Source: Cymbomonas tetramitiformis
Lineage: Eukaryota; Chlorophyta; Pyramimonadophyceae; Pyramimonadales; Pyramimonadaceae
DNA length: 64,000 bases
Reading direction: 5' to 3'
Assembly (NCBI GenBank): GCA_001247695.2
Contig: LGRX02003767.1
Coordinates: forward strand, 1 to 64,000
Program-made: the position numbers and the translations under genes
Part shown: in pieces, positions 1-64,000 of the stretch
Layout: each line of letters begins with the position of its first letter
How positions within the stretch are numbered: position 1 is the stretch's first letter
Notes under the pieces: generated by a model
Databases searched by the model: none
The model's input: only the letters and a program-made list of their open reading frames with translations
Told to the model about the DNA's origin: nothing

Positions 1-10
1 TATATCACTA

Positions 11-1066
11 ATGAATGTCACAAGATTTTCAAAAATGTTATTTTTTAATAGTGAACAGAATAGCCTGCTGGATTCACGTTTAGGCCAATACAATATACCG
101 AGCCAGTCGCTTGCATACAAGACGACGGACCAATTGCAACTTACCGTAAATGACTTTTACATCGAGAAAACATTTTATGATATAAATCAAACTAACAACA
201 CCTTTTTCGTTTGAGACAAAACTGCCAATACCAACAAATTGTACCCAATCGAAATTACTCCACAAAACTTTCCGTTTCCTAAGACACTAGACGACACACA
301 AATCCTAGCCGCTATAGACGATGCCATCAACACACAATTAACTGATGCAGGATCCGCCGTTACCGTAACATCAAGTGTATCAACCGGTGCCGATGCAAAT
401 CTGAAATTGATAGAATTGACATTTAATACCGCATTAGAAGACCAATTTGAGTTATATTCTTTCTCTACCAAAAGTATAGCTCGATGCACGGGAACTTTGC
501 AAGCAGCTTTAAGTCCATTTACTGGCACCTTGAATGATGCACTCAACAATGATTCTAGTGAACTATTAGGCGGAAATCCTGTTCGAGAAAGAGACCTCAC
601 AGGGAAATCTGAATTGAGTCAATTAGAACCTGTGTTTCGGAAAGTATCGGGCACGGTTATGCAAGGCTATTTTCCCTATTGTGTGAACACCATTAGGGAA
701 CTGTATCTTCGAACACAATCGTTGGTATCTAGCTCGGCTTTAGAGGTAGTCAATTTATCTCAGGCTAGTGATGACCAAGTCGGTGAGATGATTTCTAGGG
801 ATATACTATTCAAAATAAGTATAGATGACTTGTCCAAATCTTCGTATACATACTTAGATGCAAATAATAACTATAGCGTCATCACTAGTCCAACTTTGTT
901 GTCTCAAATCAACTTTGCATTGACCGATTCACGTGGCCGGCTGATGTTTCAAATAGTCAAAGAAAATGGGCGCACTCCGTCAAGTTTGATAACACAAGAA
1001 CGAGCCGGAAACATATATTTCAGTTTTTCTTTAAAGGTTGACGTCATTAGTCACGATTCTCAATAA
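11..1066 (+). pseudogene. PLV penton/minor-capsid-like protein with one in-frame TGA
   Basis: One reading frame runs from an ATG at 11 to TAA at 1066 (352 codons), interrupted only by TGA at 212-214. The frame downstream continues without shift and could restart only from a TTG near 239, so the two halves are one gene. The N-terminal part has the pattern of a short beta-rich capsid domain (LNDFYI-like motif, here TVNDFYIEKTFYD). The C-terminal half contains VSGTVMQGYFPYCVNTIREL and LTDSRGRLMF, which resemble minor capsid or penton proteins of PLVs and virophages by eye. It lies 34 bp upstream of the major capsid gene, the usual pairing of structural genes. The TGA could be a nonsense mutation, a sequencing error, or less likely readthrough. 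Family assignment is by pattern recognition only. Confidence 0.6.
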
Positions 1067-1100
1067 TTTTTATATGTGATATATATATTATATATACAAT

Positions 1101-2471
1101 ATGCTTGATAGTTACTTTCCCGAATCACTTTCATACGCGACCACGCAAATGGCAGACTTTAGCCAGAACCAATTTGAATTGTTAACATCAAACTTGACCG
1201 TAGTAAATTCCGGAGGAGGTGTCATTGAGCTGAATCTCCCGGTAAATAGTTTCATTGATACTCGAAAATTTGCGATTAGATTTTTTGCCAAAACCAATAA
1301 ATCGTTTACATATATATGCTCCAGCGGCGGGAGGAGGCCCCAAAACGTGTCACACATTCTTGCCCGAAATCTTTAATCTCTTCTCTCGCTATGAGGTAAG
1401 CATAAATGGGGTCATCGTGAATCAATCGGTGGCGCAGGCGAGTGATATACAACAAGTCAAGCATTTGGTCAGCGACCATTTGGAAAATGAGATTACTTAT
1501 AGGACAGTTTTGTCCAATTGTGGGTCCGAAGGAATTCAATTGACCGCAGGCCAGATTACAGGCTCGTCAGATGAAGACGATGCTGGCGGTAATGCACAAG
1601 GACGCGAGTTCATCCTAAACAATCTTTTAGGCTTTATGGGGACTTGCGAGCCGTCCATAATTGATACGAGTGTTTTAGGTGCAATAAGAATTAGATTGTT
1701 CACCGATAATGCGGTGTCGTGTTTGCTTTACGGTGAAAACGATTAAGAGCCTGGGACATTTACCGACCCCAACGTGGCTTCGCAACAATTTGCTCAAACT
1801 GCAAGTTTTACGCTCACCAATGTTTCGGCATCGATTACCACACTATCATTCTCATCTGGGGTCGTGGAACAAAATATTGAAGAATTAATTTCAAAAGGTG
1901 CATTGACCATCATTTTCGAAAACTATGCAACCTTTTTTCAAAGCGATTCAACTAACAATAAGAACGCAAGATTTGCGCTTTCCGTAAATTGTTGGAACAA
2001 AGCTTACGCGATTACGAGACCATTAAACTATAGGACCGTCAACAAAACGGGAATCGCAAAATATACAAATAGAATAGGAAAGGTTTTTGAATTGCCATCA
2101 AAGACACGCATATGGTGGAAATCGAACGTTTAGGTACTCGTGGGGTGTGAACAATGTGCTTACACCCGCATTCCCAAATAGTCCTTTACAAGCGTATATG
2201 AATATAACACATTCACAAGGTGACCAATATTCAATGATGGGTTACAATCATATGCAATCTCGCACGGATTATTTTAACAACTCATTTGTGTTGCCACTAA
2301 ATCTATGCCTAAGTAGACAACGAACCTCGCCGATTGTCAGGCTACTCGTCGCTTGGAACAAATTCAAGTTGTTATCTGCAAGTGACATCGAGTGCAGAAG
2401 GTAGCGCCGCTGGGACTGCCTTCGATGGTGGGGCCGTTGCCACGGGAGGCCCTACAGTAATCACTCAGTAA
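1101..2471 (+). pseudogene. MCP: PLV major capsid protein, double jelly-roll type, frameshifted
   Basis: Starts at ATG 1101 and is readable to TAA 2471, about 455 codons in all, with four lesions. A frameshift lies near 1309-1318 inside a TA microsatellite. A TAA at 1744-1746 follows GAT and precedes GAG CCT. A second shift lies between about 2087 and 2130, and a third near 2337-2340 (one extra base). Each segment keeps capsid-like sequence: VIELNLPVNSFIDTRKFAIR near the start, TFLPEIFNLFSRYEVSINGV in the middle, and LPLNLCLSRQRTSPIV followed by GYSSLGTN near the end. This is the layout of PLV/virophage major capsid proteins. The shifts sit partly at simple repeats, so assembly or sequencing error is a real alternative to decay. 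As written it cannot give a full-length protein. Confidence 0.7.
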
Positions 2472-2705
2472 TAAGAAAACCCGCCAATAAGAAAGTAGCC
2501 AGCTCTTTTGATTTCTTCACAATATTTAACACATAACACTCCATATTTAAGATCTCTATATAAATAAGAAAGTTGCTAGGCTGACCTAAAATTCCTGTTT
2601 TCTTAAAATCGAGTCTTTACTGTAATGAGACAATGGTGATTTGTCTCTTTACCTCAAAATTAATGGTATCGGCAGTGAGGGTCATATCGGTGGAATTGTA
2701 ATGAA
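2472..2705. other. Convergent intergenic spacer in the PLV relic
   Basis: AT-rich spacer between the capsid gene (+) and the RING gene (-), which end towards each other. I see no ORF, RNA gene or clear terminator in it. Confidence 0.5.
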
Positions 2706-3161
2706 TTATTCATTATCGTTATTATTTAAATTTGCGGTCGCTTCTTCACCCCATATATGAAATGCGGCATCAATTTGTTTTCGGCAAAATGGGCACTTCT
2801 TGGTATTCCTAAAAGTATCATTGTTATAACATTGGAGGCACACAAAATGTCCACGTCGAAAAATCATTTGATTGTGACTCCCTCCGATGGTAAAGTGTTC
2901 AAAGCATACTCCACACTTGTTCCATTTCATCACACCTCTCTCATTAACGGGAGCGACATAGGGCAGATTATTGGTATTGTCATCGGGTGTATATTGATTG
3001 GTTCTTGCATCCATTATGCACATTAATGTATATTTTAATCCTTGTGCATTTGCACTATGCCTTTGCGCCTTTCTCTTCCAAGTATTATTAACCCAATTTG
3101 TGCACGTGGTACGAGAACGGTGTTGATTACAAAGTTTCCAAGTATTACTTTGTCGAGACAT
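2706..3161 (-). CDS. RING-type zinc finger protein (viral)
   Basis: Intact 151-residue ORF starting at ATG 3161 and ending in TAA. The C-terminal half carries a RING-like cysteine/histidine array: CGVCFEHF, then RRGHFVCLQC, then KKCPFCRKQI. This spacing fits a zinc-binding C3HC4-type domain of the kind found in E3 ubiquitin ligases. The N-terminal half is basic and Asn/Thr-rich with no recognised domain. Viral RING proteins of this size typically act in ubiquitin transfer or host modulation, but no substrate can be inferred. It sits downstream of the methyltransferase on the same strand, separated by a G-rich inverted repeat. It is open, unlike the plus-strand viral genes. The RING call is good; the ligase function is inferred. 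Confidence 0.75.
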   Translation of the reverse strand: MSRQSNTWKLCNQHRSRTTCTNWVNNTWKRKAQRHSANAQGLKYTLMCIMDARTNQYTPDDNTNNLPYVAPVNERGVMKWNKCGVCFEHFTIGGSHNQMIFRRGHFVCLQCYNNDTFRNTKKCPFCRKQIDAAFHIWGEEATANLNNNDNE

Positions 3162-3209
3162 ACTTCTTTACATTTTGTTACCCAAGTCTTTAAGCGGAAA
3201 ATATTTCCA

Positions 3210-3350
3210 TAAAAAAGGGAGGTGGGAGGTGGGAGGTTGGCTTTTCTAGAAAGTATTTTAGAATTCGCATAAATATATCATTTCATTCTATTGTCATATG
3301 AAAAACTTTTCCAAAAAGTAGCACCTCCCACCACCCAACCTCCCTTTTTC
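3210..3350. repeat. G-rich imperfect inverted repeat between the two minus-strand viral genes
   Basis: A left arm near 3212-3240 (A-run followed by repeated GGGAGGT units) and a right arm near 3321-3350 (CACCTCCC units ending in a T-run) are imperfect reverse complements around an AT-rich 80-bp loop. The left arm has three GGG runs at 4-base spacing plus a GG, close to a G-quadruplex pattern. Its position directly after the methyltransferase stop fits a 3' end or processing signal. That role is inference. Confidence 0.5.
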
Positions 3351-3978
3351 AATCGAGTAACTCCATTAGAAGACTGTATGGTATCTCACATGCTTTCTCC
3401 TTATGTTTCACGCCGTACGAAACGTCTCGAGCCAACGAACTCCGTGACATCTGAGCGGTAGATATATGTTTGCCATATTTGCGTTTGTTTTCACAAAATG
3501 AATATTGTTTATTACACATTTTCAGATTCAGATTCACTTTGTTCGTCCATATATTTGTCATTTTTCGATACGCAAATCCATCTTTACAATAGCAACAGGT
3601 GTGTTTGTACTCCGTCATCGGTTGCATAAAGTCTCTATGTTGCAATAATCCCCCGTCACTTGGATTTTCGAGATACCAATGTGTGATTTGAAAATAATCG
3701 ACAATGTCCAATGTGCGTTTCACAATGGCATCGGCTAAATCCAAATCACGCTCACCCTTTCTATGAGCCTTCGAGTATTGGGTGCACAGTGGACTAGCCC
3801 AAATGACATCAAAGTGTTTAGGTGCATAAGCGGTATAATCCCATTGTAATATATCACCGCTTATCGTCGGATTATATTTTGGCAATATGTCCAATGAAAC
3901 AATCTCGCAATTAGGATGTTTGTCTCGAAACGCTTTTGACACGGAACAAGTTCCACTGAACAATTCCAATAATCTCAT
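3349..3978 (-). CDS. Short C5-cytosine-DNA-methyltransferase-like protein (viral)
   Basis: Intact ORF of 209 residues from ATG 3978; an upstream in-frame TTG at 3987 is less likely as start. Motif I, the AdoMet-binding loop, is LLELFSGTCS at residues 3-12. A motif-IV-like SPLCTQYS puts the candidate catalytic Cys at 65. A motif-VI-like ENP lies at 104-106. C5 methyltransferases transfer a methyl group from AdoMet to cytosine in DNA through this Cys and Glu. At about 209 residues it is far shorter than the usual 300-400 and lacks an obvious target-recognition domain, so either the target contacts are reduced or the enzyme is atypical. A Cys pair (CCYC) and IWTN follow. The same block order, including identical DILQWDY and IWTN, recurs at the C-terminus of the retrotransposon Pol at 18.0-18.7 kb. 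Activity is unproven. Confidence 0.75.
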   Translation of the reverse strand: MRLLELFSGTCSVSKAFRDKHPNCEIVSLDILPKYNPTISGDILQWDYTAYAPKHFDVIWASPLCTQYSKAHRKGERDLDLADAIVKRTLDIVDYFQITHWYLENPSDGGLLQHRDFMQPMTEYKHTCCYCKDGFAYRKMTNIWTNKVNLNLKMCNKQYSFCENKRKYGKHISTAQMSRSSLARDVSYGVKHKEKACEIPYSLLMELLD

Positions 3979-4054
3979 TGTTATCAATAAATATATTATT
4001 AATGCGTTTTATCCACTTAAAGACAATAGTCATTAATAGTATAAGATAACAAAA

Positions 4055-4706
4055 ATGTCCGAAATGTCCGAAATGTCCGAGAAATAATACCGCTTGAAAA
4101 ATGACTACCCAAAGACATACCCGCAAGACCTCAAGGAGAAGCTATATAAAATCGATGAAAAAAGAGAGCCCAAATCAGAAAATATTATGACTGAACGAGT
4201 GAGGTGCAAAACAAACAAAAAATAATATTGAGAGCCAAAAACAATCCCGATTATTGTCCTCAAGAAGCGACATTGAGCAAATACGATTGGACCGATACCG
4301 AAAGAAAATTTCTAAGCCGTTGTGCTGAGGAGAAGAAATTGAAATGTGCCGTGCCCAAGCCAAGACCTATTAGAGCTCAAGCCACCTCTCAAACCACAAC
4401 CGATGCATCTACATCCGCTCGAGCCGCACCTACACGTCAATTGTATCGACCTCCGCTACGGCCAACACTACTACGGACCGGAGCACAAAGGACACTTTAT
4501 CTAGAGATGAGATATTTGAAATCTTGGACGCTGAGGAAGGCATCGCCGAGGCCACTAAAAAGCAATGGAAGAATGTCGTCAACAATTTTGTAAAGGTGTT
4601 TAGTTTGCAAGCGAGCAAGTGGACTGAGGTGTACACGAAATACACAAACGAGGAAATCATTGAAATGTTAGACACCGCGTATACTGTCGCAAACGCGTGT
4701 GCATGA
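4055..4706 (+). pseudogene. Broken PLV gene of unknown function
   Basis: A frame opens at ATG 4055 with three MSE repeats, meets TAA at 4085-4087, and then stays open in the same frame to TAA near 4225. There an A-homopolymer seems one base short, and the coding-like sequence continues in the next frame (IILRAKNNPDYCPQEATLSK) to about 4435. After another shift it continues in a third frame to TGA 4706 (KQWKNVVNNFVKVFSLQASK). The product would be about 215 residues: a basic N-terminal part, a Thr/Ala/Pro-rich linker and a helical C-terminal part. I do not recognise the family. The conserved look of all three segments argues that this is one damaged gene rather than three small ones. Confidence 0.5.
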
Positions 4707-4897
4707 TGGCACGAATACTCTCGGAACCGAGCAATCTTAACACTCGCGGATAATCATAAGTTCGTCATTAACATTCACTGGTGTTGGTAACTGTCCAAGC
4801 AATCTCAACACAGCACAAGATCGCAGAGCTACCAAATTTTTGAAATTCTGATATTCTGAGATCAAACACTAAGCTCTTTCATGCAAGCCCAGATTTC
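4707..4897. other. Spacer between viral relic and satellite
   Basis: About 190 bp of unique sequence after the last viral-looking codons. No gene, terminal inverted repeat or target duplication could be recognised, so the exact viral border is unknown. Confidence 0.4.
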
Positions 4898-6316
4898 CAC
4901 GTCATGCGCAGGCGCACCCTCTAGTTTACCCGCAGGCGCAGGCGCACCCTCTAGTTTACCCGCGCCAGCATTGCACTTATGGGATCACACCCAGCCTGTG
5001 TACGCAGCTCGTGGGAGGGGCGGATGATGTGAGGTCATGGGAGGGAGAGTCGTTTGTCGTGTGGCCGTCGTCAGTTGGAGGGGTGTGTAGAGTTGTAGAC
5101 AAGGTCGGGTCCGTGGGCGTTCGGCTCACGCACGTCATGCGCAGGCGCACCCTCTAGTTTACCCGCGCCAGCATTGCACGCATGGGATCACACCCAGCCT
5201 GTGTACGCAGCTCGTGGGAGGGGCGGATGATGTGAGGTCATGGGAGGGAGAGTCGTTTGTCGTGTGGCCGTCGTCAGTTGGAGGGGGTGTAGAGTTGTAG
5301 ACAAGGTCGGGTTGGTGGGCGTTCGGCTCACACACGTCATGCGCAGGCGCACCCTCTAGTTTACCCGCGCCAGCTCTGCACGCATGGGATCACACCCAGC
5401 CTGTGTACGCAGCTCGTGGGAGGGGCGGATGATGTGAGGTCATGGGAGGGAGAGTCGTTTGTCGTGTGGCCGTTCAGTTGGAGGGGGGTGTAGAGTTGTA
5501 GACAAGGTCGGGTTGGTGGGCGTTCGGCTCACACACGTCATGCGCAGGCGCACCCTCTAGTTTACCCGCGCCAGCTCTGCACTTATGGGATCACACCCAG
5601 CCTGTGTACGCAGCTCGTGGGAGGGGCGGATGATGTGAGGTCATGGGAGGGAGAGTCGTTTGTCGTGTGGCCGTCGTCAGTTGGAGGGGGGTGTAGAGTT
5701 GTAGACAAGGTCGGGTTGGTGGGCGTTCGGCTCACGCACGTCATGCGCAGGCGCACCCTCTAGTTTACCCGCGCCAGCTCTGCACTTATGGGATCACACC
5801 CAGCCTGTGTACGCAGCTCGTGGGAGGGGCGGATGATGTGAGGTCATGGGAGGGAGAGTCGTTTGTCGTGTGGCCGTCGTCAGTTGGAGGGGGGTGTAGA
5901 GTTGTAGACAAGGTCGGGTTGGTGGGCGTTCGGCTCACGCACGTCATGCGCAGGCGCACCCTCTAGTTTACCCGCGCCAGCATTGCACTTATGGGATCAC
6001 ACCCAGCCTGTGTACGCAGCTCGTGGGAGGGGCGGATGATGTGAGGTCATGGGAGGGAGAGTCGTTTGTCGTGTGGCCGTCGTCAGTTGGAGGGGGTGTA
6101 GAGTTGTAGACAAGGTCGGTGTAAGGCCGATGGTGCCATGGTATCCCCTCAACAGGGTTGTCGACTTGAGCCAAGCGTGCGCGTGTTTACCACTGGCATG
6201 TCTCTTGGCTCGTCGTGCAATGGTGTATGGTCGGGTCAGACAAGGTCGGGTTGGTGGGCGTCCGGCTCACGCACGTCATGCGCAGGCGCACCCTCTAGTT
6301 TACCCGCGCCAGCTCT
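4898..6316. repeat. Satellite array, unit about 202 bp, six to seven copies
   Basis: Units begin with CACGTCATGCGCAGGCGCAC at about 4898, 5131, 5333, 5535, 5737, 5940 and 6273, giving a period of 202-203 bp. The first unit is longer because a 24-bp piece is duplicated inside it. The 5940 unit is interrupted after about 180 bp by different sequence before the final partial copy. Units are GC-rich and differ by only a few bases. Short ORFs across them are artefacts of the repeat. Confidence 0.9.
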
Positions 6317-6605
6317 GCACGCACGGGATAGGTTTGACCACAGCGTTTTCCACGGTGACTTTACGGTGGAGTCTTGGACGTGGGAGCAGCTGATTGAGAT
6401 GAATCTTAAAATCGTGCCCGCTGTCCGGGTGAAACGAAACTACGAGGTTGGGTGGATGGACGAGGCCGGCGTAGAGCGCACCTGGACCCTGGCAGAGTGC
6501 CGTGGTAATTTCGGCGCAGACCGGATTCCAGCGTTGCGCACTCGTAATTTCAGGACGGCGGCACCCGACGGCAGCACCCGCATGGGAGGACAACAAGCGC
6601 CGTAG
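6300..6605 (+). CDS. Unrecognised GC-rich coding-like segment
   Basis: Directly after the last satellite copy an open frame runs to TAG at 6605. Its roughly 95 residues look protein-like (HGDFTVESWTWEQLIEMNL, then VKRNYEVGWMDEAGVERTWT) and are more acidic and Trp-rich than a chance ORF in the repeat. No start can be chosen because the frame runs back into the satellite. It may be an exon or fragment of the transposase-like gene that follows at 7259. I do not recognise a family. Confidence 0.3.
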   Translation, partial: LPAPALHARDRFDHSVFHGDFTVESWTWEQLIEMNLKIVPAVRVKRNYEVGWMDEAGVERTWTLAECRGNFGADRIPALRTRNFRTAAPDGSTRMGGQQAP

Positions 6606-6704
6606 AAACAAGAGCAAGTTTGGAAAGACGCCATATATCAGTTTGTTTATTTGTGATGTACGCTGACGCGACATTGGGTTTTTGTTTGTTTTGATGTGTA
6701 GCAC

Positions 6705-7010
6705 ACCGCGATGTGCCTTCCATGCGATATGGAGTTGGCAGCCTGCTAGGTTTACTCCTGGCGGAAACAATAACGTTAATAACAATTTCATTTCAGGTTG
6801 GTTTGATCTGTAGTACACCGGGAGGTGCCTTCCATGCGATATGGAGTTGGCAGCCTGCTGGGTTTACTCCTGGCGGAAACAAGAACGTTAATAACAATTT
6901 CATTTCAAATTGTTTTGATCTGTAGTGCACCGGGAGGTGCCGTCCATGCGATATGGAGTTGGCAGCCTGCTAGGTTTACTCCTGGCGGAATCAACAACCA
7001 TTCGGTTTAG
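6705..7010. repeat. 112-bp tandem repeat, nearly three copies
   Basis: Copies start near 6713, 6825 and 6937 and share GCGATATGGAGTTGGCAGCC and TTTACTCCTGGCGGAA. The spacing is 112 bp. The third copy stops early after the GGCGGAA box. It is non-coding as far as can be seen. Confidence 0.85.
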
Positions 7011-7258
7011 CAGTGTGAATAGCAAGTACAAAGCCCGAACTCGATCCTTTTCTGATACGAATGTACCCAGGTGATGCAAGGAGATGCAAGGAGATGCCAG
7101 GAGATGCCAGGGCGGAAGAAGCACGCTTACTTCCATTTCACAACCTGCTGTTCCTTGCGAAATGATCGTCGCATATGTGCTGCGCCTTCTGATGACAATT
7201 GCAGTGATCAATAAACCTGCTGATGGCACGCCGAACATGCACAAGTTGTCTATAAGAA

Positions 7259-8738
7259 ATGCATCTAAATCGTCCCGGAATTGGGTATAACTGTGGCATG
7301 TGCGCAGGACAGAAGGACTGGTTTAACTGGGCATCGGTGTCGTTCACGGAGGACGAGGTGGAACAAATGGTGCAACGATCCGCAAGCACCCGCGCCAGCA
7401 TACGACGCACAATGCGCACACAACTGAAACTCGTAGAAGCATGTCGAGGCCCTCCCTCGGCCGCCGAAAAGAACCTTCTGGGAATAATCGATGCATGGCT
7501 TAGGGACCATGGGGGATGCATGGACACGAGGTATCGTGTGACTTCCCTACCATGTACAGGACCTACCCTACACGATATTGAACCATCCGTGTTCACAAGC
7601 ATGACTTTCCCGGACAGCGGCATGCACGGTGTACATGGAGTCCCTTCCGAGGTGAAGATTCAACTCGACGAGGGTGTGGTGCAAGGTGACCCCGTGTCTA
7701 CACTGGACTATCTTGACTCAGATGAGGAGGATGACGATGTGCAGAAATTGCTTGCTGCAGCGGCGGATGCCCCTGAGCCGGAGGCGGATGTCACGAAAAG
7801 CACAATTCTGCAGGTATTTGCCACGTCACCCATCGATATGCCACCCATCGGGGAATGCCTCGAAATCTGCTAGCGCTCTCTTGTTTCCTTTGCGCGGGTT
7901 GGTATCTTTGTTTGTCATGGATTGCCACATTTCTAGCAGACTCTCTCCAAAATACCGACGGTCTGGCTTGCTGGCTGGGTTTACTTGCCATTGGATGTAG
8001 ATATTTAGCCAGCACAACTGTGAGGAAGAAAATTTGTTGAACGAGGCCGGCTCGAACCTGGAGGAATTCCTGCCTACGAAATCGGACGTGAACGACGTCG
8101 TACCTGACCAGAAGGAGTGGAACACAGATGTGGCGCCAGGCGACCCGTTACTCGTGGGGGATACCGACGCCGACCACTTGACGGTGGGCGAGGCGGTTTG
8201 CTACTTCATGGAGCTGCGAAGGGCGCAACATTGGTCGAGGCCTGCATTCGACAAGTTTTTGAAGGTTTTGATCATGCTCATGGGGGGGCCCGGAAAGTGC
8301 AATCTTCCGTCAAGTCTATATAGAATGAGGAAGTTTCTGAAGACCGGGTCACACATGGACCACGCCGTGCATGTATGCGTGAATTGGCGCCGACATTACC
8401 CCCCTCGCGACGACCGAAGCTCATGGGACAAGAAGCAGACCTGTGACACCATACGGGAAACCAACTCCGACGGTGCGCCGGTGCGCATGTGTAAGGAGAA
8501 ACGGTTCGAGGTCATACGTACTAGCGATGGTCGAGATGAGCTCCGTCCACGGGATTGGTTTTATTACTTCGCGCCGCAATGTACTATAGAACGTTGGATG
8601 CGTAACCCGGAGTCTGCAAGCAACGGGCCCGGCGGGATGCTCGAACAGGACTTGACTTCTGGACGGCAGCGCTGGCCGAACGTATCGATCAGGCCGTCGG
8701 AGGTGCCTTGCTTTCGCCGTCAGCGAGTACACCTGTAG
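7259..8738 (+). CDS. Two-exon gene, possibly CACTA/EnSpm (Tnp2-like) transposase N-terminus
   Basis: The first ORF runs from ATG 7259 to 7873 and begins with a CxxC (YNCGMCAGQKDWFNWASV); it is acidic at its end. A second open frame begins after an acceptor-like TATTTAG at 8002-8008 and runs to TAG 8738. A donor-like CAG|GTATTT lies near 7814, so one intron of about 195 bp is plausible. The second exon contains LPSSLYRMRKFLK, HVCVNWRRHY, a Cys-containing stretch and RDWFYYFAPQCTIERWMRNP. This order resembles the N-terminal zinc-binding part of plant and algal Tnp2 transposases by eye. The catalytic DDE part is not present. Coding-like sequence goes on in another frame after about 8650, so the element is probably broken. 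The family call is weak. Confidence 0.4.
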
Positions 8739-9180
8739 AGCCGCCTCCAGAGGGGGGTGATCCTGGTGTGGAATACGCGGAGCACCGCTCGATGATACTC
8801 TCTCCCGGCGCGGATGATGCCCAGCTGTGGAACTCGGACATCGGGTGCGATGGCGACGCCATAACCCTCGATTTCCCAACTTTCGTTGTATTTGTGGCAG
8901 CACGGATGCTGCGACCCGAATGGATGTGTTTATTCTTTTTCTGGATATAGTATAACAACTGCTTTCTTTGTGACCAGGTCATATTCCTGGTCGTTGCGTA
9001 CAGAGAGATCCAGGACGAGTACCGTACAAAGCAAGGGGTAACAGTGGTAAACAAGAAGGATTGTGTAGAGCTCATCGTACCATGTGCCGCCATCCTCTCC
9101 AAGGCCATGTTTCAAGATCTCCCTGGCAGTACACACTACCACGTCATGCACCTATTTCATCAAGTACGCACGGGCTTTTA
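8640..9180 (+). pseudogene. Frame-shifted continuation of the transposase-like gene
   Basis: From about 8650 the sensible reading frame switches to one that reads LLSPSASTPVEPPPEGGD and then LWNSDIGCDGDAITLDFPTF, ending at TAG 8950. A further segment at about 8985-9185 reads EIQDEYRTKQGVTVVNKKDC and LSKAMFQDLPGSTHYHVMHL. GC content drops after 8950. I read these as the decayed or spliced remainder of the gene starting at 7259; the joins are not certain. Confidence 0.3.
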
Positions 9181-9354
9181 CTAATGAGACCACCCGATTC
9201 ACTTTACCAAGCGCGGCACGCGTGTCGTGCATCGGCTTCCAGCATCGCCTGGCCCAGCTAGATAGCATTGATTGGCTGAACCATGGCTGAACTGCTGAAC
9301 AATAGCCTAATACTTGTATGCGGCGTGGACCTGTGTAGGACTTTCTCATACTGT

Positions 9355-9905
9355 ATTTATGGACCAATGGCTTCCCTAAACATCTAGCCAATTGTAATAC
9401 ATTGTGCCTAGGGTTTCCCCAACATTGGACCAATAAAATAGCAGCATATTAGGTTTCCCTACACATCTAGCCAATAGAAAAGCATAGTGCCTACGGTTTC
9501 CTAAACAATGGACCAATAACATAGCAGCATATTAGGTTTTCCTAAACATCTAGCCAATAGAAAAGCACAGTGCATAGGGTTTCCTAAACATTGGGCCAAT
9601 AACATAGCTGCATATTAGGTTTCCCTACACATCTAGCCAATAGCAAAGCACAGTGCATAGGGTTTCCTAAACATTGGACCAATAACATAGCTGCATATTA
9701 GGTTTTCGTGAACTTCTAGCCAATAGCAAAGCACAATACCTAGGCTTTCCTAAACATCGGGCCAATAAAATAGCAGCATATTAGGTTTTCCTAAACATCG
9801 GGCCAATAAAATAGCAACATATTAGGTTTTCCTAAACATCTAGCCAATAGCAAAGCACGATGCCTAGGGTTTCCTAAACATTGGACCAATAACATAGCTG
9901 CGTAT
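9355..9905. repeat. Tandem array of CCAAT-containing units, about 42/85 bp
   Basis: Two alternating half-units recur about every 40-43 bp. One carries GGACCAATAA or GGGCCAATAA followed by a CATATTAGG box; the other carries TAGCCAATAG followed by AGCAC. I count 14 CCAAT pentamers, all on the plus strand, between about 9362 and 9889. Each is preceded by TTTCCTAAACAT or a variant. The array ends 15-30 bp before TATTTAAATG. Confidence 0.9.
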
Positions 9906-10138
9906 TTAAATGTGTCATCGGTTTATATTGTGTCATGTTCCTAACTTTTGAATTATACCAAGTTTATATATACTCTCGTCCAATCACTAATTACCCAACT
10001 TTAGGAGAACCCAATGTTAACATACAGTACGAGTTTATACTTAAGTATGTGTTCATATGACATGTTTAGGAGATTTTTAGGAGATTTTTAGGAGATTCTT
10101 AGGAATATTTAGGAATACTTAGGAGATTAGTTGTTATA
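9906..10138. other. AT-rich spacer with TTAGGAGATTT short repeats
   Basis: Contains TATA-like stretches (TATTTAAATG at about 9903, TTTATATATAC near 9963) and, at 10064-10128, a short tandem series of TTTAGGAGAT/TTAGGAATA units that ends abruptly where GC-rich retrotransposon coding sequence begins at 10139. No LTR or primer-binding site can be seen here. Confidence 0.6.
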
Positions 10139-11074
10139 GTGTACGGGGAGCTGGACGTGTTCTTCAGCGATCTGGCGGTGTGCTCTCTGACGCAGGCCTA
10201 CCTGGAGAACGCACACGGCGAGGCCATTGCCCTGAAGCAGGCGGTGAACGAGACCGCGGCGGAGTATTTCTCGCGACTGGAGACCCGCATGGCCTCCGTC
10301 AACTTCTTGGCCGGCAGAGTCCCAAATTGCGTGGAGATGACCAACTTGTCGATGCTCTCTACGTACCGCCGGGGGCTGAAATATGCACCCAAGGTGATGC
10401 GGCGCCTGAGAGCCATCCACTTGGATGTCTCCAAACCAGAAGAGTGGGAGAGGAAGGCCGTCGCTGACGACATCCCGGGCACCCACAACGCCTTGTTGAA
10501 GATTCGGGAAGTTGCCGAGGAGGTGGAGAGTGACATTGACACGGAGGCGGCTCAGAGGCGCTCTCAAGACCGTCCTCCCCGTGCTGTTTCCTTCGCTAAC
10601 CCACCACCTCGCACCCCCTTCTACATGCGTACCCCCTCTTCGAGCCGCCCAGCTCTTGCCATGCTGGAGAACGGGCCTGCCACCACCGTCGCCGCGGCAG
10701 TGACTCCTTTGCCACCACCACCTGGCCTCTCCCGCCCTGACGCTCCTAAAGTCCGCCGGTGCTTCGCTTGCGGCTCGCTTGCGCCTGCGGAGCACATCGT
10801 CCGTAACTGTACGGACGAGGCTAAACTCAAGGAGTGGAGGGCCAATGCACCCGCTCGACTGGCGAACTCCCCTGGGTTTGTAGCCGCCGTCGTTTGGGCC
10901 ATTGAGCAGCAGGAGGACATCTCCTCGGTGGATGGCGTCCCAGAGGAGTTCTCCGAGGAGGTCTTGGCTCTTGCTACCTGTGAGGACGAGCAGAGCTACC
11001 AGACCCTGGCGGCCCTTGCGGGCATCGAGCTTGTGGAGGGTGACGGCCTTCCCCCGGTGGAGAGCGACGAATGA
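10139..11074 (+). CDS. gag: Retrotransposon Gag (5' incomplete)
   Basis: Open from the AT/GC boundary at about 10139 to TGA 11074, 311 codons as read from a GTG that is unlikely to be the true start. The N-terminal part is helical and capsid-like (ALKQAVNETAAEYFSRLETR). A Pro-rich linker follows, then a zinc-knuckle variant with Cys 208, Cys 211, His 219 and Cys 224 (CX2CX7HX4C; the usual form is CX2CX4HX4C). The tail is acidic and stops at UGA in the same frame as Pol. Gag packages the element RNA into cytoplasmic particles. The missing N-terminus fits 5' truncation of the element. Confidence 0.8.
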   Translation: MYGELDVFFSDLAVCSLTQAYLENAHGEAIALKQAVNETAAEYFSRLETRMASVNFLAGRVPNCVEMTNLSMLSTYRRGLKYAPKVMRRLRAIHLDVSKPEEWERKAVADDIPGTHNALLKIREVAEEVESDIDTEAAQRRSQDRPPRAVSFANPPPRTPFYMRTPSSSRPALAMLENGPATTVAAAVTPLPPPPGLSRPDAPKVRRCFACGSLAPAEHIVRNCTDEAKLKEWRANAPARLANSPGFVAAVVWAIEQQEDISSVDGVPEEFSEEVLALATCEDEQSYQTLAALAGIELVEGDGLPPVESDE

Positions 11075-11080
11075 CTGGCC
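11072..11080 (+). promoter_or_regulatory. In-frame UGA CUG G between Gag and Pol (candidate readthrough stop)
   Basis: Gag and Pol share one frame and are separated only by TGA at 11072-11074, followed by CTG GCC. The frame stays open across the junction into Pol. UGA followed by CU- is a known leaky context in viral readthrough (UGA-CUA type), so translational readthrough is the simplest route to Gag-Pol. A simple nonsense mutation cannot be excluded. Confidence 0.55.
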
Positions 11081-11113
11081 GGCGGCCAGCCCCAGACCCT
11101 GCCCTTCGAGGAA

Positions 11114-14100
11114 GTGAGGTCTTGCCCTGATGATCAGACCCTCTCCGCCCTGGAGAAGCGGTCAGAACCAGTGGAACCCCGACGCGCCCGAGGACGCAGA
11201 GACCCTTGGGGCCAACGTCCCCATCCCAAGAGCGTGGCCTTCACCTCTGGGACCCGCTTGCGACGCACCTACCGCTCAGCTGGTGCCCCATCGCCGCCGA
11301 GGGATGACTTGTCCAGCCACCCTCTTGCAGGAAGCACCCCCTTCGATGAGCCGTCACTACCTCTTGATGACGGCCCTGCTTATACACAAGCGAGGATCGA
11401 GGGTCGGAGGGGACGGCGAGTCCCCCAGCACAGACCCCCCATTATGGGCAACAACCGTGGAGAGCCCCGCGATCTTCGCCCCCGACCGCGTGTTGTCCTA
11501 CCGCTGCCCATCTATCAGTCCAACCTCGCAGACCCACGAAAAAGGCTAACTGCGTGGCACTGGAAGAGAGATCTGTACTCCCTCCCCCTCGAGGTCGCCA
11601 TGCAAAAGGTCCGCAGAGCTCTGCGCAAATCCCCTGAGGCTGCCAAGGACCTGGTGGATAAGATGTCGGAGCGCGCCCGCAGCCGCATACACTCTGGGAG
11701 TCGATCGCCAAAGGAGCGCGTGAACCGCGCCAACCAGCAGGCAGAGAGGATACGCATTGCCCGCGAACCTCAAGATCGCAAGGAGGGCCATCAGCGCATA
11801 GCATTGTGGCACCTCCTCTCACACGACGGTCGCCAGCAAGTCCCCGAATCCCCTAACGCCAGCTCCCACGACCTCTACGCGGCTTGGAGAGAGCTGTCGC
11901 CTGCAGAGCAGCAAAAGGCAATCGCCACTTCGAGTCCAGACTCTTCCCCAGGTAGCAGGCTGTGGGAAAAGGAGGGCGCACGAAGAGCAGCAGCGAGGTC
12001 TTCGACATCCCTCTGCACCCTGGACACTGAAGTGGGCACGATACCTGGGACAGCTGGAGATGTGGGTTTACCTGGCGCCTGGTGCAGTCTGCACGCAGTA
12101 CACCAGTACAAGATGAGGAAGCTGGGTCCCAGCCCCTTGGGAGCATCCCCTCCATCATCCTCGCTGGCCGAGCTCACAACAGAGACTACATCTTCGCACC
12201 ATGATAACGCGCCGGCCACTCCGGGAGGAAACCCCGAGAGTTCATCCTACTGCTCAGAGGCGGAGGAGACCTCCGCACCCAGTTCGCTTTGCTTCACCCA
12301 GCAGATGACCACCGTCAGAACGCATGAAGCGGATGAAGCGCCACCCTGTCTCGACAGCCACCCCATCGCTGAAGACCCTGAGGTGATGGAAGAGGAGTCC
12401 TCGGTCAATTCGCTCTGCTTCACCCAGCAGATGGCAGCAGCTGGGACCCCTCAGACGAGAACTGACCACCAGAGCTCCCACCAGCTCGCCCACAACTCCC
12501 CTGCTGGCAGCCCTCAGCATGACGAGGACCCTCTCACCCATGGCAGTCTCACCAATAGTGTCGCTACCCATGTGAGCCCCACGACAAGCGGCACTACCCA
12601 CGTGAGCCCCACAGTAAGCGGCACTACCCATGTTAGCCCTACCACCAGTGGCACTACACATGTGAGCCCTACTACCAGTGACACCACCCATGTGAGCCCT
12701 ACCACCAGCGACACCACTCATGTCAGCCCCACCTCGAGCGAATGCACCTCAGCGGGCACCCTGCTGACGGCGAGTGCAGACAACCTCGTCAGTCATCCGA
12801 CTGAAGATGTTGATTTGCTGGATGAGGAGTTCTACGCCGCGTGTAGGCAAACGTTGGAAGAATGCCGCGAGGCCTCGGACAACCTCCTCCCCAACCTCAA
12901 GTGCAAAAGCATACGCACAGATGGGGGAGTTCAGTGGAAGACCGACATCGAGGGTACCCTTGCAGCGGCACATGACGAGGAAGGACCGCTACTGCTGGTA
13001 TTCTACGCAACCCTCAGAGGGCACACGGTCAAGGTGCTGATTGACTCGGGGGCCTCTGACAACTTCATCTCGGAACAGAGCGCTAAGCGATGTGGCCTCA
13101 CAACACGAGCCGGCTCCGAGATGCGAGTCACCCTGGCGGATGGATCTGTGAAGATCACTGGCGCCACCGCGTACGCCAAGTTTAACACGCACACCACCAC
13201 GGGCACCTATACGGAGAACGCTCTTGCCCTCCGGATCCTACCATTGGGCATACAGGTGGATGTTATCCTTGGCGGAAGGTGGCTGCGCAGTCACTCTCCT
13301 GTCACTCTGGGCTATGAAGGGAATGGCTCCGTCTCCTTCCTCAGGAAGTCCCGCAGTGGTAAGATTGGGGATCGCGTCACCATCACAGGCTGTTCTCCTG
13401 GGAAAGCATCTGGGGACAGGTCTCCGAAGGGCACGGCCTGCGCGGGATTGGTGGATGAGGTGTTCCTAACCCCTGCCCAGCTGAAGAAGTACCTGGTGTA
13501 CGCGGAGACGCAGAAGCTACGCGGCAATGACGACCCGGAGATACAGCCCGCCTGGCTCATGGTGGCCGAGAAGTCCCCCGACGATACTGCTTCTGCCTTT
13601 GCAGCCACGGCTATCGACTCTGAGAACGCCGAACCCGTTGCGGATACTGAAGATGCAGAAGTGAGCCCTGAGTGGACCCTCAAGTTTCAGGACTTCTGGG
13701 GTGAGGAATACAAGAAGGAGATGACGACTGCCCTACCGAACATCGATGGACTCAGACATGACCCCCAAGATGAAGCCAACATTAACCTGGACCCTGAGCT
13801 GAGCAAGAAGGGACCTCCCTGCCAGCGCATCTACAAGAAGTCCGCAGAGGAACTCCGCCAACTTCGAGAACGCGTGGAGACTCTGATGTCCAAGGGCTAC
13901 ATCCGACCCTCTTCCAGCCCTTATGCAGCTCCCTGTTTGATGGTCCCTAAACCCGGGAACCCCAAGGAGCTGCGACTGGTGATCGATTACCGGCTCCTCA
14001 ACCGCCAGACAGTTAAGGACAAGTATCCTCTCCCAGACATCCAGATGATGTTCGACGAGATGCAGGGTGCGAAGTTCTTCTCCTCGTTCGACGCGGTGGA

Positions 14101-17100
14101 TGGCTTCTGGCAAGTACCGATGGCACCAGGGGATGTCGAGAAGACCGCCTTCACCACCCAGATGGGGTCATATGAGTGGTTGGTCATGCCGCAGGGGCTG
14201 CAGAATTCACCGTCTCAGTACCAGCGACGGATGCAGCGGGCCTTGGGCCATCTCCCATTTGTCCGGATCTTCATCGATGATGTGGTCGTCTTCAGCAACA
14301 CCGCTGCAAAGCACTACGAGCACGTCAAGCAACTGCTCCTGACATGCAGGGAGAAGGGCGTCTTCCTCAAGAGGTCCAAGTGCCAACTGTTGAAGAAATC
14401 CTTGCGGTTCCTTGGCCACTGTATCTCCGCAGATGGCTGCAGACCCCAACACGACAAGGTGGCTGCAGTGAGGGACTGGCCCGAGCTGGAAACGGTTACC
14501 CACGTCAGGCAGTTCTTGGGCCTGGCGGGGTATTACCGCAGGTTCATCCACTGCTTCTCCGAGATCGCTCAGCCTCTCACCCGGTTGACCAAGTCGGACG
14601 TGCCCTGGGAGTGGGGTCCCATGCAGCAGTGGGCCTTCGAGGAACTGAAGAAGGCCCTCACCTCAGCGCCAGTACTCGCCTTGCCCAACATCAAGGGTGC
14701 CGCAGACGGCACGGCACCTTTCGTGGTGCAGACGGATGCTAGCGGCATCGCTCTTGGGGGAGTACTGATGCAAGACAATGGAGATGGTCTTGGACTGCGC
14801 GTGATAGCATACGAGAGCCGCCAGTTCTCAGCCGCTGAGCAGAATTACCACACCGGCGAGCGTGAGCTAGGTGCTCTACACCATTGCACCACCGTTACCT
14901 GGCGGCATTACCTCATCTTCACCAACTTCCGCATCCAGGGTGATCACCGCCCCCTTGAATGGCTGATGGAACCCGGCAGGGAGCTTAGCCGCAGACAGGC
15001 ACGCTGGTACATGGATCTGGTGGAGGTGGGAGTCCCGAGAATGGAGTACATCAAAGGAGCGCTGCTGCTGGTACCGGACGCCCTGTCCAGAAGACCCGAC
15101 TTCAAGGACAAGGACGTGCGTGAGGGGTTGAAGGAGGCAGGGGTGATCGACCCCACCTCAGATCTACCGAAAGACCCCCTGGCAACGCTGGAGTCTGAAT
15201 ACTTCTCCAGCTCACCACCCGCAGCTCATCCCCACTGGGCCCAGACAGTTGACTGTTGGCTCTCAGCAGTGGAGACCCTCTCCGTGGCGGAACAGGCCAT
15301 GGACATGGGGGAGACCATCGCTCTCGTTAACCCGAAGCTCTATAAGGGAATGAAGGAGGATCACCTCGACTTCGACATGCCTGACTGGCCTGCAGCTGAT
15401 GGTGCGAAGCCGGTAAAAGCTCCACACAAACCCCCTGATAGAGCTCCACCCCAGATAAGGATAACGAGGAGTATGTCACGCGCTGGGAAGGCCTCTACGA
15501 CCCCAGCGCCTCCGCAGTTGGCGTCACCGAAGACGCGAACACCTACGTCACGAGCTGACGCATCAGAGGCGCCCACTGAGAAGGTGCCGACGAGCTCACC
15601 AACCCCGCAGCAGGCGCCCCAACAGTTAACTTCATCCCCGGTCCTTCACCCACAGAAACGGCAGGCTCCCCCAGAGGACTCACAGAATTGGCGTGTCCGA
15701 GCAGAGTACTCCTCGAAGTACGCCGAGAAATTTGGACCCTTCGATGTGGACGCCTGTTGTGACTTTGGCGGCCGCAACAGACAGGCGGATAGATTCTGGA
15801 CAGACTGCCTTTCAGAGAAATGGAGGGGCCTTCGGGTTTGGTGTAACCCTCCATACAACTCCAAGTGCATTACTGTGGAGGCGATCTTGAACAAGTATAT
15901 CGCAGAATGGAAGGCAGACCCAGAGAACACCTCGGCAGTATTCGTTCTACCAGATCACCAGTCCAAGCTCCCCGTGTGGCGCAAACTTTTCAGAAAGGCC
16001 AATATGCAGATTGTTGAGGTCATCCCTACTCACGATGACAAGGGCGAGCCCAACCAGTTCTTCGAGAACCCAGATGGGAGAGCCTTCGACCTCCGCTGGC
16101 CTGTTCTGATAGTACACGCCCCTCCCGCCAAACCACAACCAGCACGCGTGAGGCATCCGCGAACAACCCCCGCTGTGATAAGGACAGGCGAGGCGGCAGA
16201 CTTCAGAGACGCAGCCTCCCAGCAGTCGGACTCAAAGTTCCTGCGCGCGTTGAAAGCGGAGTACACCCGAGAGGGGACACTTCGCTCACTAAGAGAGAAA
16301 GTGAAGGCGGCGCCACACCAATGCCTACAGGACTTCAGGCTGGTGGGTGAAGTGGTTTGGAGAACCGCAGCAGGGAGATATCAGTTGGTGCTGGGGGAGG
16401 ACTCTCCACTTCGAGAAGTAGTGATTCGCCATGCTCATGAGTCATTGTCCTCGGGCCACACTGGGCGAGACAAGACTCTGGAGAGGGTGCTGCGACGCTT
16501 CTATTGGCGTGGTGCCGCGGAAGATGTGGGCACTTGGGTTGCATCCTGCGCAGTGTGCCAATCAGTGAGGCCGCGGGGAACTTACCCGGATGGGTTGCTA
16601 AACCCTCACAGCATCCCGAACAGACCATGGCAGGATGTCGCGGTGGACTTCGTCACCGGCCTGCCGGTATCAGAGAGGGGCAATGATGCTTTCGTGGCCT
16701 TCACCTGCAAGCTGACGAAGATGGTCCACGTTGTGCCGATGAACTTCGGCGACAGCTCCGCAGCTGTGGTGGCCAGAATCTACTTTGACTCGGTGTGGCG
16801 CTTACATGGCGCGCCTATGAAGATTGTCTCTGATCGTGACCCGCGGTTTCAAGATGCTTTCTGGCAGGAACTCATGAGACTGATGGGTGTGAAAGTGGCT
16901 CGTACCACGCCGTACAACCCTCGGTCTGACGGCCAGGCGGAACACAGCAACAGGGTTATTGAGGACATGCTCAGGTCCTTTGTAGACGCCAATGTGGAGG
17001 ACTGGGATCTGTTCACCACTAACGTGGAGTTCGCGATCAATGACTCCAGGAGTGAATCTACTGGCTTCACGCCGTTTGAACTGGTGTTCGGGTTCTCGCC

Positions 17101-18685
17101 GCTGTCGCAGTTGGACCTTTTCCTGGAGGCCGCACAGTCCACCGCTGGACGACGAACTGGGGGAGTAGGCACCGCACACGAAGTGGCTGTGAAATTTTCG
17201 TCGCAGCTGCGGGACGCCAGACAGCGGTTAGAGCTGGCTCAACAGCGACAGCGCGAACAGTTTGATCGCAGACACGGGCAGCGGGAGTATGCTGTTGGAG
17301 ATCTGGTCTGGATAGAGGCGAAACACCTTACGGAGAAGGTGATGGATCGCTCCATCTGTAGGAAACTGACCAAGCGCTGGCATGGACCAGTTCCTGTGAC
17401 CGAACGCTTCTTCAGCGATGTACAGATGACCATGCCAGAGGCCGACAGAGGAGCCCCAGTAGCCTACCGCCTACGCCTCCCTCCTCACTGGCGGATTCAC
17501 GACGTCTTCGCTCAACATCGCCTCAAACCGTACACCAGCGGTCAAGATGCTTTTGCCGCACGCGATCACCTAGCAGTACCTGAAGAAGTGGTAGTGGACG
17601 GTCAGAAGGAAGCACACGTTGAGCGCATCCTTGCACGTCGAGTGCGGTCTGTTCGAGGAAAGGAGGTGGAAGAGTGGAAGGTTCGCTGGACTGGCTACTC
17701 CAAAGCTCACGACCAATGGAGGACGCGTGACAAACTTGAACGCGGAAGTCCACTTCAACAACTTCGTGAATTCGAGCAAGCGAGACTGCACATGGAAGCG
17801 CAAGTCCGCGACGAAGCCACTCGGCGACGCGAGCAGCGTGGTCGCCACTCCGCTCAAGCCGGAATGACACTGGCCCACCTCATCACTAATCCCTGCGATG
17901 AACTGGACCAGCTCGAACAGATGGAAGATGACATCCCCCTGCCGTGGGAACGCCAAGAGCGCGTGGAAGATGGGTCGCTGGCACTGGTGACAGAGCTGCT
18001 GGCAATACAGACAAAAACAACCCGCACGCCCAGGATTCTCGTACTTTTCAGCGGTACTGGCTCAGTAGAGAGGGAATTCCTGAATTGCTTCCCCTCCGCC
18101 TCAGTAGTGACCCTCGACTCCGGTCATATCTGGCAACCCACTCATGTGTGTGACATCCTACAATGGGACTACAGACAATACCCGCCTGGATTCTTCGATG
18201 TTGTTTGGGCAAGTCCCCCCTGCAGGCAGTACAGTCAAGCGCGCACCACTGGTGGACCCCCTGACCTTCCCCAGGCTGACAAAATCGTACGACGAGCATT
18301 GCAGATCATTGACTACCTAGAGCCAAAACATTGGTTCATGGAAAACCCCAGAGGTCGCTTCCCTAACGCGCTACGGCTTCGCCCTATGATGCGCCAGCTT
18401 CCCCCACCGCTGGTGTGTACCTATTGCATGTACGGTACGCAGTACATGAAACCCACCTGCATATGGACGAACTCAGCACCACCCTCGCCCCTGCTACGCT
18501 GTACTACTTCAACACCGTGTGCGTGCAGATGGGCAACCGGTGCTCATCCAGAGACTGCTCAGCTTGGACCTCACCCGCAGCAGACTGGAGCAGGTCGATC
18601 CGCGAGTGTATATCCCGTGCCAGCACTCCTGCTACGACAACTTTTCCGACATTTACGCCTCCGCGACACTGAAGACCCGCTTTAG
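11114..18685 (+). CDS. pol: Gag-Pol type polyprotein: PR-RT-RH-N6MTase-IN-CHR-C5MTase
   Basis: A 2523-residue frame, open back to the Gag UGA; the GTG at 11114 serves only to number residues. Residues 1-600 are a Ser/Thr/Pro-rich linker with a THVSPTTSGT repeat. Aspartic protease: VLIDSGASDNF, Asp 644. Reverse transcriptase: IFIDDVVVFS, Asp 1055-1056, with Ile in place of the usual Leu/Met and Phe in place of Tyr. RNase H: QTDASGIALGG, Asp 1208. NPPY methyltransferase-like domain: about 1523-1670, NPPY at 1578-1581. Integrase: HX..H and CAVC zinc motif, then Asp 1845, Asp 1907, Glu 1943 in D-61-D-35-E spacing. Chromodomain: about 2160-2230 (EEWKVRWTGYS). C5-methyltransferase-like domain: about 2307-2500. 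It copies element RNA and inserts the DNA into chromatin; the chromodomain would steer targeting. All catalytic residues look intact. Confidence 0.9.
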   Translation: MRSCPDDQTLSALEKRSEPVEPRRARGRRDPWGQRPHPKSVAFTSGTRLRRTYRSAGAPSPPRDDLSSHPLAGSTPFDEPSLPLDDGPAYTQARIEGRRGRRVPQHRPPIMGNNRGEPRDLRPRPRVVLPLPIYQSNLADPRKRLTAWHWKRDLYSLPLEVAMQKVRRALRKSPEAAKDLVDKMSERARSRIHSGSRSPKERVNRANQQAERIRIAREPQDRKEGHQRIALWHLLSHDGRQQVPESPNASSHDLYAAWRELSPAEQQKAIATSSPDSSPGSRLWEKEGARRAAARSSTSLCTLDTEVGTIPGTAGDVGLPGAWCSLHAVHQYKMRKLGPSPLGASPPSSSLAELTTETTSSHHDNAPATPGGNPESSSYCSEAEETSAPSSLCFTQQMTTVRTHEADEAPPCLDSHPIAEDPEVMEEESSVNSLCFTQQMAAAGTPQTRTDHQSSHQLAHNSPAGSPQHDEDPLTHGSLTNSVATHVSPTTSGTTHVSPTVSGTTHVSPTTSGTTHVSPTTSDTTHVSPTTSDTTHVSPTSSECTSAGTLLTASADNLVSHPTEDVDLLDEEFYAACRQTLEECREASDNLLPNLKCKSIRTDGGVQWKTDIEGTLAAAHDEEGPLLLVFYATLRGHTVKVLIDSGASDNFISEQSAKRCGLTTRAGSEMRVTLADGSVKITGATAYAKFNTHTTTGTYTENALALRILPLGIQVDVILGGRWLRSHSPVTLGYEGNGSVSFLRKSRSGKIGDRVTITGCSPGKASGDRSPKGTACAGLVDEVFLTPAQLKKYLVYAETQKLRGNDDPEIQPAWLMVAEKSPDDTASAFAATAIDSENAEPVADTEDAEVSPEWTLKFQDFWGEEYKKEMTTALPNIDGLRHDPQDEANINLDPELSKKGPPCQRIYKKSAEELRQLRERVETLMSKGYIRPSSSPYAAPCLMVPKPGNPKELRLVIDYRLLNRQTVKDKYPLPDIQMMFDEMQGAKFFSSFDAVDGFWQVPMAPGDVEKTAFTTQMGSYEWLVMPQGLQNSPSQYQRRMQRALGHLPFVRIFIDDVVVFSNTAAKHYEHVKQLLLTCREKGVFLKRSKCQLLKKSLRFLGHCISADGCRPQHDKVAAVRDWPELETVTHVRQFLGLAGYYRRFIHCFSEIAQPLTRLTKSDVPWEWGPMQQWAFEELKKALTSAPVLALPNIKGAADGTAPFVVQTDASGIALGGVLMQDNGDGLGLRVIAYESRQFSAAEQNYHTGERELGALHHCTTVTWRHYLIFTNFRIQGDHRPLEWLMEPGRELSRRQARWYMDLVEVGVPRMEYIKGALLLVPDALSRRPDFKDKDVREGLKEAGVIDPTSDLPKDPLATLESEYFSSSPPAAHPHWAQTVDCWLSAVETLSVAEQAMDMGETIALVNPKLYKGMKEDHLDFDMPDWPAADGAKPVKAPHKPPDRAPPQIRITRSMSRAGKASTTPAPPQLASPKTRTPTSRADASEAPTEKVPTSSPTPQQAPQQLTSSPVLHPQKRQAPPEDSQNWRVRAEYSSKYAEKFGPFDVDACCDFGGRNRQADRFWTDCLSEKWRGLRVWCNPPYNSKCITVEAILNKYIAEWKADPENTSAVFVLPDHQSKLPVWRKLFRKANMQIVEVIPTHDDKGEPNQFFENPDGRAFDLRWPVLIVHAPPAKPQPARVRHPRTTPAVIRTGEAADFRDAASQQSDSKFLRALKAEYTREGTLRSLREKVKAAPHQCLQDFRLVGEVVWRTAAGRYQLVLGEDSPLREVVIRHAHESLSSGHTGRDKTLERVLRRFYWRGAAEDVGTWVASCAVCQSVRPRGTYPDGLLNPHSIPNRPWQDVAVDFVTGLPVSERGNDAFVAFTCKLTKMVHVVPMNFGDSSAAVVARIYFDSVWRLHGAPMKIVSDRDPRFQDAFWQELMRLMGVKVARTTPYNPRSDGQAEHSNRVIEDMLRSFVDANVEDWDLFTTNVEFAINDSRSESTGFTPFELVFGFSPLSQLDLFLEAAQSTAGRRTGGVGTAHEVAVKFSSQLRDARQRLELAQQRQREQFDRRHGQREYAVGDLVWIEAKHLTEKVMDRSICRKLTKRWHGPVPVTERFFSDVQMTMPEADRGAPVAYRLRLPPHWRIHDVFAQHRLKPYTSGQDAFAARDHLAVPEEVVVDGQKEAHVERILARRVRSVRGKEVEEWKVRWTGYSKAHDQWRTRDKLERGSPLQQLREFEQARLHMEAQVRDEATRRREQRGRHSAQAGMTLAHLITNPCDELDQLEQMEDDIPLPWERQERVEDGSLALVTELLAIQTKTTRTPRILVLFSGTGSVEREFLNCFPSASVVTLDSGHIWQPTHVCDILQWDYRQYPPGFFDVVWASPPCRQYSQARTTGGPPDLPQADKIVRRALQIIDYLEPKHWFMENPRGRFPNALRLRPMMRQLPPPLVCTYCMYGTQYMKPTCIWTNSAPPSPLLRCTTSTPCACRWATGAHPETAQLGPHPQQTGAGRSASVYPVPALLLRQLFRHLRLRDTEDPL
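12566..12745 (+). repeat. 30-bp coding repeat (six copies) in the Pol linker
   Basis: Six in-frame copies of a 10-residue unit, THVSPTTSGT with small variations (TVSGT, TTSDT, TSSEC), lie between the N-terminal linker and the protease. Ser/Thr-rich repeats of this kind are flexible spacers; no function is assigned. Confidence 0.9.
15680..16130 (+). other. Dam-like (NPPY) DNA adenine-N6 methyltransferase domain inside Pol
   Basis: Residues about 1523-1673 of Pol. The domain starts with NWRVRAEYSSKYAEKFGPFD, followed by VDACCDF, then LRVWCNPPYNSK with NPPY at 1578-1581, then a beta strand AVFVLPDH. In amino-methyltransferases the [DNS]PP[YF] motif IV binds the target amino group. The FD(V/L)DA...N...VW.NPPY layout matches the phage Dam-like family. 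A tail with NPDGRAFDLRWPVLIVH fits the end of that fold. It lies between RNase H and the integrase zinc finger, where chromoviruses normally have only a short tether. Whether it is cut out or works inside the polyprotein is unknown. Confidence 0.7.
18026..18685 (+). other. C5-cytosine-methyltransferase-like domain at the Pol C-terminus
   Basis: Residues about 2305-2523 of Pol, directly after the chromodomain and an acidic linker. Motif I: ILVLFSGTGSVERE. Motif IV: WASPPCRQYSQA, candidate catalytic Cys 2370. Motif VI: MENP, Glu 2410. A CTYC pair and CIWTN follow, and the end reads YPVPALLLRQLF. Block by block it matches the viral protein at 3349-3978 (DILQWDY, FDV.WASP.C.QYS.A, AD.IV.R.L.I.DY, C.YC..G..Y.K.T.IWTN, TAQ, P..LL..L). 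The match runs to the C-terminus in one frame, so the domain looks complete. Confidence 0.8.
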
Positions 18686-18859
18686 ATTCCAAGTGGCACC
18701 CTTCTTCTTGAAAGTGGTGCCCTGGTAGCGGCAGGCAAACTATGCTCGAAGAGGAACCAGAGAACCTAAGAACTGGAAACAGCAAGGAACCAGAAAACCT
18801 AAGAACTGGAACTTAGATGGGTACCTTAGCGGAGTGATCCCAGGAGGTAGACCACTCCT
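18686..18859 (+). other. Pol 3' spacer with short direct repeat
   Basis: A non-coding stretch between the Pol stop and the polypurine tract. GGAACCAGA.AACCTAAGAA occurs twice (about 18756 and 18786). Nothing else is recognised. Confidence 0.5.
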
Positions 18860-18872
18860 AAGGGGGGGAGAG
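18859..18872 (+). promoter_or_regulatory. Polypurine tract (plus-strand primer site)
   Basis: A purine run with seven consecutive G (AAGGGGGGGAGAG) lies immediately before the LTR start TGTGCC. This is the expected place and composition for the RNase-H-resistant primer of plus-strand DNA synthesis in LTR retrotransposons. Confidence 0.8.
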
Positions 18873-18873
18873 T

Positions 18874-19558
18874 TGTGCCCGGAGGCACAGCGTGAGCCGA
18901 TATGCCTATGCGTCCGTATGTGTGTCATCGGGGGTAATCTGGGATTGGCACGATGACAGTGAAATTGGGCTTGAAATCACGATGAGAATGAATACCAGAT
19001 GTCCGGGGTATGACAGTATGACACTATGACAGTATGACAGTATGACACTATAGTAGTATGACAGTACTGTGGGGGGTGTCATCGTGGAACTCAGTCAGAC
19101 CCTCGAAGAATGGTCAGATTCGCATCGGGGTTGAAAAGACAATGAAATCGAATATCAGATATTAAGGTTATGACAGTATGACAGTATGACGCTATGACAG
19201 TATGACAGTATGACAGTACAGTAGTATGACAGTACTGTGGGGCAGTCATCGTGTCAGCCTGTCGGCATAACATCTGAATCGAGAATGACGAATCGGAATT
19301 AGAAATGAGATCGGATCGGGAACTGAACGTTGAGCCGAAGTGTGACATCGGCTCTCGAGTGGTTGACCCTGCAACCTGAGTGACGAGTGAATAAGTAGAG
19401 CACTTGAGAAGTGTTTAGCCTTCAGAACTCGGAACCGAATTATCGTTTGTACCTCAATCTGGCCCTGATCCAGTATATTATAAAAATCCGAATTGTGTAC
19501 CTTTGCACGTTCAATCAAAAACATATCTCCGAGCATCTGTCGTCGTGCCCCTGGCACA
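18874..19558 (+). repeat. 3' long terminal repeat of the chromovirus, about 685 bp
   Basis: The left end is set by the polypurine tract and TGTGCCCGG, the right end by the matching CCTGGCACA at 19550-19558, giving the usual TG...CA inverted ends. The first part holds two to three diverged 170-bp units with TATGACAG microrepeats. A TATA-like TATATTATAAAAA lies near 19473-19485, before a short R/U5-like end. With no second LTR in the window the borders are inferred from ends only, and no target duplication can be tested. Confidence 0.6.
18940..19255 (+). repeat. Duplicated TATGACAG-rich block inside the LTR
   Basis: Two copies of a block of about 170 bp. Each contains an (A/G)AAATC-like lead, a run of TATGACAG/TATGACAC octamers, TAGTATGACAGTACTGTGGGG and TCATCGTG. 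They span about 18940-19088 and 19125-19252. Repeated octamers in an LTR U3 region may be transcription factor sites; that is inference. Confidence 0.7.
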
Positions 19559-21713
19559 CAAGTTTCGGTAAAATTACCCAATTGAAGTGTGTGACATAGA
19601 AACATCTTGTCTCTTTCGCGCTGAGTTTTGCTGTGAAAGCAGTGCAACCCTCAGTTGCCAATTTGAGTTCCCTTTAGCGAGGGTTTCCAAGCGACGAACA
19701 AAATCTTACCTCGCGCCCTTATTTCATTCGCTTGATATATTTCCGCAAGGAAGCTGCGTTTAAGAACGCTGTGAACGAAATCATTTCCTGCTGCTGCTGC
19801 ATCTTTGACCGCAATTTTTGAAATTATCTCTGCATAGAATTCGATTTTATTTCTGCCTCCGTCGGCGCATTCTGCATTCAAATTCACCGATGACCACAAC
19901 GAACAGACCGGGTGATGATGATGCATGTTTTTCTTCACTCGACTGTCAATGTCACTGAGCGAATGTTTTCCGCATGAACGGCGCATTGCGCCCGATGGGC
20001 ATCATTTCGATCTCCAATCACGGGACGGCGCTTTGGTTCTTCGAGCCAAGATGCTGCCCGATGCGACTTTCGTCATTTGTCGAATAGTGGACGACGATAG
20101 ACGAATTTCGGCAGATCCCAAATTGCATCGGTGGTCGGAAATTATGTAATATTTATATTTCCACGATGATCCGCATGACTTATCCATTTGCAGCTCATCG
20201 TATAACTGTAGTATGATAACGGCCGAATAGTGTATATGCTGATTTATAGGATACTGGACGGACAACAGAAGAACTACAGCCGATTTCAAATTGCATCAGG
20301 CCACGGAATTTATACACTAGTTATATATTCGCGATGATTCGCAAGACTTACCGATTTGCTGCCTGCTGTACTATTGTCGTAGGATAACGGCCGAATCTTG
20401 GATACGACGATTTATAGCACGAGCTCGTTCACCGTATTTCCTTCATGTGCAACGCGAGTCACAAAAATATGAATTATATATTACACACGTTTCAATACAG
20501 TCGAATCCGAAAAGTGAAAATATATAAGAACGCCACGATACTCACCGATCGGTTCCGGAAAGCGCGTCCAGTGATAATTTAGTATACTCGACTGATATCG
20601 TAAACCTCGTGGATAACGTCACTCCTGAATTCTGATACGAAAAACACGTTTCATGTCATTTATACAGTCTGACGTCACTCGTGTATAATGATTCAAAAAT
20701 GACTTGTCGCGAGGATTATGTTCCTAAAATGCACCCGAATCGGGTTGTGTCCCATATACTGGAGTGGCACGATTCGAATAAATATGTTAAAAAACTGCAC
20801 ACTCAAAAAACCCGGATGTAGTGGGTAAATTCTATCTAAAACAAAGTCATCTTGCGGCTGTAACTGGTGCTGATCAATCGTTTCACGGGGAACGACCAGT
20901 TTTTTTTTTGTGGAAGACTAAGTTACACAATTGTGAACCTCGTGTTTATATTCAATCGCCTGGTAGGGCAGTATATCACCGTCACTGGCTAAATACATGC
21001 TCGTTGCCCGGGTGTCAATAGATCCCCATCCCACACCGCATCCCTAACATTAGCGCGGGCACCTCTTGCCTGCATCTAAACTTCAAATAAGAACTACCTT
21101 AGTAGCCACGGCGGACAGTTTATACATCCGGTCAAACAGAACACAACCAGGCCCGTATAGTACTAGGACAGTGCGCGGCATCAGGTGTAGGGGGGCTTGA
21201 ACCTAGCAACTCACAAGCGGTGTCCGTGATTTTCCTTGATGACTGAAACAGTTTCTTGGTTGGTTTGTCCAACACTCTCCTCTGTGGACATCATTTTTGG
21301 GCATATTTTACAGTGTCAGCCGCGAACCCTAGTATCATTCAACTGTTTCGTCACAGATTTCAGTCATTGTCCAACTGTGGTATCACCCTCTAACTGTATC
21401 AACCTCTCACAGTATCATAGACATGATGCCATGGTGGCATTCCTATGCACTCTCTTGCTTCGGGTCATAATCCATGCTTCAGTAGCATCTGACAGCTATC
21501 CTACCACATACTCGCCGGGTTGGCGGGGGAATATCTTGTAATTTACCAAACCCGCTGGCAAAAATCTTCTCGTGTCTTGCTATGCTACTACATTTGCAGC
21601 TATTTGGTTAAAATTTCTGTCAAAGCTCAAGCCCGGTTCTCCATTGACCCTAAGTTACATTGCTTTTCAATGGCTTGGATAGCACTCAGGGTCATGCAGG
21701 CATGCCTCTGCTG
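19559..21713. other. Intergenic region without recognised genes
   Basis: About 2.1 kb between the retrotransposon LTR and the end of the nucleotidase gene. ORFs are short and show no family resemblance. A diverged tandem duplication lies at about 20108-20420. Nothing else could be supported. Confidence 0.5.
20108..20420. repeat. Diverged tandem duplication of about 145 bp
   Basis: Two copies share, in order, CAAATTGCATC, a central CGATGAT.CGCA.GACTTA box, GGATAACGGCCGAAT or GATAACGGCCGAAT, and GATTTATAG. They start near 20118 and 20285. The copies are clearly diverged, so this is an old duplication. Confidence 0.7.
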
Positions 21714-24700
21714 CTAGCGTATCTCTCGAATGAGATCGTTCACAAACTCCATGCTTCCGTCGTTTACAATAATCACGTCGAATACATCTGTGTATTTGGG
21801 TAATAATTTATCCACCGAGTCGTTCAAGAAGCCAACTTTAAGCACCTCGTTGTGAGATATTCCTTCCGCCATGGTGATATCGCCAAGACCATCACCTATG
21901 TGTCGCCAAACAAATACCCCCAAGCTCAAACGATGTCAGTACCCTGATCCTCAAGCTGAAGTTTGCTGATTCCCGAGCAAAATGTTTCAGAGTTAATCCC
22001 CTTTCATAAGCATGACATGTCGTAACCAGGAAGGGATATGGCACTTGATGATATAACGTCCCTTACCGAGCAAGATAACGTTGCAGCGAGCTTCCACGGA
22101 CTTGTGATAGTCCGTGCCCTTGGTATGCCTACTATCTTTGTTAAACATGTGAATCAGAGGCTCCGAAATACCTATCCACTCCCGCACCGGCAGTTTTTAG
22201 GTAGCCTGAAAGCAAAAGGTGGGTCAGGTGACGAGGCTTCCAAGAGATGCAGAGGCCGCCGAGCTCACCAGCGTCACCCAAAACGATGCAGAAAACGTTC
22301 CACAACAATAACCGATCGACCAGCGTGTCAGGGCCCGAAGCCTTGCACAGCACAGCAACCAGCCTTCTATCTTACACGTGGTCGATTCAATGGGTGACAA
22401 CTTGCTAGAAGTACACAAATGATGTGGCAGGTGGTACGTTCTTTTGGATGACAGTCAATAACCTTGTGCACATGGCAGTTCGTCCCGCACGGGCACGGGC
22501 ATGGGCACGGGTGAAGGCAAGGAATAAACAAAAGAAATGGTTTGCAAAGCCTCAGGCATCTGGTAACATTCAGACCAAAGGAATACTTGTGAGACGGATG
22601 CAGGACAAATAGCCCCACAGGATAAATAGCAGGGGGTAACTATCACGAAATACACTGAATGGCATGAGATCGGCCAACAAAAGCCACCCCACCATCATCC
22701 CAGTGGATGTGAAAAGCAAATCAAGAGCAGGGCGGGGCCGTGACAAGATACCACAAACGCATACATATTCCCAACCCAAATGTCTAAAAACTATCACGAA
22801 ATACAAACACAGGTGCATGCTTACTCTTAATGCAAGATTTCAGCCGAGTAGCTCTTGCTCTAGGACAAATATCTGGCACAACAAATGGCACTCCTCTCAA
22901 TAGGAGCTGAGCCTCACCTTCAACACAGCCAGTATCCGAAAATGATAACCAATTGGATATGATGTGCGTGGTGGATGATACGTTGCCAAATTTCTGCGCG
23001 AAGACCTGGTGAGGCTCCACACCAGACATACCCAAGCGTCTTTAAAAATAAGTATGACAATACATTGAAGACTCCGCATCCTTCCAGTCCCAATGTGCCC
23101 CAGTGCCCCAGTTTTCCCAAACTGCCTCGTCTTCAGTCATACGCTTTGTTGCTCACTGCGCTGCCTCGTCTTCAGTCACAAGCTTTGTTGCTCACTGCGC
23201 TGCCTCGTCTTCATTCACACGCTTTGTTGCTCACTGCGCTGCCTCGTCTTCATTCACACGCTTTGTTGCTCACTGCGCTGCCTCGTCTTCAGTCACACGC
23301 TTTGTTGCTCACTGCGCTGCCTCGTCTTCAGTCACACGCTTTGTTGCTCACTGCGCTGCCTCGTCTCCAGTCACACGCTTTGTTGCTCACTGCGCTGCCT
23401 TGCAAGGCTTCGAGGCAAAATATCACTTTCCCCTCAGGTCAGCCGCCGCCTTGCCATGGAAGACTATATGGGTCGTAACTCATTGCTACATCGCTTTTGG
23501 TTCTATGCAACCAAGTTATCACGCCACATATTGCTACCTTTGGAGCTTTGAAGGCCAGAGTATGCCAAGGGCATGGTGCATGGTGCAAGTGCCAGGAATA
23601 CAAAATTATCGCGTTTGAGCACAAGCGCTGGTATGAGCTCACATTTGGCGCAAACTCGTAAGTACACCTGTGCACATCTCCAGCATTCAGCAGCACAACT
23701 GCTTAGTCCAGCATATCATAGCGCTGGACATCTAGAATGGGCAACCCCTCTCTCCCCTCACCGGACATGTGCACGCTGGGCGAACCCTCTCTCCCCTCAC
23801 TGGACATGTCACACTGGGCGAACCCTCTCTCCCCTCACCGGACATGTGCACTGGGCGAACCCTCTCTCCCCTCACTGGACATGTGCACGCAGGGCGAACC
23901 CTCTCTCCCCTCACCGGACACAGCTCCACCGCGCAACCCCTGTTCTGCTCAGGGGTATGGCATATCCTGGGCAACCGCTTTCTCGCCTCAGCGGAATTAT
24001 TTCGACAGGGCAACCTTTCTCTCTCGATTCTCCAGATAAGGCTTTCCGTCAGCACATGCCATAGTAGATGAGAGATCACCTCGTGAATGACGTTCGCAAT
24101 ACCGGCGGAAAAAACCAGCAAAGGCACCTGCAGGATACGCCGTCGCCCAGCCATCCCGCCGCCGGTTTAAAGATCACAAGCCAAGCCTTGTAGGGCGGAA
24201 CGGGCACCATTCCTAAATCATGAGAGCCGCCGGGGTTCCACTGTCGATGCATGTGGGGTGGTGTACAAGGCGGGGTAGAGATATGCAGTGAAATATCTGA
24301 AAATGGACACAGAAAAGACAGAAGGGTAAGGGAGAAGAGGAAGAATAAGTCAACTGAGTTTGCAGACTGACAGAAAAGAGAGAGTCCGAGAGCGCGTTGG
24401 AGAAAGTTTCCAGGCGCGTAGGCAGGCAAATGGGTACTAAGAGAGCAGGAGAGCCGAGAGGGGTTTCTAACATGCAGCCACCTGATGACTTTGTAGGGTT
24501 TGCATAAGCTGTGGCCAACCTTCTCGCAACTCCAAGTTTGCTGTGCGCACTGTCATGGCCCTCAATACAAGATTCTCAGTACGAGATAGTTGCAAACTGC
24601 GAAGACAGCATGTATTTGAAGGTATCAAGGCTACCTCTCACCCTGAAAATACAAAACGGATTCCTAGGCAGCGACAACTTCTAACACCGAAGCACCAGCT

Positions 24701-25820
24701 GTATTTCCCTCAGTGCGCAGAAGTTTTTCCTGACCACTATTAGGCCGAGATCCAAAGAAGATATTTTACACCTGCGCTGGAAATATGCTCCTCAGTGATG
24801 CCCTCCTTCAACAGAAGGGCGTGAGCTTGGCCGTACCATTCTGTCATTATCGGGATTTTCTCCTCCTGTACACTCCGTGCCTTTCCAAACTCTGTAATAT
24901 CACTCAAGGAGAATACATGTGCCCTTCCTGGACGCCCCGTAGCAGATCAGCAAGTTCTAGGCAGCGTCACAAACCTCAAAAAGCGTATTGATGAACACGG
25001 ACACAGGAACGTCCTTACTAAATATGTTAGACGCACAACTCAGTGACCTGTCAAGATGATGAGTGTTGTAACGGACCTTGGTAAGATTCGGGGACGTTTC
25101 GATTGGAAAATATCTGTAGAATAAGTTAATCAGCATCAGATCGAACATTTTCCACATTGTGCAAGGCGTCGCATGAGGAAACAGCTACTCGTGTAAATGC
25201 TCAGGCGCCATCTTATGAATGAAGCAATTATACGCACTTCAAACTGAGCACGCCTTCAAGACAGAGCACCGACATTAATACGGTAGGAATGAGCCACCGC
25301 CATCTCCATGATGTCGATCAACTGTGGTGCAGCCATCCGAGCGCAGAAGGGTACGGACAGATCATCTGCTCGGAGCAGAGAATGGCTCGCACTTGTTGAA
25401 TAGCGCTTCCGTTGCTTCACGATATTCGTCAGACAGCGATTGTAAGCTCTCCATGACCCCATGACAACTTGCGCCGCGCTTCCCATTTACGAAGCTTTTT
25501 GTAATCGTTCGATCGAAGTCGGCGATGACCTGCAAGCTCATTCGAAAGAAGCGTGACAAATTTTAATTTAGGCGTTTAAAAGACGACTACCGTAGTCATA
25601 AAGGTTCTACAAGAAAAAGCCTGGATGAAACGGACGCTGGTACCTGCAACTTATCGAGACCGCCGTCCAGTATGCACTGCTTCTTCCGGTGAAAGTCGTT
25701 GGGATTCGGAATCAATACTCCAGCACGGACAGTGCGTGTTGATCTCCTACCACGAAACCAAATTTTAGCCAGTACAGCTCCTGCTGACATTGTGCATCCG
25801 AGGAGAAGCATGCGACCCAT
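21714..25820 (-). CDS. NT5C3: Cytosolic 5'-nucleotidase III (HAD family), nine exons
   Basis: Exons (minus strand, in order): 25644-25820, 25393-25529, 25077-25113, 24772-24865, 24482-24549, 24080-24127, 22918-23005, 22067-22171, 21714-21895. All junctions are GT-AG with matching phase; the sum is 936 nt, 311 residues plus TAG, close to the family's usual length of about 300. HAD motif I is DFDRT, with Asp 63 as predicted nucleophile and Asp 65 as acid/base. Motif II is VFSAGI. The motif IV region reads GDGLGDITMAEG. Other family blocks are YFPIETSPNLTK, EEKIPIMTEWY, LIHMFNKDS and FLNDSVDKLLPKY. The enzyme removes phosphate from pyrimidine (and 7-methylguanosine) 5'-monophosphates in a Mg2+-dependent reaction. 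A second Met at residue 11 (MSAGAVL) is an alternative start; the first residues are hydrophobic, so targeting is possible. Exon 3 is only 37 nt. Confidence 0.93.
23105..23402. repeat. 39-bp minisatellite in intron 6 of the nucleotidase gene
   Basis: About seven to eight near-perfect copies of a 39-bp unit containing CTCGTCTTCAGTCACACGCT and TTGTTGCTCACTGCG. Because 39 is a multiple of three, all plus-strand frames stay open and give spurious ORFs of 150-170 codons. Confidence 0.9.
23735..23935. repeat. Minisatellite of 39-48 bp in intron 6 of the nucleotidase gene
   Basis: Five copies of a unit with GGGCGAACCCTCTCTCCCCT and CACCGGACATGTGCACG, slightly variable in length. It lies in the same 1.07-kb intron as the 39-bp array but is unrelated to it. 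Confidence 0.85.
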
Positions 25821-28800
25821 TTCTATTTGTCTTAATAGTTAATTCAGGTGCGCCGGACGAGGGTTCAGCTTCACCAAGCAGACTCGAGACTGGCGAAAAC
25901 AACAAGCGAAGGAAGGGATGGATGATCATGATGGCGCACCCGCACGGCGCACCCTCGCCTGATGGCGATGCCTGAAGCCCGACGAGCTAGACGAGCTTTT
26001 TTGAAACACTAATAAATACTAATTCCTGTTCACCTTCGAATTCGACGATCTCAATTCGACGAAATTTTACACGAAATAATTCGTCATCGGATCGAATTTC
26101 TTATCGTGCTTTTACCGAATTCAGCCACAGCTCCACAGCGGGCGTAATGTTACATTCCCATTCGATTGCGTCAGTCGAGTGAGCAGTCGAGTGCACAGCG
26201 ACTGAGCGTCTGAGCCTGTGACACAGACCAAAACGAAAAGAGACCTTTTAAAAAGCGACCGATCTCATCAGTCGCGCACTCCGGAATATCAATCTGCGGT
26301 TTGCTCAGGCCAGCTGAAATACATTTCCTTTAGATCACTTTGCAAAACCGGTCGTACATACTCACCAAGAGGAATGATCTGTAGCTCTCAACCGTTTTAA
26401 GCGTTGCTAGTTCGGACACCCAAAGGCGCTTTCGCTTCGGGATCAAGCAACTCCCATATTTTACTTTTCTTCAAACGCGAAGTTGGTCTCTTGTCGCTTT
26501 AGCAGCTATGAAGCTTCCAATGCGCAGTTACCAGGCTTTCCCAGGTGCTGGCACCCTCTGAACGCGCCAGAAAAAATGCTGGAGTCTTTACCAGTAGACG
26601 ACACGTTTTAATAGGTTGAACTCTTCGCTTTTGAATTCGACGACGCTTCAACCGCGGTCGGCTTTTGAGGGGGCAATTGTGCGTATCGACGAGCACTTGT
26701 CACACCCAGGGACATGTTTATGGGAACGAACTTTTCATCTGGCTATTCTTGGCGAACATCCTTTCCTTCCGTTGCTTGCAAGTTACTAGCATAGTGCACT
26801 TAAGACGCGTTGTTTGCACAAGGGTGCCGAGGCCGAGCCTTATACTATTTAATTTTTGGGAATGAGTGTGGATTGCAGTTCTTATTTATTTCCTGGTAGC
26901 CTCAACCATTCCCACCGTTTTAAGTTTATGCGACCCAGCTCAGAAAGCACTTGTAGGACAATGGTATAGAAGTGCAGCAAAGGTTAGTAAAGCCTCGCGT
27001 ACTCCTTATTCACTTCAAAAGCGTTGATCATTCGTGTCCGCCCTGACTTGAGAACTCGGGAGTCTCGTTATGAGTGGCAGAACTCCAAACGTCGAGCAAT
27101 ACATTTAGGTCTCTCTCCCAAGTTTCCCCCATTTACTTCCCTGGAGTGTTTGGTGCCAACTACGGAACATGTGTATTTTAAGTGAAAAGTGTAGTGAAAA
27201 GTATAATGTAACTCGCGTCTCTTTTTGTTCGAGGGCTAGAAGCGCTTCGTGCGAACACTTTGTTCAGTGGTCACCCACATCTCGCACTTTGTGGTTTCAA
27301 CCCTGATATGGATAGCAGTTCGGAAGTACGTATTTCCTTCTCGTTTCTCTGATCGACGACTCAACTACGTGCGAGCGTAACCTGGAACAGGCTGGGCTGA
27401 GCCGAGCCATGTTGCAAGAAATAACTACGCCCTTCCACAAGCACAGACCGAGTAAGCTTCGCTGCCCTTACTGCCTATGTTGTTTGCAAGAGTTCAGGGC
27501 TCTTTCCTTTGTAATATTGGTGCAAAAAGTCACGTGCTTCCTCACTCTTCTCCCCCGTATCCTCCCAGGTGACGGGCCTTTAGGGTTTTGACTTCGGTTG
27601 CCACCGTCTGCCATCTCTCGCCTGTAGCTTACATCCCGCGCGGGCTGAGTGTTGATCTGTGCACTGTCATTAACAATGTCCTGGAAAAAATACCTTTTCT
27701 TGCGTCTCCCGAGTTTGTTTCCAACCAGTGCCCATCAACCCATCCCCAGCGGTTCTCCGCGGTCAGCCAGAGAGTAAGCGACTTAGGCCCGCCGTAGAGT
27801 TGCGGGATCCCTCAGCACATCTCATGCTGATAGCCCAACTCAGCAGTAAACGAAGTAGGTTTGTTGTCGGACTGCGGGAGCCAGCCGTCGCTCCCCGAGC
27901 TGACACCTCAACTTTATAAACTGTGACCGAGGGCGGCCGCTCAGAACCGCGTGGGCCAACGGCCGCTCCGCGTGCTGCCATCCCGACTGAAGAGCAGGTC
28001 GCCCAGGACAACCGCGAGAACTGAGAGCAACGCCCTCTCTGACCGCCTGAATTCAGCAGGTAGAGGAGGTATGAAGCCCGAAAGCTGCTATGTACCCTCT
28101 GATACCTGCCATCCGTGTATGGCTTGTGGCAGGTCGGAGTTGGTACTGGCAGTGTGAAGACACGTGTGTTTATCACGGCGCCACGCATGATGACTGGTGT
28201 GATCCAACGCGCTTTTTCTGTGCGGGGAAAGCAACCAAGCCGCGCGCTGGCCTGAAATCTCTCGTGTCATCTGGTATATCTCACAACCTTTGATCTCACC
28301 TATCTCGCTGAATCTCGTCACACCACCGCATCCTGATGACCTTTTGTCGTGATACGGGGACGCTTTCCCCGCACAGCATAGACGCTTCTGTCCCGCCACC
28401 GGTTGCATAATTACCATCCCTTCTGCTAACTGCGTGCGTCTCTCTGATACGGGGAGGTATAATCTTCTCTTGTTTCTCTGTGGGCATGTGCCTCGAGTCG
28501 TGCCACTGTTTATTAGTGTACACCGTGAAAAGATTAACTCGAGGTGACAAAATTATATCCCGTTCCGTGTTGCGTAGTATTGGGTAATCTTCCATGCTCT
28601 ATGTACGCCTCTTGACTGCAATGTACCCAGATGGAACGAGCTGTCACCTTTTTCCCCGGGTCGAAGCTGGGGTATGGAAATGCGCTGCTCCCTGGAGTGA
28701 ACACTCCTGGGGTCTCGAACGCCGAAGGTCGCCTGCGCTCGGGCCTTTCGGCTCCACGTCAGACTCCGCGGTCAACTGTGACGGTTTGACGCAAATGATG

Positions 28801-29100
28801 AGCCTTTGCAGGCTCGACAAGTTCTCGTCCGGACTGTGTTGACTGGATGGCTCGGACCGCCCACCAGCTCCTGCGCGCTGCGCAGTCACAGAATATCGCC
28901 TTGTTCAAGTATTCTCAGAGTTCTCCGCTCGTCGAAACTGCGAGCGTCGCCGTTCACTCTAGGACAGGGCACTCCTAGTGAATTCTAAGCCCAGGAAGTT
29001 GAAGTGCACGAACGACTGACCGCCTCGCGCCTCTGAGGGGCTTACCAGGCTTTGTTCTCTGCGGCCACGATCGATTAGCTGTTACGAGCACCTTCGGTTG
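25821..29100. other. Region without supportable genes
   Basis: About 3.3 kb upstream of the nucleotidase start. The first few hundred bases would hold its promoter (minus-strand direction); no motif is clear. Short ORFs on both strands do not resemble known families. A short frame at 28847-28978 (MARTAHQLLRAAQSQNIALF) could be a first exon of the downstream Ala/Pro-rich gene, but no good splice donor follows it. Confidence 0.4.
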
Positions 29101-29151
29101 AGAAGCCTTGCGTGAACAGTGAATTGCTGCTGTGCGTTTCCCGGGCAGGCC

Positions 29152-29760
29152 ATTCTTGGGAGCAGATGCACGAGGTGGCGGTGGCGATCCACAACGGGGG
29201 CTGCCATCCAGGGTGCCCGGTCACCTGCGTCCACACAGGCGCTCGCGCTCCTCCGATGCCTCCGTCACCTTTCGCCCCACCCCCGGATCCAACCACGCCA
29301 CCAGTTGACCAGGATGCTGAGGAAGACGGCCTCTCAGGTGACCACGCTTCATTGCCCGGAGGCTTGTGCGTCGTGACCTCCGTATTGTTGGGAGTTCAGG
29401 GTGTCCCCCCAACTCAGCAAAACAGGCTTTTCCAGCCGAGAGAGATGCATCTGGATGTGCGCCTTCTTTTTAATGGCGCGGCCGTCGCTGTTTCGCTATG
29501 GAGAGCTAACCTAACAGCAGAGTCATAGAAAAGATTTGGACATCTTCTATTCTGGCATCATGAACCGGTGCCTACGTGTGGTTTGATCCCGCACGAAGGC
29601 CGAGCTCCAAGCTCCTGTGCACGTAGAGCAAAGGCACATGCTTCTTGAGTTGCAGCGGAATGTTCGGCCAGGTGAAGTGGAGGAGCTGATCGCCCCTGGA
29701 GCTCTTGCAGCCGTTCTAATGGTGCTGGCTTCAAGAACAAATCTCTCTCCGTCCTTTCAT
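29152..29760 (+). CDS. Candidate exons of an unknown gene
   Basis: Three coding-like segments with splice-like edges. An acceptor CGGGCAG near 29148 precedes HSWEQMHEVAVAIHNGGCHP and a Pro-rich stretch to a donor-like TCAG|GTGACC near 29340. An acceptor CAACTCAG near 29416 precedes NRLFQPREMHLDVRLLFNGA. A third segment near 29620-29760 reads HMLLELQRNVRPGEVEELIA. They may belong to the Ala/Pro-rich gene further on, which lies on the same strand. The exon joins were not resolved and no family is recognised. Confidence 0.3.
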
Positions 29761-29879
29761 GTCCCTGAAATATTTTCATATTTTCCCTCCGTGAACGTCG
29801 AAGCCCCTCCGAAAGCTTCTGCTTCGACAATAGTTTGCAGCACACAAGTCTTGGCGACCCAGAGCGGCAGCCGAAGGGG

Positions 29880-30495
29880 GCGGGTGAAGCTGCTGGCTGC
29901 GAGATATATCAGGCCCGGGCTTGTGAAGGTGGTGACCAAGGGTGGCCTTCGAGCCGGGCGGGTGAAGCTGCTGGCTGCGAGATATATCAGGCCCGGGCTT
30001 GTGAAGGTGGTGACCAAGGGTGGCCTTCGAGCGGGGCGGGTGAAGCTGCTGGCTGCGAGATATATCATGCGGGCTTGTGAAGGTGGTGACCAAGGGTGGC
30101 CTTCGAGCGGGGCGGGTGAAGCTGCTGGCTGCGAGATATATCATGCCCGGGCCTGAAGGTGATGACCAAGGGTGGCCTTCGAGCGGGGCGGGTGAAGCTG
30201 CTGGCTGCGAGATATATCAGGCCCAGGCTTGTGAAGGTGGTGACCAAGGGTGGCCTTCGAGCGGGGGGGGAAGCTGCTGGCTGCGAGATATATCATGCCC
30301 GGGCTTGTGAAGGTGGTGACCAAGGGTGGCCTTCGAGCGGGGCGGGTGAAGCTGCTGGCTGCGAGATATATCATGCCCGGGCTTGTGAAGGTGGTGACCA
30401 AGGGTGGTCTTTGAGCGGGGCGGGTGAAGCTGCTGGCTGCGAGATATATCAGGCTCGGGCTTGTGAAGGTGGTGACCAAGGGTTGTCTTCGACCT
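29880..30495. repeat. 78-bp minisatellite, eight copies
   Basis: Units start at about 29881, 29959, 30037, 30113, 30189, 30265, 30343 and 30420 (period 76-78 bp). They share GTGAAGCTGCTGGCTGCGAG, ATATATCA and AAGGTGGTGACCAAGGGTGG. The full unit is 26 codons long and is open in several frames on both strands; the 76-bp units break the frame, so the array is probably not coding as a whole. Confidence 0.92.
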
Positions 30496-31683
30496 GTGCG
30501 GGCTGTGGTTCAGGTTGATGGTGCTGCACTGCCAGCGCCTGGCCCAGTGTTTTCACCGGCACCGGCTCCAGGCCCTACACCTGATGAGACGTCCGCTATG
30601 CCAGCAGGGCAGCCTGCTGATATTGAATCCGGGCCAGCACCTGCACCAGCGGGGCTTGAGAGCGTCCCAACGCCAGGTGCACCCGCCTACTCCTATGGCA
30701 AAGTTTAATCAGCTGCAGGGCCATCACGTCCAGCACGCTTACAGCAAGAAAGTTGCCGCAAGTTTCTTTTGCCTTTTGCATGGTGCATCTCACGAAAGTG
30801 ATGTCGTTTGCTAATGCTTTTTGCCTTATTGGCAGGCGCGCGTGTCACTGATACAGCACCACTCGCGTCCATTGCCCCCGAGGCCGCCTTGCCACTCGGT
30901 GCTGAAGCCTCGGCTGCAGAGTCTGCATCAGCCCTCGTTCCAGCATCAGCGCCCGCACTGTCTGCTGCTCAGCCTCTTGGGGCCCCCCAGATGCCACACT
31001 CAGGCGACGAAGCTGTGGGCGCCATGGAAGCTCCTGCGCCTCGGTCCGAGGCCGTCGAGTCTCCTCAAGAACTTGCAGAGGAAGATGCCCCCTGGCCAAA
31101 CGAGCCGGGATCACCCTCTGCTCCGTCACTAAATGCAAAAGCGCCGTCGGACAAGTTGCCAGCTACACCTAAGGGCATGGCTGCACTACAGAGAGGTTCT
31201 TCCAATGTCGAAAGTCCTCCGTCTTCCGGGCCCACCGGACGAAGCCGTAATGGTAAGCACGGCACGTTGATGCATATTTGAATAAGAAGTATTCAGCTTG
31301 CCCTAATCGTTCCAGCGGACTTCTCCCGTCTACAGCAGCTCTTGATAAGTTCTACGTAGGGATGCTTGGATTAGGGTTTGACCTTACTACCAGAGCGCCG
31401 TGCTTAGAGTGCTGTTGCTGATCATTCATCTGCTGCATGCTGTGGATGATGACTTTCCCGAAATACAGTTTGTATCTGACGGACGTGGTTGTAAGCCACG
31501 GGATGCCAGACAGTCATCGTCTGCATGGAACACCTTTGGTGCACAGATTCAACAGACAGTGACGTTGTAGGCTGAGTTTCCGTTCTTCATGCAGGCTACA
31601 GCAGACGCACAGGAAAGTCCCCAAGGAAAGTCAGGAGCAGAACAAGAACGCGCTCTAGAAACATGTATGATGCGGATGAGTGA
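30424..31683 (+). CDS. Ala/Pro/Ser-rich low-complexity protein, C-terminal exons
   Basis: Three exons fit together in phase: an exon ending at 30676 (CCA G|GTGCAC), 30836-31252 (after TTGGCAG, ending AAT G|GTAAGC) and 31595-31683 (after TTCATGCAG, ending TGA). The protein is dominated by Ala, Pro, Ser and Glu (PAPGPVFSPAPAPGPTPDET; ASAAESASALVPASAPALSA) and ends in a short Arg/Ser-rich tail (GKSPRKVRSRTRTRSRNM). The 5' end is unresolved because the first of these exons runs back into the 78-bp minisatellite. No domain or function is recognised. The basic tail could bind nucleic acid, but that is a guess. Confidence 0.45.
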
Positions 31684-33107
31684 AATATCAGAAACCAGCA
31701 CTGTCCGCCAAGAACCTGTGTTCCAAAGCAGCCACAGACGATGTGCATTTGTGGATGGCACCCTGAGTGCCGATTGTATAGCTTTTCTTGCCTCTCCTTT
31801 TGTTGTCAGCAGATGATTGCAGGATACTCTGTCGACAATGCAGCTCTGGTAGTAATATCTGAATCCACTTCTATTACTGAAAGCCCTCCCATTCTCCATA
31901 GACACTTCACAAATCCCGAACTACTTCCATCCGAAGGTCGCCGATGGGAGATCTAAGTCTGTTATGTACAAACTGAGATCATCCTCTGTATATTGTAGGT
32001 GATAACGAGTTTCACGGATTTAGGCGGACATGTGAACTAAGGTTCACTTTAGAAGCTAGGCTAGATTTATTAACTTTTTGAATTTTGGTTCTTGTATATA
32101 TATATTGATTGCAATGTTCCAATGCAGATGTCTCTGATCGGACATATGCTAACAGCTGATGGATTCCCGACGTATAGCTGCAAATTGCTTTCGGTTATTT
32201 CTGTGCATTGCTCTGAGTGATCAACTTGCAAGAGTTTAAACATTGTGTGCAGGTGCTCCTATTTAACATGTTGATGGTATATGGCTGTGGGAGCAGACGA
32301 CTGTTTCTGCTGTTCATGTTCGACCATATATTTTGCCAACAGTGGGCTCGGGTGTTAACGCATCCTTATTACATATGCACCGACTAGGAATGCCAACTCT
32401 TAGATGCAATAGGCAGTCTGCTGAATACAGATAATTATTGAGCGGGTGGAGGGGACGAACGAGCCGTAACCATAGTCCATCATAATGACCAGATATGCGT
32501 AAGAGGTTATGCTACATACCTTTGGGGGACTTTGCGTTATGTAGGTGGGCCTCCAGATGTCAACATACAAAACCACACAATTTCCAGACGATCAGCAGAT
32601 TAGGCTACAATCATAAGAAACTTATTGTAATGTTATCAACGTCTCCCCAAATGTATGTAAGGTATTAATTGCAATTCCTATTTAATAAGCGCTTGTTTTC
32701 CCAAAGCTCCTTACCTGCAATGTCAGAATTTTCATCATATAAAAAATATATCAGAGTTTTTCTTTACATACTTATGATTACATCTATGTTTATAATGGAT
32801 CAGTCCCATATTACTACACCGATTGATGCGAAGAATTATTTTGAAAACTTAGCGTCAGATGTTTCGAGTATTGCAGGTTTTTTCGTCTTCCTTGAATACC
32901 ACCTGACAAATTCGTCTTTTCAATGGTGCGCAGCGGTAATCAGTGCCGGCAGCGGTAATCAGTGTGGCGGAAACTGACTTGCGATTCGCATTGTTGCTAG
33001 GAGGTCGCTGTTATCTTTCTCCAGTCACCATGAAAATACCCACAGTTTGGTAAACTACTGAGAATTATGACAGAGGAAACTTCTGAGAGTTATACCAGAG
33101 GAAAGAT
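31684..33107. other. Intergenic region, nothing recognised
   Basis: About 1.4 kb of moderately AT-rich sequence. An ORF at 32669-32977 (102 codons) contains one hydrophobic segment (YIRVFLYILMITSMFIMDQS) and could be a small membrane protein, but nothing else supports it. Confidence 0.4.
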
Positions 33108-36100
33108 CTAGTCAATGAAGTGCTCAACCTGCTGGTGAATAATTTCTTCACCTCCTATAGGCATCCACGTTTTCCGCAAATTAGACACTCCACTTCTGAC
33201 AATTCGCTTTGGCACAGGCACGTTTGGATTCAAACTTGGGCGGCACAGTTTTGCCTTGACCAAATTCAGCTCGCGGTTCAGGTTTTCTGCCTCGTCAACT
33301 GTGATCACCTGCTTTGCTTCTAGAAATTTAACCTTTGAATTCAAATCTGCGATCTCCTGATGAGAGTCAACTACTCGTGATCTCTCTTCATCTAGTGCTG
33401 CTCGTAGTCTGTGCTCCGCTTTGGTCGCTTCCATTCGATCGTTTTCCATCTGCCTTTTCAGCGCGGAAAAAATTTCTTTCTCACGAAGCACGTCGTTGCG
33501 TAGGTCTTTCTCCACCTGCAATCAAATTATGTATGACAAACTTAGGGGCAGCAGCAGGGATCATACTTTCACTGACCCCTTCAAGTAACGACGACGCCTG
33601 TTCTCACATCTAAACCCGAAACATAGTTTTCTTGTGCGCATGAACGCATACCATTTGTTGCAAAGGCGATCTCCTACGGATTTATAACTAAGTAGAAGCT
33701 AACTATCAGCCCACTACCGTGTGAATTGTCAATCTTCGCAGAACATCGAAAATGTTCAAAACCCTACTCGTATTTTTTTTCACTATGGCGCCTTATACTG
33801 ACAGCAGCTAGATGTATCCTGTGCATTTGATCTTGAAGTTGGGAAGGAAAATAGATATCCTACTTTTTCTGCGTCAGTAAGTCTCAGTGCAAATTGTGCA
33901 CGCAAATTCGTCGCATCGCACTCGACCGATCTTTTCGAGTTCTTTTCCTCGGCGAGCTCCCATGTGAACCGTTCCTCAAGGTGCATCTTCTCTTTTTGCA
34001 ACTGCTCCACCTCCTTCTGCAGTTGCGCCACCAAAACAGACTTCTCCTCGGCAATGCGTGAGTGCTGTTTGCCCTGTATTTTGAAATTCTCCAATGACAT
34101 TGCAGCTTGCTCGAGGTCGAGTTTCGTCTGTTTATCTATTTCTTCTGAGCGTTTTCTTGCATTCCTCAACTCCTCTTGCTCGAATTTCAGCGCTCTCGAC
34201 AACTTCGTTTCAGTTTGAGCGAATTCCTCGCTCTTCTCGCTCAGCTTCTTTCTTAACACGGACAAGTCCTCTTGTGCCGTTGCTAACTGCTTGCGTTGCT
34301 CTTCCACTTTTCCCTGATGCAAGCCCAGGACGTCCATCGTGTCAAAGGCACGGTCCTCGGTTGGATATGCCTTGCTCCCTTATTCCCGGGGTATGCATTC
34401 GGTTGCATCACAAAGAATATCATACCACAGACGGCAGAAAACAGTGCAGGGGGTAAGCAACTCGCAATACGCGTCCCCGCACCAGAAGCTCTGCTGACGT
34501 CTTAGAGCCGTCCTGTCGCAGCTTCGATATCTGGCCTTGCAGTTCATGAACTTTCGACGCATCCTGACTTTGATTTTCCTCAAGCCTCCGGGCAGCAGCC
34601 AGCTGCTCGATGGCAGAAATATCTTGCTTCTCAAGCTGCACGCGTAACTCGTCATTCTGTTGCACTCGATTCACCCTTCTTCAAGGTTCAGCAAGAAACA
34701 GCGACAAGGAAGTCTCGTACTCAAGGCCCTAACATAGATCGAGGCTGCGCAGAAGCCGCCTTCAGGTTTATCTTGGAGAAGGGCAACCGAAAGACCTGGC
34801 TGTGCGCAGGAGACAACTAAGAGGGAGAGGAAGAATACACAAGGTCGTCATCCACAAGACCAACGTGCGGGACTCATCTCATAGAATTTCCGGAGCAGGA
34901 ACAAAATTCCGACCGACAAAGGCTCGGCTAATTGTACCCGAGTAGTACGTTCGCCGCGAATTCTACCCGATTAGTACGTACCTGCAACTTATATCCCTCA
35001 AGCTGGACTTCAAGTGCCTGCACCCGGGAAACTTCCGGAGATGATTAGGGTTCCCCAAAGCTGCTGTGCATAAGGTGAATCTGACAACTCGGGACAACCC
35101 GTCGTAAGAGACTACTTAGATATGCACGCTATGAAAATAAAGCGGTTTAACATCGAACGCAATACCTCGGAGTTCCTGACGGCACTTGACGATGTCTGCC
35201 TCTCGTTATCAAGCATTCTTCTGAGTCTGCGTCAAGGTAGGAGGAAGTCTGCGTCAGAAACAGATGAACCACAAGCATCTCGGAGAATCATATTTGGGTG
35301 CATGTGCGAGTCTTAAAATAGCAAACAAAACACATATTAAAATATCTAATATTCTCTCCTGAAGTATGAAGTTATTTTGAGGAGTCAAGTGCGTATGCCG
35401 AAAAGCTAAATATTCAGAAGGAACACCTTTCAGTTTCTCCTGTGCTATCTTGGACAACTTTCTTCCAACTTTCGACATTTTCTCGCATCACTTTGCATTC
35501 TTCCTGATAACGCGAAAGGTCTGCGCGCAGTCTGTCTGTAGCGGTTCCTGAAGAAGTTCGCTCTTCTTCCATGTGCGAATGAAATCTGCTAAGCTCTTCC
35601 CTGTTGAAGGAACCTCGAAACCCGTGACGATATTTGAGTCAGACGGTAAACGATCAATGCCAAAAAAACGAAAATTAATGCAGGTCCTCTCAGTTACGGC
35701 GCACTGTTACGCGATAAATACGGCGAGCAAAGAAAAGCGTGCGAGCAGCATTCTGCAAAAGCATTCGTTCATAAACAGAGAACATGAACATCGAAAGGGC
35801 ACGCCGTACCTTAGGCGATTAGAATTTCGCTGCTCCTTTTCAAGATTCGTCTGCATGCGCTCGACTTCGTGTGCGGTGTTAACTTCGTTTTCTCGCGCTC
35901 GGCTGTAAAGCGCGTTTTTTTCGGCAAGCTCCGCAGTCAATCTTTCAACCTCGTTCTCAAGTGTGCCGCATCTTTCTGAAGTATCCTGCAACTCACTGAA
36001 AAGCCTGTCTTTATGCTGGTCGAGCTCCTCGCATAATATTGTCTTTTCCCTCAGCTCTTCGGTTATCGTGTCCCGATGTTTCTTGATACTCTTCACGAGT

Positions 36101-36773
36101 TGCTCGGCGGTTTCACGTTCTTGCCTCACGGAGGGGCTTTTCAACAAAGCGAGTCCAGAATCAAAAACATTTGGGGAGGTGTTCTTAGAAACAACGTTCT
36201 CTTCTCGCGTCTCTTCCTTTTCCCGTAGACGCTTCTTCAGCTGTTCTCTTTGTTCCTTGACCTCTCTCACCAATCGTAACGCTGTTTCTCGTTCTTCCCA
36301 GACAGTAAGGGAAGATGAAACTGCCGTGATTTGTTGCGTCCCCGCCATCGAACTACAGCTTAGCACTGTCTGTCCGTGGAAGCTAGCAACCGTGGAAACT
36401 GCGTCCTTTTCCCCTGGTTCAGTCTGCAGAAATAAATGTTCCGAAAGTTTCAGCTAAAATATTCCTTTCGAACTTTCCTTCGCTTGAGCTGCAACAACCG
36501 ACTTGAGAACAACCAGCAACACGAACCCGTCCCAACCGGTAAACGCCGGTTATACTTACCGGTCATACAGGCAAGCGGGGACTGCAGGCTGCATCTGTAG
36601 GCTGCAGCTGTCGGATGTGCGATGTCGGATGTCGCCGTCGCAGTTCCCAGCGCCCGTGACACCCCGAATGTCCCAAACCACCAGCGTAATTCTGGATTCA
36701 GAATCTCGATGCGTCCGGGACTTGGTTGGGTCATCGCGGGGAGGACCGACGCGAGACGTTTCTCATCCGACAC
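33108..36773 (-). CDS. Long coiled-coil protein, six exons
   Basis: Exons (minus strand, in order): 36560-36773, 35810-36413, 35427-35600, 34483-34675, 33864-34313, 33108-33515. Introns are GT-AG (exon 1 has the strong donor GTAAGT) and phases agree; the sum is 2043 nt, 680 residues. A possible extra 36-nt exon (34982-35017) keeps phase. After a 75-residue non-helical N-terminus almost the whole protein is charged heptad-type coiled coil (for example ERETALRLVREVKEQREQLK and EEQRKQLATAQEDLSVLRKK), ending in a basic, Pro-containing tail (KRIVRSGVSNLRKTW). Such proteins are usually structural: centrosome/basal body, golgin, cytoskeletal or chromosome scaffold. No family-specific domain is recognised, so no function is assigned. 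The acceptor chosen for exon 2 is the one that keeps phase with exon 1. Confidence 0.75.
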
Positions 36774-37037
36774 ACCGACCCGAACACTCTCTTTGTTAAT
36801 TGAGCTCCTGTTCTCGGGGAAAACAATTTCCTCGGAATTTCCACGAGCTACGTTGATGTTTTGAGGCGCGAATTCGGCAAGCTACAGGTGAACCCGTGAA
36901 GCCGCCGCCGCCTCTCTTCAACTGTGATAGCCTCTCCATTTGTGAAAGCCGGTCTTACTCCTCGTTCATTCCGTTAACCAGTTCCGAAGTCTGCATGGCA
37001 ACACGTCCCACCGTTGAAGAGTTTAATCGCACTCACT
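36774..37037. promoter_or_regulatory. Divergent promoter region
   Basis: 264 bp between the start of the coiled-coil gene (minus) and the ATG of the Cys-rich ORF (plus). A compact head-to-head arrangement suggests a shared bidirectional promoter. No TATA or CCAAT element stands out. Confidence 0.35.
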
Positions 37038-37278
37038 ATGCCCAGATTCTGCCGAACCTGTGGTTCCAGGGAAACCAAAACTGCATTTCGAAAGTGCACG
37101 TACGCGCAACTGCAATGGGCTTGCGTGAAACCCGACTCCAAAGTGATTTGCGCCAAGTGTCGCCAGAACCCCCCCGCAGCTGTTGTTCCCGATGCCCCGC
37201 CTTCTGAGACCAACGAGGCCCCGATACTTGCGCCAGTGGGGGATGAGGGTTTACAGCCTTCCCAACATCCCGCAGCCG
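37038..37278 (+). CDS. First exon of a small Cys-rich (zinc-finger-like) protein
   Basis: ATG at 37038 opens 80 codons ending in a strong donor (GCC G|GTAAGA). The start reads MPRFCRTCGSRETKTAFRKC, followed by ACVKPDSKVICAKCRQNPP, so CxxC pairs flank single cysteines as in a small zinc-binding module. A Pro/Glu-rich linker follows. About 150 bp downstream, at 37473-37615, another coding-like piece (RKVNLRFQERSKLACEVRTL, basic and helical) ends at a donor-like AAG|GTACCA. I could not find a phase-compatible acceptor linking the two, so only the first exon is given. Function unknown. Confidence 0.4.
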
Positions 37279-37649
37279 GTAAGAATGAAGTAAGTCCTGC
37301 TCGTTACCCGCTTTTTCTTATCCCAATTTGAACTTGCAGCTGCATAGAACTTTTAGGCAAACGCTTTTTTGCAGATCGATGTTGGACCCCTATAGATAAG
37401 TTATTCCAAAACGCAACGCAAGCTAACACAATTGTACCATGGGTGTGTGTGTGCGTGTGTTCGTTTGGACTTCGTGATGACGGAACGAACGCAACGCAAG
37501 GTAAACTTGCGTTTCCAGGAGCGGTCGAAGTTAGCTTGTGAAGTTCGGACTCTGAGACGAAGCCTCAAGCTGGCACAGTCTGGACTCAAGAAAGCGAAAA
37601 GCCGATACCAAAGGTACCACTTTATTGTGCTTACTTTATTGACTTGATC

Positions 37650-39100
37650 CCCCCCTCCCCCTCTTCAAAAGTCATCCTTTATGTATGCCATGATTACAAA
37701 CTTGGACGTCACAATGCGCAGGTTGTTGTCGTGGTTGCTATTATTGCTATTATAGCTATCAGTTTTCACCACACTCATGACAGGTGGTCATATCTACTTG
37801 GGAAACGTGATAGCGAGAGGTATCAAATCATGTACTTGAAGTTTTTGCACAATAGCATATCCGCTTGAATTCCCCTAGGGCTGATTTATCAGCCAGTTAT
37901 ATTGGCGGGTATATGGGCTGCTGATTGGCGGGTATATGGGATGAGTACCGGATACGTAGGCTGATTTGCTGCAAGTTTTGAGAATGTGGTCAGTTATTCA
38001 TACATCATTATCGAATATGCTTTATGTTTCATGCTTTCATCTCACATTCCGATTCGACATTCGATTGACGTTCGAGGTTCGAGGTTCGACATTCGTTCAA
38101 CAGTCGAGTGTGATGTGATTTGCTGTGATCAGTGAGTGAGTCACTTATGCCGGATGCCGGATGCCGCTGCTGCCGTCTCAGTGATGACACGCTTTTCCCC
38201 CACTATGACTATCACTATCTTCTATTTTATTAAGCCGCCTAATATGCTCTTTTTGAGCCTTCCGATTCAGTGGCAAGAACGGCACGGCATGGGGGAACCA
38301 GAGCGGCGCGCCGCGCCGCGTCCCTGTCGTATAGGAATCAATAAACCTGTTACAAGTTGAAGTGACACCTCACCGCTTTTGATTTTATAATGATAGTCAA
38401 TAGTGCAGTGACAATGTTGACTGTGTCACGTGTAGCGGTGTCTACTGTATGGCTCTATTGTGACACGCTCTATGTATACATCGTGTCACATGCGATGGCT
38501 CTCGTCGTCGTGTCACTCATCCGAACTGGAACTCATCAATCGAGTCTTGCATAGAGCGAGCCTCCCCACGCCAGCCATACGTGATACGATAGACCCACCC
38601 TCACGTCGAGTTGAGCTGATTTCTGAATTCTATGTGTTACTCGCGAAAAAATGTTCGGTGTGAGAAGAAGACGAAAAGAAGAGTCGGCAATTGTAGGCCC
38701 TCTCGTCAAGCACACCTGTTCAGCGCACTTCGATTCGAGTAGCTCTATTTGTATTTTTGTATCCTTGCTTCAAGTAAAAATGCATTAGGAATATGCTAGC
38801 ATAATTATATATTGTGAATGCAAATAGCTTATTGAGAATTTACCCGGCAGTAGCATCGATACTGCGGCTCGCGATGACCTCTGGCTCCCGCGCGATTGGC
38901 GTAAAATCGCGATTTTACGCCACCCAGCGTAAAATTGCCCAGACTTGGACTGCAATATCTAGGGCACACCGACGTATTTACAGAAGCCCATACTTGCACT
39001 ACGTATTTACTTAGCCAATGCATAAGATCATAAGTGAATCATCAGCCCATGCATAAGTCGATAACTAGCCCATGCATAGCCCATACATTTCTTTGATTCA
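37650..39100. other. Intergenic region, nothing recognised
   Basis: About 1.45 kb. It contains short direct repeats of GGCGGGTATATGGG (near 37900) and GTTCGAGGTTCGA (near 38070), and a GCGATTTTACGCC inverted repeat near 38898-38925. No gene could be supported. Confidence 0.4.
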
Positions 39101-39103
39101 AGC

Positions 39104-39365
39104 TCATTTGGCGCGGTATGGTGAAGCCAGGCTTGAGAAGGATGTCATAAACACGAAACTTCGCGGAGAAGGGGAGCTGAGCGCCATCAAAAAGGCTGCC
39201 GCCAAGTTCCAACCGACCTTACGTCCTTCAAGCTCCATCTGCAAGCTTTCAAGAAAGGACAGGAAGAGTAATATCTTTCTTGACCTCGCGAGAGTCATTA
39301 ACGAGGGAACATTAACTGAAGATAGGTATTATGCCTACCTTATACACAACCCTGTCTCTAATTGA
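39104..39365 (+). CDS. Unrecognised ORF fragment
   Basis: About 85 codons ending at TGA 39365, protein-like in composition (KKAAAKFQPTLRPSSSICKL; NIFLDLARVINEGTLTEDRY). An acceptor-like TTCAAG/TCAG context lies upstream, so it may be an exon. Not recognised. It lies 300 bp upstream of hAT transposase debris and may belong to the same element. Confidence 0.3.
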
Positions 39366-39429
39366 GCCAAGTTTAAAGTTGATCATCAACCGGTATGGAA
39401 CGTCTATTGTGATAGCTTGAAGGTTCTAT

Positions 39430-39690
39430 ATCGGGCAAGGCGTGGTATCGATATTTCGATACTTCGATATGTCGATATATCGAAATATTGATATCGATTG
39501 ATATTATTTTTGGTGCATATCGAAATATTGAATATTGATCGATCGGACGGGCGAAAATATCGTTATTGATCAATATCGTGAATGGAAATATCGATATTGA
39601 TCAATACTAGACGGCAAATATTGATATTGATCGATATGACGGCGAGAAATCGCCATATCGATATATTGATATATTGAACGGGAGCGTTGA
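39430..39690. repeat. Cluster of ATCGAT/TGATCA-type palindromes
   Basis: About 250 bp consisting largely of overlapping short palindromes and near-palindromes: ATCGATAT, TATCGATA, ATTGATCAAT, GATCGATC. It can fold on itself in many registers. No regular period is visible, so it is not a simple minisatellite. Confidence 0.75.
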
Positions 39691-40060
39691 CAGGGTGGCA
39701 AATTTTTGCTTCGATCCCGAGATAGCTGTTTTGCTGCCCATTATTGGTCATTTAAACATTTTCTTCGGCGACATGCAAGGGACGCACTACCCTACCATTA
39801 GTTGGATCCTGCCTATCATTGGCAAGCTGGGTGCCACCATGGCTGCAGGAGCGCCTCTAAAATACGAAGGGAAGGCGGGACAGATTCATAATGAGTCCGT
39901 CGTGAAGGCTCGTTCGAAGCTAGGTTCTTCAATGACCTGATTAAACAATAATCAGTTATTGAAGATTGATCCAGTCTTCAATAACTGGAGGATTTTTGTG
40001 TCGCCACCATCTTGGACCCGAGATACAAGAGTTTTAAGTTCAAGGGAGCAACCTCTTGGA
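39674..40060 (+). pseudogene. hAT-family transposase remnant
   Basis: Three pieces in different frames: THYPTISWILPIIGKLGATM (39780-39840), a segment reading FEARFFNDLIKQ before a TAA (about 39910-39950), and CVATILDPRYKSFKFKGATS (39997-40056). The A.(I/L)LDPR.K motif and the preceding PT(I/L)S.(I/V)LP block are typical of hAT transposases, where they lie shortly before the C-terminal dimerisation region. The last piece ends at a donor-like AAAG|GTGATT. The dimerisation domain is not found, and internal stops show the gene is dead here. The LDPR end was then amplified in tandem. Confidence 0.65.
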
Positions 40061-41220
40061 ATAAAGGTGATTCTGTTTAGTGTTTCTGTTTATGTTTACT
40101 GTTTAGTGTTTATGTTTATGTTTACTGTTTGTTACTGTGTTCTGTATGTAGTGTTCATGCCCGGTTGTGTTATGCTAGTTTTGTGACTAGCTGTTCCATG
40201 GCAGCCAAGGCCTTCGCAAGGGACTGTATATGAGTACAGCTCGGGCTGAAGCAACCTTGTCCTCTTTTTCGGGGGCGCCGGGATTGGCTTGTCACAAAAC
40301 TAGCATGATGTTTTTCGATACAAGAGTTTTAAGTTCAAGGGAGCAACCTCTTGGAATAAAGGTGATTCTGTTTAGTATTTCTGTTTGTTAATGTGTTCTG
40401 TATGTAGTGTTCATGCCCGGTTGTGTTATGCTAGTTTTGTGACTAGCTGTTCCATGGCAGCCAAGGCCTTCGCAAGGGACTGTATGTGAGTACAGCTCGG
40501 GTTGAAGCAACCTTGTCCTCTTTTTCGGGGGCGCCGGGATTGGCTTGTCACAAAACTAGCACGATGTTTTTCGATACAAGAGTTTTAAGTTCAAGGGAGC
40601 AACCTCTTGGAATAAAGGTGATTCTGTTTAGTGTTTCTGTTTATGTTTACTGTTTGTTACTGTGTTCTGTATGTAGTGTTCATGCCCGGTTGTGTTATGC
40701 TAGTTTTGTGACTATGTTCCATGGCAGCCAAGGCCTTCGCAAGGGACTGTATGTGAGTACAGCTCGGGCTGAAGCAACCTTGTCCTCTTTTTCGGGGGCG
40801 CCGGGATTGGCTCGTCACAAAACTAGCATGATGTTTTTCGATACAAGAGTTTTAAGTTCAAGGGAGCAACCTCTTGGAATAAAGGTGATTCTGTTTAGTG
40901 TTTCTGTTTATGTTTACTGTTTGTTATGTTCTGTATGTTGTGTTCATGCTAGTTTTGTGACTAGCTGTTCCATGGCAGCCAAGGCCTTCGCAAGGGACTG
41001 TATGTGAGTACAGCTCGGGCTGAAGCAACCTTGTCCTCTTTTTCGGGGGCGCCGGGATTGGCTTGTCACAAAACTAGCATGATGTTTTTCGATACAAGAG
41101 TTTTAAGTTCAAGGGAGCAACCTCTTGGAATAAAGGTGATTCTGTTTAGTGTTTCTGTTTATGTTTACTGTTTGTTACTGTGTTCTGTATGTAGTGTTCA
41201 TGCCCGGTTGTGTTATGCTC
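40022..41220. repeat. Tandem repeat of 250-295 bp, five copies, including a piece of the hAT exon
   Basis: Units begin with GATACAAGAGTTTTAAGTTC at about 40022, 40317, 40573, 40840 and 41091; the last is partial. Each unit contains 40 bp derived from the transposase exon (YKSFKFKGATSWNK), its donor site, a T/G-rich stretch (TGTTTATGTTTACTG), and GGGGGCGCCGGGATTGGCT. Unit lengths differ by loss or gain of the T/G-rich part. Open frames of about 90-170 codons across it are repeat artefacts. Confidence 0.9.
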
Positions 41221-41428
41221 ACATGCCCACAGGCCCCATATGCATCATAAAATTTCAGGTTATGCATAAGCTGAACTCATGAGTGTCCACGGTATCTCAA
41301 CGATCACTCGCCTAATGTTTTGTGTGTTATGATTCGTTATTATGTGTGATCATGCACTCGTCATACAAATATGTAGCAGAAATCGTTCAAAGAAACCGAG
41401 GGGGTCTTCTTTGCATTGCCCATTGCAG

Positions 41429-44400
41429 GTCGAGCATGCTAAGCAATTGAAAGTGGAGTACATCGATATCAGCTCAGGGAAAAAGAAGACGTGTGCGTGC
41501 GCACAATTTGAGATCGAATGTGGAGTGCGAGAACGTGGTAGCAGAGGTAGCAAACAACAATCTTGGCGACATACCTTCTTGGTCGGTTCCGAGGAGTTGG
41601 GAATTTGGATGCATCGACACAATATTGTTATGCAAGCTGCCACTGATCTCCAACGTGAGGCGGCACATGATGGTACTCGGCCGGATGGTGCCAAATCTAT
41701 AGATGCTCAGAATATTAGCGATGCCAGCTCAGATGATGTCTCAGATCATGGGGATCATGTGCAGCCACCCATACCGGTTAATCTCTGGACAAGTGAATAT
41801 GACCGGTTGTGGAATGCCGTTGAGGCCGAGGAGGAGGAAATGGCCGACTACGCGGAAGCCGAGCTAGATGCACTCGCTGATCAGGCAGAAGCTAACGTAG
41901 AGGCGTCTGCAAATGATATGGTCGTTGAGGGGTTGACAGCATCGAGCATAAGCGACCTCGAGAAATTAAAGATCGACCTTGTCAGCACCTTGCCTGAGCC
42001 CGAGGACCCCTCAAACATCATAAGGACACCGCAAATGGATGATGAATTAGAGGAAACTATCCAAGCCGATTTGCTATCATCAACATCGCCTTCCGAACCA
42101 TCATCATCACCATCCTCAGCACCCTCTAATGTGCGCGTCGGATGGGATTTCACAGATATTAAGGCGCATCTAGATATAGATTGGAGTGACTACTCCTTCC
42201 TTGGGGATCATCGAGCCGTGGGTGCTTTGCCAAACTCAATCAAGCTCTTAGACGATATTCCTGACTACAAGCCTCTCGAAGAATCTTTTCGGGTTATCGT
42301 GATGGGCATCGACAATTTGAGTGCATCAACATACATTTCGAAAGAGGATTGTTTCAAGTGTATTTCGCAAGTCAAATCCTTCATCGACATGCACCCCACA
42401 TTGCCCCAGCAAACCGTCGAAGCAGCGAAAGCGAACATAGTGCAGAAAAAAAACCAATATATTCGAAAGGCTGGGTCCATCGATAAGTTGACTCAAGGCC
42501 ACAAGGCTAAGCTTCAAGCTTTAGAGCGTATCCTTATGGATGCACAGTCGATGCAGCTTCAGACGGATACATTTATGCAAGTGTGGCAAAAATGTGCCTA
42601 TTCAACCGCCTTGATCCTCGATGGTGACAAGGCCAACCCAACTCAGCACACCAGGTACACAATTATCTTGCCACAAGGAGTAATAAAACGGTGTTGAACT
42701 ATATGTATGTGAATATACTTATATTGAGCGTATGGTTATTCTAATACCTTTTTACCTATTTTACATCACATGCCTTATCATGATTCACATGTCGAGGACA
42801 CATTCTAGCCATGGTTGAAAATTTGTCTTTGTCGTTTGTGGTATTGCTTTATCGTTTGTTCCCGTGAGTGGCGTGGCAGGGTGTATATAAAAATGTTGTT
42901 TGTACCGGAATATCCAAGTACACTAGATATCAGAAAGTCCCGTACTCGTGTGGATAAACTGTATAAGATAAATAAACCCTAAGCTAGATATACCCGGAAC
43001 GGTCTCGGACGGTCTCGGTGTCTAGCCTACCTGTGACACAGCGTGTGTCACAGTACGAACCTACAGATCAGTCAGTAGTCCAGTGTTGGTCCTAGAGATC
43101 TGTCATAGGGGCCTGACCGGGACTCCCAGTCAGGGCTGCCTATACAGATTTCAGCACACCACCCCAGCACTGTGGGTGGTGACTGTCTAGGAGAGTCAGA
43201 AAATGTAAGGCTGTTAGTGTTAGGGCAGGAGCTAGGTGACAAGTCCAACTGCTAATCTAACTGTGCAATTCTGATACACAAATTAGAACCCTCTAGCTAG
43301 CACAAGAGCAGAAACTCACAGGCAATTAAGGTCCTGCTAAACTACTGAAAGGCTCTGTGCCAGCAAGTCAAACTGAAGATTTCAAAGGTGTCAAAGCAAA
43401 ACATAAACCAGATTGAGGAAGTCTTTGAAGTCACAGGAGTTCTGCACACCACCATGTTGGTGTGCCTCCAGAGTGAGCAAGAAGTCAATCGACAGTATCA
43501 AAGTAGTCAGCGGTGGCCTCACGGAAGTCCATCCCATAGTAGGAAGTAAAGTAACCAGCACCGTAGTAGTGCCCCGCATCAAGAGGACCGCTCTCATGTA
43601 AGGCCATGCCGTAGTAGAATGCCATGTCAATACCCAAATCCGCTTGAGCCAAATCCTGAAATGCTAAGAAGCTCAAAGTGTCAGGAGGCTCGGGCGGCTG
43701 AAGCTGTGGCACATCGTCAGGCAATAGGAGACCCTGAGCCGTCATCACCGGATCAAGAAAATCATTCGTAGAGAAAAATGACGGAGCCTCCCAATCGAGA
43801 TCACCACCAGGCGAAGGCACCTCCGTAGCCGGTGCACATGCCGACACAGCAGAAGCCGTGGAAGCTGAGACAGATACACCTGCAAACGAAATGCACAAGA
43901 GCGAGAGCACCGCGAGAGCGCCGATCGCCGGCGTGCCAAAGCCGAAGGGCGGCACACCGCATCCGATAGCACCGGACGGAGCCCGCGGCTTCACCGCGAA
44001 AGTACCGTCGGCGTAATCCTCGTAGTCGTCCGTGTCATAGCCTGTCAGGTCAGACGGGTGGACGGCGGCGTGATTCACCGTCTGCACGAAGCCTCCGAAC
44101 TCACCGCGTGTCGCCTCCGTGGTGGTCACCCGCGCCGATTGAACTGGCGCGGGCCGTACATCCTTCGCCTGCGAAACAGGCATAGCAGGGGCCGGCACGG
44201 CGGACGCCGATGCCGCCGCACCACCTGCCGGAACCTGCCCCTCCGGTGTGATCCCCGCCGCAGCGGCAGGGCCACACACCAGAGCCGACGCATGCTCCTC
44301 AACCGCACCCCCAGGAACAAAGGATGCGTGAGTGTAATGTAACTTCTCTTGGGCGGCCTGAACCTCAGTGGTGAGGGCATCAAGCCGCCGCAAGATGTCC

Positions 44401-47400
44401 TCGTCGTCGGTCCCGCCAGAAGGCGGAGGCGGCACGGAGAAACCGTAGGCCGCCACGTCGATCCCACCGACGCCGTCCGTGGAAAGCACCGCGGGCGGAC
44501 CATACGCCAACGCCGCATGCGAGAACGCCTCCGGTCCACTGTCCGCCGCGTCTTGGAAGACCTGCACGAGCGCCAATGCGTGCAGGCCCTCCGCGTCCTC
44601 CTGCTCAATGGGAATGCAGAAAGCCGCGGCCGTGGCTGGCGAGTGTTGGCGACCGCCAAGCGGGCAGTCGCGGTACGGGTGATATACCTCACCTTTACCG
44701 GCCTTGCGGCAACGGTGGCACAGCGGCTTGGCCTTCATGCTGTCGCGGTCGAAGCCGACCGCGGGGGGGTTGCCCGCACCCACGCGAAACCCCCTCGGAT
44801 GCTGCTTCCACCGATGCTGCGGCTGCGGCTGCTGTCCCCCGCCCGCACGGCCACCTCGCACCAAGGCCTTCAAGGCCGCAATCTCCTCGAGGAGCACAGT
44901 GTACTCCGACGACGTGACCAGAGCGGAGGGCTTACCGTCCATCCCCAGCACCTGCTTCTCACGTACCGCCGCCCCCTCGTCCGACTGTGCCCATGCCTGG
45001 AAGATGGCCACGACGAGAGCCTGAAGCGAGCGGAGAGTGACGCCGCTAAGGTCACCCGCAAGCGGATAACGCACCTTCACCGCCGCGTAGAAGACCGGGT
45101 CGAGGCGGTTGTATAATGAGAGCTTGCGGGTCTCGTCGGTGGGTTGCCAGTCAGGAGCGCGGTTATCCCGCACCAGACGTTGCTCGCGAGCCAAGATCGG
45201 CTGCGGGTCAACGCCCGCGGGATAACGAAGAGCCGCGTGCTCCTGCTGGTGACTCTCGCGTAGAGCTGCCGGCACGCTTCCCTTGATGATGTCGATAAGA
45301 GCACGACGTCCATCTCGGTCAGCCGAGGAGTCCGTACCGCGAAGCCAGGTGTCCGCCACTGAGTTGCGCTCCACGACGAGGGCCACCACGTCGTAGAGAA
45401 GCCCATTAACCTTCTCGATAACCAGAGAGGTGGGGTCGTCGAGGTCAAAGGGAGTCAAATCCAGCCCAGCGGACTGAAACTCCGTACGAAGCTGCACCAC
45501 CAGCTCGGAGAGGCGGTCCGCGTCGTCAGTGCCACGATAATGATGTTTCTTGGAACCAAGGATATCCTCGCGGACACCCTTGGCCCAAGCCCGATGCAAC
45601 CTCCCCTTGTAGACCACGTCAACAGCGGCGTGCTGGTCAACAAGATGTTTCCGCAACGCGACAGCGGCGTCGGAGTTGCTGGAAACAGCAGGGGGCACCA
45701 CAGGTGGAGTGCTAGCGGTCGGAGTGTCCCGAACCGCATCCAAAAGCCGTATAGAGGCGTCCAAGTCGGAGTCCCTCAATAGGCGTTTGCGAGCTCGAGT
45801 AGATGTTGCCATACTTCTGAAAGCCAGAGAAAAGATGATGCGCGGTAGCACGTTTGGGTGTTGTGGCGGAAATGGAGGGATGACGTAACGGCAGAACGTG
45901 CGGAGCGGCGAAAAGAGCGTGGGGCACTTGCAAATGTCGATGTGGTCGAAGGCGTCCGGAGCACCAGCCCAAAATACGTAAACCAGCGGGATCAGGGTAG
46001 GTAAAGCAACGTAAATGAACATTGCCACAACCGAGCAATAGCAACGCGCGGTGCCCATGACTCGCAGCCGCAAAGGACGTCTACCGTAAAATCATGTCCG
46101 AATCCTAGTCGCACCCAAACGCGCAAGTGCGCACCACCTCTTCAAGCGGCCGCTTAGCCAATCATGGCCAAGATAGCAAGTGGAATGAAAACGTGGATGG
46201 GGCCACGACCTACCGGAATATCCAAGTACACTAGATATCAGAAAGACCCGTACTCGTGTGGATAAACTGTATAAGATAAATAAACCCTAAGCTAGATATA
46301 CCCGGAACGGTCTCGGACGGTCTCGGTGTCTAGCCTACCTGTGACACAGCGTGTGTCACAGTACGAACCTACAGATCAGTCAACAGTCCAGTGTTGGTCC
46401 TAGGGATCTGTCATAGGGGCCTGCACCGGGACTCCCAGTCAGGGCTGCCTATACAGATTTCAGCAGTTTGTGGTATTGCAGATTCATCACGGTTGATGTT
46501 GAGAACGATGAACCATCGTACACAGATATTAAGGACCAAAAAATGGCTCTCGCATTCGCGCGCCAAACTTTAATGGTGTACGTCATGGCATTGCGCCAAC
46601 CGGCAACAAAACTATTGTCGATCAGGCTGCAAGATATTCAACACCGTGTTAGCATGTGTGTTTGTCGCTTGCGGGTTTCCAAGTTAAGTGTACGCGACAC
46701 GATGGTGATCATCAAGCATATCATCACTATCGTGCATGCAATCTCGTTGGGAACCGTTCAAGCAAATATCTTATCATACGATGGAGAGGCAACAAAGGTG
46801 TGTGATTGTGCGTGTTCCCATCATCACTCTCTCCTCCTTTCCATTTGCCATAATTATGACAATTCGGCATGATTACCCATTTCATATTTTGACGGTATTT
46901 GTATACATACACTACATGCGCGCACACATGCAACCACACACACACACACGCTAAGCACGCACGCGCACATTAATTATAATCATATGCTAATATATGAACA
47001 AGACGTTGCTTGCCTGCTGAGATGCGATGCAGTCTGAAATAAAGGGAGATGCTGAGATGTGTTTCGGTCTGAAATTAAGGGAGCTGCTGAGATGTGATGC
47101 GGTCCGAAATAAAGGGAGCTGCCGAGATGTGATTCGGTTGAAAAAAGGAGCTGCTGAGATGTGATTCGGTCTGAAATAAAGGGAGCTGCTGAGATGTGAT
47201 TCAGTCTGAAATTAAGGGAGCCGCTGAGATGTGATTCGGTTTGAAATAAAGGGAGCTGCTGAGATGTGTTTCGGTCTGAAATTAAGGGAGCTGCTGAGAT
47301 GTGATGCGGTCTGAAATAAAGGGAGATGATGAGATGTGATTCGGGTTGAAAAAAGGGAGCTGCGGATTGGTATATATAGTATGCAAATCGTCTCTCGTTC

Positions 47401-50400
47401 TTCTTGTTTCCATTTGATAGAACTCACCAGAGTATCTATGGTCATTAATTACCAATTTTTCATGACCTCATATTTTAGCATCGTTTGTATCACAGGTGCG
47501 GGAAGCGGATGCTGAGAAGGCTGCGACGACTCGGCAGCAATTGAGTCGGCGTTGCAAACATACCAGCGATGAACTATTGAAACACTTGAAAGCCACAGAT
47601 GTCGGAGGACCCGGCAAAGTACGACGTACCAAAAGAAGATTAGCTGCAATTGCCATCAAGGTGCGTTAGTTGTGTATGAATGGGTTGCATTGATTGTCGT
47701 AATTTCAATCATCGTAGGGCTAAATTCAGCTCACACGTAGAACTGAATTCAGCTCATATATAGGGTTGTTTTCAGCTCACACAATCATAGGCTGGGATGT
47801 TTTCAGCTCGCATATAGGGATGTTTTCGGCCCATACATATGCGGCTGAATTCCACTCACACATTGAACTGAATTCAGCTCATATATAGAGGTGAATTCAG
47901 CTCATATATAGAGGTGAATTCAGCTCATATATAGAGTCGAATTCAGCTTTACATATAGGGCTGAATTCAGCTCATATACAGGGCTAAATTCAGCTCACAC
48001 ATATAACTGAATTCAGGTCATATATAGAGCGGAATTCAGCTTATATATATGGCTGAATTCAGCTCATATATAGGGCTGAATTCAGCTCATATATAGAGTT
48101 GAATTCAACTTACATATATGGCTGAATTCAGCCCATATACAATTCGGCCGATTTCAACTCGCATATAGGGCTGAACTCGTGGCTCATATATAGGGTGGAA
48201 TTCGGCCCATATATATTTTGGCTGATTTCAACTCATATGCAGGGTTGAATTTAGCTCACATATATATAGGGCTGAATTCAGCTCATTTATATTGCGCATG
48301 AGAGAGGAGACTTGCGTGCATTTTCGTTGTCCTCCTATTTGACTATAGTATGCGCATAATTATCTGGTGACCAATAATCATGCCCACTAATACTCACGTA
48401 ACGTTTATCCTTCAGATTCCTTGAATTCAAGGCATATATAGGAAATTTCAAGGAAATTTCAAGGCAAATATAGGAATATATAGGGATATACAGGATTTTC
48501 AAGGATTTTCAAGGATGATTTTGGGAGTGTATAAGAACCTATCGACACTTTAAGGAATTTGAAGGGGGCGTTAAGGAATTTCAAGGATCCCGACGACGAC
48601 TGTCCTGAAACCCTTGGAGCGTAGGCCACCGGCCTAACAAATGCACCGTTCATGGACCTCTTCATGGTGTAATGCACCGTGCATGGACCTCTTTGGGGTA
48701 GTGCTCACTGCATTGGCCTCTTTGGGGTAATGCATTGTGCATGAACCTCTTAGGGGTAAACATTATAGTTCAGAATCCAGCTGCTTGTCCAATTGACTCC
48801 CAAGTCTATATATAGTTTGCCACTGCATATCGGGTCTTATCCCACGCGGTGGCAGTCTCACCTCAGAATATGCGAGCCGATGCAAACCTCACCAAGCCGG
48901 TGGACTCAGGAATGGCGCCTGCCTTGCCAAATTTTTCCGGGGTCATGCAACACGCGGCGCCTGTATATGGCCCGTATATAGGAATATATAGTAATATGTT
49001 CATGAATTGTATATAGATAACGTTATGTGCAGCAGAATAATTGATTTGAGGTAAGATGAATAATGTGCCCACAAGATCCCACACGATTGTATAATCATAT
49101 AGCAATAAATACATGAAGGCAACATGTTGTGTATTCATAGTATGCTTTATCCTTAATGTGTGGTGTGTGTATGACGTGTATACAGTTATTGCGACCATCA
49201 CAACACACCGCCCGCCAAGTTGTGCGACAACCGAGCCCGGTGGTGGAGGCTTCCCTTGACGAGGCACACGATGATCCCACCACCCTTAACACCGACATTT
49301 CAGTGCATCGACTAATCAATGCAAGACCGGGTGCCGCCTATTACACATCGAAGTATGAGCTCCAATTCAAAGAGAAGACGAAAGACATGTTTCCATCGAA
49401 TATGGGATCCGTTGTTGCCATCCTGAGCGATGCATTTGGAGATTCGTGGAGATTTGCTTCAGCGAACATTGTTCTATATGCATACCGGCTTGCTATCGCT
49501 GCTGATATCACACGTATAAGCGAACACGACCTTGCACAAGTGATCACCCAACTACAATTCGAAAATGCCATCGTGGACTTGAAGGGTGACCACATCGACT
49601 TTGATAAATACTTCTATGTCGTTGATCCATCGCAATATTGCCATGAAGATGATAATCACAAGCTCAAGGGCGTTGCCCGCTCGGTACGGGATCAAGTAAA
49701 GCATGATGAAAGTAACCAAGACGGGCATCTCATCCAGTTGCGCCACATCGTAGCAGCGATTAAGCATAATCGGGAAGAGCTCGAGCACATCAGTGGCATA
49801 TTATCTACCAATGCGGATGATCAAAATGTTGTGATTTGCCAGGAGTTGGTTTATAGTAGACCGCTTAGAGACACATTAGTGGCGCTAGGTCATTGGACTA
49901 CCGCGGCAGCCTTGAAGGCATTCGGCGACGCCCATATGGCATTTGATATGCCGGGATTGACGGTCCGTCAACGTACACTGCGACTGAGTCAATTGAAGCG
50001 ACTATTAAATGATACATTGTTGGTGGATGCTAGAATGCACTCTGTGGAGGGAATATGTTCCGGACTACATGTTGCTGGTTTGCCACGAGACTTGGTATTC
50101 GCCATCTTGGGGAACATCGACTGCCGTGAACAACTTTTGAAGAATCAGCCTTGGGTGGCAGACGTCGTCGTTGATCGCTTTTGGTCCACAGATGATTTGG
50201 AATACGAATTTGGAGTCCTAGTTGGGAGGGTTGGTTACAAGCCTACATGGGAGGTTGCGGCGGGTGCTTTGCATGCATCCGACGAGTTGATGAGCATGAT
50301 GCGAAACCCAGCTTCTGGAATCAGCCTTCCCATGTCTCGTAGGAAGAAGTATTCTTGGAATAAAGCGACAACTAATCGGAAGAATCAATGGAACACCCCG

Positions 50401-50523
50401 CTCACTACTGAACAGGAAGAGGCATACCTTGCAGATATCACACGCCGTGCTAAAATGGTGATCAAACACAAAGACACAATCCGAACCTACCATCAACACC
50501 AACAGGGTAGCATAATAGTGTGA
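41429..50523 (+). CDS. Large unknown gene, four resolved exons (5' exon missing)
   Basis: Exons 41429-42654, 46482-46797, 47496-47660 and 49186-50523 join by GT-AG introns with matching phase (2, 0, 0) and give 1014 residues to TGA 50523. The first listed exon starts at an acceptor (CATTGCAG) in phase 0, so a start exon lies further upstream. The protein has an acidic Ser/Glu-rich middle (AEEEEMADYAEAELDALADQ; SSTSPSEPSSSPSSAPSN), helical stretches, and a basic end (SLPMSRRKKYSWNKATTNRK). I do not recognise a family. Intron 1 contains a Gag-only retrotransposon in opposite orientation; introns 2 and 3 contain satellites. The open frames survive despite this. It could be a host gene or an unusual transposon gene, as hAT debris lies just upstream. 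Confidence 0.7.
42903..43156 (-). repeat. 3' LTR of the Gag-only element
   Basis: On the plus strand it begins ACCGGAATATCCAAG and ends CAGATTTCAGCA. Contains the inverted repeat TGTGACACAGCGTGTGTCACA. It is nearly identical to the copy at 46211. Confidence 0.9.
43485..45812 (-). CDS. gag: Gag-like protein of the Gag-only retrotransposon, with a C-terminal hydrophobic segment
   Basis: The likely start is ATG 45812 (MATSTRARKRLL), giving 775 residues; the open frame continues 87 codons upstream to 46073 through a hydrophobic stretch. The first 350 residues are helical and capsid-like (VEKVNGLLYDVVALVVERNS). Then comes a zinc-knuckle variant, CHRCRKAGKGEVYHPYRDC (CX2CX9HX4C), preceded by a Gly/Arg-rich basic linker. 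The second half is Ala/Pro-rich with a clear hydrophobic segment (AIGALAVLSLLCISFAGVSV) and an acidic, aromatic tail. No protease, RT or integrase motifs occur. Gag should bind and package the element's RNA. The hydrophobic segment is unusual for Gag and may be a membrane anchor or a leftover of another gene. Confidence 0.75.
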   Translation of the reverse strand: MATSTRARKRLLRDSDLDASIRLLDAVRDTPTASTPPVVPPAVSSNSDAAVALRKHLVDQHAAVDVVYKGRLHRAWAKGVREDILGSKKHHYRGTDDADRLSELVVQLRTEFQSAGLDLTPFDLDDPTSLVIEKVNGLLYDVVALVVERNSVADTWLRGTDSSADRDGRRALIDIIKGSVPAALRESHQQEHAALRYPAGVDPQPILAREQRLVRDNRAPDWQPTDETRKLSLYNRLDPVFYAAVKVRYPLAGDLSGVTLRSLQALVVAIFQAWAQSDEGAAVREKQVLGMDGKPSALVTSSEYTVLLEEIAALKALVRGGRAGGGQQPQPQHRWKQHPRGFRVGAGNPPAVGFDRDSMKAKPLCHRCRKAGKGEVYHPYRDCPLGGRQHSPATAAAFCIPIEQEDAEGLHALALVQVFQDAADSGPEAFSHAALAYGPPAVLSTDGVGGIDVAAYGFSVPPPPSGGTDDEDILRRLDALTTEVQAAQEKLHYTHASFVPGGAVEEHASALVCGPAAAAGITPEGQVPAGGAAASASAVPAPAMPVSQAKDVRPAPVQSARVTTTEATRGEFGGFVQTVNHAAVHPSDLTGYDTDDYEDYADGTFAVKPRAPSGAIGCGVPPFGFGTPAIGALAVLSLLCISFAGVSVSASTASAVSACAPATEVPSPGGDLDWEAPSFFSTNDFLDPVMTAQGLLLPDDVPQLQPPEPPDTLSFLAFQDLAQADLGIDMAFYYGMALHESGPLDAGHYYGAGYFTSYYGMDFREATADYFDTVD
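46211..46465 (-). repeat. 5' LTR of the Gag-only element
   Basis: Second copy of the 254-bp repeat, ending 16 bp before the splice acceptor of the host gene's next exon (46482). It differs from the other LTR at about four positions plus one inserted C. Confidence 0.9.
47018..47372. repeat. 35-bp tandem repeat in intron 2 of the large unknown gene
   Basis: About ten copies of a unit of about 35 bp around GAGATGTGATTCGGTCTGAA followed by ATAAAGGGAGCTGCT. Copies vary by single bases, and two have lost bases in the CTGAAATAA part. Confidence 0.9.
47715..48295. repeat. Array of CTGAATTCAGCTCATATATAG units in intron 3
   Basis: About 20 irregularly spaced copies (roughly 25-32 bp apart) of the palindrome CTGAATTCAG followed by CTCATATATAGG or a variant. 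Most units contain an intact GAATTC. The spacing sequence is itself part of the repeat, so this is a satellite, not a spacer-repeat array of the CRISPR type. Confidence 0.88.
48425..48770. repeat. Short degenerate repeats (TTCAAGGA and GCACCGTGCATGGACCTCTT)
   Basis: From about 48425 to 48600 TTTCAAGGA/TTTTCAAGGA and ATATAGG boxes recur. From about 48641 to 48765 there are four units of about 40 bp with GCATGGACCTCTTTGGGGTA. Both lie in intron 3 of the large unknown gene. Confidence 0.7.
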
Positions 50524-51037
50524 TAACTTGCAGTATCCCGAACTAGAGTATAATGCTAAATATCAAATAGTGCCTTACGTAGCCAATGCCATGCCATATT
50601 CTTCTATTTGATCACACGTATGGTATGCACAATGATCATTGTTACCGCAATTGAGTATGCGCGCCACGGTGTATTGTGTGATCACGTAAATGGATGTACA
50701 AATGAGAGCTGCGATGGAGTATTATCTTGTCATGTTAAGTGAATGCACCTCTAGATACGAACTTAATTAGAATTGTCCCATGCTAAAATATGAATTCAGG
50801 TTGAGTACTAATTGTTGTTTCCTCATATCGTTACTCAATAAACTTAAGCACATCTCATGATTGAATATCAAATGCACATAAACCTCCATTTGAGCGCCCA
50901 TAATTATAGATACATCTTATGGCTGAATATGTTCGATATGCATATACCTTGATGTCAGTCAATCTCATGGTTGAATATTAAATGTAGACAAACATCACGA
51001 TTTAAACCCATCTCGTTACTGAATATTTGTTTGATAC
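50524..51037. other. Intergenic region downstream of the large unknown gene
   Basis: AT-rich. Several diverged copies of a motif like CTCATGGTTGAATATCAAAT occur at about 50855, 50920, 50970 and 51010, suggesting an old degenerate repeat. No gene is seen. Confidence 0.5.
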
Positions 51038-51515
51038 GGGTCCCATCCGACGTGGGACATTTTTTTTCGAGCGGATTCCGCAAGGCCTTTGATGGAAACG
51101 TACGTGGGAGATCAAACTTGGTCGAAAAAATATGGACCCGGACGTGATTGGCGCCAAAGTGTCCATTTTGGGCATTTCGCGGGCGCCGGCAGGTCGCGTC
51201 TGGCGGGTCCCATCCGACGTGGGACATTGTTTTTCGAGCGGATTCCGCAAGGCCTTTGATGGAAACGTACGTGGGAGATCAAACTTGGTCGAAAAAATAT
51301 GGACCCGGACGTGATTGGCGCCAAAGTGTCCATTTTGGGCATTTCGCGGTCGCCGGCAGGTCGCGTCTGGCGGGTCCCATCCGACGTGGGACATTGTTTT
51401 TCGAGCGGATTCCGCAAGGCCTTTGATGGAAATGTACGTGGGAGATCAAACTTGGTCGAAAAAATATGGACCCGGACGTGATTGGCGCCAAAGTGTCCAT
51501 ATTGGGCATTTCGTG
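51038..51515. repeat. 167-bp satellite, nearly three copies
   Basis: Units start with GGGTCCCATCCGACGTGGGA at 51038, 51205 and 51372. They contain GGAAACGTACGTGGGAGATC and ATGGACCCGGACGTGATTGG. Copies are almost identical; the last breaks off within the final box. The flanking sequence up to the isomerase start (51516-51879) contains no recognised gene. Confidence 0.92.
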
Positions 51516-51879
51516 GATTGCCTTAAATATGGTGTGTTTGGAGTCTTGAAAACGGGGCTTCCAAAATTGGCTCCATCTTTTTCGAGTTAGAAATGCATTT
51601 GGAAGATCATTTTTAGTTACCAAAAAACTTTTGGGGTCGAAATTCGATGTCCGCGGAGCATGTCAAACTCGATATCGTGGTTTGGGATATTCGGTGACAC
51701 CCTGTCCCAACTTAAAAAGGATACTGTGACACTGTACAGTAGGCATGACCGTGACCCCCCCGCCCCTGCCCTTTCCTGCACCCTATAACGTGTAACCTGT
51801 CCAATCTTTTCCGCAAGATAATCTATCCAAAATATCCAAAATCCACGAACATTCTGAACTGCAGATTTCATACCTAGCT

Positions 51880-54800
51880 ATGTTGAAGCTCATTTGTCCT
51901 TCACAAAACTATGATTGGGGGAAGAAAGGTGGATCTAGTGAGGTGTGTTGCTCACAATGGTTCCCCAAAGCTTGCATTCCGAGTTCTGAAAGAAGTATGA
52001 CCTCGAGAGCCGCGTTACCAGAGTTCTTATCAGAACGATTTGAGATATCGCTTAAGTTTCTGAAACAGGTGGCGAAGCTTTCCACTTTGAACAGTGGTGA
52101 AGCCATAGACGAGAGCTTGCCGTATGCAGAGCTGTGGATGGGCACGCATCCTAACTGCCCCGCCGTCCTCTCAGGAGACCAATCCACGACTTTGAAAGCA
52201 TGGATTGAGAAGAATCCTGCTTCGCTAGGTGTTTTCCCCCACCTCCTTGTGTAGAGCGACCGTTGAGAATATTTTCAAGTTGGATATTTCGCTCGCGCAT
52301 AACTCAACTGCACGCGCTGCGGTTCCAATTTCGGGCCTGCAATTACTCAACGCGTTTCCTCATTGTTTTGACTCATTTTCATCTTTCTTCCGGAGTCTGG
52401 AAACCTCGAAACACGGTTTCCTATATGCGTTCTCTTGTACGCATTTTTCTTATTCATTCTTCGTCTTCTTTCATTTGTCCCTGCGTATCCGCCAGCACAA
52501 GGGGAGTCTGGAACGATATTGTGTATTCATGTTGCTGTACTCTGATTCGAACCGTGTTCGATGCAGGAGACGTAGTACACGGTCGCTGGGGTGCCGAACT
52601 TCCTTTTTTGTTCAAGGTCGCCCTTCTATCCGTCTTCTTCCCGTGGTTGCCTTACAAGCAGATAAACTGGTCTCTCCTGATTGCAACGAACGTATCAGCA
52701 GGTTCTTTCTGTGGCGACTGCCCTCTCTATTCAAGCCCATCCAAACAAACAACTCGCTGAAAAACTTCACGCAGATCGACCCAAGGTGCGTCAGCTATTT
52801 TCTGTACTGTCCGATGGCGATCTCTGTGGGCCCAGTAAAGAGTGTTGTGCTTTTGGCCAGAGTCACTCCAAAACCGTACACCGCTTAACGTGTGGAAAAT
52901 CTCTGTACCAGACTTCACCTGCAGAACTACTCGTGCATTTGGTGTCATGATTTGAATCGATTTCGCTCCAAGTGCCGTTCCGAAAATCGGGCTGACAGGT
53001 GTATAAGGATGACAATCACAAACCTGAGATGGCGGTTGCCATATCAGAATTCGAAGCACTTAGTGGTTTTGTCACCACCGAGGTGTGTCACCGTCACTTC
53101 ATCCTTTGTGTGACGCCTATTGTTCCTTTGCCTTTGAAAATATGCTTTCGGAATTTTCTTGCTATTCGGACATTCAATTTCTGGCTCGTTTGCTAGCGTG
53201 GGTAGAACGTTGGGGTAGCTAGTCCCTCCCTCTCAACAAATCGAAGAGTACGACTGCCGTCGCTATGAAGCGTGTTGTTGTTCCTTCACCAAGACGCTAG
53301 TTTTTCCTCTCAAGAAGAGACTTTTCTCTGTGTAGATGAGCTGTGTCATCAAAAAAGGTTGGCGCTTGACCTTGTGGTACCGCAGGAGTTGCTCGAGGCT
53401 TTCGCTAACATACCTGAGTTGCGGGCAACGATTGGTGAAAGCACAACTGCTCGAGTTGAAGCTGCTCACAAGGCTGGAGAGGATCCCAAGGCTCCTTTTA
53501 AGGATGCTTTCACCAAGCTCATGACTTGTGATCCCGCGATAGTGAAGGATCAGATCGGTTCACTGGTAAGCACACAACAATATGATTGTCCTAGCGCGTC
53601 TCGTTTTGTCAACCGTTCTACCGATGTCTGCGCACAAGAGTTCTTCATCTTCAGGATCTACAAATGTTTTCTCACCGCTCTTTTTAAGTAGGTATCAGAG
53701 CTTACTTGGGCTGAAGAATTTTCTGCTTTCACAAATAAGCCTGCACCCATAATGCATAACCCAGCTAACCCACCGTTTGTGTTCGGAACTGAGGAAGGTC
53801 CTATCTGAGGGTCTTGAGTTCCTGAGGTCCAGCCTTAGGGTCTCGAGGCCTTTGGTTCTAGACTTAGGGTTGCGAGGCCTTCAAGATCCAATCTTAGGGA
53901 AGTGTTCCATACGGTCTTGAAGCCTTGAGTTCCAGTCTTGAGGACTTAAGGGACTGTCATAGCATATTGAAGCCTTGAGGCCCAATCTTAAGGTCTCGAT
54001 CTTTTTGCGGGTCATGTCTAAGGGTGTTGAGGCCTGCATATCTCTTCATGGGATCTTGTGGCTTGAGGGTCATGTCTCAGGGTGTTGAGGCCTGCATATC
54101 TCTTCCATGGGATCTTGTGGCTTGAGGGTCTTGTCTCAGGGTGTTGAGGCCTGCATATCTCGTCGTGGGATCTTGTGGCTTATTGGTCATATCTCAGGGT
54201 ATTTGAGACCTGCATATCTCTTCACGGGATCTTGTGGCATAGGGTTATGTCTCAGGGTGTTGAGGCCTGCATATCTCTTCACGGGATCTTGTGGCATGAG
54301 GGTTATGTCTCAGGGTGTTGAGGCATGCATATCTCATCATAGGGACTCGAGGTTTGGGGTCCAATCTTTGGGTTTTGATTGTTTAGAGGTCTTGTCCTCA
54401 GGTCTTGTGGTTTATTTGTGCTTTCTTAGGGTTTTGAGTCTTTCTCCCTTCTTCAAGATTGCAGGCCGTGTTCTGTCATCTATCTTGCAAGTCCGGTGAG
54501 CTTGGTTTTTTTTTAATGGCAACTAGGTGGCACGCTTACATGCAAAGCAACCCGACTTGTCCGCAAAGGAACAGCTGGTGCTTCGTCTCCAAGGCCAATA
54601 CCCGGATGATGTTGGAATTCTTTCAGTGTATTTTCTTAACCTGGTGCGCTCCATTCTTGACCTTGTAGCTTCAAATCCTCAATGGCAAAGGCGTTTGAAT
54701 CACTTTAAGTACAAAGCGATTATCACAGCAATCCACGACATAGGGGTGCTTAAAGGTTTTCCCTCTAGAAGGAGTGGAAGCTAGGATAACGTTTTGAACA

Positions 54801-57800
54801 ACAACTTGCGAGTCGCTAACCGAAGATGCAACTTCTGGACAACTTTTGGACTTGTGAATATAAGGGGAGCTGTGCCGAGCCTTGCATGTTGTGCTCTTGT
54901 GTTCACTAACTTTCTATGCGCAGGGTCGTTGCAGGGTGTACTTGATTATATCTTGAACTGGCCTCTTGTTGTGTGGTGGGCGCTTAGAGCTGAGCTTGGC
55001 TCTACATCTGGAATGGCCTCTTGTTTTCGGTTTGATATCACAGAGTAATAGTGGCCAGTGCGTTGTTGTGGGAGTGCAGATCGTGCTCCAACCGGGGGAG
55101 GCAATTTTCATGGCAGCAAATGAGCCTCATGCTTACCTCTCAGGGGAGTGTGCAGGTTAGCCCATGCCTACGCGGGACCTTTCAGCCTCGTGCAGTCTGA
55201 GAATCTAAGCACAGTCATGATGCGCCGGCACAGTCAGAAAACATGCACGCTTCTGCTCGCACGTAAGGATAGTGCACTCCTTTTATAGATGGCAAGAGGA
55301 TGCAGCATTCTGGAACTTGAAGGCTATTACAGGGATCTCTGTTTGTGTGTTTGGCTATTCTTGGAGCTATTTCTTTGGCATCAGTTAGCCACGAATCATC
55401 GGCTTCACTTTGTACCCACACTGGGGTTCAAAGGATTCAGCGCACTCTTCAGGACACTAATCCAAATTTTGCGGAGCTTGCTGGTGGAGAACGGGCCCCC
55501 CTTCAGCCTCACTGGGCCACCTGAGTTCCTGTGCGACTGCTCTGCCTGCGCACTGATTTTGTGGCTCCCCTCGAGCTGCCCGAGCCATCTCCGCTCCACC
55601 AAGCCTACGCTCAGAACCACCACCCTGCTCCCAGCCTGCCCCAAAGCCTGGTCTCAAAAGAGCTTGTCCACCCACGACAAGCTGGTGCCCCAAAGGGCGA
55701 AGAGAATGATCGACCGAATTCCTTCGGACCTTGCGCGCCCGCCACCAATCTGCACTTGCAACCCCCTACCCCCAACACCAACTCTATGGGACTGAAGCCC
55801 TTGCGCTGGATATTCTGCAAGTAAGCTGCGGGCTCGAGTAATGCGCTCCCCACTTGCACCACATCTGTTGTTCTACACTGTTGCTACTTGGGTCCATCCC
55901 TCCATGTGCATATGCGCCCCAAGTCCTTTGAGGGCCCCGGCCTGTGTCAATTCCGCCTACAACCCCTCCACCCACACCTCACCCATTACCCTCCCCACCA
56001 CCAGTCTCCCCATGCCAACAGCCCTCAAGCTNNNNNNNNNNNNNNNNNNNNNNNNNNNNNNNNNNNNNNNNNNNNNNNNNNNNNNNNNNNNNNNNNNNNN
56101 NNNNNNNNNNNNNNNNNNNNNNNNNNNNNNNNNNNNNNNNNNNNNNNNNNNNNNNNNNNNNNNNNNNNNNNNNNNNNNNNNNNNNNNNNNNNNNNNNNNN
56201 NNNNNNNNNNNNNNNNNNNNNNNNNNNNNNNNNNNNNNNNNNNNNNNNNNNNNNNNNNNNNNNNNNNNNNNNNNNNNNNNNNNNNNNNNNNNNNNNNNNN
56301 NNNNNNNNNNNNNNNNNNNNNNNNNNNNNNNNNNNNNNNNNNNNNNNNNNNNNNNNNNNNNNNNNNNNNNNNNNNNNNNNNNNNNNNNNNNNNNNNNNNN
56401 NNNNNNNNNNNNNNNNNNNNNNNNNNNNNNNNNNNNNNNNNNNNNNNNNNNNNNNNNNNNNNNNNNNNNNNNNNNNNNNNNNNNNNNNNNNNNNNNNNNN
56501 NNNNNNNNNNNNNNNNNNNNNNNNNNNNNNNNNNNNNNNNNNNNNNNNNNNNNNNNNNNNNNNNNNGGTCATCCCCGTCTGCCAAGTCATCCCTGAACGC
56601 TCAGGTGATGGGACAAGAGGTCATCCCCGTCTGCCAAGTCATCCTGAACGCTCAAGTGATGAGACAAAGCCGCTTCGCCGCCCCCACTTGCACCCACCGA
56701 CACCTCACCAAACCGAGCCTCCGCGATAGCCACTCCCTGACCCTCCGTCGCCCGGCAACCCGGAAAGGCCTTTGGACCGCAGAGAGCATCAGCGAGCAAC
56801 GACCACCGCACAGGAACTGTGGATCTGTCCCCACGGACCTGGGTCCAGACCTTCGCAACACAGCCCAGGTGAGCACAGAAAGTTAGATAGAGGCGTTAGG
56901 TAGGGTTTTCACCACTCGGCACGGCCAACACTCTGTGTTTATTCTTACCCCCCGGCACTAAAGCAGTGCCCACGAACACCTCTGCAGACCGCGAAGTCCA
57001 CTCCCTGACCCTCCATCGCCCGAAGATTTTCCGCCTCTTGCCACTCATCTTCCATACTCTCCAAGAGCCATGCGAGAGGGATCCAGGGAAATCATAGGAA
57101 CGCGAGGCAAATCCATCCCCAGGCAACAGATCCCGCAGCGCCTCCTGTATTCTCCCGGCATGCTCCTCCGCTGCCTCCCACATCATCTCCAGGGGCACAC
57201 CTCGCAGCCAGAACCCCAGCCTCGGGTGTGCACAGAAGCGAAGCAAGAGCCCTTGGGCCTACGCGTGTCCGAGCTTGTTCAGAATGGGCAGAATGGCACA
57301 CAACACAAGGCACGAATGACCACGTTCGGGTGTCCCTCCTAAACCCACTCCAGCAGGGTCTGCAGTGGGGCGGCCAGGTGAAGCGCCCCCAGGGGGTCCT
57401 CATGTCATGTGCCCTCCTCTGATTTGACATACTGTATCACCGAGCCATCAACGCCTCCCCAGCCGAACTCCAAGGTTCGCCTCGACCCGTAACAAAGGTC
57501 CGTCATGTCGTGTGCCCTCCTCTGACTTTACATACTGCATCACCGAGCCATCACCGCCTCCCCAGCCGAACTCCAAGGTTCGGCTCGACCCCGTGACAAA
57601 GGTCCGTCATGTCGTGTGCCCTCCTCTGACTTGACATACTGCATCACCGAGCCGTCAACGCCTCCCCAACTGAACTCCAAGGTTCGCCTCGACCCCGTAA
57701 CAAAGGTCCGTCCACGCCCACAGCTCGGGGAAAGCCCCGCTCGATAGCCTCAAACACCGCCTCACGGTGCACTGCATTTAAAGGTGCCGGTCCGGGGCCG

Positions 57801-60407
57801 CCTGAACTGTGTGGCGTCCCAGATCCGCTCCTACTTTTACCGCTTCCCGGATCTGGGCCGCCTGCAGCCCACTGTGCTCGTCATCTTGCCACCCTGAAGT
57901 TTTTGCACGCTGCTTGCATATGACTTTCACCATGAACTTTCGGAGAACCTCCCCCTGCATGCGATTGGGCGGACGTTGACGCCGAGGTCACATCATTGCC
58001 CCACATGCGATATCGCATATTGGGCAACCGTAGGCACATAGTGTCATCCATGCTGCTTTGCATTCGGTTTTAGATGTGCCGAAGTAGATGCTATATTGTC
58101 ACGGCCCCGCCCTGTTCCTGAATGCTCCTCACATCCACTGGGATGATAGCGAGATGACTCACGGCCAGCCCTGCGTGCCCCAACTTCTCTCTCATTCTTC
58201 CCCAATGCACTTGTCCGAGGGCCGCGTGTACTGTCAGTCGACGGACGCCCGGACTAAGACCGGAGCATGCCCCTCCTGACACCCGCAACCCAAGCAACCG
58301 CTGTCCCTGAGCCCTTCCCCCGAGAGCAAAGTCGAGTCCGCACCCAAGGTATCAGGTACAGGTGCGCAGTCTGGCTTATTGGCCCAAAGTCTCGAGTTTT
58401 GCTTAGCTCTCCATGGTCGTTGGTGTTGTTAAACAAGGAGTGGCGGCAGGAGGGTCCCGACGACAGTCAAACTGTGTCACGAGTGTGTCTCCAGGTATCT
58501 TGCGGTATGGTAACTCGTTTGCTTTATCCTGTTCTTCCAGCACTCAACCCATCCCCTCCCACCAGTCTTTCCCCTGGCTCTCTCCCCCTTACCTGAATGA
58601 TGCTTCCGATTGAAAAGTCCCTATGCGGTCCGTGCAACCGGGCCGGGTAGATTCCATATGTCTGATGTACAGCTGTAAAGTTCCTGAATGCCTCTGACAT
58701 TCACCAGGCTGGTGGTGGGCTGGCTTTGGCGGCGGGCCTCATGCCGTTCAGTGTGCGTGGATGGCAGTGTTCAGGCTTCTTTCAGCTAGGTCCATGTCTC
58801 ACCGGGCGGATACGGGTAAAGGGTGTGGGCAAGTCCCTGACTTGCCTAAATGATTTGGGCGTGAGTCAAGGTCGCGCGCATGTTCCGCGGCGTCAGTGAT
58901 TGGGCACTGAGCAAGCTCTAAATATATATCCTGATTTACTTGATGAGGTTGCTGGGCCTGCGGGCGCTCCTCGCATCTCTCACTGTGTTTTTTAATGTAG
59001 GATGTGTTTGGAGGTTGGTTGTAGCATTGTATGTCCGACTTGTCAGTCCGGTATGCGGGGTGCAGGGAACACGACATCTATGCAGAAGCAACCCTCCTTG
59101 CCAAGGAACTGTCGCCCACCTTGATTGATGAGCACATTTGGGATCAGACTCTCAGAAAAGGGTAGTAGAGCTTAGCATCACGTTGTGGGTGGCGGTGTGA
59201 TATGGCAGAGGTCATGGCGACCTCGGACAACGTGGTTCGAGCAGGGCTCACTCCGAAGTTGCGTGACACGGACATCTTGTGTGACATGCTCACATACAAC
59301 CAAGTACAGCGCACTGCCCAAGGCTGCGCCCTTCCCTTCAGAGATAACCGCACACCATTCGATTCATCACACTCTGCTTGCATAGCACTACACCACAGCT
59401 ATAATGCATATCTGCGCGAGCAGCCTGAGCAACTTATAGCGCATACCGATGTAAGCAGCCGCGGCCTTCTCACCAGCCCAGAACATGCAAGCCTCTCCAA
59501 AGGCTCAGAATCTGCTGCCTATCCATTGGCGGCACAGTCGATTTGCCGTTCAATGCTTTCCTTGGATGCTGGGAGCATATTTTTGGAGGGCGCGTGATCC
59601 TGCCAACTCCTCGGCAAACAATGTGTGATCCCAGCTTGTCCCTCCGTTCTCCACACGGGCCGGTCCACACTGGTGATATGGGGATGTTCGGCGCATCCTC
59701 TTTGGTCCTGCTGAGCGGCTGAGCGGATGAAATCAAAGAACTTTCCGTTCCAATGCCTAAGGTGCAATGATTTCAATAGGCTCAGCATTTGCGGTTAATG
59801 CTTTATGGGCCCACAGAGCGATGGGCGACAGGGCTTGCCTAGCATAGCAGAGTTGCCATGTACCCCCGGCTGACTGCAGCACCACTGGCGACAGGGCTTG
59901 CCTACACTCCTGAAGGGCGATCCGAGGGATGCATGCTCGAAGCATTATGCTCCACCATTTGATGAGTTCGAGATGGACATCATTCATCTGTCCGCCAATG
60001 GCAGCTACACGATCCCAGCGGCAGCAGTACGCATCCCGACAGACCCAGTATGGAGTTGAGCAATGACTATGCGCCAGCAATGGTCTGTGTTGCACTGGCA
60101 CGCTCTGTGACTCTGCGAGCTGTGGGCTGCATCAGGGCTACAAGCTATCTAGAGGCTTTGAGTGGATGATGGTGTGGGTGGTCAGGGCCCATCGATGCTG
60201 CTTGTACATAAAGGTGCTGGATCGGCGCAGGCTGCCATGCCAGCTCAGCTCTCAGACTTGGCAGAAGATCCATCTGCATGGAACGGTCCCATCAAACGTG
60301 GCGATATTTTTTTCGTCGCGGCAGGTTCATCCGTGAAGCTAGAAGGACACATAGCCGAAGATCTCACAATTATGCGATGTGGCTGCAGCAGCGATATTTT
60401 TAAATGA
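51880..60407 (+). CDS. MPI: Phosphomannose isomerase, type I (11 exons)
   Basis: Exons: 51880-51942, 52069-52228, 52567-52616, 52702-52785, 52999-53082, 53386-53565, 54527-54643, 55080-55155, 59209-59303, 59895-60026, 60186-60407. All introns are GT-AG and in phase; the sum is 1263 nt, 420 residues plus TGA, the usual length for eukaryotic MPI (about 420-440). Family blocks appear in order: [139 protein letters not shown]. The zinc ligands expected in this family are present: Gln and His in IQAHP, Glu in HKPEMA, His in EPHAYLSG. It interconverts mannose-6-phosphate and fructose-6-phosphate in the cytosol and so feeds GDP-mannose and glycan synthesis. Intron 8 is 4.05 kb and contains an assembly gap. 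Confidence 0.95.
53780..54350. repeat. Repeat of about 60 bp in intron 6 of the isomerase gene
   Basis: From about 54010 there are six units of about 60 bp with GTTGAGGCCTGCATATCTCT and GGGATCTTGTGGC, followed by GGGTCATGTCTCAGG. Upstream, 53790-54000 holds shorter, more diverged units (CTTGAGGCCCAATCTTA and the like). Confidence 0.85.
56032..56566. other. Assembly gap, 535 N
   Basis: An unresolved run of N inside intron 8 of the isomerase gene. Long translations reported across it are artefacts. Confidence 1.
56567..56670. repeat. 52-bp tandem repeat at the edge of the assembly gap
   Basis: Two adjacent copies of a 52-bp unit beginning GGTCATCCCCGTCTGCCAAG lie at 56567 and 56619. The array enters the gap directly, so the missing bases are probably more copies. 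Confidence 0.85.
57400..57712. repeat. Repeat of about 105 bp, three copies, in intron 8 of the isomerase gene
   Basis: Units share GTGCCCTCCTCTGA, CATACTG.ATCACCGAGCC and GAACTCCAAGGTTCG.CTCG, starting near 57400, 57502 and 57607. The rest of the intron (55156-56031 and 57713-59208) shows no gene I can support. Confidence 0.85.
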
Positions 60408-61107
60408 TGCTCTCTGCATCTCGTCTCTATTTGGAGGATAGCTGCTTTGGTTGGTTATCACATACTGAGAACTGTTATGTTGATACATGATACTTTCTTG
60501 GGCATGCATGATGCCAGATTGTTTTACATATTAATTTTCGAATATAAGCCTTTGAAAAGGCTATGTGTGGGGAATATGGTTTGGTGCATGATTTCTGTTG
60601 CAGTGGTGCATGCAACGTCCTGCAACATACGAGCATTATGTACGTTCACACTGATGCAACATCTGATTGAGGAATCGGTTATAATCAGTGGTATGAGTCG
60701 ATGACGGCCTGCATGTCGTTACTGATTGATGTGTAGGACGTATTCAAATATCGAGATATGTATACTGATATTTCAAAATCTTGAGACATTGTTATTATCA
60801 TTCATATTGTCGAGCGAGAAGACTCGACTATACAAACACCAGTGACTGTGGCATTCCCATATTTAAAAGGGGTTTCATGACCTTAAACATCACGCCTGTC
60901 ACACTTGAGATGGGGCCGCAGTCTGCCCCAAAACGTACTTGAAACTGAAATAGCGAATTCGCCATCAATTGATCGTGGCCAGTAGTCAATTTTGAACACA
61001 AGGATAACTGGTTAAGTTTATTGTGTGTCCCTTCTTGAGTAGATTTCACGAAGGAGGATCGATACTGCCAGAAAGGATGCCAACGTATCCCAACACGTAT
61101 GATCACG
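60408..61107. other. Intergenic region, nothing recognised
   Basis: 700 bp between the isomerase stop and the TIR element. No ORF of interest; the first part would hold the isomerase 3' UTR. Confidence 0.4.
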
Positions 61108-61109
61108 TA

Positions 61110-62252
61110 CCGTGCTTACTTTATTGATTTTAATTCCGAAAATGAGCCGCAATAAACTATTTAATTAAGTTTGTTGGTCCCCCAGATTCAATTATTTAAT
61201 TGATTTTAAAGTTGTTTGTTTTAACTCGAGGAATACAGATAATTATACGAAAATTATTTAATTTATGAACTTTGTTTGTTTGTTCACACTATTATATGTC
61301 CTATATTGAATTATTTTGTTTTGCTTGTTTTTTTTTCTATATCGGTGCAATTGGCCCAGAGAATTATTCAAAAGTACAAGTATACAATACGGTAACGAAT
61401 GGATACCGGCAGTACGAAAGTTCGTTGCGTGTTTCCAAGCTATGTGTTCACTGTAATATGCAACGTCAATATGCACCTTCACTGCCCACTACTACCAGCT
61501 CCACTGCCACTGGCCATCCACTCATCAAAGTCAGCCTCATACAAAAAGTCATTAACCCACCTTCTAGGATCTGTTTCGTAGTCGCTCTCAGCCACCAGAC
61601 TCGCACCTAGGTCGACGTCGCATCTCTGCAGGGGGGGTGAACGATGCACGAACGCGGTGTGTTTTAACGGGCGTCCAGCGCCCTTCTTGAGAACTTGTCT
61701 TAAAACTCGTTCTCCTATTCCTAGGAATCTTTCTCTTGCACTGCGCTTAGGACGTGCCGAGACGGGTCGGAGAACGGTCGGGTCTGAGTTCACTGATGCT
61801 GCCGGAACCCCTCGCTTGACACCGAAGCTGAGGAGGGAGGCCTGTTGAAGCCTCTCGAGTGACCTGCGCTTCTTGGCCATATCCCCGAGCGTTGTTTTGC
61901 CACATCGGCATTCCGTCGGAAGAAAATTGCAGATTAAACAAAGCTCTCCCTCGTGTCCCGAGCCGCAGCCAGCCATACTTGCCGTGTAGGTGAAGAAAGT
62001 GACCAGTTTCCAGTTATTTTGTCACTTTGTTTGTTTTCGCGCTGAGGGGCGAGATCGGAATTATATATTTAATATTTTGTTGTTTAAATTTGTTGTAATG
62101 ATGTGTATGGCACAATATTTAATTATTTATCCTTATTTTTTTTTCGCAACCTATCAGGGGGGAATTATTTAATTTTAAAGCCTATTTACGTTTCAAAAGA
62201 CGATTTTTCCCTCCATAATTATTTACATTTAAAATCAATAATGTAAGCACGG
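61110..62252. mobile_element. TA-flanked TIR DNA element, 1.14 kb
   Basis: The left end CCGTGCTTACTTTATTGATT (61110) and the right end AATCAATAATGTAAGCACGG (ending 62252) are inverted repeats of about 24 bp with one mismatch. TA is present directly outside both (61108-61109 and 62253-62254). The body is AT-rich at both sides (several ATTATTTAATT tracts) and holds one GC-richer ORF on the minus strand. A TA target duplication is typical of Tc1/mariner and some related groups, but no transposase motif is seen, so the class is open. Confidence 0.75.
61479..61976 (-). CDS. Small Cys-containing protein encoded by the TIR element
   Basis: 165 residues from ATG 61976 to a stop at 61479, the only good ORF within the TIR element and higher in GC than its surroundings. 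The N-terminus has a Cys cluster (CGSGHEGELCLICNFLPTEC, then RC), which could bind zinc. The middle is basic (SARPKRSARERFLGIGERVL; RQVLKKGAGRPLKH). The C-terminus is acidic (DYETDPRRWVNDFLYEADFD) and ends in a Gly/Ser tail. The Cys cluster plus basic region suggest a DNA- or RNA-binding accessory protein, but I recognise no family. It may be one of two proteins of a split transposition system, or a captured host exon. Confidence 0.55.
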   Translation of the reverse strand: MAGCGSGHEGELCLICNFLPTECRCGKTTLGDMAKKRRSLERLQQASLLSFGVKRGVPAASVNSDPTVLRPVSARPKRSARERFLGIGERVLRQVLKKGAGRPLKHTAFVHRSPPLQRCDVDLGASLVAESDYETDPRRWVNDFLYEADFDEWMASGSGAGSSGQ

Positions 62253-62254
62253 TA

Positions 62255-62934
62255 TGATGTGGATATCGAATGTGTCAAAGCCATTTCCCGGGTTTTAAAA
62301 TCAATATAAATTGGAAGCGTTTGGATATATGTGTATAGATTCAGAGTGACTCAGAGTGTAGATAGCGATATCGATATCAGTGGGGGTACTACCGGGAGCG
62401 CTCATATATATATATATCATGAGTCAAATTCGCGTTGTCTTAGCGCATCTCGACCTTCGTCGCCTAGTCTGGAGCCTTCCCTTGCTATTCGACATTCGAT
62501 ATATTGACTGCCTCGATACCATTATATTTATATCCATCCGTTACCTGGACGCACTTACAACGTGTGCCAAACACAGTAGTACGTACGGTACACACGGACA
62601 ACGATAGTACGTACGGTACACACGGATAACGGCTTAATACGTGCCGTTTTCCCCGGCTCGAACGGTTCATGCAAGGCTACTTTAGCAATGCATGGAAGTG
62701 AACATACACAAAACATATTAAAATTGTGATTTTATCAGGTATATTATATCATATATATAGTTTGTCAGTGCCTCTTTTATACATGTAGGGCTGGTCAAGG
62801 TATTGTACATACCTCACTACTATAAACATGCATTCTATAAACATGCATTCTATCGACCTATTCCATTAGCTCTTCCCGCAGCATCCTTTCGATGAGAAGC
62901 TCATCCCTCGTTCACCACTGGATTTACCCTTATC
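62255..62934. other. Intergenic region with short repeats
   Basis: Contains TA-rich tracts, a direct repeat of TAGTACGTACGGTACACACG (at about 62576 and 62605), and a repeated TATAAACATGCATTCTAT near 62820-62850. No gene is supported. Confidence 0.5.
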
Positions 62935-63960
62935 CTACAACACGAAGCCGGTCTTTATCGCCTGCATCTGGACTAGCAGTTGCTCGTCAGTCCATCCCAT
63001 AGAAGGCATCAACTCTTCTTCAATCTTTTCCACTTGGTTTCCCTCTTGGAAAATTTCTGGTATTCTAGACTCGGGGCTCTGGCAATACCGAGTGTTCTGG
63101 TTGCCTAACTTCTGAAATTGGGCCTTTCCCACCCACCACTCTGTGAATTCCTCCTTAGAGATCAATCCTGATTCGTCCACGTCGATTTCTTGCATCCACT
63201 TCTGCAGGTCGTCCGTGTTCGCCCCCAGCTCCTGCAGCACCACGCCTAGCTCTTCCTCATCCAGTTCTCCGCTGCCATCCGCATCCCATATCTGCCACAT
63301 CTCGTCGACCCATCTCGCCTGCTTCTTAGCCTCCAGAAGATTCGACTGCTCCATTGTTTCTTTGGCTTGCTTGGCCTCCTCTTCGTCCCTGGATTGTATC
63401 TTGTCTTGTGTTACCGCTTCATGCATGTGCTTTATCGCAGAGCCATCCGCGTCGGGGTAGGCCAGTTCGAGCAGGTCCTTGAAGGACATTTCGGCTCCGG
63501 GCACCTGGAACAAGTACTCTAGCTTTTGATGCGCTTCTTGAAGCTTCTTGCCTTTCAGAGCGTCGGTTCCGCAGCCAAAAAGCGCCATGGCGCCACAGGC
63601 TGAGCTCGTCTTGAACCGATGGCTCACGTAGCGCTCGAGCTCTGCGGCATCGATGGAGGCGGAGCGGTCGTAATCTACTTGTTGAAACGTGCTGTAAAGC
63701 TTGTTCAAAGATGCCATGGAGGCGAACCGCCGCAGGTGAGTCTTCTTGTCGATGTACCACACATGGTTGGAGGCCAGCACGGAGTTCTGCCTCAGCAGTT
63801 GCGAGTATTGTTTTTTCTTTTCGAGGGCTACACTGACTTGCTCACGACGCGACGGACCCGCGGCAGGGATAACCGACGGTAGAGAGATGCGGGGTTGCCG
63901 GGCACCCATTGGAATCCGGCCCGGACCCCGCAGGACGGGCTCCGGCTCGCGGGTGGCCAT
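62935..63960 (-). CDS. Three-EF-hand calcium-binding protein, single exon
   Basis: An intact 341-residue ORF from ATG 63960 to TAG, without introns, unlike its neighbours. Three canonical 12-residue EF-hand loops are visible: Asp 96 to Glu 107 (DYDRSASIDAAE), Asp 226 to Glu 237 (DADGSGELDEEE) and Asp 260 to Glu 271 (DVDESGLISKEE). The last two are 34 residues apart and form a normal paired domain. A Glu/Lys-rich helix (about 188-220) precedes the pair. The N-terminal 40 residues are Pro/Arg-rich. There is no transmembrane segment and no kinase or other catalytic domain in this ORF, so it is best described as a cytosolic calcium sensor of unknown partner. The 40 bp upstream at the window edge would be 5' UTR or promoter. 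Confidence 0.85.
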   Translation of the reverse strand: MATREPEPVLRGPGRIPMGARQPRISLPSVIPAAGPSRREQVSVALEKKKQYSQLLRQNSVLASNHVWYIDKKTHLRRFASMASLNKLYSTFQQVDYDRSASIDAAELERYVSHRFKTSSACGAMALFGCGTDALKGKKLQEAHQKLEYLFQVPGAEMSFKDLLELAYPDADGSAIKHMHEAVTQDKIQSRDEEEAKQAKETMEQSNLLEAKKQARWVDEMWQIWDADGSGELDEEELGVVLQELGANTDDLQKWMQEIDVDESGLISKEEFTEWWVGKAQFQKLGNQNTRYCQSPESRIPEIFQEGNQVEKIEEELMPSMGWTDEQLLVQMQAIKTGFVL

Positions 63961-64000
63961 GGTTGAAGAAGCAGCGGCAACGCACCACGAGGAGCGACGT

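Follow-up and report, generated by a model that had tools for sequence, protein, structure and literature searches.

The window, that is, the whole 64,000-nt stretch of Cymbomonas tetramitiformis DNA that was analysed, contains a Pol open frame of 2523 codons (11114..18685, on the + strand like all the features of the element given here) that encodes all the domains of the polyprotein without a stop, as the preliminary description had stated. Along this frame, Pfam detects, in order, a protease, reverse transcriptase (RT), RNase H (RH), a Dam domain, integrase (IN), an SH3-type domain, a chromodomain (Chr) and a DNA_methylase domain. The retropepsin-type protease carries the motif DSGA (13007..13276; PF13650, 2.4e-10) and is followed by RT (13943..14419; PF00078, 2.7e-31; RVT_1 at codons 944-1102) and RNase H (14612..15022; PF17917 and PF17919; codons 1167-1303), the codon ranges being those of the whole-protein scan. 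The integrase comprises zinc-binding and core regions (16403..16921), which correspond to Integrase_H2C2 (PF17921) at codons 1764-1821 and rve (PF00665) at codons 1837-1936, the latter at 23.5 bits, under its cut-off of 32.6. The succession of protease, RT, RNase H and integrase, with a chromodomain C-terminal of the integrase, identifies a Ty3/gypsy chromovirus; Pol contains Integrase_H2C2 and rve, and no Pfam match to PF00589, the tyrosine recombinase of DIRS elements. The frame is 97% identical to the Cymbomonas tetramitiformis protein P0001.

Upstream of Pol lies a gag-type open frame of 311 codons (10139..11074), which has no Pfam match; in this copy the two share one reading frame and are parted by the TGA at 11072-11074. 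Downstream, a 3' LTR with approximate borders 18874..19604 is directly preceded by a purine tract, and its sequence from 18874 recurs at other genomic loci, L036 matching it at 97.7% over 132 nt and L043 at 97.2% over 612 nt. Because the gag frame begins abruptly at 10139, where it adjoins AT-rich tandem repeats of ~83 nt, and no 5' LTR was seen upstream of it, the copy is judged to be 5'-truncated. An internally deleted copy (L212) has the same gag-like sequence, extending further upstream and joined to the integrase region. The element is very likely a copy, truncated at its 5' end, of a Ty3/gypsy chromovirus that was amplified recently. Its Pol contains two methyltransferase (MTase) modules, very likely of separate origin: a Dam-like N6-adenine MTase, placed between RNase H and integrase, and, following the chromodomain, a C5-cytosine MTase.

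The presence of an NPPY-type, Dam-like domain between RNase H and integrase (15668..16141), initially proposed from the letters alone, is borne out by the profile searches: in the whole-protein scan, PF05869 matches codons 1519-1590 at E 6.6e-07 and 29.6 bits, just above the curated cut-off of 28.1, and the domain scanned alone reaches 35.1 bits. The NPPY motif is intact (codons 1578-1581, positions 15845-15856), so that both the family profile and its motif are present, and all 14 members of the Dam alignment match the same Pfam family at E up to 0.1. The C5-cytosine-type domain announced downstream of the chromodomain (18020..18670) likewise stands. PF00145 (DNA_methylase) matches codons 2342-2413 at E 0.0011 and 18.9 bits in the whole-protein scan, below the cut-off of 22, and at 23.1 bits, above it, when the domain is scanned alone; thus each of the two regions exceeds its Pfam cut-off as a domain alone (35.1 and 23.1 bits). 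The window domain contains what we take to be motif I, the PPC motif and the ENP motif, with SPPC at codons 2367-2370 (the Cys codon at 18221-18223) and ENP at codons 2410-2412, alongside the predicted MTase fold and the domain-alone match, and each of the 13 members of the C5 alignment hits this family with E no higher than 0.1. Structure prediction, which had been put forward as a further check, yields an MTase fold for both domains. The odd C-terminus of the C5 domain raised the suspicion that it is frameshifted or cut, which we reject given that the same C-terminal motif occurs in relatives such as P0009, P0012 and P0016.

The active sites of the two modules have fared unequally across relatives. 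SPPC is kept in 34/34 C5 rows, whereas NPP[YF] is kept in 30 of the 37 Dam rows and absent from P0015, P0016, P0028, P0029, P0033, P0036 and P0038, of which P0036 and P0038 represent clusters of 90 and 19 sequences. Cytosine catalysis therefore looks essential, whereas in part of the lineage adenine catalysis looks optional; because the losses (7/37 rows) extend to clusters of this size, adenine methylation looks dispensable in some families.

With respect to the chromodomain (17615..17776; PF00385, codons 2168-2221), its presence is confirmed at 28.6 bits against a cut-off of 25.1, but the histone-reading capacity attributed to it in the preliminary description is doubtful. Chromodomains of group I, the H3K9me-binding type, are characterised by three cage aromatics, Y24, W45 and Y48, according to the available part of PMC3350952. 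Alignment indicates that the window chromodomain retains the W45 and Y48 positions but has A at the Y24 position, where the relatives aligned with it have Y or F; the full aromatic triad is thus lacking, and it is the absence of the first cage aromatic that makes histone reading doubtful.

Both modules are highly repeated in the genome. Among the matches listed for the window C5 core (best 150 of 7624 candidates scored), identity is 99-100%, and among those listed for the window Dam (best 150 of 7565), 98-100%; both lists comprise the closest copies only, and a number of the matches listed lie in frames of more than 2000 codons. Dam and C5 occur at one spacing (2346 +-60 nt) on 43 of the 47 contigs common to the two best-150 lists, exactly 2346 nt apart on 29. 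This single spacing, together with the conservation of the pair in relatives from other sources, leads us to reject a chance insertion or an assembly artefact, and so answers the concern, raised at the outset, that the arrangement might be a single accident. Among five window-family C5 copies (the first five of 17 taken at every ninth row of the C5 match list), four keep Dam, the fifth being L212, in which the stretch from protease to Dam is gone.

Furthermore, a search with the Dam profile (best 150 of 7257 candidates) revealed a sister family with ~65-75% DNA identity to the window in matched pieces. The same domain order with C5 is found in 19/20 of its loci, 16 of them in one unbroken frame, in a sample drawn from the 150 Dam matches that is biased to intact copies (19 loci chosen for frames of >=2380 codons, plus L031 with 688); the exception, L024, keeps RT to chromodomain and has no C5. 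In three sister copies, the first flanks revealed no LTR pair; longer flanks yielded a pair in C17946, a 778-nt terminal repeat 97.3% identical at both ends of an element that spans ~16 kb, and none in C860. In sister-family copies gag and pol are in different frames, unlike the window copy. Sister copies, for example C17946 (L026, L041, L042, L047), contain minisatellite arrays within the gag-pro part, ahead of Dam and close to the 3' end.

Beyond these families, polyprotein-sized relatives number 21 when sought by Dam and 36 when sought by C5. By window-based profiles, C5 is present in 16 of the 21 Dam-found relatives (5/21 show no C5) and Dam in 30 of the 36 C5-found ones, P0042, with Dam by Pfam, being additional to these counts, and some relatives scored without the second domain being short gene models. 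The order RT-RH-Dam-IN-Chr-C5 recurs in 26/44 rows, and C5 follows the chromodomain in 27/44, the window being included in both counts. Trees of RT-RH, Dam and C5 were compared for the 24 of 44 elements with near-full RT, RH, Dam and C5, and the three topologies have 11 of 21 splits in common. For 23 of these elements, distances correlate with those of RT at 0.79 for Dam, 0.82 for C5 and 0.86 for IN, with 0/2000 permutations as high; the mean between-element distance is 1.40 for Dam and 0.79 for RT. The simplest reading is that both domains predate the divergence of these elements and descended jointly, with some shuffling. Departures from the common order are seen where C5 is N-terminal (P0035, P0041, P0043) or lies between RNase H and integrase (P0042), and where Dam is N-terminal (P0042) or precedes RT (P0021); to judge from these layouts, the MTase modules shuffle among relatives. 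In the dual-MTase relatives P0025 (1137-1181) and P0034 (1269-1313), a PHD finger is located between Dam and integrase.

The per-domain selection check proposed in the preliminary description was carried out in both families. Without the diverged locus L031, a member of the original Dam and IN sets, the nonsynonymous to synonymous per-site ratios in the sister family (pairwise; distinct changes) are 0.12; 0.20 for RT, 0.03; 0.08 for RH, 0.06; 0.10 for Dam, 0.09; 0.20 for IN, 0.10; 0.17 for Chr and 0.26; 0.39 for C5, resting on 16-19 copies per domain, which came from a ranking by Dam score and were chosen mostly for their long frames. With L031 included, Dam gives 0.11; 0.13 and IN 0.07; 0.11, the sets after removal of partial matches comprising 19 (RT), 19 (RH), 20 (Dam), 18 (IN), 19 (Chr) and 16 (C5) of 20 loci. 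In the five window-family copies, chosen via C5 and not Dam, Dam shows 11 synonymous and 5 nonsynonymous changes (ratio 0.12, excluding the Dam-less L212, the inclusion of which gave 1.61) and IN 19 and 1 (ratio 0.02); the C5 count (15 synonymous, 0 nonsynonymous) was set aside, these copies having been ranked by C5 identity. Both MTase domains are thus under purifying selection, Dam as firmly as RT, and C5 less than RT, IN or Dam.

Regarding the origins of the modules, eight of the loci L001-L014 in the same genome (L001-L006, L010, L014) carry Dam and look DIRS-type, an assignment based on Pfam RT in L001 and L003, weak sub-cut-off tyrosine-recombinase matches in L001, L004 and L005, and, for the remainder, resemblance of Dam and flanking frames. 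Their Dam domains match the chromovirus profile at 7e-31 to 2e-38, the best IMG/VR row reaching 2e-17 in a separate search. In a Dam tree of 19/37 chromovirus rows, 8 DIRS-type rows and 22/80 IMG/VR rows, the last being putative phage genes taken as labelled, a branch supported at 100/100 separates all 22 IMG/VR rows from the rest, and the DIRS-type rows sit with 18 of the 19 chromovirus rows, the intervening branches being weak (83/84, 86/92); P0033, a long branch, strays. It is likely, given this grouping, that Dam was exchanged between DIRS and chromoviruses, in either direction.

The C5 tree comprised 21/34 chromovirus rows, 16 single-domain proteins hand-chosen from the best 120 of 6183 matches, three eukaryote-labelled proteins and 20/80 IMG/VR loci. 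Here, the chromovirus rows are mixed with the single-domain proteins (~210 residues) and with the eukaryote-labelled ones, which include one labelled Prorocentrum and one labelled Tetstr1, in our reading Tetraselmis; the IMG/VR set stands apart from this mixed group with support 100/100. C5 may have been captured or lost several times, the fewest changes numbering 6, of which the starred branches force 4. A pattern search of IMG/VR contigs for single-domain C5 genes like P0108 gave 13 matches, none a relative, and the relatives present in annotated phage records share only 27.8-36.3% identity with the query, over 67-95% of its length. Phage C5 and Dam MTases (phrog_757 and phrog_111) are sequence kin of both window modules; unlike these, they are families of phage proteins outside any retroelement.

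We hypothesize that the Dam and C5 domains, present in the particle alongside RT and integrase, methylate the DNA that the element makes by reverse transcription. The m6A would be added near synthesis and the m5C on docking of the integrase complex with its chromodomain tip; new copies would thus be marked as modified DNA and might escape nucleases or start in a chosen chromatin state. This is the explanation that we favor, held with somewhat less than even confidence: domain presence, intact motifs, predicted folds, fixed order, joint descent and purifying selection are its observed or predicted basis, from which we infer activity, DNA as the substrate, timing and benefit. Several findings speak against it, namely the loss of NPP[YF] from 7/37 Dam rows, the lack of C5 in L024 and in 5/21 Dam-found polyproteins, the weaker constraint on C5 than on RT, IN and Dam, and the absence of a significant match of the Dam profile to PDB sequences. 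A further one is the length of the C5 domain (234 aa, compared to 327 in HhaI), which in our reading leaves little room for a target-recognition domain. Moreover, the differences among 18 sister copies (L024 and L031 left out) betray no sign of CpG 5mC decay: C/T (G/A) differences affect 37/405 CpG columns (9.1%) and 104/1182 other C columns (8.8%), a result with which m5C in other contexts or on short-lived cDNA stays compatible. The Pol frame has an observed/expected CpG ratio of 0.75, the window one of 0.89.

An alternative that we consider unlikely, although worth attention, is that both domains methylate RNA, placing m6A- and m5C-type marks on RNA of the host or on the genomic RNA of the element and thereby tuning packaging, translation or decay. 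By VIA-align, the solved structures nearest to the Dam model belong to N6-adenine enzymes that act on RNA (PCIF1/CAPAM, KsgA), DNA enzymes such as TaqI and M.BseCI ranking lower; among PDB sequences, the C5 profile matches a DNMT2-type tRNA enzyme best. Against this alternative, the sequence families are Dam and DNA_methylase, and the structure model places the C5 fold nearest to DNMT3 and then to HhaI, both DNA enzymes, although fold likeness does not fix the substrate; DNMT3 is absent among the 5 PDB sequence matches of the C5 profile at E 0.01 despite this proximity in fold, and the trees contained no DNMT3 or KnitGypsy sequence. Comparably unlikely is a post-integration role, in which the chromodomain would tether Pol while C5 (and Dam) marks the insertion site or sibling copies, with the resulting chromatin state taming or hiding the element. 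The location of C5 after the chromodomain in most rows and the PHD finger of two relatives are in line with such a role; the missing cage aromatic of the window chromodomain and the lack of a CpG mutation excess among copies argue against it.

Less probable still is a largely structural Dam, contributing nucleic-acid binding or polyprotein architecture, such that only C5 need be enzymatic. The contrast between the lost adenine motifs and the invariant SPPC, as well as the greater divergence of Dam than of RT between elements, would fit this possibility, which is countered by the strong purifying selection on Dam in the window and sister families and by retention of the motif in the 30 remaining rows. 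It is very improbable that the modules act as a mobile modification system that shields element or host DNA from giant algal viruses with restriction enzymes, a notion drawn purely from analogy, for which a general proposal on transposon methylases (in the part of PMC6338049 that was available) and the many endogenous giant-virus and polinton-like elements of the Cymbomonas genome (likewise for PMC10675990) can be adduced.

More tentatively than for the favored explanation, the window element could represent a wide lineage of eukaryotic LTR retrotransposons with a two-base modification machine in Pol, pairing an adenine writer shared with DIRS elements with a cytosine writer whose ancestry is phage-like; the two would be inherited along with RT and integrase, and one polyprotein would perform reverse transcription, chromatin-guided integration and m6A plus m5C marking of the new copy. 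DNA methylation is usually directed at transposons. An element that itself brings enzymes of both base-modification types, kept over deep divergence, makes it directly testable why methyltransferases are retained by retrotransposons; the differing fates of the two active sites amount to a natural experiment on which activity matters, and with at least 150 near-identical copies in one sequenced alga, modified-base reads could soon provide an answer.

Singly, the two modules are already known, C5 in Gypsy and Dam in DIRS. Their combination in one Pol, of which the preliminary description knew no case among chromoviruses, was not found described in the literature searched, a scope outside which lie most subscription papers, Repbase and bioRxiv. 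The accessible portions of the relevant reports describe a DNMT3 carried by a charophyte Gypsy Pol, C5 MTases of DIRS and LINEs from Symbiodinium (PMC5890265), Dam in DIRS (PMC3783388) and an MTase-ParB gene in algal DNA transposons (PMC12477816); those of PMC12344493 and PMC9998398 repeat the DNMT3 cases or have no bearing on Dam and C5 in one Pol. For the DIRS-borne DNMT3, cDNA methylation, self-recognition or the setting of chromatin has been proposed, and Dam in DIRS could act alike (PMC5890265, in part). As far as the same portion of that paper goes, KnitGypsy-Dnmt3 of Klebsormidium nitens resembles the window element in that a C5-cytosine MTase lies in frame in an LTR Gypsy Pol and evolves under purifying selection, but is reported to be of Dnmt3 type with a DIRS-like repeat order and has no adenine domain mentioned, the nearest kin seen of the window C5 being, by contrast, single-domain C5 MTases and a phage family. 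SymbioDIRS-Dnmt3 and SymbioLINE-Dnmt, described there too, are similarly high-copy intronless retrotransposons with C5 MTases but are of the DIRS or LINE class, with one MTase each. DIRS elements (RT-RH-Dam plus tyrosine recombinase; PMC3783388, in part) share with the window a Dam-like domain after RNase H, and the Dam of the DIRS-type loci in this genome groups, on weak branches, with that of chromoviruses; unlike them, the window element has an H2C2/rve integrase, a chromodomain and a protease and no tyrosine recombinase. Finally, a Chlamyvir-related chromovirus has been reported from the same alga, also Ty3/Gypsy with a chromodomain pol, in a paper whose main text, as far as available, has 0 occurrences of 'methyl' or 'dam' (PMC10675990).

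Elsewhere in the window, an open frame of 862 codons (43485-46073, - strand) has no Pfam match at E 0.01, and a frame for an EF-hand protein (62935-63999, - strand; PF13499, 8.5e-17) runs off the window. Tandem arrays occupy positions 4894-6329, 9286-9940 and 23083-23439, with units of ~203, 83 and 39 nt, respectively.
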